Shown: in pieces, positions 1 through 64,000 of the stretch | Layout of the letters: the number at the start of each line of letters is the position of its first letter | How positions within the stretch are numbered: the first letter of the stretch is position 1 | Notes under the pieces: generated by a model | The model's database searches: none | What the model was told of the DNA's origin: nothing | Seen by the model: only the letters and a program-made list of their open reading frames with translations | Origin: Primulina eburnea | Lineage: Eukaryota > Streptophyta > Magnoliopsida > Lamiales > Gesneriaceae | DNA length: 64,000 bases | NCBI RefSeq assembly: GCF_022965805.1 | Contig: NW_027331378.1 | Coordinates: 241,970-305,969 of the forward strand | Direction: 5' to 3' | Position numbers and translations under genes: made by a program

Positions 1-538
1 CCTTGTAATTGTTACAAGCCCAAATAGAATTGCATGCATGGGAGGTGAAGGGTTGGAGACAACTTTTTCAATGTTCAAGGCTTGGCATTGTAAAAGTGGT
101 TTTAGCTTTTTACACAACCAAGACAACTCATCCTCCACTATTCCAAACACCATATGGCCGAAAATATTGCATACAATATTCTCCCAATTTTAGTTCTTCA
201 ATTTTTGTGGAAATCCTACACTTCTCATTGAAAAATCCTCTTATTTTTCTAGTGCAAAATAAGAGGGGTTCTAGCTTGCAAGTGGTGGCCTAATTTTGAA
301 GCAAGGAGAGCTTGAAGATTGTTTTGCCATTCAAGAGCTTAATTATTTAAAACTAAGTTGGAGCCATCATCAATCTTTTGTGATTGATAGGTAAAATTTT
401 CTTAAACACCCTCTGTATGACATTTCGTGTTTTTCGTATTTGCTACACATTATAGGATTAGAGTGCTCGGTTTTCTTGTTTAAAAACATTTTTGAAACTT
501 CCGTTGCGCATTAGGGCACCTTAATCGATCTCTTTTCA
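1..538 (+). repeat. Co1 5' LTR, right-hand part
   Basis: This stretch matches 44486-45024 of the Co1 3' LTR almost base for base and ends in CA directly before the primer-binding site. The short open frame inside (9-293) is LTR sequence and not a gene. The left part of the LTR, including its TG end, is outside the window. Confidence 0.92.
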
Positions 539-540
539 AG

Positions 541-553
541 TGGTATCATGAGC
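541..553 (+). other. Co1 primer-binding site
   Basis: TGGTATCATGAGC lies two bases after the LTR end. It is the initiator-Met-tRNA complement TGGTATCAGAGC with one inserted base (T after CA), consistent with decay. Co2 has the intact form at 20159. Confidence 0.85.
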
Positions 554-2305
554 TAAGGATACTATTTTATGTAGCATATACATAATATTATATTGAGGTC
601 GATTTCTAACCGCATAAGATGATTTTTGCAACAAAAAAATATCTCATGAAAAGGGGATTTCGGGCAGCTTTTGCTGCCCATTCCGAGCATTTCGGACTGC
701 CCATGGGGCTGCCCGAAAGCAGCTCGAGGGGCTGCCCGAACCCCTCTATTAAAAATAATAATAAAAATTTGTTGGCCGGAGCTCCGGCGACGGCGATAAT
801 GACTAGGGTTTCCAAAAGTGTTTTTAAATATCAAAGTGTCACGGGCCTTGAAATTTTTGGGCCGTTAGATGGCTAACACAATTGTGAATTTAAATGGGCC
901 AAAATGTTTTTGGTGTCAAATAATTTTTTGGGCTCTTAAGTTTAAATCTAAAAAATTTGTTAATGTTATATCATAAAATAAATAATTGAAGTTGGACTTT
1001 AATTATTTATAGTAAATAGTGATTTACAAGAAATTCGGTTATAAGTAAATTAATTAGAAAGTAGACAAAGGAGTTTGTATACTTTGTTAATTTAGTTTAT
1101 AATCATGGCGGTTAGTGATTGGATCAAGATATATAATATTGGATCAATTAATTATTGTGATAATTAATTGATGGTGTATGATAAGTGATATTATGCATGA
1201 AGGATGATCAAAAGCCCAAGCCCAATTTGCTAGGTGTATGCTAGGATATTTTGTGTTGAATGATTGTAATAATTATCAAATTTGAAGTGAGCTTGGTTTA
1301 TGGCTCGTTCCCACCCCATGAGATGTATCCTTATTTGCCATGAATATTAAATTGTAAATATTGGTATAGTAGAAGATCAAGATTGGAAGATGGTAGATTT
1401 GATGAATATGAAGATCGAAGACATGTAAATATTGAAGGCTAATGTAATAGTTGCATTTGCATTCTAGGCATTTCTCTAGGATTGGACCTAGGCCCTTGTT
1501 TAACTCACACGGGCCATTAGTATTGGGGCGATTGATCATCCTTGTGTTTTTACTATTTTTAATATATGCATGATTTGTTATAAATAATGAGTATTTGTAT
1601 TATTATTATAATAATAACAAAGTTGCATGAATCCGGCAAACATACGATCAAACATGGCGAGTTTTTAAATTAAAATAATCGATGGGACCTTTCAAAATTA
1701 AAAACCCTCATTTTGAATAAGATTCAAAATTAATATCAAGCCTGAAAAGGGGAATTATAAAGTTGTTTATAATTTCCATGTCTTCCATTGACAATGGGTG
1801 GATGATGAACGCTACCCGTGCTCGGGGCTCGGTTCGTATTATTGGGGGAGCCCTGGGTTCCAGAAAGCTGTGACATCCATTGACATGGTGATGTGAACTA
1901 CGTGGAACTCCCATTATTTCGTCTCATATTATTGAGGGCGACCGTCCATTAAGGTTCAACATCGATGTGTAAGGCTTGACACGTAAAGATGAACGACGTC
2001 ATATTATTAGTTCCTAATCAAACGTGAGACAAAAATTTACGTAGAGGGTTGCATGGTGATGCAATTGGAAACTAGCTTTTAGGAATTGTGATTGGCTTAT
2101 ATTATTCGAGATCATAATTCGCTAATTGAACCTTGCATAGCTACTGAGGAAAGAGTTTCTCGTTTTCACTGGAGGGTAGTGAAAGATGTCAAAACAGTGG
2201 GAGCGAAAATTTATAAAGTAAAAGTCCATACTTTATATCTTACTAAATATTTTAAAATAGTCATTAAAATTTATCTGTTTTACTTTTCAATACAATTTTT
2301 TTACA
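554..2305 (+). other. Co1 long untranslated leader
   Basis: About 1.75 kb separates the primer-binding site from the gag start and contains no frame I would call coding. The same leader with similar length is found in Co2 (20171-21945), so it is a family feature. It begins with a cluster of GC-rich palindromes (660-750) and later has repeated copies of a TATTATTGGGGGAG-like phrase around 1835-1940. A leader of this length could hold packaging or translation signals; that is inference. Confidence 0.75.
660..750 (+). repeat. Co1 leader cluster of GGGCAGC / GCTGCCC palindromes
   Basis: Within 90 bases GGGCAGC or its complement GCTGCCC occurs four times, including an 18-base perfect hairpin at 662-679 (GGGCAGC, four-base loop, GCTGCCC). 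Co2 has a diverged version at 20278-20365. The surroundings are AT-rich, so the cluster stands out. Confidence 0.8.
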
Positions 2306-2956
2306 ATGTCTTCGATTCGGAATCCGCTATCTACAATACTCGACAAACACGAATTAACCGGACCTAACTACCTCAACTGGCTAAGAAACTTAAAAATCGT
2401 CTCGAATTCAGAAAAGATAGCATATACACTGACTAAGTCGCGCTCTGTTGAGGCTCCGACTAGCTGTACTCCTGAGGAATTGCAGACTTACAAGGAATGG
2501 TGTGACCATGACTTGAAAGCCATGTGTTATATGCAGGCTTCTATGAATGATGAGCTGCAGAGGCGTTTTGAGGATGCAAAGAGTGCTGCTGACATTCATT
2601 TTCATCTCAAGGAGCTCTTTGGTGAGCAGACTCGACTTCTTAGGCATGCTACCGTCAAGGAGCTGATCACTTTGCACTTGCGAGATGGGGCCTCGGTCCA
2701 TGAGCATGGCCTGAAGTTGATTGGGCTCGTGGACAAGCTCGTTGGCATGGATTTGATGTTGCCTTCGGAGTTGACCTCCGACGTTTTGCTCTTGTCACTG
2801 CCTAGCTCATTTGATCCTTTTGTGGTGAATTTGAATATGAACAATATGGAGCCGACCCTTGAGGAGTTGGTGAACATGCTTGTGACCTTTGAGTCCACCA
2901 TCAAGAAAGAGAAGCTGGTTTTTTATGTGGGTTCTTCATCTGTACACGAAAATTGA
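2306..2956 (+). pseudogene. gag: Co1 gag (capsid part), broken
   Basis: The 216-codon frame starts with MSSIRNPLSTILD, the same start as Co2 gag at 21946, and carries the Copia-type gag domain. Visible motifs are GPNYLNWLRNL near residue 20 and LLLSLPSSFDPFV near residue 165. The frame runs into a stop at 2954-2956 just after the capsid domain; the Co2 frame continues smoothly into the zinc knuckle at this point, so Co1 has a frameshift here. Gag would form the cytoplasmic virus-like particle that packages element RNA. The zinc knuckle follows in another frame from 3000. Confidence 0.88.
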
Positions 2957-4481
2957 TCCACGTGGAGGAAAGCGTTCTTTCTAACGTCCCAAGAAGAAAG
3001 TGCCCTTTAAGAGGCAGAATTCGAGTCATGATGTGGCAGCCACACCAGTGAAGGCTGACAAGACTGTTGACATCTGTCATCACTGCAAGAAGACTGAACA
3101 TTGCAGGCGTAACTGCAGGGAATATATTGCCCAGAAGAGTTCTGGAAACGGTATGTTCTATATTGAAGTAAACATTTCAATTAACTCTACTTCTTGGGTA
3201 TTGTATACCAGCTGTGGCTCACATCTCTGTAATGATTTGCAGATGATGGGAAGGAGTAGAAGACTTAGAGAATGTGAGAGGATGGGCAATGGAGCAAGAG
3301 TTGCTGCCAAGGCCGTAGGAGATGTTTACTTACATTTGAACAATGATTTAAAGTTAATTTTAAGAGATGTTTTGTTTGTACCAGATTTGGTGAAAAACAT
3401 TATTTCCATTTCTATGATTGATAAAGATGGATTTTCTTGTTTATTTAGCAAAGGTGTTTGCAACATTTACAAGAACGAATGTTTAATTGGTACTGGAGAA
3501 CTTGAAAACGATCTCTACACCTTAAAATTGAAAGATATTCCACTAAACAATGTCCAAGCAATAACAACAACAAATAAGCGAAAACAAGATACTCTTAATT
3601 CGGCACAATTGTGGCATGATCGATTAGGACATATTTTCCTAAGAATGATGAACAAGTTAGTGGGAGTAGGCTTGTTTGATATGTCTGATATTAACGCTCT
3701 CACGACTTGTGAATCCTGTCTAAAAGGAAAGATGACCAAAATTCCCTTTAAGGGCCATGTGGAGCAAGCCAAAGGGTTATTGGATTTGATCCATACCGAT
3801 GTGTGCGGTCCGCTTAGCAGCACCACTAAGCATGGACATGCCGACTTCATCATATTTACCGATGACTTTTCGAGGTATGGGTATGTGTATTTGATGAAAT
3901 ACAAGTCTAAAGACTTTGAAAGGTTCAAAGAATTCAGAAGTGAAGTAGAGAAACAGCTGGGACGAAGCATCAAGACACTTCGATCGGATCAAGGTGGTGA
4001 TTACTTGAGTGCCGAGTTCCAAGAGTATCTTAGGGAGAATGAGATTCTCTCGCAGTGGACTCCGCCCGCTACACCACAGTTGAATGGTGTTTCGGAGCGT
4101 CGTAACTGGACTTTGATGGACATGGTTTGGTCTATGATGGGGTTCACGGAGTTGCCGCCATCCTTTTGGGGATATGCGCTTGAGATAGCAGAACTGTTTT
4201 TGAACAATGTCCATTCAAAGACAGTTGATAAGACACCATATGAGATATGGATGTGTAAGCCTCCCAAATTTTCTTATCTTAGAATATGTGGGTGCCCTGC
4301 TTATGTGAAGCAGGTAGTGAGAGATAAATTGGATAGTCCATCCGTTTTATTTTATTTTGTGGGATATCCAAGGAATCTGTTGGATATTATTTCTATCATC
4401 CCCAAGAAACAAAGGTGTTTGTTTCTAGGAATGCAACCTTTTTGGAAAACAAATTTTTATTGGATAGAAAAGGGGAGATGA
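2957..4481 (+). pseudogene. pol: Co1 zinc knuckle, protease and integrase
   Basis: A 493-codon frame from 3000 carries three parts in order. The gag zinc knuckle is at residues 26-39 (C26, C29, H34, C39). The protease site reads WVLYTSCGSH at residues 66-75 where the family has LDTG, so the catalytic aspartate is replaced by Tyr69 and the protease is dead. The integrase zinc-binding region begins about residue 204 with LWHDRLGHI. The integrase catalytic triad is complete: D267 in HTDVCGP, D330 in RSDQGGDY and E366 in VSERRN, with the expected 35-residue spacing between D330 and E366. The frame shifts near 4377, after which the reading departs from the family. Confidence 0.9.
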
Positions 4482-4936
4482 CAGAACACGAAGAGGTTCG
4501 AGAGACACCCACAATTATAGAACCCACACCCGAAGAGCCAAGAGAGGAGATACAAGCTTCTAGAAGATCCGAGAGAGTCTCGAGACCACCTATGAGGTAT
4601 GGTCTGCTTCTTGAAGAGGGCCATGATGAGCCTAACCATGGATGTGACCAAGGACCTTCAAGGAAGCATGATCTGATGCCGATTCATCCAAGTGGCTTGA
4701 AGCAATGGATCTGAGATGAATTCCATGCATTCGAACCAAGTGTGAAATATCGTGGATCCACATGAGGGAATTGTTCCCATAGGGTGTAAATAGATTTACA
4801 AGAGGAAACTTGGGGCGGATGGGAATGTATTGACCTTCAAGGCGCGATTGGTGGCAAAAGGATATACTCAAAGACAAGGAGTTGACTTTGAGGAAATATT
4901 TTCTCCAGTTGCAATGTTCAAGCCTATAAGGATATT
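4482..4936 (+). pseudogene. pol: Co1 reverse transcriptase, N-terminal part
   Basis: Fragments in more than one frame match the integrase-RT linker (a stretch rich in E and P, with SRRSERVSRPP) and the start of Copia reverse transcriptase ([16 protein letters not shown] at about 4839, then FSPVA). Small indels and stops break the frame. The region ends abruptly at 4936, where the TG of GyA begins. The rest of the gene resumes at 33464 after GyA, with 36 bp missing compared with Co2. Confidence 0.85.
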
Positions 4937-7456
4937 TGAAACGTCTGCCCTTTTTATTGCTTTAAAAGTACTAGAATTTTTTTTTACACTCAATTTTCGG
5001 CCATATACATTTTCCAAATGAAACCCTTTTAAAATAAAATACCAACCATCTAGCATTTTAAAAATCAAGTGCAATAGCCATTAAATGAAATCGTCAACTG
5101 TTGTACCAAACCTAAAAAGAAATAATTTGAAAAGTAAAGCCCATAATAAACCTCTCAAAAATCTCTCAAAACATAAATAAATAGTCTTAAAAAAATATTT
5201 AACTCAAATCAGTAATCGTAAAACATAATGCGGAAAATAGTAGCGTTGGTCCTCGAGTTGTGTGCACGGACAGTCCAGTAGGATCATCCGTCAAGGCCTC
5301 CCTCAACCTCACCTGCATCCCTCACACCTAGTGAGTCTAAAGACTCAACACACCATAATCTTGATAACAAGTAATACGTAATACAGTCAACATATAACAG
5401 TGAAAAATACTTGTACTTAAAATATCGTTTTCATGAAGATGCATAAATTTAAGCATAAATATTTTCATTACATGTATAAATAGACCTTAATCTTTTTCCT
5501 TATCATGACATAAAAACATTTTAACATGATCATAAACATTTTCCTTTTTCCTTTTCCTTATTCCTTTTTCCTTTGTTGAATTCAGATCGTTAATTGTGAA
5601 TTTCCAGATCATGATCATAAATCGATGGATCCATCTACATGTAACCACAGTACTGGGCGGCGGGGTACACCAGCAACACTCTCACCGGTCAACTGGGCCC
5701 TGGCCTATCATTTTTCGAATAGAAATTCGATCGTCGGGGCTCCCTCTGGGGCCTTTTCCCATAAATGGGCTCCCTCTAATGCCTTTTCCCCTCACGATAT
5801 TCCCATTCTTACGGTTACCACAAAACCGTTACCACATATTCGTCATGATAGAAACACGATCGTCAGGCTCCCACTGAGACCATAACCCTCACGACGTCGC
5901 CAACATTAACGAATTAGTCACAATCACTTCACTTCCATTCAAAATTTACATTCTCATCACTTTATAAAAATCATGCATAACATAACATTTTGTTTTTTAA
6001 ACCAAGCATGCAAAATGTCTTTTAAATGTCTTCCTTGAATCATAAAAATCCCTTAGACATTTAAAAATCATAATTTAATCATGAACATTTCATAAACATT
6101 TAAAAATAATCATAATATCATAAAAATAGCATTTAGGGCACTGCCATGACGTTTACAAATTTTTAGGTGTAAAAAGACCGTTTTACCCCTGGACTTGACA
6201 TTTTACGATTTTGACGTTTTTCTTGATTTCTTGACTAAAACATGTCCCAAATAATTATTTAAGATTACATTGATTTTTCCATAATTTTATTTAGCTTAAA
6301 TATTAGACTTTTTCATTTATCTTTAATTAATTGTTTTGACGGTGTTATAATCCCGAAAAATCCCAAACTTTAATATAAAATTCCTAAATTCTAAATTTAG
6401 TCTTTTTATATTATTTTAGACCTTATGGACCACGACTCCACCCCCGTGAGCCGTTTTCCAATTTTTATTTATTTAAAAACCCTAATTGACACCTAAACTT
6501 CGACCTCGAGCCAACTTTCGATTTTCACTAGTTATCCCTTAACCATGTCGATTCAAAACTTGCCTAACATCCTAAAGTACCCTACTGGACCCTAAGTTCA
6601 CCAAGAAACCAAAGCCAAACCCAAAAACGTGGCCCCTCTAAGGACCCCCCATGCTGGCCGAGAGTTTGCTGGAGTTTGGACTCTATGATTGGTGCATTCA
6701 TGAACCCAGCCGACGACTCTAGCCACAAACTAGCGTACCTTGTGCTCATCTAAGACCCTTAACCCTCGACCTAGCCCATGCTAAGCTCCTTAAACCAACC
6801 CCTGACTACAGGCGAGCTGCTGCACACCTGCGCGCATGGGCGCGATTTCTCGGGTAGGAGTCCTAGTGGGTTAGGACTCCTCCCAGCCCTCTGGACTCGA
6901 ACCCTTACGTGGTTAGGACCCTTTCCCGGACTCAACACACCTCTGATTGAGCCTTTGCCCCAAGCCGTGGCTCCCCTGCCCTCTCTCCAAGGAACCCGAT
7001 CACCTTAACCCTTTGACAGCAGAAATCGGTTTCCCTTGATGAGTTGCTTGTTCTTGTTTCGACTTTGGTGATTAAGGTGAGTATGTTAGGACCTTAACTC
7101 ATGTATAGACACCACTGGTTCCCACCTAAGTTCGTGGCAGCCCCCTTTTTCATAAAAACTTTAAGAATTCGCATCAAAACATCATGTTTTCCTCAAGGGT
7201 GCATGCAATGATCTGAAAATACTAAAAAAATCAATCATGTTCTTCATGCATACAACAATTAAAACAATAATATGATATGATGGATGAGAAAAAGGAGATG
7301 TATGTCGTGCCTTTGCGTTAAATACGCTCGAATATCCGTTGACGACGAAGAGCGGAAGACGAATTGGCTTGTTCTTGCTAACTACCTTCGAAAAATCACC
7401 CCTAGGTTGCTATGTATAAGTGCCGTGAGGTTTGAGTGTGGGGTGGGGAGAGTTTT
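4937..7456 (-). repeat. GyA 3' LTR, part left of GyN1
   Basis: This part begins TGAAACGTCTGCC at 4937 and matches 30250-32902 of the 5' LTR. It lacks the 127-bp tandem duplication seen there. The LTR resumes after GyN1 at 15073. Together the pieces give about 3.08 kb against 3.21 kb for the 5' LTR, the difference being mostly the duplication. Open frames such as 5596-5877 and 6778-7008 have no recognisable product and I read them as LTR sequence. Confidence 0.92.
6856..6881 (-). other. Perfect hairpin inside the GyA LTR
   Basis: AGGAGTCCTA and its exact complement TAGGACTCCT are separated by six bases. The same hairpin is conserved in the other GyA LTR near 32296-32321. It could be an RNA structure in the element transcript; no function can be assigned. 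Confidence 0.6.
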
Positions 7457-9051
7457 TGTGGGGACCCGGAAGCTAATCATCTTCTTAATCATCTTTGGGA
7501 TTTAATTATAAATTAAGATAAACAGAGTCTAAAAATTTTTCTTTTTAGAATATAAGTGCGGAACGTAATAGAATTTTACTAATATACATCTCAGTATAAA
7601 AGTACAATAATGTACAACAATTATTCAAACTAATCTAAGGTTCAACTACTAAATTTCAAGTAATGAAACCTATCTACATCAAAGTCCGGAATCACCACTC
7701 TAATCTCGATCTCTCATCATCCTCTTGACCCTGATCCTGCCCCACCTGTTGCCATGCACACATACACACAAGACAACAGCCGGATAACTCCGGTGAGATA
7801 TAAATATCCCAGTATAAAAAATGTATCAATGCAATCATATAAACATATATAAAAGCATAAACAATCATTAAAAACATGTACCCAATCTGACTACATGAAT
7901 TAATACGAATCTGTATTTAAGTCAATGACTTGTTATCTTATCTCAACTTATTTCTAACCTAGGGATCCCGATCTAATTTAGACTTCGGCATGCTGTATCG
8001 AGTGTCTACAATAAAAGTCGATCTACATCTAAGCTCAACGATACACTGTAAGTCTAGAGTCTTAGCGGTTCTGACAAAGACTCGGCGGTTCTTGCCTAGC
8101 TAGATCATTACTGAATCTGATCAATCTAAATCGACTGATATTTTGACGGCATAATAATACAGTCTTGATAACCCCGTCAATCTCAAGATCACAGATATAA
8201 TACCAGAACTCATAATCAATACCGATATAACTCATAATTTCAACGATAATACAAATCTGCTATCGAATCTAAATCAAATCGATTCCGGAAATCATAACAA
8301 TTACAGAAACAATCTGTTCTTTAATCTGACTTCAGTTATACAATGCCTACTGTAGCAGAAACACCATATCTAATTCGTATTCAATTCTGACAATATCATA
8401 AATTCAAATCATATATAAACGTAACAAAACTTACGTCCAGTTACAGCCTGCGTTGATAGGAAAACAGTACTGTAATCGGATTCAAAAACAGACGGACGGA
8501 TTTCTCAAAAAAGGCGTAAGGATTTTTCACTCTTCTCTAGACGCTTTTCACCACGATTCTTTCCTTTTATTTCATAGGAAATTCAAAGGCATATATATAA
8601 ATATATATACATACCATACATGCAGCAAGGCAAGTGGCGTCGTGCATGTTCTGCACGTTGCGCGCATATGCGCCGGTAGTTCAACCAGCATCTTTTGTTG
8701 GCTCGTGCATATGCGCCATCTACGTCGCGCATATGCGCCGATCATTCTGCCCAACCCGTGCATGTGCGCCATCTACGTCACGCATATGCGCCGATCATTC
8801 TAGACGTTCCGCGCATGTGCGTGCATTCAAGTCGCGCATGTGCGCGCATGGTTCTGTCTTCTTCGCGCATGTGCGCCCAACGACGTCGCGCATGTGCGCC
8901 AATCCTACTCTTCACACATAATGTGAATTCTTCTTTCGGCTCTCCCAATCTGATCCGTTCCGTCTATAATCATATCAATTATCACCAATAGATTATAATA
9001 ATCATCGCCAAATCTTTTAAGATTAACATGATAAATTTCTCGGGCCTTACA
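7457..9051 (-). repeat. GyN1 3' LTR with internal deletion
   Basis: This 1595-bp LTR is shorter than its partner (13083-15067, 1985 bp). Most of the difference is one deletion: sequence matching 13731-14107 is missing at about 8103, with a shared AG at the break. The open frames 8453-8991 in this LTR read through the GC-rich palindrome array and are not genes. Confidence 0.92.
8660..8901 (-). repeat. GCGCATATGCGC palindrome array, GyN1 3' LTR
   Basis: About nine copies of a 12-base palindrome GCGCATATGCGC or its variant GCGCATGTGCGC are spaced irregularly by roughly 8-20 bases. The array is repeated in the 5' LTR at 14677-14917. On the element strand it lies about 150-390 bases from the LTR start, in U3, just upstream of a TATA-like run. 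Confidence 0.9.
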
Positions 9052-9066
9052 TTTCTCCTCCTCTTA
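9052..9066 (-). other. GyN1 polypurine tract
   Basis: On the minus strand a purine run (AGAGGAGGAGAAA) directly precedes the TG of the 3' LTR and follows a TTCGAGGACGAACTC phrase. GyA has a similar GAGGACGAA phrase before its purine tract. It would prime plus-strand DNA synthesis. Confidence 0.8.
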
Positions 9067-11155
9067 GATCTGAGTTCGTCCTCGAACTCGCAAGTAATCA
9101 ATTCAGATCTATCAGAAGAAATGTATACAGAGTTTAAATCAGAAACTCATCTCAATGAATCTATTCTGCAATCTCAATCTTATATTAGATTCTATCTCTC
9201 AAAATAGCTCTGACAAAGTCAATCTCGCAATACTAGTTATACAACATCCGTATATACCAAACCACAGCTCATAACAAATCACTACCATTAGCTGTTATCA
9301 AATCTATTTATCCCATTCAAGGATATATTAAATATTCAGCCTCGAATACCAATTGTCACCATCCGACGTTGTCATATTAAGTCTGTCTGGTCTGAGCTAT
9401 CTTCATTCTTTTCTGAATTAGCTACCTTTTCTTTGTCATATCTCTGACCGTATCAGATCCTATCTCAGGTATCTCCGAGATATTATTCTTATATCAAAGA
9501 AATCTGTAGTACTCACTTTACAATGTCTCGTTTGTAACTATCTCATTACTCATCTGGTAATCTGAATACCATAATTCACACCGCGACAATATGTCATATC
9601 AATCAGTGCTAGCATCCAGCACTGCAGTTCCCTGGATATCTTCCAACATCTGGATAGTATCCTCTGGCTATCTGTCAGTCGGTGGATAACATAGGAATGA
9701 GTTCATGGTATGTTCTGCCACAAATACAAACTCCAGCAAAATCATAATCTGATATATTATTCTACTTCGGCATTCTAGTTATTATGACCACTTTTCTGAC
9801 ATCAATCTGTGTCATTTGGTCATGTTTGTACGTTATCTGGTACAAACTATAGATATAGATTGAACAATCTGTCAATCACAATCATATCATATCACAATCT
9901 GGAAAGTATTACAATGATCTCATTACGAAATTCATGGAAATATACTCTCCATGTCTAGTCAGAAATATACAAATTCTGTAATAGAATCTTCTAATTTCTA
10001 TCTTTCTGTCCTCATTTATTGACAATTCAGACATATCAGTTCAAATTCTGCCAACATTTCAGTATAATTCTATCATAACTGATTTAATCTGTCTATATCA
10101 AAACTATCTGTTAGAATTATCATACACGTTCGGTTACCAAAATGAAAACTGAATCTACTACTGTGTATTTCTGACACTATCTGTCATTTCAAATTCGAAC
10201 TATTGGGTACAGACAATCAGTTAGCAATATAAATTAAAGAAAAATACCTACCTGGTATTCGGTTCTGAATATCGATATCAAATTCTGTTATACAATTCTG
10301 AAACATTTGACATCACAAGATAATCATTCTCATACAGTAAAAATCACATATCTGTAACTCTGATCGATGCTCTGCTCTGATTATCGAAACTAAGTTCTGA
10401 ACATTCTGGTTAAATCTTTGAACTGCCATAATTCTCGAATTCAGCTCTGATTCGGTTTGAATAATCTGTATCAAACACTGACTCAGAATAACGGTACTAT
10501 CAAACCAGATTCACCATATCCATAATCTATACTGATCTAATGAGTCCAGTAAACTCATAAAACGGCAATCTCTGGCAATACTGTCAATTCTAATTAGTCA
10601 ATCATGTCTTCATGTCGTTTTGATCAACTGCTATATCTCATCTGCAAATATAATATGCCCCCAAACAATATAAGCTGCCTCAAATACTGTTTTACAACAA
10701 TAACAAGTCTCAAGCAGATACAAAACAACAATCGTATAAGATAATCTGCCAATTCAGACAAAAATAAATTTCTGACATTTCTGAAATTTTCTGATATTTC
10801 TGATATTTCTGATATCAGTATCATTCTCAGTCACTGATCATGATCTCAACTGTGTCAAAATCAATCGGTATTCTAACTTTAGATATCACATACTCTGAAT
10901 ACAATCTGTTTCAAGCAGGATTCATATCTGAATAATTTCTGTATACAATAATCACAGTTCTCAGAGTATTCAATACAATCTTCAGATATTCGATTCAATC
11001 AATCAGATGCTGCAAATATATCAAAATCTCATAGATACAACGAGCATGAAATCATCAGAATATCTCTAAACATACTGAAACATGCCAAAGAGAAACACTA
11101 AATCAGATGTAACTCCCGGTCGATACTCTTCTACCGATCTTTCACTTCTTTCAAT
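9067..11155 (-). pseudogene. pol: GyN1 decayed pol (RT to integrase), no open frame
   Basis: There is no usable frame here, but the sequence is not random. Read on the minus strand, 9798-9843 aligns with GyE integrase at 61671-61717 (the [10 protein letters not shown] region), and the same stretch in GyN2 is at 39008-39053 with the same substitutions. Compared with GyE several hundred bases of RT/RNase H are missing. The composition is AT-rich, and in the part I aligned many changes are G-to-A on the element strand. I read this as a pol that decayed in a common ancestor of GyN1 and GyN2 and was then copied as ballast. Confidence 0.75.
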
Positions 11156-11799
11156 TCATTTTGTATCATTCTGTACATTTAATATCATTCTGTACTGAAT
11201 TCTGATAAAACAAATAGTACCTGATCTCAATTCGATTTTGAAATCTATCTTTCTGATATAAAGCAAATCTGAAATCTTATCTGGGCAACCATCAGCCAAC
11301 TCGTACATAATTGGCAAATCTGCCAATGCTAGGCTCGATTTCAGTACATCTACTGAATACATAAGGATAACATATGCTCCTTTCTGTATCAATCGAGTCA
11401 TAGACAATACATATATCAAAGGAATTCTAAATCTAGAATTCTTATTGTAGAATTCCTACTCATCAGCCTTATCTGGTCTGAATCTTATCTTTTCTGAAAG
11501 AAATCTACAATAGTTCTGTACTTGTTCAGCATATTAATATTTATAATGAAATCAAATCAGAAGACACAAGCACATCATAATCTAACTCGATCTCATTCTC
11601 ATCTTACTGTAGTATACAATATGTCACAAAAATCTCTGATATCAATCTTTCTTTCCCAAAAGGTACAAAGATTAATACTACAGCAATATAGACCCAACAA
11701 ATACCATATATATCAATGCAACTCAGTCAAAGATAATCATAAGAAATGCATTAGTATATATCAATACATATGCAACATAATCATAAAAGAACAGTACCT
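11156..11799 (-). pseudogene. pol: GyN1 protease / RT-linker remnant
   Basis: An 87-codon frame (11156-11419) contains MYSVDVLKSSLALADLP and a diverged version of the [20 protein letters not shown] segment that links protease to RT in GyE (near 59680-59815). The protease core that should lie at 11420-11799 is not recognisable. The equivalent frame in GyN2 (40335-40541) carries many of the same substitutions, including the same odd reading after the linker. Confidence 0.8.
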
Positions 11800-12777
11800 G
11801 CCACTATATCATCAAGTGCCTCTTGGGTCTGTTCCTCGGTCACTACCACCAGATGGTCCCGCTCCCTGACATCTGTGGGAACCTCTCTGTGGACAGACTC
11901 TAGCAAAGTGTCCCGGCTGTCGGCAGATACGATAACTACCAGTAACTCCCTGGCATTGCTCCGTGGAATGTCTTCCTCCGCAAGTTCTGCAATACACTCC
12001 AGTTTAACTCGGGCTAGAACCACTGGAGCTAGATGAACCGCTCAGTCCGCTCCCTAACTTCTTAAACTGTTTCTTTCAAGCTTTCAGCAAATCTTGCTTT
12101 CCACTCGTACTGCCGCGATCAAATCGGAGAGGGGATTGCTGTGTCTGGGGTTGCATCGCACACACCCTTTTTAGTTGTCTAATCAGACTTGCCTCCGCTC
12201 TCTTTGCTCTACTCAAAGCATCAGCAAAATGATAAGGTCGCTGTATATTCATCAATGAAACTATCTCGGAATTCAATCCTCTGATGAACTGATCCGCTAC
12301 AGCTACATCATTCCCCATTACGTGAGGAGCAAAACGCAGTAGAGTAGAGAATTTAGCAACATATCCTTCAATATTCAGTTGACCTTGTCTCAAATTCTCA
12401 ATTCTGCTTTCTTGTCCTCTCGGTACAAAACTGAGAAAAATTTTCGATAAAATTCAATTCTAAATATTTCCCACGAAATCACTGTACCTCTCTGTTCTAA
12501 CATTCTTTTACTTGTAATCCACCAACTCCTGGCGGCTTCTCGTAACTGGTTAGGCACCATTTTAACTCTCTGTTCATCTGTACAATCAGAAAATCGAACA
12601 GTATTTCTATGTCATCAAACCAGTTCTCACAATCTTCAGACGCCTCGGTACCACTCAGGATCGACGGCTGAAATAACTGAAACTCTTTCAACTTTATTTC
12701 CATCTGAGTTTCTGATACATCTGTCTGTTCAGTCGAAGTACTACCTCTTTCTGGAATTCTCCGTGGTGGTATATCTG
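11800..12777 (-). pseudogene. gag: GyN1 gag, frameshifted
   Basis: Three consecutive frames on the minus strand match GyE and GyN2 gag: 12497-12703 (MEIKLKEFQLFQPSILSGTE), 12076-12393 (RQGQLNIEGYVAKFSTLLRF) and 11812-11997 (zinc-binding tail). At least two frameshifts separate them. The tail keeps an HSTEQCQG segment, but the first cysteine of the CX2C knuckle is Tyr. The expected start ATG before PPRR is ATA, as in GyN2, so translation would have to begin at an inner ATG. It is the broken counterpart of the intact GyN2 gag. Confidence 0.87.
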
Positions 12778-13065
12778 CTTATCAAAACATTAGTACCCAA
12801 ATACTACAAATCTGTTCAAATCTTTCTCTGATCATCTTACTGCTGATCAAGAATCAAATCTGATTCATACTCAATAATACATATTACCAATTCAAATCAG
12901 ATAATCACGTGATCATGTATTTCAAAATAGTAAAACATAATCTCATGCTAGCATATTCAATGTAAGTCAACATTAAAATAAATCTCAGGCTAGCAATCAC
13001 ATGCAAGGTAAGAAAACTCAATCTACCCCGCTCCTTCTCTTCTATCTCAGTCTAAAGAATCTATC

Positions 13066-13079
13066 GCTCTGATACCACC
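13066..13079 (-). other. GyN1 primer-binding site
   Basis: On the minus strand GGTGGTATCAGAGC follows the 5' LTR after three bases. It matches the 3' end complement of initiator Met tRNA. Confidence 0.9.
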
Positions 13080-14594
13080 TGTTGTGGGGACCCGGACGCT
13101 AATCATCTTCTTAATCATTTTTGGGATTTAGTTATCAATTAAGATAAACAGGGTCTAAAAATTTTTCTTTTTAGAATATAAGTGCGGAACGTAATGGAAT
13201 TTAACTAATATACATCTCAGTATAAAAGTACAATAATGTACAACAATTATTCAAACTAATCTAAGGTTCAACTACTAAATTTCAAGTAATGAAACCTATC
13301 TACATCAAAGTCCGGAATCACCACTCTAATCTCGATCTCTCATCATCTTCTTGACCCTGATCCTGCCCCACCTGTTGCCATGCACACATAAAGACAAGAC
13401 AACAGTCGGATAACTCCGGTGAGATATAAATATCCTAATATAAACAATGTATCAATGCAATCATATAAAACATATATAAAAGCATAAACAATCATTAAAA
13501 ACATGTACCCAATCTGACTACATGAATTAATACGAATCTGTATTTAAGTCAATGACTTGTTATCTTATCTCAACTTATTTCTAACCTAGGGATCCCGATC
13601 TAATTTAGACTTCGGCATGCTGTATCGAGTGTCTACAATAGAAGTCGATCTACATCTAAGCTCATTGATACACTGTAAGTCTAGAGTCTTAGCGGTTCTG
13701 ACAAAGACTCGGCGGTTCTTGCCTAGCTAGGCTGATCTGTCCTAGACTCAAACTCTTGCTCTGCTATAATTCAATAAGCTAAACATATCAATCTGATAAT
13801 TTGCAAATGTCAATGCAATGAAATAAAGTATGTGATTTAGGAAACTCAAGTCAAACCTAACTCGAGTTGTGCAATCCCGAATCAACATTTATTTATACCT
13901 TTGTCTTCCCGGACTGACGAAGACGAAGTCGTGTATTCTGATCTGTCCATACCCAGTCTGGCAATGACAATCGTATAAATACAATATCAGTATATAACTC
14001 AATTCAATATCTGTTCTGAACAATATTCAAATCGAAATATATAATCTGATCCATATCTGAACAAAGTACAATCTAATTCATATCAACGATATCACGATAT
14101 AATCGAGATCATTACTGAATCTGATCCATCTAAATCGACTGATATTTTGACGGCATAATAATATAGTCTTGATAACCCCGTCAATCTCAACATCATAGGT
14201 ATAATACCAGAACTCATAATCAATACCGGTATAACTGATAATTTCAACGATAATACAAATCTGCTATTGAATCTCAATCACATCGATTCTGGAAATCATA
14301 ACAATTACAGAAACAGTCTGTTCTTTAATCTGACTTCAGTTATACAATGCCTACTGTAGCAGAAACACCATATCTAATTCGTATTCAATTCTGACAATAT
14401 CATAAATTCAAATCATGTCTAAACGTAACAAAATTTACGTCCAGTTATAGCCTGCGTTGATAGGAACACAGTACTGTAATCGGATTCAAAAACAGACGGA
14501 CGGATTTCTCACAAAAGGCGTAAGGATTTTTCACTCTTCTCTAGACGCTTTTCACCACGATTCTTTTCTTTTATTTCATAGGAAATTCGAAGGC

Positions 14595-14613
14595 ATTTAT
14601 ATAAATATATATA
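14595..14613 (-). promoter_or_regulatory. TATA-like run of the GyN1 5' LTR
   Basis: The minus strand reads TATATATATTTATATAAAT about 65 bases downstream of the palindrome array, after a GCATGTATGG stretch. GyN2 has a similar TATATATATATA run at the same relative place (37838-37853). It is the best candidate for the element promoter; the start site cannot be seen. Confidence 0.5.
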
Positions 14614-14676
14614 CATACCATACATGCAGCAAGGCAAGTGGCGTCGTGCATGTTCTGCACGTTGCGCGCACAAAGT

Positions 14677-14917
14677 CGCGCATATGCGCCGGTAGTTCAA
14701 CCAGCATATTTTGTTGGCCCGAGCATATGCGCCATCTACGTCGCGCATATGCGCCGATCATTCTGCCCAACCCGCGCATGTGCGCCATCTACGTCGCGCA
14801 TATGTGCCGATCATTCTGGACGTTCCGCGCATGTGCACGCATTCAAGTCGCGCATGTGCGCGCATGGTTCTGTCTTCTTCGCGCATGTGCGCCCAACGAC
14901 GTCGCGCATGTGCGCCA
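14677..14917 (-). repeat. GCGCATATGCGC palindrome array, GyN1 5' LTR
   Basis: Nine units occur, at about 14677, 14720, 14741, 14772, 14793, 14825, 14849, 14880 and 14902. The left units have CATATG at the centre and the right units CATGTG. Both are CANNTG boxes flanked by GCG and CGC. Spacers vary in length and sequence; TTCTGGACGTT is one spacer shared with other families. Confidence 0.92.
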
Positions 14918-15067
14918 ATCCTACTCTTCACACATAATGTGAATTCTTCATTCGGCTCTCCCAATCTGATCCGTTCCGTCTATAATCATATCAATTATCA
15001 CCAATAGATTATAATAATCATCGCCAAATCTTTTCAGATTAACAGGATAAATTTCTCGGACCTTACA

Positions 15068-15635
15068 GTTTTCAAAATTTAGGAGAGAGTGGCCGATTGT
15101 TTATGGTGTGGAGTGTAGGGTTTAATACATATTATATACTAATTAGTCACTAACTAGGCCTTATGCCTATTAAGCCATTAAATTAGGCCCATAGTCTAAT
15201 TAGGACATAATTAAGATATTAGCAAAGTTTTTCTTTAATTAAATATGTGAATTTATTAGCCGGTTTGCCAAGAAGCTCGTATTTTAGTTGAAAAACCCAT
15301 ACCGATAAAACTTACGCCCCTGGCAGTATAAAATCACCCCAAAACCATTTATTTTAAAAAGTACTAAAAAGCATCGACCATATTTCAAATAATTAAAATA
15401 ATTATTTAATAAATTGTTTATAGATTTTTAAGCCCTATGTCCCTGTTCCTCGATCGTCGCTTGAATATTCCTTAAAAATATCATTTTTTGCATGATGACA
15501 ATAAAAATCTCATTTAACATATAAACAAGTATGTCACATAGTTAATTAGCAATTAAAATCAATTAATTACTCAATTTTAATATTTCTTAGATTTGCATGC
15601 AGTTGGATTACGTCGTCTTAATTTTGGACCTTACA
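15068..15635 (-). repeat. GyA 3' LTR, part right of GyN1
   Basis: After the second TSD copy (15068-15072) the GyA LTR resumes and ends TTACA at 15635. On the element strand the LTR starts TGTAAGGTCC. It matches 32903-33463 of the 5' LTR. Confidence 0.92.
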
Positions 15636-15651
15636 ATTCCTCCCCCCTTAA
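15636..15651 (-). other. GyA polypurine tract
   Basis: On the minus strand TTAAGGGGGGAGGAAT directly precedes the TGTAAGG start of the 3' LTR and follows TTTCGAGGACGAAATTT, as in many plant chromoviruses. Confidence 0.88.
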
Positions 15652-15662
15652 ATAAAATTTCG

Positions 15663-16185
15663 TCCTCGAAATTAGAACTTACCGAATAGATCTAGATAGC
15701 GACTCTTCAAGTCCCTCTCGGTTTCCCAAGTAGCTTCCTCTTCCGAGTGATTCAGCCACTTGACCTTGACCATTGGAATGACTTTGTTTCACAATCTTCT
15801 TTCTTGCCTTGCTAAGATCTGGACAAGTATTTCCTCATAGGTCATGTTTGGAGTTAGTTGGAGTGGTTCATAATTAAGCACATGTGACGGATTCGACATG
15901 TACTTCCGCAACATTGAAATATGAAACACATTGTGAACTCCTGAAAGCGCTGGTGGCAACGCCACTCTATAGGCTAGTGTCCCAATTCTCTCCAAAATCT
16001 CGAATGGACCAATAAATCTTGGACTTAACTTGCCCTTCTTGCCAAAGCGCATAACACCCTTCATGGGTGCTATTTTTACAAATACATGGTCGCCCACTAC
16101 AAACTCCAAGTCCCTTCACCTTTTGTCCGCATAACACTTTTGTCGGCTTTGTGCAGTCTTCATTATCTCACGAATCTTGACTACA
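15663..16185 (-). pseudogene. pol: GyA integrase C-terminus (GPY/F) and chromodomain
   Basis: The frame 15789-16109 contains the GPY/F-type module (RFIGPFEILERIGTLAYRVAL) that binds DNA at the end of Gypsy integrases. It ends at a TGA that follows QERRL. In the same frame after the stop the strand reads VKVKWLNHSEEEATWE and ERDLKSRYLDLF, a chromodomain close to the polyprotein end at about 15665. Chromodomains steer integration to particular chromatin. Upstream, a segment between the integrase core and this module is missing: the core frame ends KLPLLVRM at about 16205, skipping roughly 60 residues that GyE-type integrases would have. Confidence 0.85.
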
Positions 16186-16977
16186 AGCGCGGCCCTCTCT
16201 TCAATCACATCCGGACCAATAGAGGTAGCTTTGGTTCCCAACTGCCTTGAAAATCAATTATACAAGCTCGCATTAGATCTTCCAAAATCTGTATAACTCT
16301 CGCCGAGTGTCCATCGGTCTGAGGGTGGAACGCTGTAGTGAACAATAACTTGGTCCCCATTGCTGCATGCAGAATTTTCCAGAATGATGACGTGAATCTC
16401 GGATCCCTGTTAGAAACGATGGATACCAGAATCCCATGCAGCCGAACTATCTCCCGAATATACAAGTCGGCATACTGATCATGGTGAATGTCCGTCTAAA
16501 TAGGTAGAAAATGCGCTGAATTCGTAAGACGATCAATTATCACCCAAATGGCATTTGACCCTTTGACGGTTTTTGGCAATCCCACTACAAAGTCCATAGT
16601 GATGTTCTCCCATTTCCACTCGGGAATAGGGAGTGGCTTCAATTTTCCCGCTGGTCTTTGATGCTCTGCTTTGACTTGCTGACAAGTCAAACACTCGGAT
16701 ACATATCTCAGAATGTCCATGTTCATGCCTGGCCACCAATATAACAACTGCATATCTCTATACATTTTTGTGCTGCCCGGATGGATGGAATATGGTGTGT
16801 CATGGGCTTCCTGCATAATAAGATTTCTCAAGGAATTGTCAATAGGAACCCATAGACGGTCTCGATAACGGACCAAGCCATCCACTACTGAATATAAATT
16901 CCGGCTCTTGGCTTCATCTCTAGCTCTCCACTTTTTCAACTGCTCATCAGTAGACTGCCCATCACGAATTCTGTCTC
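16186..16977 (-). pseudogene. pol: GyA integrase core, two catalytic residues lost
   Basis: Frames 16496-16981 and 16205-16465 on the minus strand, separated by one in-frame TAG at about 16496, give the HHCC zinc region (HPGSTKMYRDM, CLTCQQVK) and the RNase-H-like core. The first aspartate is present in MDFVVGLP. The second, in the family motif SDRDPRF, reads SNRDPRF, and the glutamate in the DGQSER motif reads DGHSAR. Two of the three D,D-35-E residues are therefore gone, so this integrase could not cut or join DNA. Confidence 0.88.
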
Positions 16978-18027
16978 TCAAAGTCGTCTGTACTGATAAT
17001 GTGGCAAGATTAGGGGCATCTCTCTAGCATACACTGTAAGATCAAACCGCTGTATCTCGGACTGCAACGGTCTTTGGAGTGATAAATGAATGATAACTGA
17101 TGCTTTTCTACTCAATGCGTCTGCCACTACATTAGCTTTCCCCGGATGGTAGCTAATGTCACAATCATAGTCCTTTACCAATTCAAGCCATCTGCGCTGT
17201 CTCATATTCAACTCCTTTTGGGTGAAGAAGTATTTCAAACTCTTATGATCGGTGAATATCTTACACTTCTCCCCATAAAGGTAATGTCTCCAAATTTTTA
17301 GTGCAAAGACTACTGCTGCAAGCTCAAGATCATGAGTAGGGTAGTTGTTTTCGTGAATTTTAAACTGTCTTGACGCATAAGCGATAACTCGGTCATTTTG
17401 CATCAGAACTGTGCCCATACCAAGGTTAGAAGCGTCGGTATAAAGGACATACTCCCCTTGCCCTGATGGCATAGATAACACTGGTGCTGATATCAAGGCT
17501 TGCTTTAACTTGCCAAAACTGTCTTGACACTCGGGTCCCCAAACAAATTTTGCATTCTTCTTAGTCAAGGCGGTCATAGGTACCGCTATAGATGGTAACC
17601 CTTGAATAAACTTGCGATAATAGCCAGCTAGTCCACAGAAACTACGAATCTCGGTGATGCTTTTCAGTACTGGCCATTCTTTCACTGCTTCCACTTTACT
17701 TGGATCAACGTCCACTCCATTACTGGAAATGATGTGGCCTAAGAATGCCACTCTATCAAGCCAAAACTCGCACTTACTGAATTTTGCATAAAGTTTTTTG
17801 TCTTGCAGTGCGGTCCTCAAATGACGGCTATGCTCGTCTCTGCTCTTGGAATAGATAAAAATGTCATCAATGAAGACAATAATAAACTGATCCAGATACG
17901 GCTGAAATACGCGTTTCATGAGATCCATGAAGATCGCTGGCGCATTGGTCAACCCCAATGGCATGACCATAAAATCATAGTGCCCATATCTCGTGCGAAA
18001 TGCTGTCTTGTGAACATCTGACTCTTT
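16978..18027 (-). pseudogene. pol: GyA reverse transcriptase (C-terminal part) and RNase H
   Basis: A continuous minus-strand frame carries the RT fingers/palm ([19 protein letters not shown]), the catalytic FIDD at about 17863-17874, the thumb, and RNase H ([34 protein letters not shown]). At 18027 the frame runs into the Co2 LTR; the N-terminal part of the RT continues at 27327. Apart from the insertion this is the best-kept piece of GyA. Confidence 0.92.
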
Positions 18028-20156
18028 TGTTAGAGTAGGTGCCCGTCGAGCCAAGTGTTGGCCGAGTGTTCACAATGAAACTCTATGTATAAGCAATCTT
18101 TATTTTAGTAATATTTGATATTATTATTTTGGCACATCTTTATCTGTATACCCATGCTAGTTGCATAGATAAAGCCCTTGAATATACAAATGGTAGAAAA
18201 AATATGAGATGCTCATATGATGGGTATCATGAAACTCATATTTGTAATACTGTATATTCTAAACGGTTCCTAGTCGATTCAGCCGCCACTAAGAAGGATA
18301 TAGGCCGCTCGAGTTCGAGACTAGTATCTGCGATGTGAGTACCATGTTTCATTGGTAGGGGACATTGTGATGTCCGAGCATGCAGATAGGTGCTCCTAGT
18401 AGAGTGCACTGAACAACCCTCCATTAAAGGACTTTCCAAGTGGTTCTCACTTATCGAGTGGAAGTGTCCTAGTTTATGGTTGTACACCATTAGTCCTTAT
18501 GACCCGAGACAACATTGAGACTCTTTGTGCTAGCATTTTACTTTGACTTGTTTACCGACTCTTATGGGGTCATCAGGTGGCAAGGTTGGGTGTCATGTCG
18601 AAACATATAGGAGTCGATGCATTGTAGTCGGGGATTCACCGCTTACCTTCGGGTATGGATATCCTATGTGTTATCATGTGTATGTAGGTTGAAATCTCTG
18701 GCCAGAGTATGGTTGTAATTATGAAAGGGGTTTCATAGATTACACCATTGATGCAACTACGACATGACACATAGTATTTATTCATTGACAACTCTCGATA
18801 AACCAATGGTTGTCGAATCGGTCGGGATATATAAGTTGAAGGGACCGTACTGTACGCTAACCATAATTGAATGGTTCTTGCAGGCACTATCATTTGATAC
18901 CTAGGGAATCATGTAAGCGATGCTGCTAGGCGTTTAACATGATTGGTTGGGTACTATCAGACTTGAGTTCTGACGTTCTTGTTATCAAGGAGTTGATAAG
19001 TAAGAATGGAGCAATTGGGGTATGCTCATATAAGGAAATGTTTAATCCGAATCACATGGAGATGTGAACCCACGGCTAGTTGTATCAATGAACCATTGAG
19101 AGCCACACAAGTACTAGCTTTCTAGATCCCGTTGAGAAGTAAAATAGTTCAATGTGTTGAACGGCTTATAAAGGAGTTTATAAGCGTAAGGAAAATTAGA
19201 AGTATGACTTCTATAAAGGAGAAAATAGTTCAATGTGTTGAACGGCTTATAAATGTGTTTATAAGCGTAAAGAAAAATAGAAGTATGACTTCTATGAGAG
19301 AAATGTAAATTTTGATTTATGGAAGTGTTCCTAAATTAAAATTTGGCCAAGTGAATAATGTATTTGAAAATTGTGATTTTCATATACATTATTATGGACT
19401 AAATTAAATTAATTCAAGTGTTGAATTAATTAAACACTAGTGGACCTAGTAGAGTCCAAATAATTAAATTAATTCAAGTGTTGAATTAATTAAGTTATAT
19501 TGAGTCTTGTAGAGCTCAATTTAAATTAATTATTTAACTAGTGGGACTTGGGTAAATTCAAGTAATGTTTAATTAGTCTCAAATATGTTTGAGATAATTA
19601 AATTTAGTCCATGGTTTTTAATTTGTTAAAAACCATATAATATGCATGCATGGGAGGTGAAAGGTTGGGAGACTACTTTTTGAGTTTTCAAGGCATGGCA
19701 TGCAAAAAGTGATTTCAACTTTTTCCACTACCTAGACAAGTCTCCCTTCCCTCATTCAAGAACCATGGCCGAACTCTCCCCCTAAAATTCTCTTCAAGAT
19801 TTTTCTCTCTTTTGTTCTTCAATTGTTGGAGAAACAAAATACTTCTCTTTGAAAAATCCTCTAATTTTTCTAGTGCAAAATTAGAGGGGATCTTCCTAGT
19901 TAGTGGTGGGCCTAATTTTGAAGAAAGGAGGAAGCTTGTAGATTTATCTTCCATTGAAGAGCTAAGGTGTTTACACCTTAGTTGGAGCTATACATCAATC
20001 CTTGTGATTGATAGGTACATTTCTCAAACACCCTATGTATGACATGTGTTTGTTTTTGTATTTGCTACACAAAAGAGGTGGCCGAATTTCTTGCATGAAA
20101 AATTAAAATTTTTGACTTCCGTTGCGCTTCCGGTCACCGTGACCGATCCCCTTTCA
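18028..20156 (+). repeat. Co2 5' LTR
   Basis: It begins TGTTAGAGTAGGTGC and ends CCCCTTTCA before the primer-binding site. It contains two copies of an 81-bp unit (19141-19302) and several AT-rich repeats around AATTCAAGTGTTGAATTAAT (19410-19490), which are themselves dyad-symmetric. Short frames such as 18129-18338 recur in all copies of the LTR and have no recognisable product. Confidence 0.94.
19141..19302 (+). repeat. 81-bp tandem duplication in the Co2 LTR
   Basis: AAAATAGTTCAATGTGTTGA recurs at 19141 and 19222. Both Co2 LTRs carry two units (second LTR near 26310-26470), while the Co1 3' LTR has a single unit near 35786. The duplication therefore marks a subfamily younger than the split from Co1. 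Confidence 0.88.
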
Positions 20157-20158
20157 AG

Positions 20159-20170
20159 TGGTATCAGAGC
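20159..20170 (+). other. Co2 primer-binding site
   Basis: TGGTATCAGAGC, complementary to initiator Met tRNA, lies two bases after the LTR. Confidence 0.92.
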
Positions 20171-21945
20171 TATGGTTATGGTTTTGTGTAGCAACTACAA
20201 GATATTATATTGAGATTGATTTCTAACCGCATGAGGATGAAATTTTGCAACAAAATTCAAGGTTTGATAGAGCATATTTCGGGCAGCATGTTGCTGCCTG
20301 TTTCGGGTAGCCCGGGCAGCCAGAGGGGCTACCCATTTTGGGCAGCTAGGGCAGTCCCTCAGCCCCATCAATTTTATAAAAAAAAAATAAAAATTTTGTT
20401 GCCGGAATCCGGTGACGGAGCTCCGGCGACAGCGATGACGACTAGGGTTTCAAAAAGTGTTTTGGATTATCAAAGTGTCCTGGGCCTTGAGTTGTTGGGC
20501 CATTGGATGGCTAACATATTTGTGAATTTTAAATGGGCCAAAATGTTTTTGGTGAAAAATAAGTTTTTGGGCCCTTAAGTTTAAAATTACAAAAGTTGCA
20601 AATTTTTCTCATGAAATAAATAATTGAAGTTGGACTTTAATTATTTATAGTAAATTGTGATTTATAAGAAATTCGGTTATAAATAAATTAATTGGAAAGT
20701 AGACAAAGGTGTTTGTATACTTTGTTAATTTAGTTTATAATCGTGGCGGTTAGTGATTGGATCAAGATATATAATATTGGATCAATTAATTATTGTGATA
20801 ATTAATTGATGGTGTATGATATGTGATATTATGCATGAAGGATGATCAAAAGCCCAAGCCCAATTTGCTAGGTGTATTCGAGGATATTTTGTGTTGAATG
20901 ATTGTAATAATTATCAATTTATAAAGTGGGCTTGGTTTATGGCCCGTTCCCACCCCATGAGATGTATCCCTATTTGCCATGGATATTTAATAGTATAGTG
21001 ATGATCAAGATTGGAAGATGGTGGCCATGATGATTATGAAGATCGAAGACATGTAAATATTGGAAGCTTATGTAATAGTTGCATTTGCATCCCGTGCATT
21101 TCCCTAGGATTGGAGCTAGGTCCGTGTTTAGCTCACACGATCCGTTAGTATTGGGGCGATTGATCATCCTTGTTTGTTTACTGTTTATAATATATGCATG
21201 ATATGTTATAAATAATGAGTATGTGCGTTATTATTATTATAATAACAAAGTTGCATGAATCCGGCAAACATACGATCAAACATGGCGAGCTTTTAAAATA
21301 AAATTAATGATGAGACCTTTCAAAATTAAAAAAACCCTCATTTTGAATAAGATTCAAAATTAATATCAAGCCTGAAATGGGGAATTATAAATTTGTTTAT
21401 AATTTCCTTGTCTTCCATCGACAATGGGTGCATGATGAACGCTACCCGTACTCAGGGCTCGGCTCATATTATTGGGGGAGCTCTGGGTGCCGGAAAGCTG
21501 TGACATCCATTGACATAGTGATGTGAACTACGTGGAACTCCCATGATTTCGGCTTCATATTATTGGGGGAACTCATGGCGACCGTCCATTAAGGTTCAAC
21601 ATCGATGGGTAAGGCTTGACACGTGAAGATGAACGACGTCATATTATTGGGTCCTAATCAAACGTGAGACAAAAGTTTACGTAGAGGGTTGCATTGTGAT
21701 GCAATTGGAAACTACCTATTAGGAATTGTGATTGGCTGATATTATTCGAGATCATAATTCGCTAATTGGACCTTACGTACCTACTGAGGAAAGGAGTTTC
21801 CCGTTTTCACTAGAGGGTAGTGAAAGATGTCAAAACAGTGGGAGCAAATATTTATGAAGTAAAAGTCCAAACTTCATATCTTACTAAATATTTTAAAATA
21901 GTCAGCCAACATTTATCTGTTTTCATTTTTCAGTACAAATTGACA
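20171..21945 (+). other. Co2 long untranslated leader with GC palindrome cluster
   Basis: It is equivalent to 554-2305 of Co1. The cluster at 20278-20365 has GGGCAGC, GCTGCC, CCCGGGCAGCC and GGGCTACCC, a diverged form of the Co1 cluster. The frame 20210-20578 crosses the cluster but ends without a recognisable domain, so I do not call it a gene. Confidence 0.78.
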
Positions 21946-22862
21946 ATGTCTTCGATTCGCAATCCGATATCCATAATACTCGACACACACATATTAAATG
22001 GACCTAATTACCTCACTTGGCTAAGAAACCTGAAAATCGTCTTGAATTCGGAAAGGGTAGCATATACACTGACTGAGTCGCCCCCTGTTGAGGCTCCGAC
22101 TGACTTGCAATCCTGAAGAATTGCAGGCTTACAAGGAATGGTGTGACCATGACTTGATAGCCAGGTGTTATATGCTGACTTCTATGAATGATGAGCTGCA
22201 GAGGCGTTTTGAAGATGCAAAGAATGCTGCTGACATTCATATGCACCTCAAAGAGCTCTTTGGTGAGCAAACACGGCCTCTTAGGCATGCTACCGTCAAG
22301 GAGCTGATCACTATGCGCATGCGAGATGGGGCCTCGGTTCATGAGCATGGCCTGAAGTTGATTGGGCTCGTGGATAAGCTCGTTGGCATGGATATGATCT
22401 TGCCTTCGGAGTTGACCACCGACGTGTTGCTGTTATCATTGCCTAGCTCATTTGATCCTTTTGTGGTGAACTTCAACATGAACAAGATGGAGCCGACCCT
22501 TGAGGAGTTGGTGAATATGCTTGTTACGTTGAATCAACCATCAAGAAAGAGAAGTTGGTTCTTTATGTGGGTTCTTCATCTGGTACGAAGATTGATCCAC
22601 ATGGGAAGGGAAAGAAGAGTTCTTTCCAACGTCCCAAGAAGAACGTGCCCTTGATGAGGCAATCTCCGAATCCCGTTGTGGCAGCCACACCAGTTAGGGA
22701 TGACAAGACTAGTAATGTTTGTCATCACTGCAAGAAGCCTGGACATTGGAGGCGTAATTGCAAAGAATATCTTGCCCAGAAAAGTTCTGGAAATGGTATG
22801 TTCTACATTGAAGTAAACATTTCAGTTAACTCTACTTCTTGGGTATTGGATACCAAATGTTG
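21946..22862 (+). pseudogene. gag: Co2 gag and zinc knuckle, frameshifted
   Basis: Gag starts at the ATG of MSSIRNPISIILD. A frameshift near 22105 moves it into the frame of 22088-22654, and a second near 22530 into the frame of 22555-22863. The capsid motif LLLSLPSSFDPFV and the knuckle CHHCKKPGHWRRNC (complete CCHC) are present. The last frame reaches the protease aspartate in WVLDTKC and then a TGA at about 22861. Confidence 0.88.
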
Positions 22863-23460
22863 ATCACATCTCTGTAATGTGTTACAGGTGATGGGAAGAA
22901 GTAGGAGACTAAGGGAAGGTAAGACCTTCTTGAGGATAGGCAATGGAGCAAGAGTTGCTGCCAAGACCTTAAGAAATGTTTACTTATTGTTGAACAATGA
23001 TTTTAAGTTAATTTTTAAGAGATGTTTTGTTTGTACCTTTTTGGTGAAAAACATTATTTCCATTTCTATTGTGATAAAGATGGATATTCTTGTCTATTTA
23101 GCAAAGGTGTTTACAACATTTACAAGAATGAATGTTTAATTGGTACTTGAGAACTTGAAAACGATCTCTATAACTTAAAATTGAAAGATATTCCATTAAA
23201 TGTCCATTCAAAGGCAGACACCATATGAGATATGGATGGGTAAGCCTCCCAAATATTCTTGTCTTAGAATATGGGGAGCCCTGCTTATGTGAAGCAGGTA
23301 GTGGGAGATAAATTGGATAGTCGATCCATTTTATGTTACTTTGTAAGATATCCAAGGAATTCAGTTGGATATCATTTATATCATCCCCAAGAAACAAAGG
23401 TGTTTGTTTCTAGGAATGCAACCTTTTTTTTGGAAAAAGGAATTTATATTGGATAGAAAA
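22863..23460 (+). pseudogene. pol: Co2 protease tail and remnant of integrase around a deletion
   Basis: The protease continues as GRSRRLREGKTFLRIGNGARV in a shifted frame. At about 23200 the sequence jumps from the segment matching 3540-3550 of Co1 to that matching 4208 onward. The integrase zinc region and the whole D,D,E core are missing, roughly 660 bp. In Co1 the two break regions both contain AACAATGTCCA, so the deletion probably used this microhomology. What follows is only the last part of integrase (TPYEIWMGKPPK-like, then the linker). Confidence 0.87.
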
Positions 23461-24600
23461 GGCGAGATGATAGAACTCTAAGAGGTTCGAGAGACACCCA
23501 CAATTATAGAACCCACAGCCGAAGAGCCAAGAGAGGAGATACAAGCTCCTAGAAGATCCGAGAGAGTCTCGAGACCACCTATGAGGTATGGTCAGCTTCT
23601 TGAAGAGGGCCATGATGAGCCTAACCATGGATGTTATCCATGGACCTTCAAAGAAGCGTTATCTGATGCCGATTCATCCAAATGGCTTGAAGCTATGGAA
23701 TCTGAGATGAATTCCATGCATTCGAACCAAGTGTGGGATCTTATAGATCCACCCGAGGGAACGGTTCCCATAGGGACTTGGGGCGGATGGGAAGGTATTG
23801 ACCTTCAAGGCGCGATTGGTGGCAAAAGGATATACTCAAATACAAGGAGTTGACTTTGAGGAAACCTTTTGACCAGCTGCAATGTTCAAGTCTATAAGGA
23901 TATTGCTAGCCATAGCTGCATGGTATGACTATGAGATATGACAGATGGATGTTAAGATAGCCTTTCTTAATGTGGATATTAAGGAAGAGATTTACATGTC
24001 TCAACCTGAAGGGTTTACATCTATTGAAAGTGAGCATATGGTATGCAAACTTCAGAGATCTATTTATGGTCTGAAGCAGGCATCTGGGAGTTGGAACCTC
24101 AGATTCGATAGTACAATCAAAGAGTTTGATTTACTAAGAATCCTGAGGAACCCTGTGTGTATAAGAAGGTCAGTGGGAGTGTTGTGACATTCCTGGTGCT
24201 TTTTGTTGATGACATTCTACTCATTGGGAATGATGTAGGAATGTTGCAATCAACTAAGATATGGTTAGCGAGTAAGTTCTCGATGCAGGACTTGGGTGAA
24301 GCATCTTTTGTATTGGGATACAGATCTATAGAGATAGATCGAAAAGATTGCTTGGTCTCACCCAGTCCACATACATTGATACCATCGTGAAGCGGTTCTC
24401 GATGGATAAGTCCAAGAGAGGACATCTACCAATGTGTCATGGCGTGTCCCTATCCAAGTCTGTCTTTCAAGACTGATGCAGAGATAGCGGCGATGACAAA
24501 GCATTCCTTATGCATCTACGATTGGTAGCATCATGTATGAGATGATATCTACACGTCCTGACGTGGTTTTCGCACTAAGTGTAGTGAGTAGATATCAATC
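23461..24600 (+). pseudogene. pol: Co2 reverse transcriptase, frameshifted
   Basis: Fragments cover the linker (RRSERVSRPPMRYGQLL), the RT start (SKWLEAMESEMNSMHSNQVW), the palm (QMDVKIAFLNVDIKEEIYM, 23945) and the catalytic FVDD in VLFVDDILLIGND at about 24200. A 23-bp deletion near 23777 relative to Co1 and single-base shifts near 24130, 24370, 24450 and 24500 break the frame. Unlike Co1, the catalytic aspartates are still there. Confidence 0.87.
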
Positions 24601-25137
24601 GAACCTGGTCTTCCACACCTGAAAGTTGTGAAAGACATCCTCAAGTATTTGAGAAGGACCAATAAATTGTTCTTGGTCTATGGGGGTGGAGAACTGAAAT
24701 TGGAAGGCTATACCGACTCTAGCTTCCAAAGCGATATCGATGACTCGAAGTCAACCTCTAGGTTTGTATTCATGCTCAATGGTGCTGCTGTCTCGTGGAA
24801 GAGTTCCAAGCAAGACAATACTGCGGATTCCAGCACAGAGGCCGAATACATTGATGCATCAGATGCAGCAAGTGAGGCTGTTTGGATAAGGAATTTCGTC
24901 TAAGAGTTGGACGTCATTCCTAATGGAGTTGCTCCTATCCCGGTGTTGTGTGACAGCACGGGAGCTTTCGCTCAAGCAAAGGAGCCAAGGTCTCATCAGA
25001 AGTCCAAACAAGTATTGAGAAAGTACCACATCCTCGGAGAGAGTGTGGAAAGAGAAGTGTCTATCGACAAAGTCGGCTCCGCAGATAATGTTGTTGATCC
25101 ACTTGCTAAGCCTTTACCTGGACCATTATTCGACTAG
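24601..25137 (+). pseudogene. pol: Co2 RNase H
   Basis: Two frames, 24628-24903 and 24907-25137, are divided by one TAA just after VWIRNFV. Motifs are LEGYTDSSFQSD, SWKSSKQDNTADSSTEAEYI, and KEPRSHQKSKQVLRKYH, the usual Copia RNase H. The end matches the Co1 C-terminus. Confidence 0.88.
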
Positions 25138-25185
25138 CATCGCGAATCAATGGGTTTAAAGCATATGGGTAGTTGGCTCTAGTGC

Positions 25186-25195
25186 AAGTGGGAGA
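25186..25195 (+). other. Co2 polypurine tract
   Basis: AAGTGGGAGA lies one base before the TG of the 3' LTR. Confidence 0.88.
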
Positions 25196-25196
25196 T

Positions 25197-27326
25197 TGTT
25201 AGAGTAGGTGCTCGTCGAGCCAAGTGTTGGCCGAGTGTTCACAATGAAACTCTATGTATAAGCAATCTTTATTTTAGTAATATTTGATATTATTATTTTG
25301 GCACATCTTTATCTGTATACCCATGCTAGTTGCATAGATAAAGCCCTTGAATATACAAATGGTAGAAAGAATATGAGATGCTCATATGATGGGTATCCTG
25401 AAACTCATATTTGTAATACTGTATATTCTAAACGGTTCCTAGTCGATTCAGCCGCCACTAAGAATGATATAGGCCGCTCGAGTTCGAGACTAGTATCTGC
25501 GATGTGAGTACCATGTTTCATTGGTAGGGGACATTGTGATGTCCGAGCATGCAGATAGGTGCTCCTAGTAGAGTGCACTGAACAACCCTCCATTAAAGGA
25601 CTTTGCAAGTGGTTCTCACTTATCGAGTGGAAGTGTCCTAGTTTATGGTTGTATACCATTAGTCCTTATGACCCGGGAAAACATTGAGACTCTATGTGCT
25701 AGCATTTCACTTTGACTTGTTTACCGACTCTTATGGGGTCATCAGGTGGCAAGGTTGGGTGTCATGTCGAAACATATAGGAGTCGATGCATTGTAGTCGG
25801 GGATTCACCGCTTACCTTCGGGTATGGATATCCTGTGTTATCATATGTATGTAGGTTGAAATCTCTGGCCAGAGTATGGTTGGAACTATGAAAGGGGTTT
25901 CATAGATTACACCATTGATGCAACTTACGACATGACACATAGTATCGATTCATTGACAACTCTCGATAAACCAATGGTTGTCGAATCGGTCGGGATATAT
26001 GAGTTGAAGGGACCGTACTGTACGCTAACCATAATTGAATGGTTCTTGCAGGCACTATCATTTGATACCTAGGGAATCATGTAAGCGATGCTGCTAGGCG
26101 TTTAACATTGATTGGTTGGGTACTATCAGACTTGAGTTCTGACGTTCTTGTTATCAAGGAGTTGATAAGTAAGAATGGAGCAATTGAGGTATGCTCATAT
26201 AAGGACATGTTTAGTCCGAATCACATAGGAGATGTGAACCCACGGCTAGTTGTATCAATGAACCATTGAGGGCCACACAAGTACTAGCTTTCTAGATCCC
26301 GTTGAGAAGTAAAATAGTTCAATGTGTTGAACAGCTTATAAAGGAGTTTATAAGCGTAAGGAAAATTAGAAGTATGACTTCTATAAAGGAGAAATAGTTC
26401 ACTGTGTTGAACGGCTTATAAATGTGTTTATAAGCGTAAAGAAAAGTAGAAGTATGACTTCTATGAGAGAAATGTAAATTTTGATTTATGGAAGTGTTCC
26501 TAAATTAAAATTTGGCCAAGTGAATAATGTATTTGAAAATTGTGATTTTCATATACATTATTATGGACTAAATTAAATTAATTCAAGTGTTGAATTAATT
26601 AAACACTAGTGGACCTAGTAGAGTCCAAATAATTAAATTAATTCAAGTGTTGAATTAATTAAGTTATATTGAGTCTTGTAGAGCTCAATTTAAATTAATT
26701 ATTTAACTAGTGGGACTTGGGTAAATTCAAGTAATGTTTAATTAGTCTCAAATATGTTTGAGATAATTAAATTTAGTCCATGGTTTTAATTTGTTAAAAA
26801 CCATATAATATGCATGCATGGGAGGTGAAAGGTTGGGAGACTACTTTTTGAGTTTTCAAGGCATGGCATGCAAAAAGTGATTTCAACTTTTTCCACTACC
26901 TAGACAAGTCTCCCTTCCCTCATTCAAGAACCATGGCCGAACTCTCCCCCTAAAATTCTCTCCAAGATTTTTCTCTCTTTTGTTCTTCAATTGTTGGAGA
27001 AACAAAATACTTCTCTTTGAAAAATCCTCAAATTTTTCTAGTGCAAAATTAGAGGGGATCTTCCTAGTTAGTGGTGGGCCTAATTTTGAAGAAAGGAGGA
27101 AGCTTGTAGATTTATCTTCCATTGAAGAGCTAAGGTGTTTACACCTTAGTTGGAGCCATACATCAATCCTTGTGATTGATAGGTACATTTCTCAAACACC
27201 CTATGTATGACATGTGTTTGTTTTTGTATTTGCTACACAAAAGAGAGGTGGCCGAATTTCTTGCATGAAAAATTAAAATTTTTGACTTCCGTTGCGCTTC
27301 CGGTCACCGTAACCGATCCCCTTTCA
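25197..27326 (+). repeat. Co2 3' LTR
   Basis: It is the partner of 18028-20156 with the same ends. Differences I could see in the first 900 bases are about 17 to 20 single-base or short indel changes. It ends CCCCTTTCA at 27326, followed by the second TSD copy. Confidence 0.94.
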
Positions 27327-28224
27327 TCTTTTACTTTCAATTGTTGGTATCCAGATCGCAGGTCAATCTTATAAAATATCGATGCTTCTTGCAACTGATC
27401 AAATAAATCTTCAATTCTTGGCAGTGGATACTTATTTTTGATAGTGACCCGATTAAGCTCTCGATAATCAATGCAAAGACGCATGCTGCCATCTTTCTTT
27501 TTCACAAACAATACCGGAGCGGCCCATGGAGAGTAACCAGGACGAATGAAACCCTTGCCTAGAAATTCTTGAATTTGATCTTTCAATTCTTCCATTTCGG
27601 CAGGTGCTAGACGATATGGTGCTTTTGATATAGGAACAGTGCCCGGCATGAGATCAATAGAGAATTCCACTTCACGATCGGGCGGAATGCCAGAAACGTC
27701 GTCGGGAAAGACGCTAGGAAAATCTCTCACAATATCAACATCTTATAACTTCTGACTGATGGATTCATGTGTAGTAGTGACACATGCTAGATATGCTTGG
27801 CATCTATGCTTAATAAGCTTCCCCGCACATAGACAAGAGATAATGTGCGGCATTTGCTTGTTTCTTGCCACCTCAAAGACAAAAGATTTACCACTAGGTG
27901 TTCTAATAGATACTGATTGCTGACGAAAATCAATCGAAGCTCCATTCGCTGATAACCAATCCATTCCAATTATAATATCAAATTCGGGCATAGGAAGGAC
28001 AATAAGATCTGCCCAGACAACATCTCTGAATAACTGAAGCTCCAGATTCTTAACAAACTTAGACGTGAGCATCTGATCACCGGAATGGATAGTAACTTTG
28101 AAACACAAACCCATATCTTGAGGAGTAATTTTCAGTCTTTTGATGAAGGTTTCAGATATAAAAGAATGTGTAGCTCCTGAATCTAGCAATTCATAGGTAG
28201 CTACGCCTAGAATGATGATCCTCC
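27327..28224 (-). pseudogene. pol: GyA protease and N-terminal part of reverse transcriptase
   Basis: Minus-strand frame 27743-28189 begins in the protease with MLDSGATHSFISETF, where the aspartate of DSG is catalytic, and includes IVLPMPEFDIIIGMDWL. The frame stops at about 27743. The next frame (27233-27730) carries the [16 protein letters not shown] linker and RT start ([34 protein letters not shown]), and runs into the Co2 LTR at 27326. RT continues at 18027. Confidence 0.9.
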
Positions 28225-28841
28225 CTACAATGAAAATTGTCTTTTATATCTTTTCGCGTTGAATCTTAAGGATTTACTATCATTAATTCCCACAATTATA
28301 AGAAGATTTCGCGTTGAACTTAAGCATTTCTTGAAAAAATTGCACTTCAGTCCTCCAAATTTTTTGAAATTTGCTTTATTGTCCCCAAATTTTCAAATTA
28401 TTGCAATTAAGTCTTTATATTATGGCGAAAATTCTGATTTAATCCCTTAGGTTTCGTGAATTGCATTTTCGATCCTTAAGAATTTAGAAATTGCACTTAG
28501 GTCCCTTAATTTCGAATTAGCGCATTATAGTCCCTTAAATTCTCGAAATTGCACAATAACCCCTCAAGAATTCGAAATTTCTTTCTAAACCCCTTAATTA
28601 TAATTTACTTTAATTTTGGCCCTAAACTTTTTATTTGGAAGCATTACATCCTTCACATAAAATAAGGCACAAAATTCAAATCATTTTCCATGGTTTCTAA
28701 AATAATAACTTAAGTCCAACTAAGTAGAACATGCAACCTAATTTTTCACTAGGTTGAATCTTGATTCCCAATCAATTCTAATAACCAATTTAACACTTCA
28801 TGCAATAATAAGCAATATAAAATGTTAAATGACTAGGTTAC
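28225..28841 (-). other. Intron-like segment between GyA gag and protease
   Basis: This 617-bp AT-rich stretch has no frame and separates the gag zinc-knuckle tail from the protease. On the minus strand it starts GTAACC and ends TTTTCATTGTAG, so the borders fit GT-AG. If it is removed, the reading frame runs from gag into a GRIIILGVATYELLDSG segment without a shift, which is the usual spacing before a Gypsy protease. Inside are repeated phrases of the type GAAATTGCAC..CCTTAA. The spliced reading is inference. Confidence 0.65.
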
Positions 28842-29961
28842 CCGTGATGAGTGTAGTGTGTGCTTCTTCCTCAGTTTCCTCGGCATTCATAACATAAGCT
28901 CGTGCCGTAGTAGCTGCTTTCCTCTTTGGGCAATCAATAGCTTTGTGACCAGCCTCCTTGCAGTAGAAACATTTAAATGATCCCAACTCGCATTTGCCAA
29001 GATGTAGACGGTTGCACTCTTAGCATGGTTGCCTTTCAGTAGGCTTTGGTGCTGCAAGATTTTGTGGCTTTGGTGGGGCTGGCTTCTTGACTAGACCTTG
29101 GGGCTTTTGAGGCCCTTGAGTTCTAGGAGGACCCGTATATGACTTCTTATTCGGCTGATTGTTATTCTGGTATTGCTGCCGTTTGCGCTGAATCTCAAAA
29201 TCAATGTCCTTCAAGGACTGCTCAGCCTGATATGCGTAAGTAACTGCCATAGCATAATTCTCCGAACGCATCATCATAACTTTATCCCGAATGGTAGTTC
29301 GTAGGCCATCCATGAAATGCCTAAGCTTTTCTTCCGCGTCCCCAGCAATAAGGGGTACGAAATGACAACCCCTATCAAATTTCTTCACAAAATCAGCAAC
29401 AGATATGTCTCCCTGACGGAGAGTCATAAATTCCCTCTGTATCCGGCTTCTCACATCAGCAGTAAAGTATTTCTCATAGAATTTTGTCTTGAACTATGCC
29501 CAAGTGAGGGTAGCAAGGTCAACACGATGCTCGGCTCCTTCCCACCATAAAGAAGCGTCGTCCCTCAACAGATAAGTAGTACACCTCACACGGTCGGCGT
29601 CTCCCATGTCCAGATAGCGAAAATGTACCTCGAGTGAACGGATCCAACTGTCAGCTGCAAATGGATCGGTGGTGCCAGAAAATTCCTTCGGCCCTAGCCT
29701 CCGGAACTGCTCATAAATATCCTTCTTTCGCCTAGTTGGCTGCTGTAGCTGCTGCTACTGCATCTGCTGTAACTGCAGCTGTAACTGCTGCTGCAGTAAT
29801 TATTGCTCGAAGAGACGAGCCATACCCTCTAATGCACGAGTAGCAGGATACCCTGGAGGAGGAGGCGGTGGTGGTGGTGGTGCATTTCTTTGACTATTCC
29901 GTCGACGATTAACACTGTTCTCTTCCTGATTCTCGATAATGGGTGCACGTCTAGGAGGCAT
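28842..29961 (-). pseudogene. gag: GyA gag with zinc knuckle
   Basis: Gag starts MPPRRAPIIENQEEN at 29961 on the minus strand. A proline run (residues about 25-34) and a glutamine-rich stretch (CAG/CTG repeats at 29735-29805) follow; this stretch has two stops, at about 29800 and 29757. The core is frame 29020-29454, with MTLRQGDISVADFVKKF and GCHFVPLI. A third stop precedes the zinc knuckle CFYCKEAGHKAIDC at about 28940-28970. Gag would package the RNA; this copy could not be translated whole. Confidence 0.88.
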
Positions 29962-30249
29962 TTTATGTAAACGTTTTCCAAATTCTAACGTAACCAACAC
30001 ACAGTTAAATCTAATTTCTCAAATCATGTGACATGTCCTAATTCATTTTAGCAATTTAAGCATGCAAAGCATAAATACTCAAAAAGCTAGTAAACACGTA
30101 TCATAAACATAATATTCTTATCGTCATGCAGGTAACAACATATTAAATCACATAAAGCAAGTAAACTTACAACTTTGAGGCTTGACGACTGATCTTCCCG
30201 ACGCTGATGGTGGCACAATCTTTTACAAGAACCTGGCTCTGATACCAAC
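29962..30249 (-). other. GyA leader and primer-binding site
   Basis: The minus strand reads TGGTATCAGAGCCA at 30234-30247, two bases after the 5' LTR, an initiator-Met-tRNA complement. About 270 bases of non-coding leader separate it from gag. Confidence 0.88.
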
Positions 30250-33200
30250 TGAAACGTCTGCCCTTTTTATTGATTTAAAAGTACTAGAATTTTTTTTTAC
30301 ATTCAATTTTTGGCCATATACATTTTCCACATGAAAATATTTTTATAAAATATTTACCCTTTTAAAATAAAATACCAACCATCTAGCATTTTAAAAATAA
30401 AGTGCAATAGCCATTAAATGATTTTACATTCAATTTTTGGCCATATACATTTTCCACATGAAAATATTTTTATAAAATATTTACCCTTTTAAAATAAAAT
30501 ATCAACCATCTAGCATTTTAAAAATAAAGTGCAATAGCCATTAAATGAAATCGTCAACTGATGTATCAAACCTAAAAAGCAATAATTTGAAAAATAAAGC
30601 TCATACTAAACCTCTCAAAAATCTCTCAAAAGCATATATAAATAGACTTAAAAAAATCTTTAAATTAAATCAGTAATCATAAAACATAATGCGGAATATA
30701 GTAGCGCTGGTCCTCGGGTTGTGTGCACCGACAGTCCAGTAGGATGATCCGTCAAGGCCTCCCTCAAAATCACCTGCATCCATCACACCTAGTGAGTCTA
30801 AAGACTCAACACACCATAATCTTGATAACAAGTAATACATAATACAGTCAACATTTAACAGTGAAAAGTACTTGTACTTAAAATATCGTTTTCATGAAGA
30901 TGCATAATTTAAGCATAAACATTTTCATGACATGTATAAATAAACCTTAATCTTTTCCTTATCATGACATAAAAACATTTTAACATGATCATAAACATTT
31001 TTCTTTTTCCTTTTCCTTTTCCTTTTTCCTTTGTTGAATTCAGATCGTTAATTGTGACTTTCCTGATCATGATCATAAATCAATGGATCCATCTACATGT
31101 AACCACAGTACTGGGCGGCGGGAGACACCAGCAACACTCTCAGCGGTCAACTGGGCCCTGTCCTATAATTTTTCGAATAGAAATTCGATCGTCGGGGCTC
31201 CCTCTGGGGCCTATTCACATAATTGGGCTCCCTCTGGGGCCTTTTCCCTCACGATATTCCCATTCTTACCGTTACCACAAAACCGTTACCACATATTCGT
31301 AATGATGGAAACACGATCGTGGGCTTCCACTGGGACCATAACCCTCACGACGTCGCCAAAATTAACGAATTAGTCACAATCACTTCACTTCATTCAACAT
31401 TTACATTCTCATCACTTTATAAAAATCATGCATAACATAACATTTTGTTTTTGAAACCAAGCATGCAACATGTCTTTTAAATGTCTTCCTTAAATCATAA
31501 AAATCCCTTAGACATTTAAAAATTATAATTTAATCATGAAATTTCGTAAACATTTAAAAATAATCATAATATCATAAAAATATCATTTAGAGCACTTCCA
31601 TGACGTTTACAAATTTTTAGGTGTAAAAACACCGTTTTACCTTTTGGACTTGACATTTTCTTGATTTCTTGACTAAAACATGTCCCCAATAATTATTTAA
31701 GTTTATATGGATTTTTCCATAATTTTATTTAGCCTAAATATTAGACTTTTTCATTTATCTTTAACTAATTGTTTTGACGGTGTTTTAATCCCGAAAAATC
31801 CCAAACTTTAATATAAAATTCCTAAATTCTAAATTTAGTCTTTTTATATTATTTTAGCCCTTATGGACCACGACTCGACCCCCGTGAGCCGTTTTCCAAT
31901 ATTTCTTTATTTAAAAACCCTAATTGACACCTAAACTTCGACCCCGAGCCAACTTTCGATTTTCACGATTTACCCCCGAACGATGTCGATCCAAAACTTG
32001 CCCAACATCCTAAAGTACCCTACTGGACCCTAAGTTCACCAAGAAACCCAAGCCAAACCCAACAACATGGCCCCTCTAAGGACCTCCCATCCTGGCAGAG
32101 AGTTTGCTAGAGCTTGGACTCTAAGATTGGTGCATTCAGGAACCCAGCCGACGACTATAGCGACAAACTAGCGTACCTTGCGCTCACCTAAGACCCTTAA
32201 CCCTCGACCTAGCCCATGCTAAGCCCCTTATACCAACCTCGGACCCCAAGCGAGCTGCTGCACACCTGTGCGCATGGGCGCGATTTCTCGGGTAGGAGTC
32301 CTAGTGGGTTAGGACTCCTCCCAGCCCTCTGGACTCGAAACCTTACGTGGTTATGACCCTTTCCCGAACTCAACCCACCTCTGACCGAGCCTCGGCCCCA
32401 AGCCGTGGCACCCCTGTCCTCTCACCAAGGAACCCGATCACCTCAACCCTATGACAGCAGAAATCGGTTTCCCTTGATGAGTTGCTTGATCTGCTTGTTA
32501 TTGTTTCGACTTTGGTGATTAAGGTGAGTATGTTAGGACCTTAACTCATGTATAAACACCACTGGTTCCCACCTAAGTTCATGGCAGCCCCCTTTTTCAT
32601 AAAAAATTTAAGAATTTGCATCAAAACATCATGTTTCCTCAAGGGTGCATGCAATGATCCGAAAATACTAAAAAAATCAATCATGTTCTTCATGCATACA
32701 ACAATTAAAACAATAATATGATATGATGGATGAGAAAAAGCAGATGTATGGCGTGCCTTTGCGTTAAATACGCTCGATTATCCGTTGACGACGTAGAACG
32801 AGAGACGACTTGGCTTGTTCTTGCTAACTACCTTCGAAAAATCACCCCTAGGTTGCTATGTATAAGTGCCGTGAGGTTTGAGTGTGGGGTGGGGAGAGTT
32901 TTCAGAATTTAGGAGAGAGTGGCCGATTGTTTATGGTGTGGAGTATAGGGTTTAATACATATTATATACTAATTAGTCACTAACTAGGCCTTAGGCCTAT
33001 TAAGCCATTAAACGAGGCCCATTAGTCTAATTAGGACATAATTAAGATATTAACAAAGTTTTTCTTTAATTAAATATGTGAATTTATTAGCCGGGTTGCC
33101 AAGAAGCTCGTATTTTAGTTGAAAAACCCATACCGATAAAACTTACGCCCCGTCGTATAAAATCACCTCAAAAACCTTTGTTTTAAAAAGTACTAAAAAG

Positions 33201-33463
33201 CATCGACCATAATTCAAATAATTAAAATAATTATGTAATAAAAACATTTTACATTTTTCAGCCCTTGGTCCCCTTTCCTCGGTCGTCGCTTGAATATTAC
33301 TTAAAATACCATTTTATGCATGATGACAATAAAAATTTAATTTAACATATAAACAAGTATGTCACATAATTAATTAGAAATTAAAATCAATTAATTACTC
33401 ATTTTTCATATTTCCTAGATTTGCATGCAGTTGGATTACGTCGTCTTAATTTTGGATCTTACA
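30250..33463 (-). repeat. GyA 5' LTR, uninterrupted
   Basis: This 3.21-kb LTR runs from TGAAACGTC to TTACA on the plus strand. It is intact and serves as the reference for the LTR that GyN1 split. Frames such as 30985-31435 and 32730-32912 have no recognisable product and have counterparts in the 3' LTR. Confidence 0.94.
30294..30547 (-). repeat. 127-bp tandem duplication in the GyA 5' LTR
   Basis: ATTCAATTTTTGGCC occurs at 30301 and again at 30428, and the following 110 bases repeat closely to CCATTAAATG. The 3' LTR has one copy and also lacks about 22 bases within it. Confidence 0.9.
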
Positions 33464-34662
33464 ATATGACAGATGGATGTCAAGACAGCCTTTCTTAATG
33501 GGGATATTAAGGAAGAGATTTACATGTCTCAACGTGAAGGGTTTACATCTTTCGGAAGTGAGCATATGATATGCAAACTTCAAAGATCTATTTATGGTCT
33601 AAAGCAAGCATCTAGGAGTTGGAACCTTATATTCGATAGTACAATCAAAGAGTTTGGTTTTACTATGAATCCTGAGGAACCCTGTGTGTATAAGAAGGTC
33701 AGTGGGAGTGCTGTGACATTCCTGTGAATGATGTAGGAATGTTGCAATACTCTAAAATATGGTTAGGGAGTAAGTTCTCGATGCAGGACTTGGGTGAAAC
33801 ATCTTTTGTATTGGGAATAAAGATCTATAGAGATAGATCAAGAAGATTGCTTGGTCTCACCCAGTCCAGATACATTGAAACCATCGTGAAGAGGTTCTCG
33901 ATGGATGAGTCCCAGAGAGGACATCTACCCATGTGTCATGGCATGTCCTATCCAAGTCTATGTCTCCCAAGACTGATGCAGAGATAGCGGCGATGACAAG
34001 CATTCCTTATGCATCTGCGATTGGTAGCATCATATATGGGATGATATCTACACGTCCTGACGTGGCTTTCGCACTAAGTGTATTGAGTAGATATCAATCG
34101 AGCCCTGGTCTTCCACACTGGAAAGCTGTGAAAGACATCCTCAAGTATTTGAGAAAGGACCGATAAATTGTTCTTGGTCTATGGGGGTGGGGAACTGAAA
34201 TTGGAAGGCTATACAGACTCTAGCTTCAAAAGCGAAATCGATGACTCGAAGTCAACCTCTGGATTCATATTCATGCTCAATGGTGCTGCTGTCTCTTGGA
34301 AGAGTTCCAAGCAAGACGGTACTGCGGATCCCACCACTGAGGCAGACTATATTGATGCATCAGCTGCAGCGAAGGAGGCTGTTTGGATAAGGAATTTCGT
34401 CCAAGAGTTGGGCGTCATTCCTAATGGAGTTGCTCATGTCCTGGTGTTTTGTGACAACACGGGAGCCAATGCTCAAGCAAAGGAGCCAAGGTCTCATCAG
34501 AAGTCCAAACACGTATTGAGAAAGTACCACATCCTCCGAGGTTGGCAAATTCGGCTCCGCAGATAATGTTGCTAATCCACTAACTAAGCCTTTACCTGAA
34601 CCATTATTCGAGAAGCATCGCTAATCGATGGGTTTGAAGCATATGGGTAGTTGGCTCCAGTG
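33464..34662 (+). pseudogene. pol: Co1 reverse transcriptase (C-terminal part) and RNase H
   Basis: The gene resumes after GyA with QMDVKTAFLNGDIKEEIYM. At 33721-33726 about 33 bases are missing relative to Co2, which removes the catalytic FVDD motif, so this RT is dead. Later frames (33724, 33933, 34168) are linked by small shifts and carry ASAIGSIIYGMISTRPDVAF and the RNase H motifs LEGYTDSSFKSE and SWKSSKQDGTADPTTEADYI. A shift near 34540 ends the last frame early. Confidence 0.9.
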
Positions 34663-34663
34663 C

Positions 34664-34673
34664 AAGTGGGAGA
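34664..34673 (+). other. Co1 polypurine tract
   Basis: AAGTGGGAGA precedes the 3' LTR TG by one base, identical to Co2. Confidence 0.88.
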
Positions 34674-34674
34674 T

Positions 34675-36155
34675 TGTTAGAGTAAGTGCACGTCGAGCCA
34701 AGTGTTGGTCGAGTGTTCACAATGAAACTCTATGTATAAACAGTCTTTATTTTAATAATATTTGAAATTATTGTTTTGGCACTTCTTTATCTGTATACCC
34801 ATGCTAGTTGCATAGATAAAGTTCTTGAATATACAAATAGTAGAAAGAATATGATATGCTCATATGATGAGTATCATGAAACTCATATTTGGAATACTGT
34901 ATATTCTAAACAGTTCTTAGTCTATTCAGCCGTAGCTAAGAAGGATATAGGCCGCTCGAATTCGAGACTAGTATCTGCGATGTGAGAACCATGTTTCATT
35001 GGTAGGGGCATTGTGATGTTCGAACATTCAGATAGGTGCTCCTTGTAGAGTGCACTGAACAACCCTCCATAAAGGACTTTCCAAATGGTTCTCACTTATC
35101 GAGTGGAAACATCCTAGTTTATGGTTGTACACCATTAGTCCTTATGACCCGGGGTAATATTGAGACTCTATATGCTAGCATTGCACTTTGACTTGTTTAC
35201 CGACTCTCATGGGGTTATCAGGTGGCAAGGTTGGATGTTTTGTCAAAATATATAGGAGTCGATGCATTGTAGTCGGGGATTCACCTCTTACCTTCGGGTA
35301 TGGATATCCCATGTGATCTCATGTGTATAGAGTTTGAAATCTCTGATCAGAGTATGATGGTAATTAAGAAAGGGGTTTCTTAGATTACATCATCGATGAA
35401 ACTGCGACATGACACATAGTATCGATTCATTGAAAACTCTCGATATACCAATGGTTGTCGAATCGGTCGGGATATATGAGTTGAAGGGACCGTACTGTAC
35501 TCTAATCATAATTGAATGGTTCTTGCAGGCACTATCATTTGATACCTAGGGAATTATGTAAGCGATGCTGCTAGGCGTTTAACATGATTGGTTGGGTATT
35601 ATCAGACTTGAGTTCTGACGTTCTTGTTATCAAGGAGTTGATAATTAAGAATGGAGCAATTGGGGTATGCTCGTATAAGGACATGTTTAGACCAAATCAC
35701 ATGGAGATGTGTACCCACAACTAGTTGTATCAATGAACCTGAGGGCCACACAAGTATTAGTTTTCTAAATCACGTTGAGAAGTAAAATAGTTCAATGAGT
35801 TGAACGACTTATAAAGGAGTTTATAAGCGTAAATAAAAATAGAAGTATGACTTCTATAAGGAGAATGTAACCTTTAATTTGAGGAAGTGTTCCTAAATTA
35901 AAAATTGGCCAAACGAGTAATGTATTTGAAAATTGTGATTTTCATATACATTATTATGGACTAAATTAAATTAATTCAAGTGTTGAATTAATTAAACACT
36001 AGTGAACCTAGTAGAGTTCAAAAAATTAAATTAATTCAAGTGTTGGATTAATTAACAACATTGGGCCTTGTATAGCCCAATTAGAAATAATTATTAAACT
36101 AGTGGGCTTAAGTAAAATCAAGTAATAGTTAAATGGTCTCAAATGTGTTTGAGAC
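34675..36155 (+). repeat. Co1 3' LTR, part left of GyN2
   Basis: It starts TGTTAGAGTAAGTGC and matches the Co2 LTR with many substitutions. It carries one copy of the 81-bp unit that is doubled in Co2. It stops at GAGAC (36151-36155), the TSD of GyN2. Confidence 0.93.
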
Positions 36156-36807
36156 TGTGGGGACCCGGGCGCTAATCATTTTCTTAATCATCGTTGGGAT
36201 TTAATTATCAGTTCTGATAAACAGGGTCTAAAAATTTTTTTCTTTTTAAAATGCATCTGCGGAAGGTAATGGAATTTAAATAATATACATCTCTGTATAA
36301 AAACTACATTTCAATATAAAAGTACAATGTTGTACAAACTAGGTCTAAGGTTCAGTTACTAAATTCAAGTAATAAAACCAAGTCTACAATAAGTCCGGAA
36401 TCACCACGCTAACTCGTCTTCTCTCATCATCTTCTTGACCCCGATCCAGCCCCACCTGTTGTCATGCACACATACAAAACAAGACAACAGCCGGATAACA
36501 CCGGTGAGAATAAATCCCAGTATAAAACATGAAAAGCAAGTATAGAAACAATCTAAATCATAAAACATGCTATCATAAACCTATTCAAAAGTAATATGTT
36601 TCATAATCTATGAAATCAAATCAAAATAAGCATGCAACTCAATTCAGGTAAACATGCAATTTAAATCAAATCATATAAACATGCTATCATGACTGAAAGC
36701 AATAAACATGAGTTTCATGGTCTATGAAACCACATCTATAAACGCATGCAGTTCTAGTCAAATCATGTCTAAACTCGACTCAACTATAACTCTAGGGATC
36801 CCGTTGT

Positions 36808-36861
36808 GAATAAGACGATCTATCACCTACTCTCCAATCGGGGTGACGGTACGTCTTATTC
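36808..36861 (-). other. Conserved 10-bp stem structure in the GyN2 LTR
   Basis: GAATAAGACG and its exact complement CGTCTTATTC flank a 34-base loop. The second GyN2 LTR has it too (near 42898-42951), and GyE has the same stem at 57254-57308 with a different loop. The conservation between families suggests a structured RNA; the role is unknown. Confidence 0.65.
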
Positions 36862-37905
36862 CTAGACTTCGGTCTGATCTGTATCCACATCTACAATAGG
36901 AGAGTGAATCTTCCCCTGAGCTGTGATATTACCGAACTTCTAGAAGTTTGACGGATCTGTCAAGACTCCCTATCTTAAATGCAATGCATATAAATCTATA
37001 AACAAAGCAGTAGCATATCAGCATATAAACAAGAATATTCATATCAGAATATAACAATAATCTAGTTTGTGATTTTATTGGGAAACTCAAATGAGATCTG
37101 ATTTGAGTTATGTCTTCCCAGATATCACATGAATTATACCTTTGTCGTCCCTGTCTGACGAAGACGATGACCTGTATTCAAATCTGTCCATATCCAATCT
37201 GAAAAGACAATATCGAATACATAGTATCAATGAATAACTCAATTCACAATTTGTTCTGATCAATACTCAATTCAGTATATAATCTGATCAATGTCTGAAC
37301 AAGATATAATCTGATTCATATCAATAATATCACAATCTAATCGAGATCATATCTGAAACTGATCAATATAACTTAACTGATGTTTCGACGGCATAACAAT
37401 ACAATCTGAATAACCCCGTCAATTCTGAACATCACAAATATAATATTGTACTTCATAATCTGTGTCAATACAATTCATACTCTGAATATTAACACAATTC
37501 TGATATAGAATCTCAGTCAATATCTTTCAAAAATCATAATAATTACAGAAACAGTCTGTTCTTTATTCTGACTTCACTTCTATAATGTCTACGGTAGCAG
37601 AAACACTATATCTGAATCATATTCAATTCTGACAATATCATAAATTCAAATCTTGTCTAAACGTAACAAAACTTACGTCCAGTTGTAGCTGTCGTTGCTG
37701 GAAACACGATACCGAAGTCGGATTCAAAATCAGACGGACGGATTGTTCACAATTTCTAAATCTTCCCTCGGTTTCCTTTTTCTTTTTCTTTCTTTTCTTT
37801 CTCTTCCTTCTCTTGTTTCTGATGGATTTCGTATGCTTATATATATATATATACATGCATTGCATAATACAAGGGCAAGTGGCGTTGTGCATGTTATGCA
37901 CGTTT

Positions 37906-38227
37906 CGCGCATATGCGCCAACAATGTTGCGCATATGCGCCAGTTATAAAAACTAGCATTTGTCTTCTCGCGCATATGCGCCAATTATTCCGTGCATATG
38001 CGCCAATCATTCTCCCTATCCCGCGCATATGCGCCATTTATGTCGCGCATATGCACCAGTTACGCAAACTAGCGCTTTGACTTCTCGCGCATATGTTCCA
38101 CTTTTCTCGCGCATATGCGCCGTACCTACTGCCCCTCCCGCGCATGTGCGCCATTTACGTCGCGCATATGCGCCAATGCTACTGGACGTTCCGCGCATTT
38201 GCGCGCATTCAAGTCGTGCATGTGCGT
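37906..38227 (-). repeat. GCGCATATGCGC palindrome array, GyN2 3' LTR
   Basis: About twelve units occur, mostly GCGCATATGCGC, with GCGCATGTGCGC at the right end. The right half keeps the order and spacers of the GyN1 array, so the arrays are homologous and differ in copy number. Confidence 0.92.
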
Positions 38228-38367
38228 GGGGACTTGTATTGGCACCTTTTGTCAATTCTTTTCTCGACTCTCCCGGTCTAATCGGTTCCGTCTATAAGTA
38301 TCTCAATTAATCAATAAATCATCTCAGATTAATTTCTGATTACAGTAATAAAATCTCGGGCATTACA

Positions 38368-38383
38368 TTTCTCCCCCTCTTAG
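38368..38383 (-). other. GyN2 polypurine tract
   Basis: On the minus strand CTAAGAGGGGGAGAAA precedes the 3' LTR and follows TTCGAGGACGAACTCAG, as in GyN1. Confidence 0.85.
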
Positions 38384-40960
38384 TTCTGAGTTCGTCCTCG
38401 AACTCGCAAGTAATCAATTCAGATATATCAGAAAAAAATGTATACAGATTTTTAAATCAAAACTCTCATCTTACTGAATCCATTCTGAAATCTCTTTCTT
38501 TTATCAATTTCTGATTTCAAATCTGGAATAAGACTTCATGAAGTATACTATCATAATACTTCTGAAACTAACTCTGACAGAATCAATCTTGCCATGCTGG
38601 TTATACAACATCCGTATAAACCAATCACAGTTCATCACAACCCATGCCAGTAGTTGTTACCTAGTCTGTTTATCCCAATCAAGGACATATACCATCTTCA
38701 GCTTCAAATACCAATCGTCATCATCCGACGTTGGTTTCCTAAGTCTGTCCATTCTGAACTATCTTAATAGCTATTGTCATATAGTAATTCATACAGTGAC
38801 AATAAATCATATCCATTAGTGCTAACATCCAGCACTAAAGCTGTACAAAAATCTTCTAATATCTGGCTAATACATTCTGACAGTCTGTCAATCTGTAAAA
38901 CCATCTAAGAGAGAGCTCATGATATACTCTTTCACACGTACAAAATCAATCAAATCACAATCTAATATATTCTACTGTGGCATTCTGATCTTTCTGACTA
39001 CTTCTCTGACATCGATCTGTGTCATTTGGTCATGTTTTTACGTTATCTGGTACAAAATATTGAAAATAGATTGAACAATCTGTCAATCTTAATCATATCA
39101 TACTTCAGTCTGGAGAAAATGGCGGTAATTTCATTACGAAAGCCTTAGAAATGCACTCCCATTTCTATTCAGAAACATACACATCTGTAATAATCTTCTG
39201 ATTTCTATCTTTCTATCTTTTCTGTTAGCAATTTAGACATATCAGTATAATTTCTGCCAACATTTCAGTACAAATTCTGTCTTAGCTTATCTAATCTGTC
39301 TATATCACAACTATCTGTTCGAATACAATACACTCTCAATCATCAGACTGAACACTAAATCCATGACTGTAAGCTTCTGACAATATTTGTTCTTTTAGAT
39401 TCGAATTATTTGATATCTACCAATCAGTTAATAACATAAATGAAAGAAAATATACCTACCTGGTATTCGGCTCTGACTATCGATATCAAGCTTTGCTGTA
39501 CAATTCTTACACATCTGGCATCACAAGATAATCGGTCTCATACAAAATACACAATCACATATCTGTTACTCGACTCTGATTACTGAAATCTAGTTCTGAA
39601 CATTCTGATCACATTCCTGAATTACTGTAACTCTCGAATTCAACTCTGATTCAATTGAACTGTATATACTCTCTGTGATTCACAATAATCTGTAGCATAT
39701 ACGGATTCAACATAACAGTAATATCAAATCAGAGACGAAATATCAGTATCCTATACAGATCTAGTGAGTTCAATGAACTCATAACACAAGGATTTCTGAT
39801 AAATATCTTCATGTCATTCTGATCAACTGGTATATCTTATCTGCAAATAAAATGTGCTCCCCCAAAACAATATAAGATGTCTCAAATACTGATTTAGAGC
39901 AATAACAATACTCAGCAGATATGAAGCAATAGTCGAATAAAATAATCTGCCAAATCAGACAAAATATATCCCTGTCATTTCTGAACTTTCTGGTCTTTCT
40001 GATATCGGTTCCTTATCAATCCCTGGTTGCAATCTCAACTGTAATAAAATCAATCTGTATACTAACTTCAGATATCACATACTCTGAATACAATCTGTTT
40101 CGGTAGGATTCTTATCTGAATAATTTCTGTATACAATCATCACAGTTCTCAGAATATTCAATATAATCTTTAAATATTCGATTCAGTCAATCAAATGCTG
40201 CAATTATATCAAAATCTCATAGATACGATGAGCATAAAATCATCAGAACATCTCTGAAGATACTGACACATGCCAAAGAGAAACACTAAATCAGATGTAA
40301 CTCCTGGTTGGTATTTTTTTACTGATCTTTCAATTCATTCTGTATCATTCTGTACATTCACTGTTATTCTGTGCTGAATTCTAAAACAGCACTCGATATC
40401 TGATCTGAATTCAATTATGAAATCTATCTTTCTGATATAAGGCAAATCTAGAATCTTATCTAGGCAAACATCTGCCAACTCGTATATCACTGGCAAATCT
40501 GCCAATGTTAAGCTCGATTTCAGTACATCTACTGAGTACATAAGGATACCATCTGTTCCTTTCTATAGCAATCGAGTCATATACGACAATATCAAAGGAA
40601 TTCTGAATCTAGAATCCTTATCGTGGTATCTCCACTGATCAGTCATTTCTGATCTAACTCTTATCATTTCTGGAAAAATTCTACAATATGTCTATACTTG
40701 TTCAGCATATTAATATCAATAATGCAGTCAAATCAGAAACACAAGTACACCATACTCTATCTCTATCTCATTTTCATCTTACTGTAGTATACAATATTCG
40801 ACAGAAATTTCTGATATCAACATTTCCTCAACAAGTAAGGACATCAATACTACAGTACATACAAACCCCACAGAGACATCATAGGGAATGCATTAGTATA
40901 TATCAATACATATGCAATCTAATCATAAAGAATAATACCTGTTGTAGATTCTGGGTCTGT
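38384..40960 (-). pseudogene. pol: GyN2 decayed pol
   Basis: It has no long frame. The short frame 40335-40541 (MYSVDVLKSSLTLADLP) is the protease/RT linker, and 39008-39053 aligns with GyE integrase at 61671-61717. Both carry the same substitutions as GyN1. In the integrase piece GyN2 keeps slightly more of the original codons than GyN1. Confidence 0.77.
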
Positions 40961-40981
40961 TTCTCAATTAAACGATGTTCT

Positions 40982-41833
40982 CTAAGATCTTCGGGACCGT
41001 CTCTGGGGACAAACTTTAGCAAAATGCCCCAGCTGTTTACAGATATTGCATCTACCAAGCACTCCTTGGCATTGCTCTGAAGAATGTCTCCCTCCGCAAG
41101 CCCTACAATAGACATCAGTATGTCTTGGACTGGAACCACTTGAGCTAGAGGAACCACTTCCCATCTTCTTAAATGGCTTCTTTCGAGCTTTCAGCAAACC
41201 TTGCTTCCCACTCGTACTGCCGTGATCATATTGAAGAGGGGATTGCTGTGTCTGAGGTGGCTTCACACACAACCTTGTCAATTGTCTAATCAGACTTGCC
41301 TCCGCTCTCTTCGCTCTACTCAGGATGTCAGCAAAATGGTAAGGTCGTTGCAAATTCATGAATGCAACTACCTCTGAATTCAACCCTCTGATGAATTGAT
41401 TTACTATATCCTCATCATTTCCAGCTAAATGAGGAGCAAAATGCATTAGAGTCGAGAATTTAGCAATATATTCGTCAATATTTAGCTGCCCTTGGCTCAA
41501 ATTCTCAAACTCTAATTTCTTGTCCTCTCGGTACGAAGCTGAGAAAAATCTTCGATAGAATTCAGTTCTGAATATTTCCCACGAAATCACTGTACCTCTC
41601 TGTGCCCACATTCTTGTACTGGTAATCCACCAACTCCTGGCGGCTTCTCGTAACTGGTAAGGCACCATTTTAACCCTCTGTTCATCTGTACAATCAAGTA
41701 AATCAAACAAGATTTCTATATCATCAAACCAGTTCTGACAATCTTCAGATGTCTCGGTACCACTCAGAATCGGCGGCTGTAATAACTGAAATTCTTTCAT
41801 CTTTTCTTCTAGCTGAATTTCTGATGTATCCAT
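40982..41833 (-). CDS. gag: GyN2 gag, intact frame
   Basis: A 283-codon minus-strand frame runs from MDTSEIQLEEKMKEFQ to CPQRRSRRS. It has the retrotransposon gag core (ENWFDD-like QNWFDDIEILFDLL, WWITSTRMWAQRG, LSQGQLNIDEYIAKFSTL), a basic/serine-rich linker and two zinc-type motifs, YCRACGGRHSSEQCQG and CNICKQLGHFAKVC. No stop or shift interrupts it, in contrast to the adjoining pol. The family start ATG before PPRR is ATA here (about 41880), so the first usable ATG is at 41833. Its product would coat element RNA; it may help the element to be packaged with a helper's enzymes. Confidence 0.87.
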   Translation of the reverse strand: MDTSEIQLEEKMKEFQLLQPPILSGTETSEDCQNWFDDIEILFDLLDCTDEQRVKMVPYQLREAARSWWITSTRMWAQRGTVISWEIFRTEFYRRFFSASYREDKKLEFENLSQGQLNIDEYIAKFSTLMHFAPHLAGNDEDIVNQFIRGLNSEVVAFMNLQRPYHFADILSRAKRAEASLIRQLTRLCVKPPQTQQSPLQYDHGSTSGKQGLLKARKKPFKKMGSGSSSSSGSSPRHTDVYCRACGGRHSSEQCQGVLGRCNICKQLGHFAKVCPQRRSRRS

Positions 41834-42228
41834 CTGTTCAGACGAAGTACTGCCCTTTTCTGAAATTCTTCGAGGCGGTATATCTGATAATCAAACAGAT
41901 TAGTACATACTCTATACAATCTGTCTCAGCCCTCCTCTGATCATATACCTCTGATTCAGACTCGGTTCTGATCCAGGCTTAACCATTACATGCTGTAATC
42001 AACTCAGATAACAAACAACATGTAATAGGGAAAGCAATAAATCATGCTAGCACACATAATGTAAATCAACATTGCAATAAATCTCATGCTAGCAATCACA
42101 TGAAAGGAAAGAAAATTCAATCTACCCCGCTCATTCTCTTCTATCTCAGTCTAAAGCATCTATCAACTCTGACTATCTCAATCTAAAGGATCTATCACAC
42201 TGATAATCTAAGTCTAAAGGAACTATCA

Positions 42229-42242
42229 GCTCTGATACCACC
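42229..42242 (-). other. GyN2 primer-binding site
   Basis: The minus strand reads GGTGGTATCAGAGC three bases after the 5' LTR. Confidence 0.9.
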
Positions 42243-42245
42243 TGT

Positions 42246-44459
42246 TGTGGGGACCCGGACGCTAATCATTTTCTTAATCACCGTTGGGATTTAATTATCA
42301 GTTCTGATAAACAGGGTCTAAAAATTTTTTTCTTTTTAAATGCATCTGCGGAAGGTAATGGAATCTAAATAATATACATCTCTGTATAAAAACTACATTT
42401 CAATATAAAAGTACAATGTTGTACAAACTAGGTCTAAGGTTCAGTTACTAAATTCAAGTAATAAAACCAAGTCTACAATAAGTCCGGAATCACCACGCTA
42501 ACTCGTCTTCTCTCATCATCTTCTTGACCCCGATCCAGCCCCACCTGTTGTCATGCACACATACAAAACAAAACAACAGCCGGATAACTCCGGTGAGAAT
42601 AAATCCCAGTATAAAACATGGCAAGCATGTATAGAAACAATCTAAATCATAAAACATGCTATCATAAACCTATTCAAAAGTAATATGTTTCATAATCTAT
42701 GAAATCAAATCAAAATAAGCATGCAACTCAATTCAGGTAAACATGCAATTTAAATCAAATCATATAAACATGCTATCATGACTGAAAGCAATAAACATGG
42801 GTTTCATGGTCTATGAAACCACATCTATAAACGCATGCAGTTCTAGTCAAATCATGTCTAAACTCGACTCAACTATAACTCTAGGGATCCCGTTGTGAAT
42901 AAGACGATCTATCACCTACTCTCCAATCGGGGTGACGGCACGTCTTATTCCTAGACTTCGGTCTGATCTGTATCCACATCTACAATAGGAGAGTGAATCT
43001 TCCCCTGAGCTGTGATATCACCGAACTTCTAGAAGTTTGACGGATCTGTCAAGACTCCCTATCTTAAATGCAATGCATATAAATCTATAAACAAAGCAGT
43101 AGCATATCAGCATATAAACAAGAATATTAATATCAGAATATAACAATAATCTACTATGTGATTTTATTATGAAACTCAAATGAGATCTGATTTGAGTTAT
43201 GTCTTCCCAGATATCACATGAATTATACCTTTGTCGTCCCTGTCTGACGAAGACGATGACCTGTATTCAAATCTGTCCATATCCAATCTGAAAAGACAAT
43301 ATCGAATACATAGTATCAATGAATAACTCAATTCACAATTTGTTCTGATCAATACTCAATTCAGTATATATTCTGATCAATGTCTGAACAAGATATAATC
43401 TGATTCATATCAATAATATCACAATCTAATCGAGATCATATCTGAAACTGATCAATCTAACTTAACTGATGTTTTGACGGCATAACAATACAATCTGAAT
43501 AACCCCGTCAATTCTGAACATCACAAATATAATACTGTACTTCATAATCTGTGTCAATACAATTCATACTCTGAATATTAACACAATTCTGATATAGAAT
43601 CTCAGTCAATATCTTTCAAAAATCATAATAATTACAGAAACAGTCTGTTCTTTATTCTGACTTCACTTCTATAATGTCTACGATAGCAGAAACACTATAT
43701 CTGAATCATATTCAATTATGACAATATCATAAATTCAAATCTTGTCTAAACGTAACAAAACTTACGTCCAGTTGTAGCTGTCGTTGCTGGAAACACGATA
43801 CCGAAGTCGGATTCAAAATCATGACGGACGGATTGTTCACAATTTCTAAATCTTCCCTCGGTTTCCTTTTTCTTTTTCTTTCTTTTCTTTCTCTTCCTTC
43901 TCTTGTTTCTGATGGATTTCGTATGCTTATATATATATATATATACATGCATTGCATAATACAAGGGCAAGTGGCGTTGTGCATGTTATGCACGTTTCGC
44001 GCATATGCGCCAACAATGTCGCGCATATGTGCCAGTTATAAAAACTAGCATTTGTCTTCTCGCGCATATGCGCAAATTATTCCGTGCATATGCGCCAATC
44101 ATTCTGCCTATCCCGCGCATATGCGCCATTTATGTCGCGCATATGCGCCAGTTATGCAAACTAGCGCTTTGACTTCTCGCGCATATGCGCCACTTTTCTC
44201 GCGCATATGCGCCGTACCTACTGCCCCTCCCGCGCATGTGCGCCATTTACGTCGCGCATATGCGCCAATGCTACTGGACGTTCCGCGCATGTGCGCGCAT
44301 TCAAGTCGTGCATGTGCGCGGGGACTTGTATTGGCACCTTTTTTCAATTCTTTTCTCGACTCTCCCGGTCTAATCGGTTCTGTCTATAAGTATCTCAATT
44401 AATCAATAAATCATCTCAGATTAATTTCTGATTACAGTAATAAAATCTCGGGCATTACA
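42246..44459 (-). repeat. GyN2 5' LTR
   Basis: Partner of 36156-38367, 2214 bp. It contains the stem structure, a TATA-like run at about 43929-43946 and the palindrome array 43998-44320. Frames 43727-44402 are array or microsatellite readings. Confidence 0.93.
43998..44320 (-). repeat. GCGCATATGCGC palindrome array, GyN2 5' LTR
   Basis: It is the same array as 37906-38227. Point differences between the two copies fall in the motif itself (for instance GCGCATATGTTCC against GCGCATATGCGCC), so the motifs are not fully protected from change. Confidence 0.92.
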
Positions 44460-45024
44460 GAGACATTTAAATAAAAGTCCATGGGCCTTGTAATTGTTAC
44501 AAGCCCAAATAGAATTGCATGCATGGGAGGTGAAAGGTTGGAGACAACACTTTCAATGTTCTAGGCTTGGCATGCTAAAAGTGGTTTTAGCGTTTTACAC
44601 AACCAAGACAACTCATCATCCATTACTCGACACACCATATGGCCGAAATATTGCATGCAATATTCTCCCAATTTTTGTTCTTCAATTCTTGAGGAAATCC
44701 TACACTTCTCATTGAAAAATCCTCTTATTTTTCTAGTGTAAAATAAGAGGGGTTCTAGCTTGCAAGTGGTGGGCCTAATTTTGAAGCAAGGAGAGCTTGA
44801 AGATTTTCTTGCCATTCAAGAGCTTAGTTATTTAAAACTAAGTTGGAGCCATCATCAATCCTTTGTGATTGATAGGTAAAATTGTCTTAAAACACCCTAT
44901 GTATGAAATTTCGTGTTTTTCGTATTTGCTACACATTATAGGATTAGGGTGCTCGGTTTTCTTGTTGAAAAACATTTTTGAAACATCCATTGCGCATTAG
45001 GGCACCTTAATCGATCCCCTTTCA
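44460..45024 (+). repeat. Co1 3' LTR, part right of GyN2
   Basis: After the second GAGAC the Co1 LTR resumes and ends CCCCTTTCA at 45024. Bases 44486-45024 match window bases 1-538. This is the right end of the left nest. Confidence 0.93.
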
Positions 45025-46298
45025 GTATGATCTCAACCGTTGATCTAAAGGCAGATCGGACGGTCAGGATGCATCTAGGAAATAGTGCGGGTATATGAAG
45101 GATATCAGAGCATCAGGCTCATTATTACCTCGGAATAGAAATGATTTCGACCGTTGGAATTCTAGGGCATGCATCATCGTGACATCATCCTGACTGCTCG
45201 AGAATACTAAGCGGAAAAATATTCGAAGTCTGGGAGACATGAGGCCCCAGCGTCTTGTTTAAAGTCCGAGACATGAGGCGTCAACATCTTATCTATAGTC
45301 CGGGAAATTGAAACTCCCTCATCTCATCTCTGGGATATTTGAAGCTCTCGATGCTTTTATAAATCTGAAATTTATTATTTTTCTATTTTGAAGCCCAAGT
45401 ATGACTGATCGGGACATCCAGTAAAACTTTGGACCGACTATTTAAGGGATGAGTGGTGATACCCCCATAAGAACCCGGATCACATCATGACCCGGAATAC
45501 TAATGAGTAGCCCAAATCAGAGTCAATATGCAGAGTACTTTCTTCACCAGCCGGGCATGGGGATGCTCGGGATATTTTCTTCCCGTGCAATCAGGAGCCT
45601 GGGCTCTCATACAAACTCCCGGAGCCTTCTACGCGGGCTGTCTCGAGAAGGGCACCACATTCGAGTGTATCAGTATGGGCTATCTTATCTGTCAGAACAA
45701 CATGAGTTTGGCGTGTTAAAGAAGCTAGCAAAAGCGCAGGGTATGGGCAGCCGACTTGCCAGACTTAACAGGTGGGCACTGAAAAACAAGGTAATCATGG
45801 GATTTCTTCATATAAATAGCATGTATATTTCTCATTTACAGATTCCGGAATTCTGAACTCTTGAGCACCTCACGTATATCACTAAATGTACAAGCTATTT
45901 CATCCTTCTTCTTCATTTTTTGACTTAAGCATCGGATTGGATACGCCGGACACTCCTTCGACGCCCATTCACGAGTTCATTTCATTGTTTGAAGGTCACG
46001 GTAGAAGCCCAGAGTTACAGAGATATATTTTTCTCACAGTATATATCTTTTCCCTGCTCATTTTCCTTAAATACTCTATCATTATCCGGTGGATCGCCCC
46101 GATTTTCGCTCACCCAATTTACCCGAATCACATCAACCACTATAGTCCTTGATTTATTTATCCAATTTTCGAGCCATTAAACATATCTAGTCATCTCTGT
46201 TCGGCCTATGTTCTCCCGCGCATTTGTTTTTGGATATTTCGTTCATTTTAATGCAAAGTCAAGTCTAAACCTTCTTTAACGCATCGATCTTGTTATAT
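45025..46298 (+). repeat. Unassigned repeat; probable Tat/Ogre-like LTR fragment at 45400-46260
   Basis: No gene is visible. The part around 45930-46110 has a phrase (ACTTAAGCATCGGATTGGA, CACGAGTTCATTTCATT, GGTGGATCGCCCCG) that I associate with LTRs of the Tat/Ogre group of Gypsy elements. A TATA-like CATATAAATAG at 45810 precedes it by about 110 bases. No primer-binding site or gag of that group follows. The frame 45503-45856 has no domain I know and I do not call it a gene. 45025-45400 contains nothing I recognise. Confidence 0.45.
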
Positions 46299-48234
46299 AA
46301 TGTATTTTGATGAAAATCATGCATGAAAATTCATTGGTTATATGCAAACTTGGGTTAAAAACAATTCGAAACCGTTTCCAAAAATTTAAGCATGGAACTG
46401 ATGTTCTTCCAAAAATTATGGTGTGTATTTTGGTTGGAATCCCTGGGACGGGCTGGGGCTGCTGGTTAGGTTCATGGCTGAGTCCTAGGGTTAAAGTAAG
46501 GGGCTTGTTTGGTCGGGTTCTAGGCTGGCCGTGCACGAGGTGTATAGGAGTGAATAAGTTGTTCTATGCATGTATGTTGTGCTGTCGGTGGTTCAGGTGT
46601 TGGGTTCAGTGCATGGGTTGGCAAGGGGCACTTGGCTATGATTTATGTAGTCTCTAAGGGTCCTAGGATGATCCTAGTTAGGGTGGTTTAGGGTTTGTTT
46701 GGCTAGGGAAAGTGCTGGAAACAGAAACGAGAAAGCTGTACAGAAATGGGCCTCATGGAAGGGCTATAGGTGTTCGGCCTTAGGGTGTCAAACAGGGGCT
46801 GGACCACAGCTCTTGGCTATGGTTTGGGACATGTCTTAGGGTCATAGAATGAGTCTTGTTGTGGTGGTTCATGGGCTGGATGATCGGGTAGAGCACTGGA
46901 ACCAGAAACTCAAAAGCTGCACAGAATTGGCCCTCACATGAGGGGCTGTCACGGTTCTGATGTTTTGGGGCTTAGGCGCTGGTTTTGAGTTAAAGGGGCT
47001 TAAACATGGTCTTACAATATATCTAAAGGTCGAGTATAGGGCTTTGTTCGGGTTCGGTTTGAGTCGTTTTTAAGCGTATATGGGTCGTAGCGCGTTTCCT
47101 TGCGACACTTTTGTTTTCTATGGATGATAGGTTGTTATAAGTTGGTTTGATTATGGTTTGGGGCTGGTTAGGGTCTTGGACAATAGTTAGGTTGTCGTCT
47201 AAGCATGGTTTGAGTCTCGAGTCGTTCGGTAGGTCCTAGGCTATGTTAAATAATTTTGGAGTCGCATGTGTACGTTTGGGATTTTGTGCTAAGCGTAGTT
47301 ATTTAAATTTTAAGGTTATGGTATCAAATCCGAGGTTTTCCAACGAAGTCCACGAACTTCGAAAATATGTATCACGTGCAAAATAATTAATTTTTTGAGA
47401 TATATGATTTGTCTTGTGGCCAAATTTTGTTACAAGTTTGGAAGCCGGAGAACGTGTCCGGGGACCTCTCCAACCTCTTCGGATGATTATGATATGTTAG
47501 GTAGCGGACATCTAGTACAAGGGCTGTGATGATCCTCGTCGGCCCAGTACTGTGGTTTAGTTTGATCAAACGATCTATGTGTATGAGCCACTTGCATTGA
47601 ACAGAACTCTACGCAAAATTATTTACGTTTATGATTATTCATAACAAGTATGAAAATATGGTTTTATGATTTTCATGAAATTTTTTATGAAGGAAAGTCA
47701 CGTTATACATATTTTTGCCCATAATATTTTGTGTACTAGCTAAGTTTAAATTTACATGGATTTTTATTACGTATTATTAGTTATTCACGGTTTATTCATT
47801 CTAAGTCATTGACTCACTAGACTTGATCGATGCAGATGATGTAGTTGAGGAGAGAAGAGGTGGTGATCAGTGAGCAGGCTCGGGCCAGTGGCTGTGCAAA
47901 CCCGAGGACCTTGTAGTTTAAGTTATATTATTACACATGTTTTTAAATTATTTACTCTAGCTTTTGACTTACTAGGATTGGTGATAAGCAAATTAATTTT
48001 ATCATTTAGTTAGACTACTTTTTAAATGGGTATATTTTTTTAGATTTTAGGATTAGTTGGATGTTGGTGATTTATTTTAAATGATGAAGTTTTAATATTA
48101 ATCTTATATTAGTATGAGTGGTGACCGTTAATTTATTTTAGGAGCTATACTTTTAATTAATTACTTAATGCGAAAAATTATAAATTTTTCCGTAAAGATT
48201 AAAGTAGTAGTATTTTAAGATACGGTTCATGACA
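46299..48234 (+). repeat. GyB 5' LTR (left border uncertain)
   Basis: It ends GGTTCATGACA at 48234 before the primer-binding site. The phrase GCCCAGTACTGTGGTTT near 47542 and the GACTCACTAG stretch near 47812 also occur, in reverse, in GyA LTRs (near 31105 and 30790), so the LTR belongs to the same lineage. I see no coding sequence in it. Confidence 0.65.
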
Positions 48235-48236
48235 GT

Positions 48237-48250
48237 TGGTATCAGAGCCC
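48237..48250 (+). other. GyB primer-binding site
   Basis: TGGTATCAGAGCCC lies two bases after the LTR end. Confidence 0.9.
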
Positions 48251-48447
48251 AAGGTTTCTCGATATAGGGTTTTGCCACTACTGGTTGCGAGAAGCTCATG
48301 AAGTAACGCCTACGATTTTAAATGCATTAAGTATTAAGTACGAGTTTCTTTAAACTGCATGTTTAAGTTTTTAAATCACTTTAGCATGTTATATGAGTAA
48401 TTCAGTTATGGATGTTGTTTACGTGTTGGGTTAAATTCTGGTACAGT

Positions 48448-49433
48448 ATGCCTCCTACATGTGTTATTGATCATGAGAGCCGTGAGGCTCGTGATGATCA
48501 GAGAGCTTCCCCTCCACGTCCAACACCAGACCTTCAGGCTCAGATGCTCGAGGAAATGACTCATTTCTTTGCGCAGTTTGCGAGGAACAATGCTGAGGTG
48601 GATAGGAAGACAAGGCCTGAGGCAGTGTATGAGCGATTCCCGAAGATGGACCCTAAGGACATTGGGGGTACGACTGATCCCATGGTGGCAGAGGGATGGA
48701 TTAAGTCCATAGTGGGGATCTTTACCTTTATGGAACTACAGAATACTGATAGGGTTATTTGCTGAAGGACGATGCTCCATTATGGTGGGAAGGAGCATCA
48801 GTGTCGGTGAATCTGCAAACTCCGACTTGGGAAGGCTTCAAGGAGGTTTTCTACTCCAAGTACTTTACAGAAGAGGTACACTCCCGACTGACTAGGGAGT
48901 TTATGACTTTGAGACAAGGAGACAACAGGGTGGCGGAGTTCGTGAGGAAGTTTGAGCAAGGGTGTCATTTCGTGCCCCTGATAGCTAATGAAGCAAGGGA
49001 GATAATGAGGCATTTCTTGGATGGATTACAGCTGATCTTGCGCCGTGATGTTCGTGTAGCTGGTCCTCCTACCTATGCCGTTGTAGTGACCAGAGCTTTG
49101 GCAACTGAACACGATCATAAGGACATTGAGATTTACAGGCAGGGGAAGAGGCCCCCTCAGGCTCCGCAGCAACGGTTTCAGCAGCCAACTAAGAGGCCGT
49201 TTCAATGGCCTAAAAGGGAAAAGGACAGCAACCACAGAAGAAGGCTGCTCAGAAACTTACTGAATATTCGGTGTGCCCAAAGTTCAGTCGCAAGCATGAG
49301 AAAGAGTGTCTAGGGGGTTCTGGCAAGTGATTCAAGTGTGGATCCACTGACCACATGCTCAAGAACTCTCCACAGTGGAAGTAGCCGACTCAGGGCCGTG
49401 TCGTTGCGATGCATGCCGAGGAGGTAGATCCAG
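48448..49433 (+). pseudogene. gag: GyB gag, broken
   Basis: It starts MPPTCVIDHESREARDDQRA. The first frame ends at a stop near 48765 and the next (48759-49313) carries the core: APLWWEGASVSV, FMTLRQGDNRVAEFVRKFEQ, GCHFVPLIAN. A further shift follows near 49310. The zinc knuckle region is damaged: the first cysteine codon is a TGA (before FKCGSTDHMLKN) and the last cysteine is Ser. The sequence is cut at about 49433 by the next insertion. Confidence 0.85.
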
Positions 49434-49542
49434 TGATATGAATCCACCTAACTCCACCTCAAAAGCTAGCTCATCAGAGGAAGATTGTGAGTTCATATAT
49501 ATTTTGCCCAAAACAACTCTTGCTAACCGATGTGGGACACAT

Positions 49543-49764
49543 CATTCCCGACCCCTTTAGACTGCACGTCCTCGTGCCAACTCCTTCGTTAATCTGCACT
49601 CCAGGGCACTTCCAGGCATTCCCGACCCCTTTAGACTTTACGTCCTCGTGCCAACTCCTTCATTAACCCGCACTCTAGGGCACTTCTAGGCATTCCCGAC
49701 CCCTTTAGATTGTACGTCCTCGTTCCAACTCCTTCGTTAACCCGCACTCCAGGGCACTTCCAGG
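49543..49764. repeat. Three tandem units of 74 bp
   Basis: CATTCCCGACCCCTTTAGA starts at 49543, 49617 and 49691, and each unit ends with CAGGGCACTTCCAGG or a close variant. The units are nearly identical. No open frame runs through all three. Confidence 0.93.
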
Positions 49765-49810
49765 AACATGCACCCACACGACCAGTCAAGAGTATGGCTC
49801 TGATACCAAA

Positions 49811-50702
49811 TGATGTGAATCCTCGTACGAATAAATAGCAAACACGATCTATTTAGAATCGCGTCCTCAATTCAATAACGAACAAAGAATCGTTGTTGTC
49901 TCGATCTTTTGAATCAAGTGTGTGTGTGTGTGTGTGATTTTCACCTCTAAACTATGAAAAGTTTAGCAACAAATAATCACGAAATAAAAAACCGAATTTA
50001 TGACGAACCTTCAAAGAACTCGTCTTTGACAATCCGCGTAAGAACGATTGACAAACGCCACAAAGTAAAACTTTGATAAGTTTGATTTTTGAAGAACAAA
50101 GCAAGAGCCTTGAAAGTTGAGAGAAAAATCTCAAAGTTTGATATTCAATCAATAATAATCTGAATTGTCTCAAAAAATTCGTCCAATATCTTTTACATAC
50201 TCAAAAGATAACAATATCTAGTTGCCAAAATAATAGGACTCTAATCAAAGAAACAAATAATTTCTCGAAAACGACCTCACGCTCGGGCGGTAGAATATGA
50301 CCGCTAGAGCGCCGAGGTTTCTAGCCTATTCGCGCTCGAGCAGTAGAAAATGCCTGCTCGGGCGCCGAGTATTCTGGAAATCAACTCTTGGGCAGTACAT
50401 TTGGCGCTCGGGCGGTAGTATTTTACCGCTCGGGCGCGGAGCATTCTGGACGTTTTCTTCATTCATCACTTGAATGGTGTTCTTGTGACTCCCAAACTCA
50501 ATCCCATGCATCACGAAGACTTCCGCACTCCGCACCTCGCTTGTAAGTCCTTCTCTTTTGCTCATAAGCCCATGCAATCCTTCCTTGAATCTCTTCAGTC
50601 GCCCCCTCGTGATTGGTCCCTTCGGCAAATCTAAAGGGTCCCATGCTTTCCTTGGGGCTTGACCATCCGCGTTCGCATCATCCAGACTCTGCACTCTTGA
50701 CA
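49811..50702 (-). repeat. LTR-like sequence, minus orientation, with GC motif array
   Basis: On the minus strand it reads TGTCAAGAGTGC at one end and GGATTCACATCA at the other, followed by a primer-binding site. It includes a TG microsatellite at 49919-49935. The GC-rich array 50280-50440 lies about 260-420 bases from its start. The frame 50326-50724 reads through the array and shows no domain. Confidence 0.65.
50280..50440 (-). repeat. Array of CGCTCGGGCGGTAG / CCGCTCGGGCG motifs
   Basis: CGCTCGGGCGGTAG or a close variant is followed 8-14 bases later by its approximate inverse (CCGCTCGGGCGC, CCTGCTCGGGCGCC). There are about seven half-motifs in 160 bases. One unit is followed by GCATTCTGGACGTT, a spacer also present in the GyN1 array (14811-14823). 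Confidence 0.85.
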
Positions 50703-50890
50703 GGTAATATAACTCATTCAACACTGTATTATTTATTGGAATTTATTATGCATGGTTTGAATTTTTGGGTATAATAATAGGGTATTTTCGAAATCTGTTT
50801 GAGAAATTTGGGATAGTGAATTTAGCACGTGCAGGAGATTAAGTTTATCCTTTTTTGAGAATTGTTGGGTTGAGTGTATAATAATATTAT
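50703..50890 (+). other. GyB remnant between gag and protease, possibly intronic
   Basis: An AT-rich non-coding stretch precedes the protease and ends ATCTCAAG just before a segment coding EGVATNALLD. GyA has an intron-like segment at the same place (28225-28841). Only the right part is left in GyB because of the insertion. Confidence 0.4.
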
Positions 50891-52432
50891 CTCAAGGAAG
50901 ATCTATATAGAGGGAGTAGCCACAAATGCTCTATTAGATTCCGATTCTCTCATTCTTTTATATCAGACAGCTTTGTGAGATTTTTGGACGTCAAGCCCAC
51001 CAGGCTCAACGTGAGTTATATTGTGACCATTCCATTTGGAGAGAAACTGTCTACTTCTAAAGAGGTCAGAAACTTGAGTCTCGAGCTACATGGCCACACA
51101 GTCTATGCTGACCTTATAGTATTGCCGATGCCTGAGTTTGACATCATCCTAGGAATGGATTGGTTATCAAAGAATGGAGTAACAATCGACTTCCAACAAA
51201 AATCATTGAGGGTCTGACCATTAGGTAAAGAGGAGTTTGTATTTGAGCCAAGCGGATGCAGCAGCACGCCGCAGATGATATCAGAGATTTTCCTGATGCA
51301 TTCCCTGACGACATCTTGGGTATCCCACCTGAGCGCGAGGTGGAGTTTTCAATTGATCGTATGCCAAGCACCTTGCCAATATCCAAGGCACCATATCGAT
51401 TAGCGCCCACAGAGATAAAGTATCTCAAACAGCAAATACAAGATCTATTGGACAAAGATTCATACGCCCTAGTTGGTCACCTTGGGCACACCAGTAATAT
51501 TCTTGAAGAAGAAGGATGGAAGCATGAAGCTTTGCATCGACTACAGGGAGTTGAACAGAGTTACAATGAAGAATAAGTACCCACTTCCTAGGATCGAGGA
51601 CTTATTAGACAAATTGCAAGGAGCTTATGTGTTTTCTAAGATAGATCTTTGCTCCGGGTATCATCAGCTAAGGGTGAAAGACACAGATGTGCACAAGACT
51701 GTCTTCAGGACTCGTTATGTGCATTACGAGTTCCTAGTGATGCCGTTTGGATTGGCACATGCTCCAGCGATCTTCATGGATCTCATGAATCAAGTATTTC
51801 AGCCTTACTTGCATCATTTTGTCATCATATTCATAGATGACATCCTCATTTATTCAAAGAACCATGAGGAGCATGAACATCATCTACACACTGAATTGCA
51901 AATACTGCAAAATCGTAAGTTGTTTGCAAAATTCATCAAGTGTGAATTTTGGTTAGAGAATGTGGCATTTTTTGGGACATGGTATTTCTATTAGTGGCAT
52001 TGAAGTTGAGCCGTCCAAAGTGGAAATAGTGAAGGAATGGGTTGAGCCAAATAACGCATCTGAGATCCGCAGTTTCTTGAGCTTAGCGGGTTACTATAGA
52101 AAATTCATCCAGGGATTTTCTTCTATTACAGTGCCACTCACCTTGTTGACAAAGAAGAATGCCAAGTTTTTATGGAGTGCCGACTGGCAGAAACGCTTTG
52201 ACACTTTGAAGCAAGCTCTTATAACAGCGCCAGTTTTAGCCATGCCTTCAGGGCAAGGCAACTTTGTGTTGTACATCGATGCTTCTAAACTCGGATTTTG
52301 CGCTGTACTGAAGCATCATGGCCGAGTCATCACATATACCTCAAGACAGTTGAAGATGCACGAAAAGAACTATCCGACTCATGATCTGGAGTTAGCTGCC
52401 GTGGTTTTTGCCTTGAAAATATGGAGACACTA
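50891..52432 (+). pseudogene. pol: GyB protease, reverse transcriptase and RNase H start
   Basis: The protease begins at about 50905 (GVATNALLDS); a frameshift right after the catalytic DS region moves it to 50975-51217 (YADLIVLPMPEFDIILGMDW). RT covers 51256-51994 in two frames: linker [19 protein letters not shown], core [18 protein letters not shown], catalytic FIDD at about 51829-51840. A shift near 51965 leads to the thumb and RNase H frame 51960-52451 ([42 protein letters not shown]). It breaks off at 52432 within RNase H at the GyF border. Confidence 0.88.
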
Positions 52433-52831
52433 TGAAACGACTGCTACTTAAAATGCTACTAAAAATTTTATTATTTTTTTTGTAAGCTTGTTCTCGAAAA
52501 TATATTTAAATGCATGCATGAAATATCAACTGTAAATCACACATTTTAACATAAGAGGGTTCCAATATTGGTAAAACTACTACAGTTAAAAATATGTCAA
52601 GTCATCAAACTCTAGCCAGTCTTTAAAAATATATCAAGTAAGAACCATGCAAAAATACTGACAATCATCAACATAAATAAAATAGTATGAAAATATCCAC
52701 GATCTCGCCTAACTCCTAAACATGATGTGCAGAAAGTATGGTACTCGGGTTAGCGTGCGCACATTCAGCCCCGCGTACTCAGTTTTCAGCACCTCCAATC
52801 TCCTGGAGAATATGCTCACTTGCACCATTTA
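52433..52831 (-). repeat. GyF: partial LTR of a GyA-related element
   Basis: TGAAACGACTGCTACTTAAA at 52433 resembles the GyA LTR end TGAAACGTCTGCC, and the stretch near 52730-52830 (ATGATGTGCAGAAAGTATGG, TTGCACCATTTA) matches GyA LTR organisation around 30690-30790. It is in minus orientation. It ends where the GyD LTR starts at 52832. No gene. Confidence 0.7.
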
Positions 52832-54454
52832 TGTAATAGCCGAGCCCGGTGTACGGTACGGTTTAAGTTTTCGTATGTTATAGATTTATTGATTAAGTTT
52901 AAGTTTAGTTGTGATGTTAAGAGTTGTGATTATGGGCCATAGTATTGTTTGTTATTTTGTCTTGAGGTGTGGTTGATATTGTTAGTTGTTGGTTGTTGCG
53001 TTGTTTCAGTGTTTTGGTTCGATTTTAGTTGCCTTAGATTTTGTCTTGGCCGTGACCAGACCGCACCCGCACTCAGTGTAAGGACCGCACCCGCGGTCGT
53101 AATTGTTGGATTTTGTGGGTTTTACCGTGGATTCACCGCACCCGCGGTGATGTTAGTACCGCACCCGCGGTGTAGACCGTACCCGCGGTAATTGTAGGAC
53201 CGCACCCGCGATCGTCGATTTCAGAATTTTTGGTGGAGTGCCGTGAGCTTACCGCACCCGCGGTACAAGAGTAGCGCACCCGCGGTGATGAACAGTAGAG
53301 GTATGGTCGAGATTTTAAAGTGCTTTTTGGATAAGTTGACTTCACTTTTTCCCTTTCCTTTCTTCTCCATCTCGATTTTCTCTTGGAAGACAAGGGTTTT
53401 CTCTTATTTCTTTCATTTCCCATCTTTGATTCAAGATTCTAGTTGGATTTTCGAGTTGAGATCGAGGTTCTTGGTTGCTCTAAGAAGTTAAGGTAAGCTT
53501 TTGGTTGTTTTATTTCTTGGTTTTGGAGAAGAGATGATTTGGGTTTGTTGTATTTGTTGGTTTAATGGGTTATTTGACTTATGTTCTTGGATATTGAGTT
53601 GATGATGGTGTTATTAATGGACTATTGTTGTAGGTGGTGTATCAAGAGCTTAGATTGAGGTGTTCTTGTGGTTTGTAAGTGGAATTTCATCCCTTGTGCT
53701 CACATGACTATATTTGTATTGTGTTTCAAAGATTTTAATGTGTTATTCCCTTCATTGGCTTCATAATTATGTATTGATTCACTTGTATATCTATTGGAGG
53801 CATTGTATGTCTCAATTGTATTGAAATGGGAATACAAAGAGTATAGTTTCCAAAGTGTTTGATAAATGTCAAAGAGAGAGTTTAAATGTTTTATGGATTG
53901 ATAGATACATAGTCAGAGATTGCATGCAATTAGTTGATCAACGACCAAAGGCTTATATCCCTCAGAGTTATCGATTTATATCGATGGGATACGAGCACCA
54001 CAGACAGAGTTACTATTGACATCAATCCATACCAGAGAAAAGAGAAATACCATCTCATTGTTATTGTTATTGCTATGTTAATTATGATTCATAGATTGAT
54101 GGTATTCAATGTTTTAAAGCCATGTTTTACAGAGTATGCTATGTTCATTGCTATGTAAGAGTTCCACTTGCTGAGTTTTATACTCATTTCAGTTATTTCA
54201 TGTGATGCAGATAAGAGCGACGGACCGGGACGTTGACTGTGGACAGGGGGTCATATGCATGCCATGTTGGAAGGAAGATTTTTGGACATGATCATAAGAA
54301 TGATATTTTGTATTTTGCTTTGTCATTTAAATGATCATATATATATTTTATTGTAAAGATGTTTGAAGAAATGTATTTTGAAACTCCTTCCATATATTTG
54401 AAAGAAAATTTTAAATTCCGCTGTATTTTAATTGTAACGGGTCAAGGTGTCACA
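52832..54454 (+). repeat. GyD 5' LTR
   Basis: It runs from TGTAATAGCCGAGC to AAGGTGTCACA, 1623 bp. It contains the ACCGCACCCGCGGT array (53060-53288) near its start. Frames 52949-53491 read through the array; 53934-54158 has no domain. I see no gene here. Confidence 0.83.
53060..53288 (+). repeat. ACCGCACCCGCGGT motif array in the GyD LTR
   Basis: About eight units occur between 53060 and 53288 with spacers of 7 to 40 bases. Variants change one or two bases (CCGTACCCGCGGTA, GCGCACCCGCGGTG). The array lies 230-460 bases from the LTR start. The spacer TTTTTGGTGGAGTGCCGTGA has a close match in the GyE array. Confidence 0.92.
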
Positions 54455-54459
54455 TTTAG

Positions 54460-54471
54460 TGGTATCAGAGC
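54460..54471 (+). other. GyD primer-binding site
   Basis: TGGTATCAGAGC lies five bases after the LTR end. Confidence 0.9.
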
Positions 54472-54586
54472 ACCGTTCTTCGGACCAAAGCATATGACTT
54501 CGTCTACTTTCAACTGTCCGGGTATGTTTTCTTTGCATCTATCCATTGTTATCTATTGATTTACTTTTGTGAGCACATTTTAGAGT

Positions 54587-55484
54587 ATGCCTCCTAAGAG
54601 GAAAGCCGTAGAGGGTGAGGATAGTTCTTCCTCTAGAGTTGTCGACGAGTTCGGCAAGTTGCTTAAAGAGCAGGTCAAAGTCCATAGCGAGCAGATTCAA
54701 CAGCTGCTTCGATTGCAAGGAACAGGACAGGGTAGAGGCCAAGTGAGAGGCCAAGTAGCTCAGGCAGTTGGCACTGATGCCGTCTTTTCTGCCTTTCAAG
54801 AGAATGGATCCACCAGAATTCGCAGGTAGCACTGATCCGTTAGTGGTTGTCAAGTGGGTCAAAGCACTTGAAGCAATCTTCGACCATCTCCAGTATGAAG
54901 ATAAAGACAGGATCAGCTGTGCAGTTTTCCTGTTATTCAAGGCTGCACGTATCTGGTGGAAGGCGACCAAGGTTGGTGTTGATCTACCGGCTTTGAAGTG
55001 GTCAGAGTTCACCGATCTTTTCTATGACAAGTACTTTCCCGACGCCCTTCGAGCTAGGAAGGTGACTGAGTTCTTGGAGCTTCGACAGGGAGGCATGAAC
55101 GTTGATGAGTACATTCTCAAGTTCGAAGAGGGTTGCCTATTTGCTCCGTATATTGCTTCAAACGACAAGGACAAAGGTGCTCATTTCATTCGAGGCCTTC
55201 GTGCAGAGATCAGGAGAGATATCAACATGTCCAAGGCCGTGACTTTCAAAGAGATCGTGTCTAAGGCGTTGTTGGCCGAACAAGACGAGAAGGATATCGC
55301 CAGAGAGAGGCAGGAGAGGCATCAAGCTATTGCTCAGAGAGGTCAGGGCTCGAATCAAAGAGGCAAAGACCGTTTCAAAGGGAAGGGTAAGATGGAATCG
55401 AGTCCTAGACCACCGTCAGTTCCAGTTGATCCCGAGAAGCCGCTGTGTCCTAAGTGCAGCAGACATCATCGAGGACATTGCTAA
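54587..55484 (+). pseudogene. gag: GyD gag, one frameshift and a lost knuckle
   Basis: It starts MPPKRKAVEGEDSSSSRVVD. A one-base shift near 54800 moves it to the frame 54768-55484 (MDPPEFAGSTDPLVVVKWV, WWKATKVGVDLPALKW, ELRQGGMNVDEYILKFEEG). The basic tail is followed by CPKCSRHHRGHC and a stop. The CCHC knuckle that should come next is missing except for its last part, DIAKDCPRG, which is read in the protease frame; a small deletion explains this. Confidence 0.87.
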
Positions 55485-56035
55485 AGATTGTCCAAGGGGA
55501 GCGAGCAAGGATAAGGTGCAGGGTCGCATATTTACGATGACCAAGGAAGGTATAAACCATAATTCTTCTGTGATCTCTAGCGCTATTTTAATTTCAGGCA
55601 GAGTAGCTATGACTTTGATTGATACAGGTGCTACTCATTCTTTTATGTCTGAATTGTTTTTGAGATCGTTGGGTGTAGTTCCTTCTGTTCTTCCCCTCCA
55701 GTTCAATGTTGTTTTGCCTTCGGGGGACGTGTTGTGCCCGACGTCTGTTGTTTATGCATGTCCTGTTCGTATTGAGGAGCGAGTTGTTTTTGCTGATTTG
55801 ATTGTTATCCCGATGGTCGCCTTTGATGTTATTCTTGGCATGGATTTGCTGTCGACCTATCATGCTGTTATTGATTGCGTTGCTAAGAGGGTGACCTTTG
55901 CAGATGATGGCATCAAGGGAGGAGTTCTCGCCAGTGCAGGTACTTCGCTGGTCCTTCCTTTTATTTCTTGTCTTGAGGCTGAGAAGTTGATGTGTAGAGA
56001 TTGTGATGTATTTCTGGCTTCGATTGTGGATGTGG
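55485..56035 (+). pseudogene. pol: GyD protease, cut by GyE
   Basis: In the frame 55330-56040 the protease domain has the catalytic LIDTGATHSFMSELF at about 55615-55660 and DLIVIPMVAFDVILGMDLLS near 55800. It continues to LASIVDVV and is cut at 56035 by the TGTAAGG of GyE. RT and later domains are not in the window. Confidence 0.87.
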
Positions 56036-56134
56036 TGTAAGGCTCGAGAATTGTCAATTGGCATTGATGTGAGACTTGAAACCATGAGAATGCATGACAT
56101 ATAGAGTGGAATTTTTGAAGCATGGCCGAAGCCA

Positions 56135-56363
56135 CACCGCACCCGCGGTGTTAGAGATACAGCACCCGCGGTGCATTGAGAGGAAATTAGTGAAATTGTG
56201 CGAACAGACACCGCACCCGCGGTGCTAGCAAGACCGCACCCGCGGTGTGAGACCGCACCCGCGGTCATGTAAGGACAGCACCCGCGGTCTAGGTGCTGCA
56301 TTTTTGGGATGAACTCGCCGTGAGCACAGCGCACCCGCGCTGCTAGTATACCGCACCCGCGGT
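56135..56363 (+). repeat. ACCGCACCCGCGGT motif array in the GyE LTR
   Basis: About eight units lie 100-330 bases from the LTR start, the position held by the GCGCATATGCGC array in GyN1 and GyN2. The motif, and part of the spacer (TTTTTGGGATGAACTCGCCG), match GyD instead. Confidence 0.92.
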
Positions 56364-57253
56364 AGTGCGTGTCATTTGAAAAATAAAGACACTTGTTCCT
56401 TGCCATGCAATACAAGGGTATGTGGCTTCATTTCCTTGCCATTTCAGTAGCAAGCACCGAGGGAATTCCAGAGAGAAAGCTTCCAAGTTCTTGTAGTTAA
56501 AAATTAAATCATGCAAGATTTAGCCGTCCGAATTAGATTCCGAGTTGAGATTCTTGTTTCTCTCTACAAGAGCTAGCTAAAGATGTAAGTATTATCCATT
56601 TTCAGCATGTTTCGAAATAATGATGTTGGGGAAATTCAGATTTGAGTTAAAATATGAGTTCGTGATATATTGAGCATGATATATTCGTTGTCGGATCGAT
56701 TTTCGGACACCGTAGGCTATTGTTTCGATTTTCAGCATGTGTTAAGTTACGGTTGTTCAGATTTCAGCCTATGTATTGAGGTGTGATGAGATTATGAGTT
56801 GATTATGATCGAGTATGATATTCTTGAGTTATCGGTATCGAAGAATTATGCCGTTACGCCGTCGAATTGCATTGAAACCGATGTTAGCTTTGTATATTGA
56901 TTTGTTTGAGATGTATATGATTGAAGTGCACATTGTTTATGCCATTTCAGATTTGTATTGGCTATTGTGAACTCGAGACTTCGACTACGACACCGACGAT
57001 TCGACAAGAAAGGTATAATTCATGTGGTCACGGGATTGCACAACTCGATTCAGATTTGATACGAGTTTCCCTAAATCACATACTAGATTGTTATTACATT
57101 GATTATGTAATGCCTTGTTTATTGATTTATATTCGAGTCCTGAGATAGGAGAGATTGGCAGACTTGCCAAAACTAGACGTTTCGGTGTATCGACGCATAG
57201 GAGCAGATTTGCTATATGTGTAGACCCTCGATACAGAGTTGACCGAAGTCTAG

Positions 57254-57308
57254 GAATAAGACGTACCGTTGCCCCGAGTGGTTGGGTAGGTAACAGACCG
57301 TCTTATTC
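57254..57308 (+). other. Conserved 10-bp stem structure in the GyE LTR
   Basis: GAATAAGACG and CGTCTTATTC enclose a 35-base loop, as in GyN2 (36808-36861). GyN1 has lost this segment. Confidence 0.65.
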
Positions 57309-57842
57309 ACACCGGGATCCCTAGATTAGAAAAGAGTCGAGTCATGATTTGAATTGTCGAATACAGATTTGTATTCTACTACATGTTTAGATGTATATTC
57401 ATGTTACTTGATTTATGCTATGCATTTGTACATGATTTATTACATTGCATGCATCCATGTTTTATACTGGGATATGTTCTCACCGGAGTTATCCGGCTGT
57501 TGTCGTGTCTGTATGTGTGCATGGCAACAGGTGGGGCAGGATCGGGGTCACGAGCTAGATGAGAGATGATGATAGCGTGGAGATCTCGGGCATTGCAGAT
57601 TACTAGTGTTTTCTTATGAAACTTGTACTACTTATGTTTGTAGTTGTCATGTGAACACTAGTGTATGTTTGTACGAACAGACTTGTATGTACATTACGTT
57701 GTTTAATTTCTATCGAGATATTTTATGCTTTAGTTAATACATTTGAATTAAAATTAAAAGCAAAATTTTGACCCACATTTTCGAACAAAGATCCAATTAA
57801 ATCCCAAAAGAATAGAGTTAGAGCCCGGGTCCCCACAACAGG

Positions 57843-57854
57843 TGGTATCAGAGC
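57843..57854 (+). other. GyE primer-binding site
   Basis: TGGTATCAGAGC lies five bases after the LTR end at 57837. Confidence 0.92.
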
Positions 57855-58095
57855 TGTATGTTCTGTAGACTGAGATAGAATAGAATGAGCGGGGTAGATC
57901 GAGTCATCTTCCTTGCTTTTGAGATGCTAGCATGCTTTATTGCTTTCCCTATTATATGTTGTGTTGTATTATCTGAATTGATTTACAGCATTTCAAGCCT
58001 GAATCAGAACCGATTCTCGATCAGAGGTATATGATCAGAGGAGGGCTGAGACAGATGACATTGGGTGGGTACTAATCAGTTTGATAATCAGATTT

Positions 58096-58956
58096 ATGCC
58101 GCCTAGACGAGTGCCACAGCCAGAGCAGGGTAGCATATCAGGTGTACAGATGGATGTTACCGCTACACCGATGGAGACTTTATTGAAGAGATTCCAGTCT
58201 TTCCATCCGCCTACCCTGAAGGGCACAGAGAGTGCAGTAGAGTGCGAGAGCTGGCTTGATGATATCGAGATGTTATTTGAGTCTTTGGCATATACTGATG
58301 AGCGACGTGTGAAACTGATAGGGCATCAGATGCAAGAGGTTGCCAAGAGCTGGTGGTTGACTACGAAGAGAGCCTTGGAGCACCGAGGCATTGATATCAC
58401 GTGGAAAGTTTTTAAAGATGAGTTCTACCAGCGATTCTTCCCCGTTTCCTACCGAAAGGATAAAGGAGCTGAATTTGCAAATCTGAGGCAGGGACAATGG
58501 AATATGGAGGAGTATGTGGCTAAATTTTCTGCATTGTTACGATTTGCACCGCATGTGGCCGGAAACGATGAGGCAGTGGCCGATCAGTTCATCAACGGGC
58601 TGAATCCCGATGTCTTTACTTTGGTGAACACGGGCCGGCCTAGTACTTTTTCAGAGGCACTGAACCGAGCGAAGGGAGCAGAGGCTGGCTTGATCAGGCA
58701 GCGAGGGGCTTCCTACGGTGTTCAGGGGCAGAGACTGCCACAGTCCACGACCGTACAGTTTCCACCACCTCCTCCTCGTTTTGACAGTGGAGCTAGTGGT
58801 AGTGGCAAGAAGGATTTTCTGAAGGCTAAAGGCAAACAGTTTAAGAAATCTGGGAGTAGTTCATCGAGTTCGAGTGGATCTCGACAGAGAGGTCAGGGGT
58901 CAGAGTATAGTGGCGCATACTGTGGTTCGTGCGCAGGGCGACATGCGACGGAGTAG
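58096..58956 (+). CDS. gag: GyE gag, ended by an in-frame amber codon
   Basis: I place the start at the ATG of MPPRRVPQPEQGS, because the same PPRR start is seen in related gags. The core has CESWLDDIEMLFESL, WWLTTKRALEHRG, LRQGQWNMEEYVAKFSALLRF and RAKGAEAGLIRQ. A serine/glycine-rich linker leads to YCGSCAGRHATE and then TAG at 58954-58956. GyN1 and GyN2 have Gln (CAG) at this position, so a single C-to-T change explains the stop. Gag forms the particle and binds RNA. Confidence 0.9.
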   Translation: MPPRRVPQPEQGSISGVQMDVTATPMETLLKRFQSFHPPTLKGTESAVECESWLDDIEMLFESLAYTDERRVKLIGHQMQEVAKSWWLTTKRALEHRGIDITWKVFKDEFYQRFFPVSYRKDKGAEFANLRQGQWNMEEYVAKFSALLRFAPHVAGNDEAVADQFINGLNPDVFTLVNTGRPSTFSEALNRAKGAEAGLIRQRGASYGVQGQRLPQSTTVQFPPPPPRFDSGASGSGKKDFLKAKGKQFKKSGSSSSSSSGSRQRGQGSEYSGAYCGSCAGRHATE

Positions 58957-61900
58957 TGTCAAGGAGTTCTGGGACGCTGCAACATCTGTAGGCAACAGGG
59001 ACATTTCGCCAGAGTTTGTCCCCAGAGAGGTGCACAACGATTCCAGAGCACAGGATCATCAGCACCAGCGCCACAGATGGAGAGACAGGCATCCTCTGTG
59101 CACTCCTTTCAGCCACCCTCCACACAGACCCAGCAGAGACCAGGAGGTAGTCAGACTGTGAGTCAGCCTCCCCGACAGCAGGCACGTGTTTTTGCCCTGA
59201 CAGAGGAGCAGGCGCAGGAGGCGCCAGATGACGTCATTGCAGGTAGTTGTTTTCTTTGTGGTTATCCTGCATATGTGTTGATAGACACAGGGGCATCACA
59301 TACATTCATATCTGAACATTTTGCATTGAGACATGCATTGCCTGTTGAGTCGATGTCGACAGTAGTGTCTATAGCTTCTCCGTTGGGAAGTGGCTTGATA
59401 TCTGTGACTACTGTTAGACACTGTATGCTTCAGTTTGAGGGGCATGAGATCGATCTTGATTGTGTAGTACTTGGTTTAGCTGATTTTGATTGTATAGTTG
59501 GCATAGATATGTTGACCAAGTACAGGGCCACGGTAGATTGTTTCCACAAGATTGTCAGATTCAGACCCGAAATGACAGACGAGTGGAAATTTTACGGCAA
59601 GGGTTCCAGATCTCGGATTCCCTTAGTATCTGCTCTGACTATGAGTAGATTTCTTCAGAGAGGAGCAGAGGGCTTTCTTGTATATTCAGTAGATTTACTG
59701 AAGTCGAGCCCAGCATTGGCAGATTTGCCAGTGGTTTGCGAGTTTGCAGATGTTTTTCCTGATGAGATTCCAGGATTACCTCCAGTTCGAGAGGTTGATT
59801 TCAGCATAGACCTTGTGCCAGGCAGTGTTCCTATTTCAAGAGCTCCGTATAGGATGGCGCCAGTTGAACTGAAAGAGTTGAAAGCACAGTTGGAGGATCT
59901 TCTGTCCAAGGGATATATCAGACCCAGTGTATCACCTTGGGGTGCTCCGGTGCTTTTCGTTAGAAAGAAAGATGGTTCGATGCGACTGTGTATTGATTAT
60001 AGGCAACTGAATAAGGCAACAGTGAAGAACAAGTATCCTTTGCCTCGCATCGACGATCTGTTTGATCAGTTACAGGGATCTTCAGTATATTCGAAGATTG
60101 ATTTGAGGTCAGGATATCATCAGCTCCGAGTTAGAGACGTTGATATTCCGAAGACTGCATTCCGAACCAGGTATGGACATTACGAGTTTGTTGTTATGCC
60201 TTTCGGTTTGACGAATGCACCAGCGGTTTTCATGAGTTTGATGAACCGTATTTTTCAGAGCTATTTAGATGAATTTGTGATTGTATTTATTGACGACATT
60301 TTGGTGTATTCGAAGAGCTTGACCGAGCATGCAGATCACCTGAGGATTGTATTGAAGACTTTGAGGAATGAGCGGTTGTATGCCAAACTGTCCAAGTGTG
60401 AATTCTGGCTGAGACAGGTTGTCTTCTTGGGGCACATTATATCTGGAGATGGTATTGCGGTAGATCCGAGTAAAGTTGAGGCTGTGATCAGTTGGCCGAG
60501 ACCGACTTTTGTGCCAGAGATACGCAGTTTCATGGGTCTAGCCGGGTATTATCGACGTTTTATTCGAGACTTCTCCAGTATAGCGAAGCCAATTACCCAG
60601 TTAACACAGAAGAACATGCCATTCATGTGGTCAGAAGAATGTGAGAGCAGTTTTGTAGAGTTGAAGAAGAGGCTGACTAGTGCGCCTGTCTTGACGATTC
60701 CTGCAGGTACAGGTGAGTTCGTTGTATACTGTGACGCATCTCACAGAGGGCTTGGATGTGTTCTTATGCAGCGAGGGCACGTGATAGCATACGCCTCTAG
60801 ACAGCTGAAGCCGCACGAGACTCGTTATCCGATTCATGATCTTGAATTGGCGGCGATTGTGTTTGCACTTAAGATCTGGCGTCATTATCTGTATGGCGAG
60901 AAATTCGAGATTTATTCCGATCATAAGAGCTTGAAGTATCTCTTTTCTCAGTCAGAGTTGAACATGAGGCAGCGACGATGGCTTGATCGGCTGAAAGATT
61001 TTGATTGCGAGATCAAATACCATCCAGGAAAGTCGAATGCAGCGGCAGACGCCTTGAGTCGAAAGGTATGTTCTTTGTCCTTGTCGACTATAGGTGTATC
61101 GAGTTTAGTAGAAGATTGTTGCTTGTCTGGATTGACATTTGATACAGAGAGTAGACCGCTGCGACTTGCTGCGATTCAGATTGAGCCAGATCTGATTTCG
61201 AGGATCAAAGAAGCACAAAGAACTGATCCGAGCATGCAGAGATCGATTGATATGGTCAGAGCTGGTCATATATCAGAATATCAGGTCAGAGATTCTGTTC
61301 TGTATGTGAATAACCGCTTAGTGGTGCCAGAGATTTCAGATTTGAGACGACAGATCATGTCGGAGTCACACTGTAGTCGGTTCAGCATTCATCCTGGTGG
61401 CAGGAAGATGTATAACGACTTGAAGACACAATTTTGGTGGAAACAGATGAAGACAGACATTGCAGAATTCGTGTCTAGATGCCTAAATTGCCAGCGGGTG
61501 AAGGCAGAAAGAAAGAAGCCCGGAGGTTTACTTCAGAGTTTGTCTGTTCCTGAATGGAAATGGGATCACATTTCCATGGACTTTGTGACAAAGTTACCTC
61601 GATCTTCGCGGGGCTGTGACTCGATTTGGGTTGTGATAGACAGACTGACCAAATCAGCGTGTTTTATTCCGTACCGGATGACCTATCGACATGATCAGAT
61701 GGCCGAGTTGTATGTCAGAGAGATCGTCAGATTGCATGGTGTGCCGAAGTCGATCGTATCAGATCGTGATCCACGATTCACTTCTCACTTTTGGCACAGC
61801 TTGCAGCAGGCTTTGGGTACGACTTTACACCTGAGCACTGCTTATCATCCCCAGACAGACGGACAGTCAGAGCGGACTATCCAGACTTTAGAGGATATGC

Positions 61901-61983
61901 TGAGAGCTGTAGTACTAGATTTTGGTACTAGTTGGCAAGATTCATTGCCATTGTGTGAGTTTTCATTCGATCTGGTTGTTTAA
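58957..61983 (+). CDS. pol: GyE pol: protease, RT, RNase H, integrase (3' truncated)
   Basis: The frame continues from gag after the TAG without a shift. The zinc knuckle [14 protein letters not shown] is at about 58980. From the ATG at 59077 it is open for 968 codons. In that numbering the protease DTG is at residues 70-72, followed by the RT ([18 protein letters not shown], catalytic FIDD near residue 404), RNase H ([35 protein letters not shown]), the integrase zinc region ([18 protein letters not shown]) and core with all three catalytic residues ([21 protein letters not shown]). It ends [13 protein letters not shown] at a TAA, so the GPY/F module and anything beyond are missing. All visible catalytic motifs look sound. 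Confidence 0.93.
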
Positions 61984-62112
61984 GTATTTTGTACTTACAG
62001 ATTCGATTGGGTTGTATTACTGTTTTTCCGCTGTTTTACCTGATTCAGTTTTAATGTTAATTTTGCATGCTTAAGTTCTGATTAGTAGGTGATTCTGGAA
62101 CGGGTCACTACA
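61966..62112 (+). repeat. GyC LTR fragment
   Basis: It ends CACTACA at 62112, four bases before the primer-binding site. The left part of the LTR is absent. No gene. Confidence 0.6.
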
Positions 62113-62116
62113 TTTA

Positions 62117-62128
62117 TGGTATCAGAGC
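62117..62128 (+). other. GyC primer-binding site
   Basis: TGGTATCAGAGC, complementary to initiator Met tRNA. Confidence 0.9.
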
Positions 62129-62196
62129 ATGCATTAAGATTTTGGGATTTAGAACTGTTCTTTGGGTTTAATCTCTGGTAACTTTTGTAGCTAAAG

Positions 62197-63230
62197 ATGT
62201 CTGGTTTTGACGACGATGCTAGTAGTCATGGCAGCGTTGGACGCTGGGGAGACCGCGACGATCGGGAGCGTCGTCGAGAGCATCGAGAACGTCGTCAACA
62301 CCGTCGTGATGAGCCTCGGAGTTTTAGTATGCATCGGTTCTTGCAGATGGGGCCGAAACCTCTTTCAGGCGGTGAGACCCCGATGTTGCGGAGAACTGGC
62401 TTGAGAGGATGGAGAGCTGCTTCAAGACTTTTCAGTGCTCGGCGGAGCAGCAGATTGATACCCTTGATTTCTTGCTGAGGGGTGGTGCGCGCAAGTGGTG
62501 GAGGTCTACCTCTGCACCGATAGTTCAGCGACAGGGTCGAGTTCTTTGGGCCGATTTCGAGCCGCTTTCATGTTGCTTTACTTTCCGCCAGTCTCTTCGC
62601 AGACCAAGGCATTGAGTTGATCAATCTGAAGCAGGGAAGTTTGTCGTTGTGATGAGTATCAGCAGAAGTCTTTGAGTTGCTTCCGTATGTTCCCATGTCA
62701 GTGACAATGCTAGTGCCAAGTATAACCATTTTCTCAGGGCCTCAATCAGGAGATTTATGATCGGGTTGTTGTCTGCGATGATCCGACATCGTATGAGGGC
62801 CTTGTGAATTTTGTCGCCAGGCTGAGGGCAGTTTGCTGAGAGGTCGAGCCATGCATTCTGCTCGTCCTACTAGTTCTTTGGGTCCTCGCGCCCAAGCATT
62901 CAAGAAAGCTGGATCTACTTCTTCTTCCTCTGGATCTGGAGGAGTTCACCATTTTGGGAAGAAGAGGGGCCCGTGTCAGCACTGCGGGAGGATCATCCGA
63001 CGAGCGTTGTCGCAAGGTTGCGGGTGCTTGTTACAAGTGCGGTGAGATGGGCCACATGAAGAGAGATTGTCCACAGACGGGCGGAGGATCAGGATCTGGT
63101 TCTCAGGCTTCAGTTCTCAGAGGCCACAGCAGGACAGTCTATCTACAGGGTTACCTCCGACCGCGTACTCAAGGGCAGGTCTTTGCTCTTAACCAGGATC
63201 AGGCTGCTGAGGAGAACGAGAGAGTTATCG
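62197..63230 (+). pseudogene. gag: GyC gag, many frameshifts
   Basis: It starts MSGFDDDASSHGSVG with an Arg/Glu-rich stretch. Shifts near 62380, 62580, 62640 and 62840 break the gag core; recognisable parts are FQCSAEQQIDTLDFLLRGG and WWRSTSAPIVQRQG (62409-62560). The knuckle CYKCGEMGHMKRDC is intact at about 63030-63070 in the frame 62954-63391. A glycine/serine-rich linker and VFALNQDQAAEENERVIAG follow, the usual approach to a Gypsy protease. Confidence 0.85.
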
Positions 63231-64000
63231 CAGGTTTATTTTATTATGTGGATTACCTGCTTACGTTCTCATTGATACTGGTGCATCTCATTCATTCATA
63301 TCTGCGAGATTTGCTAAGCGTCATGCATTACCCTTCACTTCTTTGGGCATTGTGGTATCTGTTTCCACACCGATGGGTCATTCGGTGTTAGCTAACGTCT
63401 AGTTTTGGGTTGTCCTCTAGAGTTTGAGGGTAATGTTTTAACTGCTAATTTGATGATTCTGCGATGAGGATTTTGATTGCATTCTGGGAATAGATGTGCT
63501 GACTGTGTTTAGAGGCTACTGTGGACTGTTACCAGAAGTTTGTGCAGTTTCGTCCAGTTGAGGGCGACAGTTGGTTTTTCTATGGAGAGGGAGCGCGACC
63601 CCCGATGCCCGTGGTTTCTGCTCTGAAAGCTTGTCGTGCTTTAGAGTCGGGCGGGGAAGGCTACCTTATCTATGCTATTGATTCGTCCGCAGATATTGTC
63701 GGTATCAGTGACATTCCAGTGGTTTGCGATTTTCCGGATGTTTTTCCCGGAGGAGATTCCTGGTTTTCCTCCCGTTCGGGATGTGGATTTCGGCATTGAT
63801 TTAGTGCCAGGCACGGCACCAATCTCTAGAGCTCCTATCGTTTAGCTCCATCGGAGATGCAAGAATTGAAACAGCAGTTGCAGATCTTCTTGACAAGGGG
63901 TATATTCGACCCAGTTTGTCCCGGGGACACCATTTCTTTTTGTCAAAAGAAGGATGGTTCTATGCGGCTCTGCATAGATTATCGGCAGTTGAATCGTGCA
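63231..64000 (+). pseudogene. pol: GyC protease and start of reverse transcriptase
   Basis: The protease active-site region is at about 63270-63300 (a DTGASHSF reading in a frame shifted from the knuckle). Later parts are GIDVLT near 63490 and the frame 63521-63799 ([36 protein letters not shown]). Shifts near 63745, 63830, 63880 and 63920 break the RT start. The window ends in the segment equivalent to CIDYRQLN of GyE (about 59990). GyC is clearly inactive. Confidence 0.85.

What the first reader, a model, noticed from the sequence alone, without database searches (positions are those of the whole stretch)
13083..15067. GC-rich near-palindrome arrays in the U3 of several LTR families, each with its own motif
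Seen: GyN1 and GyN2 LTRs carry 9 and about 12 units of GCGCATATGCGC; GyD and GyE carry about 8 units each of ACCGCACCCGCGGT; the LTR at 49811-50702 carries CGCTCGGGCGG with its inverse. All lie roughly 100-460 bases from the LTR start, upstream of a TATA-like run where one is visible, in otherwise AT-rich sequence. Known: U3 holds the promoter and enhancers of an LTR element. Inference: the array is a modular part of the promoter, perhaps a protein-binding platform or a structured RNA/DNA element, whose motif changes while its place and design stay. I know of no description of such a shared design.
Basis: partly seen in the sequence, partly recalled or inferred. Interest (0 to 1): 0.82.

Follow-up and report, generated by a model that had tools for sequence, protein, structure and literature searches.

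The report
Paired GC-palindrome promoter cassettes in retrotransposons
Several families of plant jumping genes carry, near the start of their end repeats, a cassette of short GC-rich near-palindromes set in pairs about two DNA turns apart, and this cassette has been exchanged between families as a unit, which suggests a swappable on-switch.

Summary
Seven Ty3 LTRs of four families (N, C, D, E) carry arrays of 7-12 near-palindromes, 103-460 bp from the LTR start. The motifs are not unrelated: all fit CGC-N4-GCG with a family-specific N4. Units come in pairs 22-23 bp apart, roughly phased on the DNA helix. The window's genome (812 Mb) holds 51,139 pairs at 22 bp and 45,219 at 23 bp, against 1,137 at 21 and 2,939 at 24. 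Further motif classes fit, one in an LTR pair with another primer-binding site. D-type arrays precede N-like LTR bodies at 6 of 13 sampled places, a C-type array at one more; in 8 of 12 loci a TATA run starts 49-52 bp after the array. So the array is a cassette exchanged between families, most likely a promoter-proximal enhancer read by dimeric host factors; none is identified. The design is not undescribed: palindromic CpG arrays before TATA are published for Sireviruses (Ty1/copia), and 5' CpG islands for Del (Ty3) LTRs of monocots. I found no account of the CGC-N4-GCG rule, the pairing or the exchange.

The parts
7457..9051 (-). N1 3' LTR (1595 bp)
   Evidence: TSD GTTTT 7452-7456 and 15068-15072
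8663..8898 (-). N1 3' LTR array, 9 units CGCATATGCG/CGCACATGCG
13083..15067 (-). N1 5' LTR (1985 bp); primer-binding site 13066-13077
14679..14914 (-). N1 5' LTR array, 9 units, spacings 23,31,23,31,22,31,22,43
14595..14613 (-). TATA run of the N1 5' LTR, starting 66 bp after the last unit
36156..38367 (-). N2 3' LTR
   Evidence: TSD GAGAC 36151-36155 and 44460-44464
37908..38226 (-). N2 3' LTR array, 12 units
42246..44459 (-). N2 5' LTR; primer-binding site 42229-42240
44000..44318 (-). N2 5' LTR array, 12 units, spacings 23,31,22,31,22,42,22,31,22,41,22
43927..43945 (-). TATA run of the N2 5' LTR, starting 55 bp after the last unit
49814..50702 (-). C LTR (bounds from TG/CA ends and primer-binding site only)
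50280..50436 (-). C array, 7 units, mostly CGCCCGAGCG, doublets with inverted inner flanks (GCGGT...ACCGC), spacings 22,20,30,22,31,22
52850..54454 (+). D LTR; primer-binding site 54460-54471
53062..53284 (+). D array, 8 units CGCACCCGCG, spacings 24,51,23,18,23,52,22
56036..57837 (+). E LTR; its 3' half is homologous to N LTRs
56138..56361 (+). E array, 8 units CGCACCCGCG, spacings 23,51,23,19,23,53,22, homologous to the D array
58003..61983 (+). E gag-pol frames (capsid, protease, RT, RNase H, part of integrase)

Best explanation
The array is a promoter-proximal enhancer cassette of Ty3 LTR retrotransposons. SHOWN: units obey CGC-N4-GCG; they are set in doublets mostly 22-23 bp apart; doublets follow one another mostly at steps of 42-43, 52-54, 63-64 and 71-75 bp; the cassette lies near the LTR start and, in LTRs with a TATA run, ends about 50 bp before it; array type and LTR body type have been recombined. 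INFERRED: each unit is bound by a dimeric host transcription factor touching the two CGC half-sites; a doublet puts two dimers on about the same face of the helix two turns apart, allowing cooperative binding; N4 and the outer bases set which factor binds; the bound array drives transcription from the TATA box. Families change promoter type by acquiring another family's U3, most simply when two RNAs are packaged together and the first strand transfer, through the shared region near TATA/R, jumps to the other family's 3' end.
For: CGC-N4-GCG: 49 strict window matches, 46 in arrays; of the other gaps from 0 to 15 only 6 (39, mostly N arrays), 10 (14), 8 (7) and 11 (6) exceed 3. Genome counts by spacing [mirror-pattern control]: 17 bp 880 [193], 21 bp 1,137 [54], 22 bp 51,139 [651], 23 bp 45,219 [3,316], 24 bp 2,939 [304]. 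Prediction met outside the window: the one array family found in 20 evenly spaced 10-kb samples (L041) has spacings 22,50,22,51,22 in both LTRs; L046, picked from the 21-bp listing, has 22,31,21,31,22,31 with another N4. Phasing: in the window best period of 8-14 is 10.4-10.7 in each of five arrays, 0 of 20,000 random-gap sets reach the combined value (C alone 20, D alone 157 of 10,000); strict units only, best of 6-30 is 10.6, jitter null 0 of 5,000; doublet midpoints best at 10.5, 0 of 1,000 jittered sets. Units more conserved than spacers: D-E 92% vs 68%, N1-N2 5' LTRs 95% vs 78%. TATA run at +49 to +52 after the array in 8 of 12 oriented loci, for D-type and C-type arrays. Exchange: E's array aligns with D's (72% over 246) while D and E LTRs match nowhere else, and E's 3' half aligns with N; bodies nearer to N (70-79%) than to E (60-66%) follow D-type arrays in L004, L005, L009, L017, L018, L021, and an N-like body follows a C-type array in L049.
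Against: No transcription, binding or methylation data; no factor named. Outside the window the single best period is 23.5, not 10.6 (49.7 vs 46.5), and 9 of those 14 arrays are D-type relatives, so helical phasing is only moderately supported; steps of 66-67 bp (listing) do not fit it. The 22-23-bp pairing is the firm part. No TATA consensus follows the array in C, D and E of the window or in 4 of 12 loci. N4 is fixed inside a family (ACCC in 16 of 16 D/E units), which recent duplication could explain without selection. Four of nine exact primer sites have no array upstream, so it is not essential to an LTR. Sites of repeated families are not independent, and L018 and L021 are near-identical there.
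Confidence: 0.6

Rival explanations
1. The array acts as folded RNA or DNA: units and doublets form hairpins in transcripts that cross U3, which feed small-RNA production and silencing, or serve in RNA packaging or 3'-end formation.
For: Strands fold more stably than 60 dinucleotide shuffles in 8 of 10 tests at z -2.1 or lower, strongest for N2 and C. Many listed C-type doublets are 12-bp inverted repeats around 8 bases. For maize Sireviruses an excess of small RNAs at palindrome clusters is reported (Bousios 2016, seen only through passages of PMC10760457 and PMC5311732).
Against: D is barely structured (z -2.1 and -1.1). D-type units all point one way. Steady distance to TATA and exchange near the TATA run are DNA-level signs. 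Silencing would be a cost, not the reason the array is kept.
Confidence: 0.17
2. The array is a CpG island that keeps the promoter unmethylated or recruits methyl-CpG readers; the letters matter only as CpG carriers.
For: CpG observed/expected 1.14-1.62 in arrays; 7 of 8 places in the window with 18 or more CpG per 200 bp are arrays. Del LTR CpG islands are published (PMC4029996).
Against: CpG sites in arrays have changed after insertion no less than CpG sites elsewhere in the LTR (N1 5/78 vs 5/82; N2 6/82 vs 3/92) and about 3-7 times more than non-CpG sites of the array (N1 4/191, N2 3/269; small numbers), so inserted copies look methylated. A pure CpG function needs neither a gap of 4 nor 22-23-bp pairing.
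Confidence: 0.12
3. Neutral tandem amplification: slippage and unequal exchange during reverse transcription multiply a GC-rich word with no function.
For: Blocks of 53 and 117 bp are duplicated in N arrays; N1 and N2, related LTRs, differ in unit number.
Against: Several motif classes share the half-sites, the gap of 4 and the pairing; units are kept better than spacers; D-E spacings agree within 1 bp at all 7 intervals although spacers have diverged; position before TATA is kept in 8 of 12 loci.
Confidence: 0.08

Closest known systems
Sirevirus LTR repeated motifs (Bousios et al. 2010, PMC2829016; abstract and sections 9, 10, 11 and 19 read)
   Same: Palindromic CpG-rich units in many copies, mostly starting 200-400 bp after the LTR start, forming a CpG island just before a TATA box (on average 37 bp); motif differs by element but 12 of 13 keep a core signature; function proposed, untested.
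   Different: Ty1/copia, core CGG-CCG, called Sirevirus-specific there. Here Ty3, core CGC-N4-GCG; CGG-Nk-CCG (k 0-8) starts in arrays in only 3 of 30 window matches. Pairing, spacing and exchange are not in the sections read.
5' CpG islands of Del (Ty3 chromovirus) LTRs (Cruz et al. 2014, PMC4029996; abstract and sections 14, 15 and 21 read)
   Same: CpG-rich, variable-length stretch in the 5' part of long Ty3 LTRs.
   Different: The paper's main text has no word beginning palindrom, tandem or hairpin and no 'inverted repeat', and its eudicot cluster has no island; the present host is probably a eudicot (E RT region 90% to a Dorcoceras protein).
U3 tandem repeats of tobacco Tnt1 (mentioned in passages of PMC3601003; details recalled)
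   Same: Short tandem boxes in U3 upstream of TATA, subfamilies differing in U3 (recalled).
   Different: Ty1/copia, few copies (recalled); CGC-N4-GCG was not looked for there.
Rider (tomato) CGCG box and CpG-island-like U3 (passages of PMC6762207)
   Same: GC-rich regulatory box in U3 that can be lost as a block.
   Different: A single box in the passages seen, no array.

Membership tests
Sirevirus repeated motif (RM) | carried by a Ty1/copia Sirevirus | tested here: not met
   Ty3-type gag or pol domains follow the N2, D and E LTRs; C has no coding body assigned
Sirevirus repeated motif (RM) | core CGG-CCG signature | tested here: not met
   CGG-N0..8-CCG: 3 of 30 window matches start in arrays, one each in C, D, E
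Sirevirus repeated motif (RM) | palindromic, at least 8 copies, in the upper half of the LTR, CpG island | tested here: met
   8-12 units in N1, N2, D, E, 103-460 bp from the start, CpG o/e 1.14-1.62; C has 7
Sirevirus repeated motif (RM) | TATA box shortly after the island | tested here: inconclusive
   met in N1, N2, L041 and 8 of 12 loci; not in C, D, E and 4 of 12
Del/Tekay chromovirus | Ty3 gag-pol with chromodomain and long LTR | tested here: inconclusive
   Ty3 domains met; E's frame ends before that place; chromodomain below Pfam's cut-off (E 7e-5) in relative P0112, 75% identical; no lineage tree built
Del LTR 5' CpG island | CpG island in the 5' part of the LTR | tested here: met
   CpG density peaks at the arrays; the published island software was not run, and the published eudicot cluster lacks the island
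Satellite DNA outside LTRs | arrays not tied to LTRs | tested here: not met
   46 of 49 window units in LTR arrays; 38 of 74 D-type places paired like LTRs, 36 unresolved
U3 enhancer | raises transcription | not testable with these tools
   no expression data

The most novel reading that the evidence does not exclude
Ty3 retrotransposons of at least two primer-site classes in one plant genome share a motif-independent promoter grammar: dimer sites CGC-N4-GCG in doublets two helical turns apart, at a steady distance from TATA, with the N4 class as an exchangeable key. Families trade whole cassettes by recombination near TATA/R and homogenise a new N4 along the array, perhaps to reach another host factor or to leave behind a sequence-specific silencer.
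Probability: 0.35. Interest if true: 0.85.

Novelty: new variant of a known kind. Interest (0 to 1): 0.66.

Why it matters
If right, it gives a sequence rule that finds LTR promoters across families at a glance, shows that promoter cassettes move between retrotransposon families independently of their bodies, and makes the open question of why palindromic CpG arrays recur in plant LTRs testable: look for a dimeric host factor family with half-site CGC and a spacing rule. With 96,358 exact pairs at 22 or 23 bp in the genome (many lie in one array), any factor that reads them would meet a very large number of sites.

Tried and rejected
Scans of viral and bacterial contigs for array pieces gave one hit in a GC-rich viral-collection contig, two in high-GC bacterial contigs and none in a third scan; judged chance. 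A pol-based scan of viral contigs found nothing. The letters of three motifs are in no held paper. Free local alignment with units masked gave no significant D-E similarity (17 vs null maximum 22); for N-C it gave 23 for N1 vs null maximum 22 and 16 for N2 vs 21, both in AT-rich sequence outside the arrays. The tests I rely on compare spacers in register: D-E 0 of 5,000, N-C inter-pair 0-1 of 20,000, with the intra-pair control negative, 12,820 of 20,000. The register of the N-C test was chosen after seeing the match. Bousios 2016 is not held. Paper searches bearing on whether the design is in print; only open-licence papers are held, and the helical-phasing search returned none. Pfam gave no family for the L041 open frame. 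Left out of the phasing set: L001-L003, L047, arrays under 4 strict units, and 11 of 32 arrays whose interval list equalled, contained or lay within another's.

Full report
WHAT IS THERE. The window is plant DNA made of nested LTR retrotransposons. Two Ty3-type elements on the minus strand, N1 (LTRs 7457-9051 and 13083-15067) and N2 (36156-38367 and 42246-44459), sit inside older elements with 5-bp target duplications and related empty sites. A C LTR (49814-50702, minus), a D LTR (52850-54454, plus) and an E LTR (56036-57837, plus, followed by Ty3 gag-pol) complete the set. The RT region of E is 90% identical to a protein of Dorcoceras hygrometricum (P0060); the other 119 listed relatives reach at most 77% (120 of 7,984 shown), so the host is probably a lamiid eudicot; this is inference. 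The genome held is 812 Mb in 1,224 contigs, unnamed.

ARRAYS. All seven LTRs carry an array 103-460 bp from the LTR start. Unit counts, shuffles and positions are in the observation check. Eight places in the window have 18 or more CpG per 200 bp; seven are the arrays, the eighth is 62151-62450, just after another primer site. Upstream of the four other exact primer sites (a copia LTR, a Ty3-type LTR of about 3.2 kb near 30250-33464, and two more) there is no array.

ONE RULE BEHIND THE MOTIFS. The three motifs share CGC-N4-GCG, with N4 = ATAT/ATGT, ACCC, or TCGG/TAGA on the window's plus strand. Of gaps 0 to 15 in the window, the gap of 4 has 49 matches, 46 in arrays and some in each of the seven; the gap of 6 has 39, 33 of them in N arrays, where the motif itself creates it.

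PAIRING AND PHASE. Of 39 intervals between neighbouring units in five arrays (N1 and N2 5' LTRs, C, D, E), 22 are 20-24 bp (my count). N1 and C mostly alternate about 22 and 31; N2 also uses 41-42; D and E agree within 1 bp at all seven intervals. In the window the best common period is 10.6 bp, close to the DNA helix. In 14 arrays outside the window (9 D-type, thus related; 11 of 32 arrays in all dropped as duplicates) no random-gap set of 1,000 reaches the value near 10.6, but a period of 23.5 scores higher (49.7 vs 46.5); doublet midpoints, window included, favour 10.5, with 9.0 close behind. I hold the pairing as firm and the helical phasing as likely. Genome-wide, exact pairs number 880, 1,137, 51,139, 45,219 and 2,939 at 17, 21, 22, 23 and 24 bp, with mirror-pattern controls 193, 54, 651, 3,316 and 304. 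These are places in repeated families, not independent events, and the tool calls such counts lower bounds.

OUT-OF-SAMPLE CHECK. Twenty 10-kb pieces spaced evenly over 1.0-3.86 Mb of contig C1 held one array-bearing element, L041: LTR pair 99.5% identical over 1,298 bp, TSD TGTTC, CCCA/TAGG/CCTA as N4, spacings 22,50,22,51,22, and a TATA box 45 bp after the array. Its primer site begins TGGCGCCGTTGCC, which I recall as typical of Athila-type Ty3 elements; Pfam found nothing in its long open frame, so its lineage is untested. L044 shares part of that LTR (78.6% over 459) but has C-type units; L046 has another N4 set with 22,31,21,31,22,31.

CASSETTE EXCHANGE. In the window, the 3' half of the E LTR aligns with N LTRs at about 64%, while its array aligns with D's at 72% over 246 bp, and D and E LTRs show no similarity outside the array zone at E 0.1. 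D-E spacers are similar in register, 0 of 5,000 shuffles. The 20 loci hold D-type arrays at 13 distinct places (some probably the two LTRs of one element). Six lie before bodies nearer to N than to E (L004, L005, L009, L017, L018, L021), two before E-like bodies (L010, L012), three before D-like bodies (L006, L008, L011), one before none of these (L015), one is unclear (L020). L049 has a C-type array before an N-like body (89% over 307 bases). N similarity starts within about 50 bp of the TATA run in six of these seven and about 107 bp after its start in L009. A TATA run starts 49-52 bp after the array in 8 of 12 loci examined (11 of the 13 D-type places and L049), with D-type and C-type arrays alike; L006, L008, L010 and L011 have none within 140 bp. 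In N2 it is 55 and in N1 66 bp. N and C arrays also share inter-pair spacer sequence (CCAGAATG-like) in register, 0-1 of 20,000 shuffles, although their LTRs match nowhere at E 0.1.

CONSERVATION AND AGE. Units are 92-95% identical where spacers are 68-78% (D-E, and N1-N2 5' LTRs; for the 3' LTRs 89% and 76%). After insertion, CpG sites of arrays changed no less than CpG sites elsewhere, so the units are not protected in inserted copies; their tidiness reflects the state at insertion.

MECHANISM. I favour an enhancer cassette read by dimeric host proteins. Position before TATA, steady array-to-TATA distance, pairing at two helical turns and exchange as a block are what such a cassette would show; hairpin, CpG-island and neutral readings each leave at least one of these points unexplained but are not excluded. 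The exchange could come from intermolecular first-strand transfer between co-packaged RNAs, which would join one family's R-U5 to another's U3; a junction near TATA fits within tens of bases; this is inference.

KNOWN OR NEW. Sirevirus repeated motifs (PMC2829016) have the same layout in Ty1/copia, with core CGG-CCG. Del elements have 5' CpG islands in monocots and none in the sampled eudicots (PMC4029996). So the kind is known. I found no account of the CGC-N4-GCG rule, the 22-23-bp pairing, or array exchange between Ty3 families in the sections and searches named in Tried and rejected.

D-type arrays in the outside set are 9 of 14, not 10; C-type doublets have inverted inner flanks rather than fully inverted units; starts of N similarity are now given as distances; doublet steps of 42-43 and 66-67 bp are named.

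Noticed in passing
30250-33464 and 4937-15637: A Ty3-type LTR of about 3.2 kb with a primer site at 30236, present twice (one copy split by N1), without an array.
   Followed up: partly
30295-30548: A 127-bp unit repeated twice at 99% identity inside that LTR.
   Followed up: no
49543-49764: Three copies of a 74-bp repeat next to the primer site of the C LTR.
   Followed up: no
62151-62450: The only other place of the window with 18 or more CpG per 200 bp, just after a primer site at 62117.
   Followed up: no
18027-27326, 1-5000, 30483-45024: Related copia-type elements; the LTR pair 18027-20156/25196-27326 carries AT-rich repeats of about 80 bp instead of GC-rich arrays.
   Followed up: no
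L017 1502-1723 and 2759-3021: A D-type and an N-type array lie 1 kb apart.
   Followed up: no
L047 950-1040: GC-rich interleaved palindromes (CGCGCTAGCGCAGGCG) near TGGTATCGGAGCC, recurring on C1 in the listing; not of the doublet type.
   Followed up: no
N and C inter-pair spacers: Shared CCAGAATG-like spacer motif, possibly a second binding site inside the array.
   Followed up: partly
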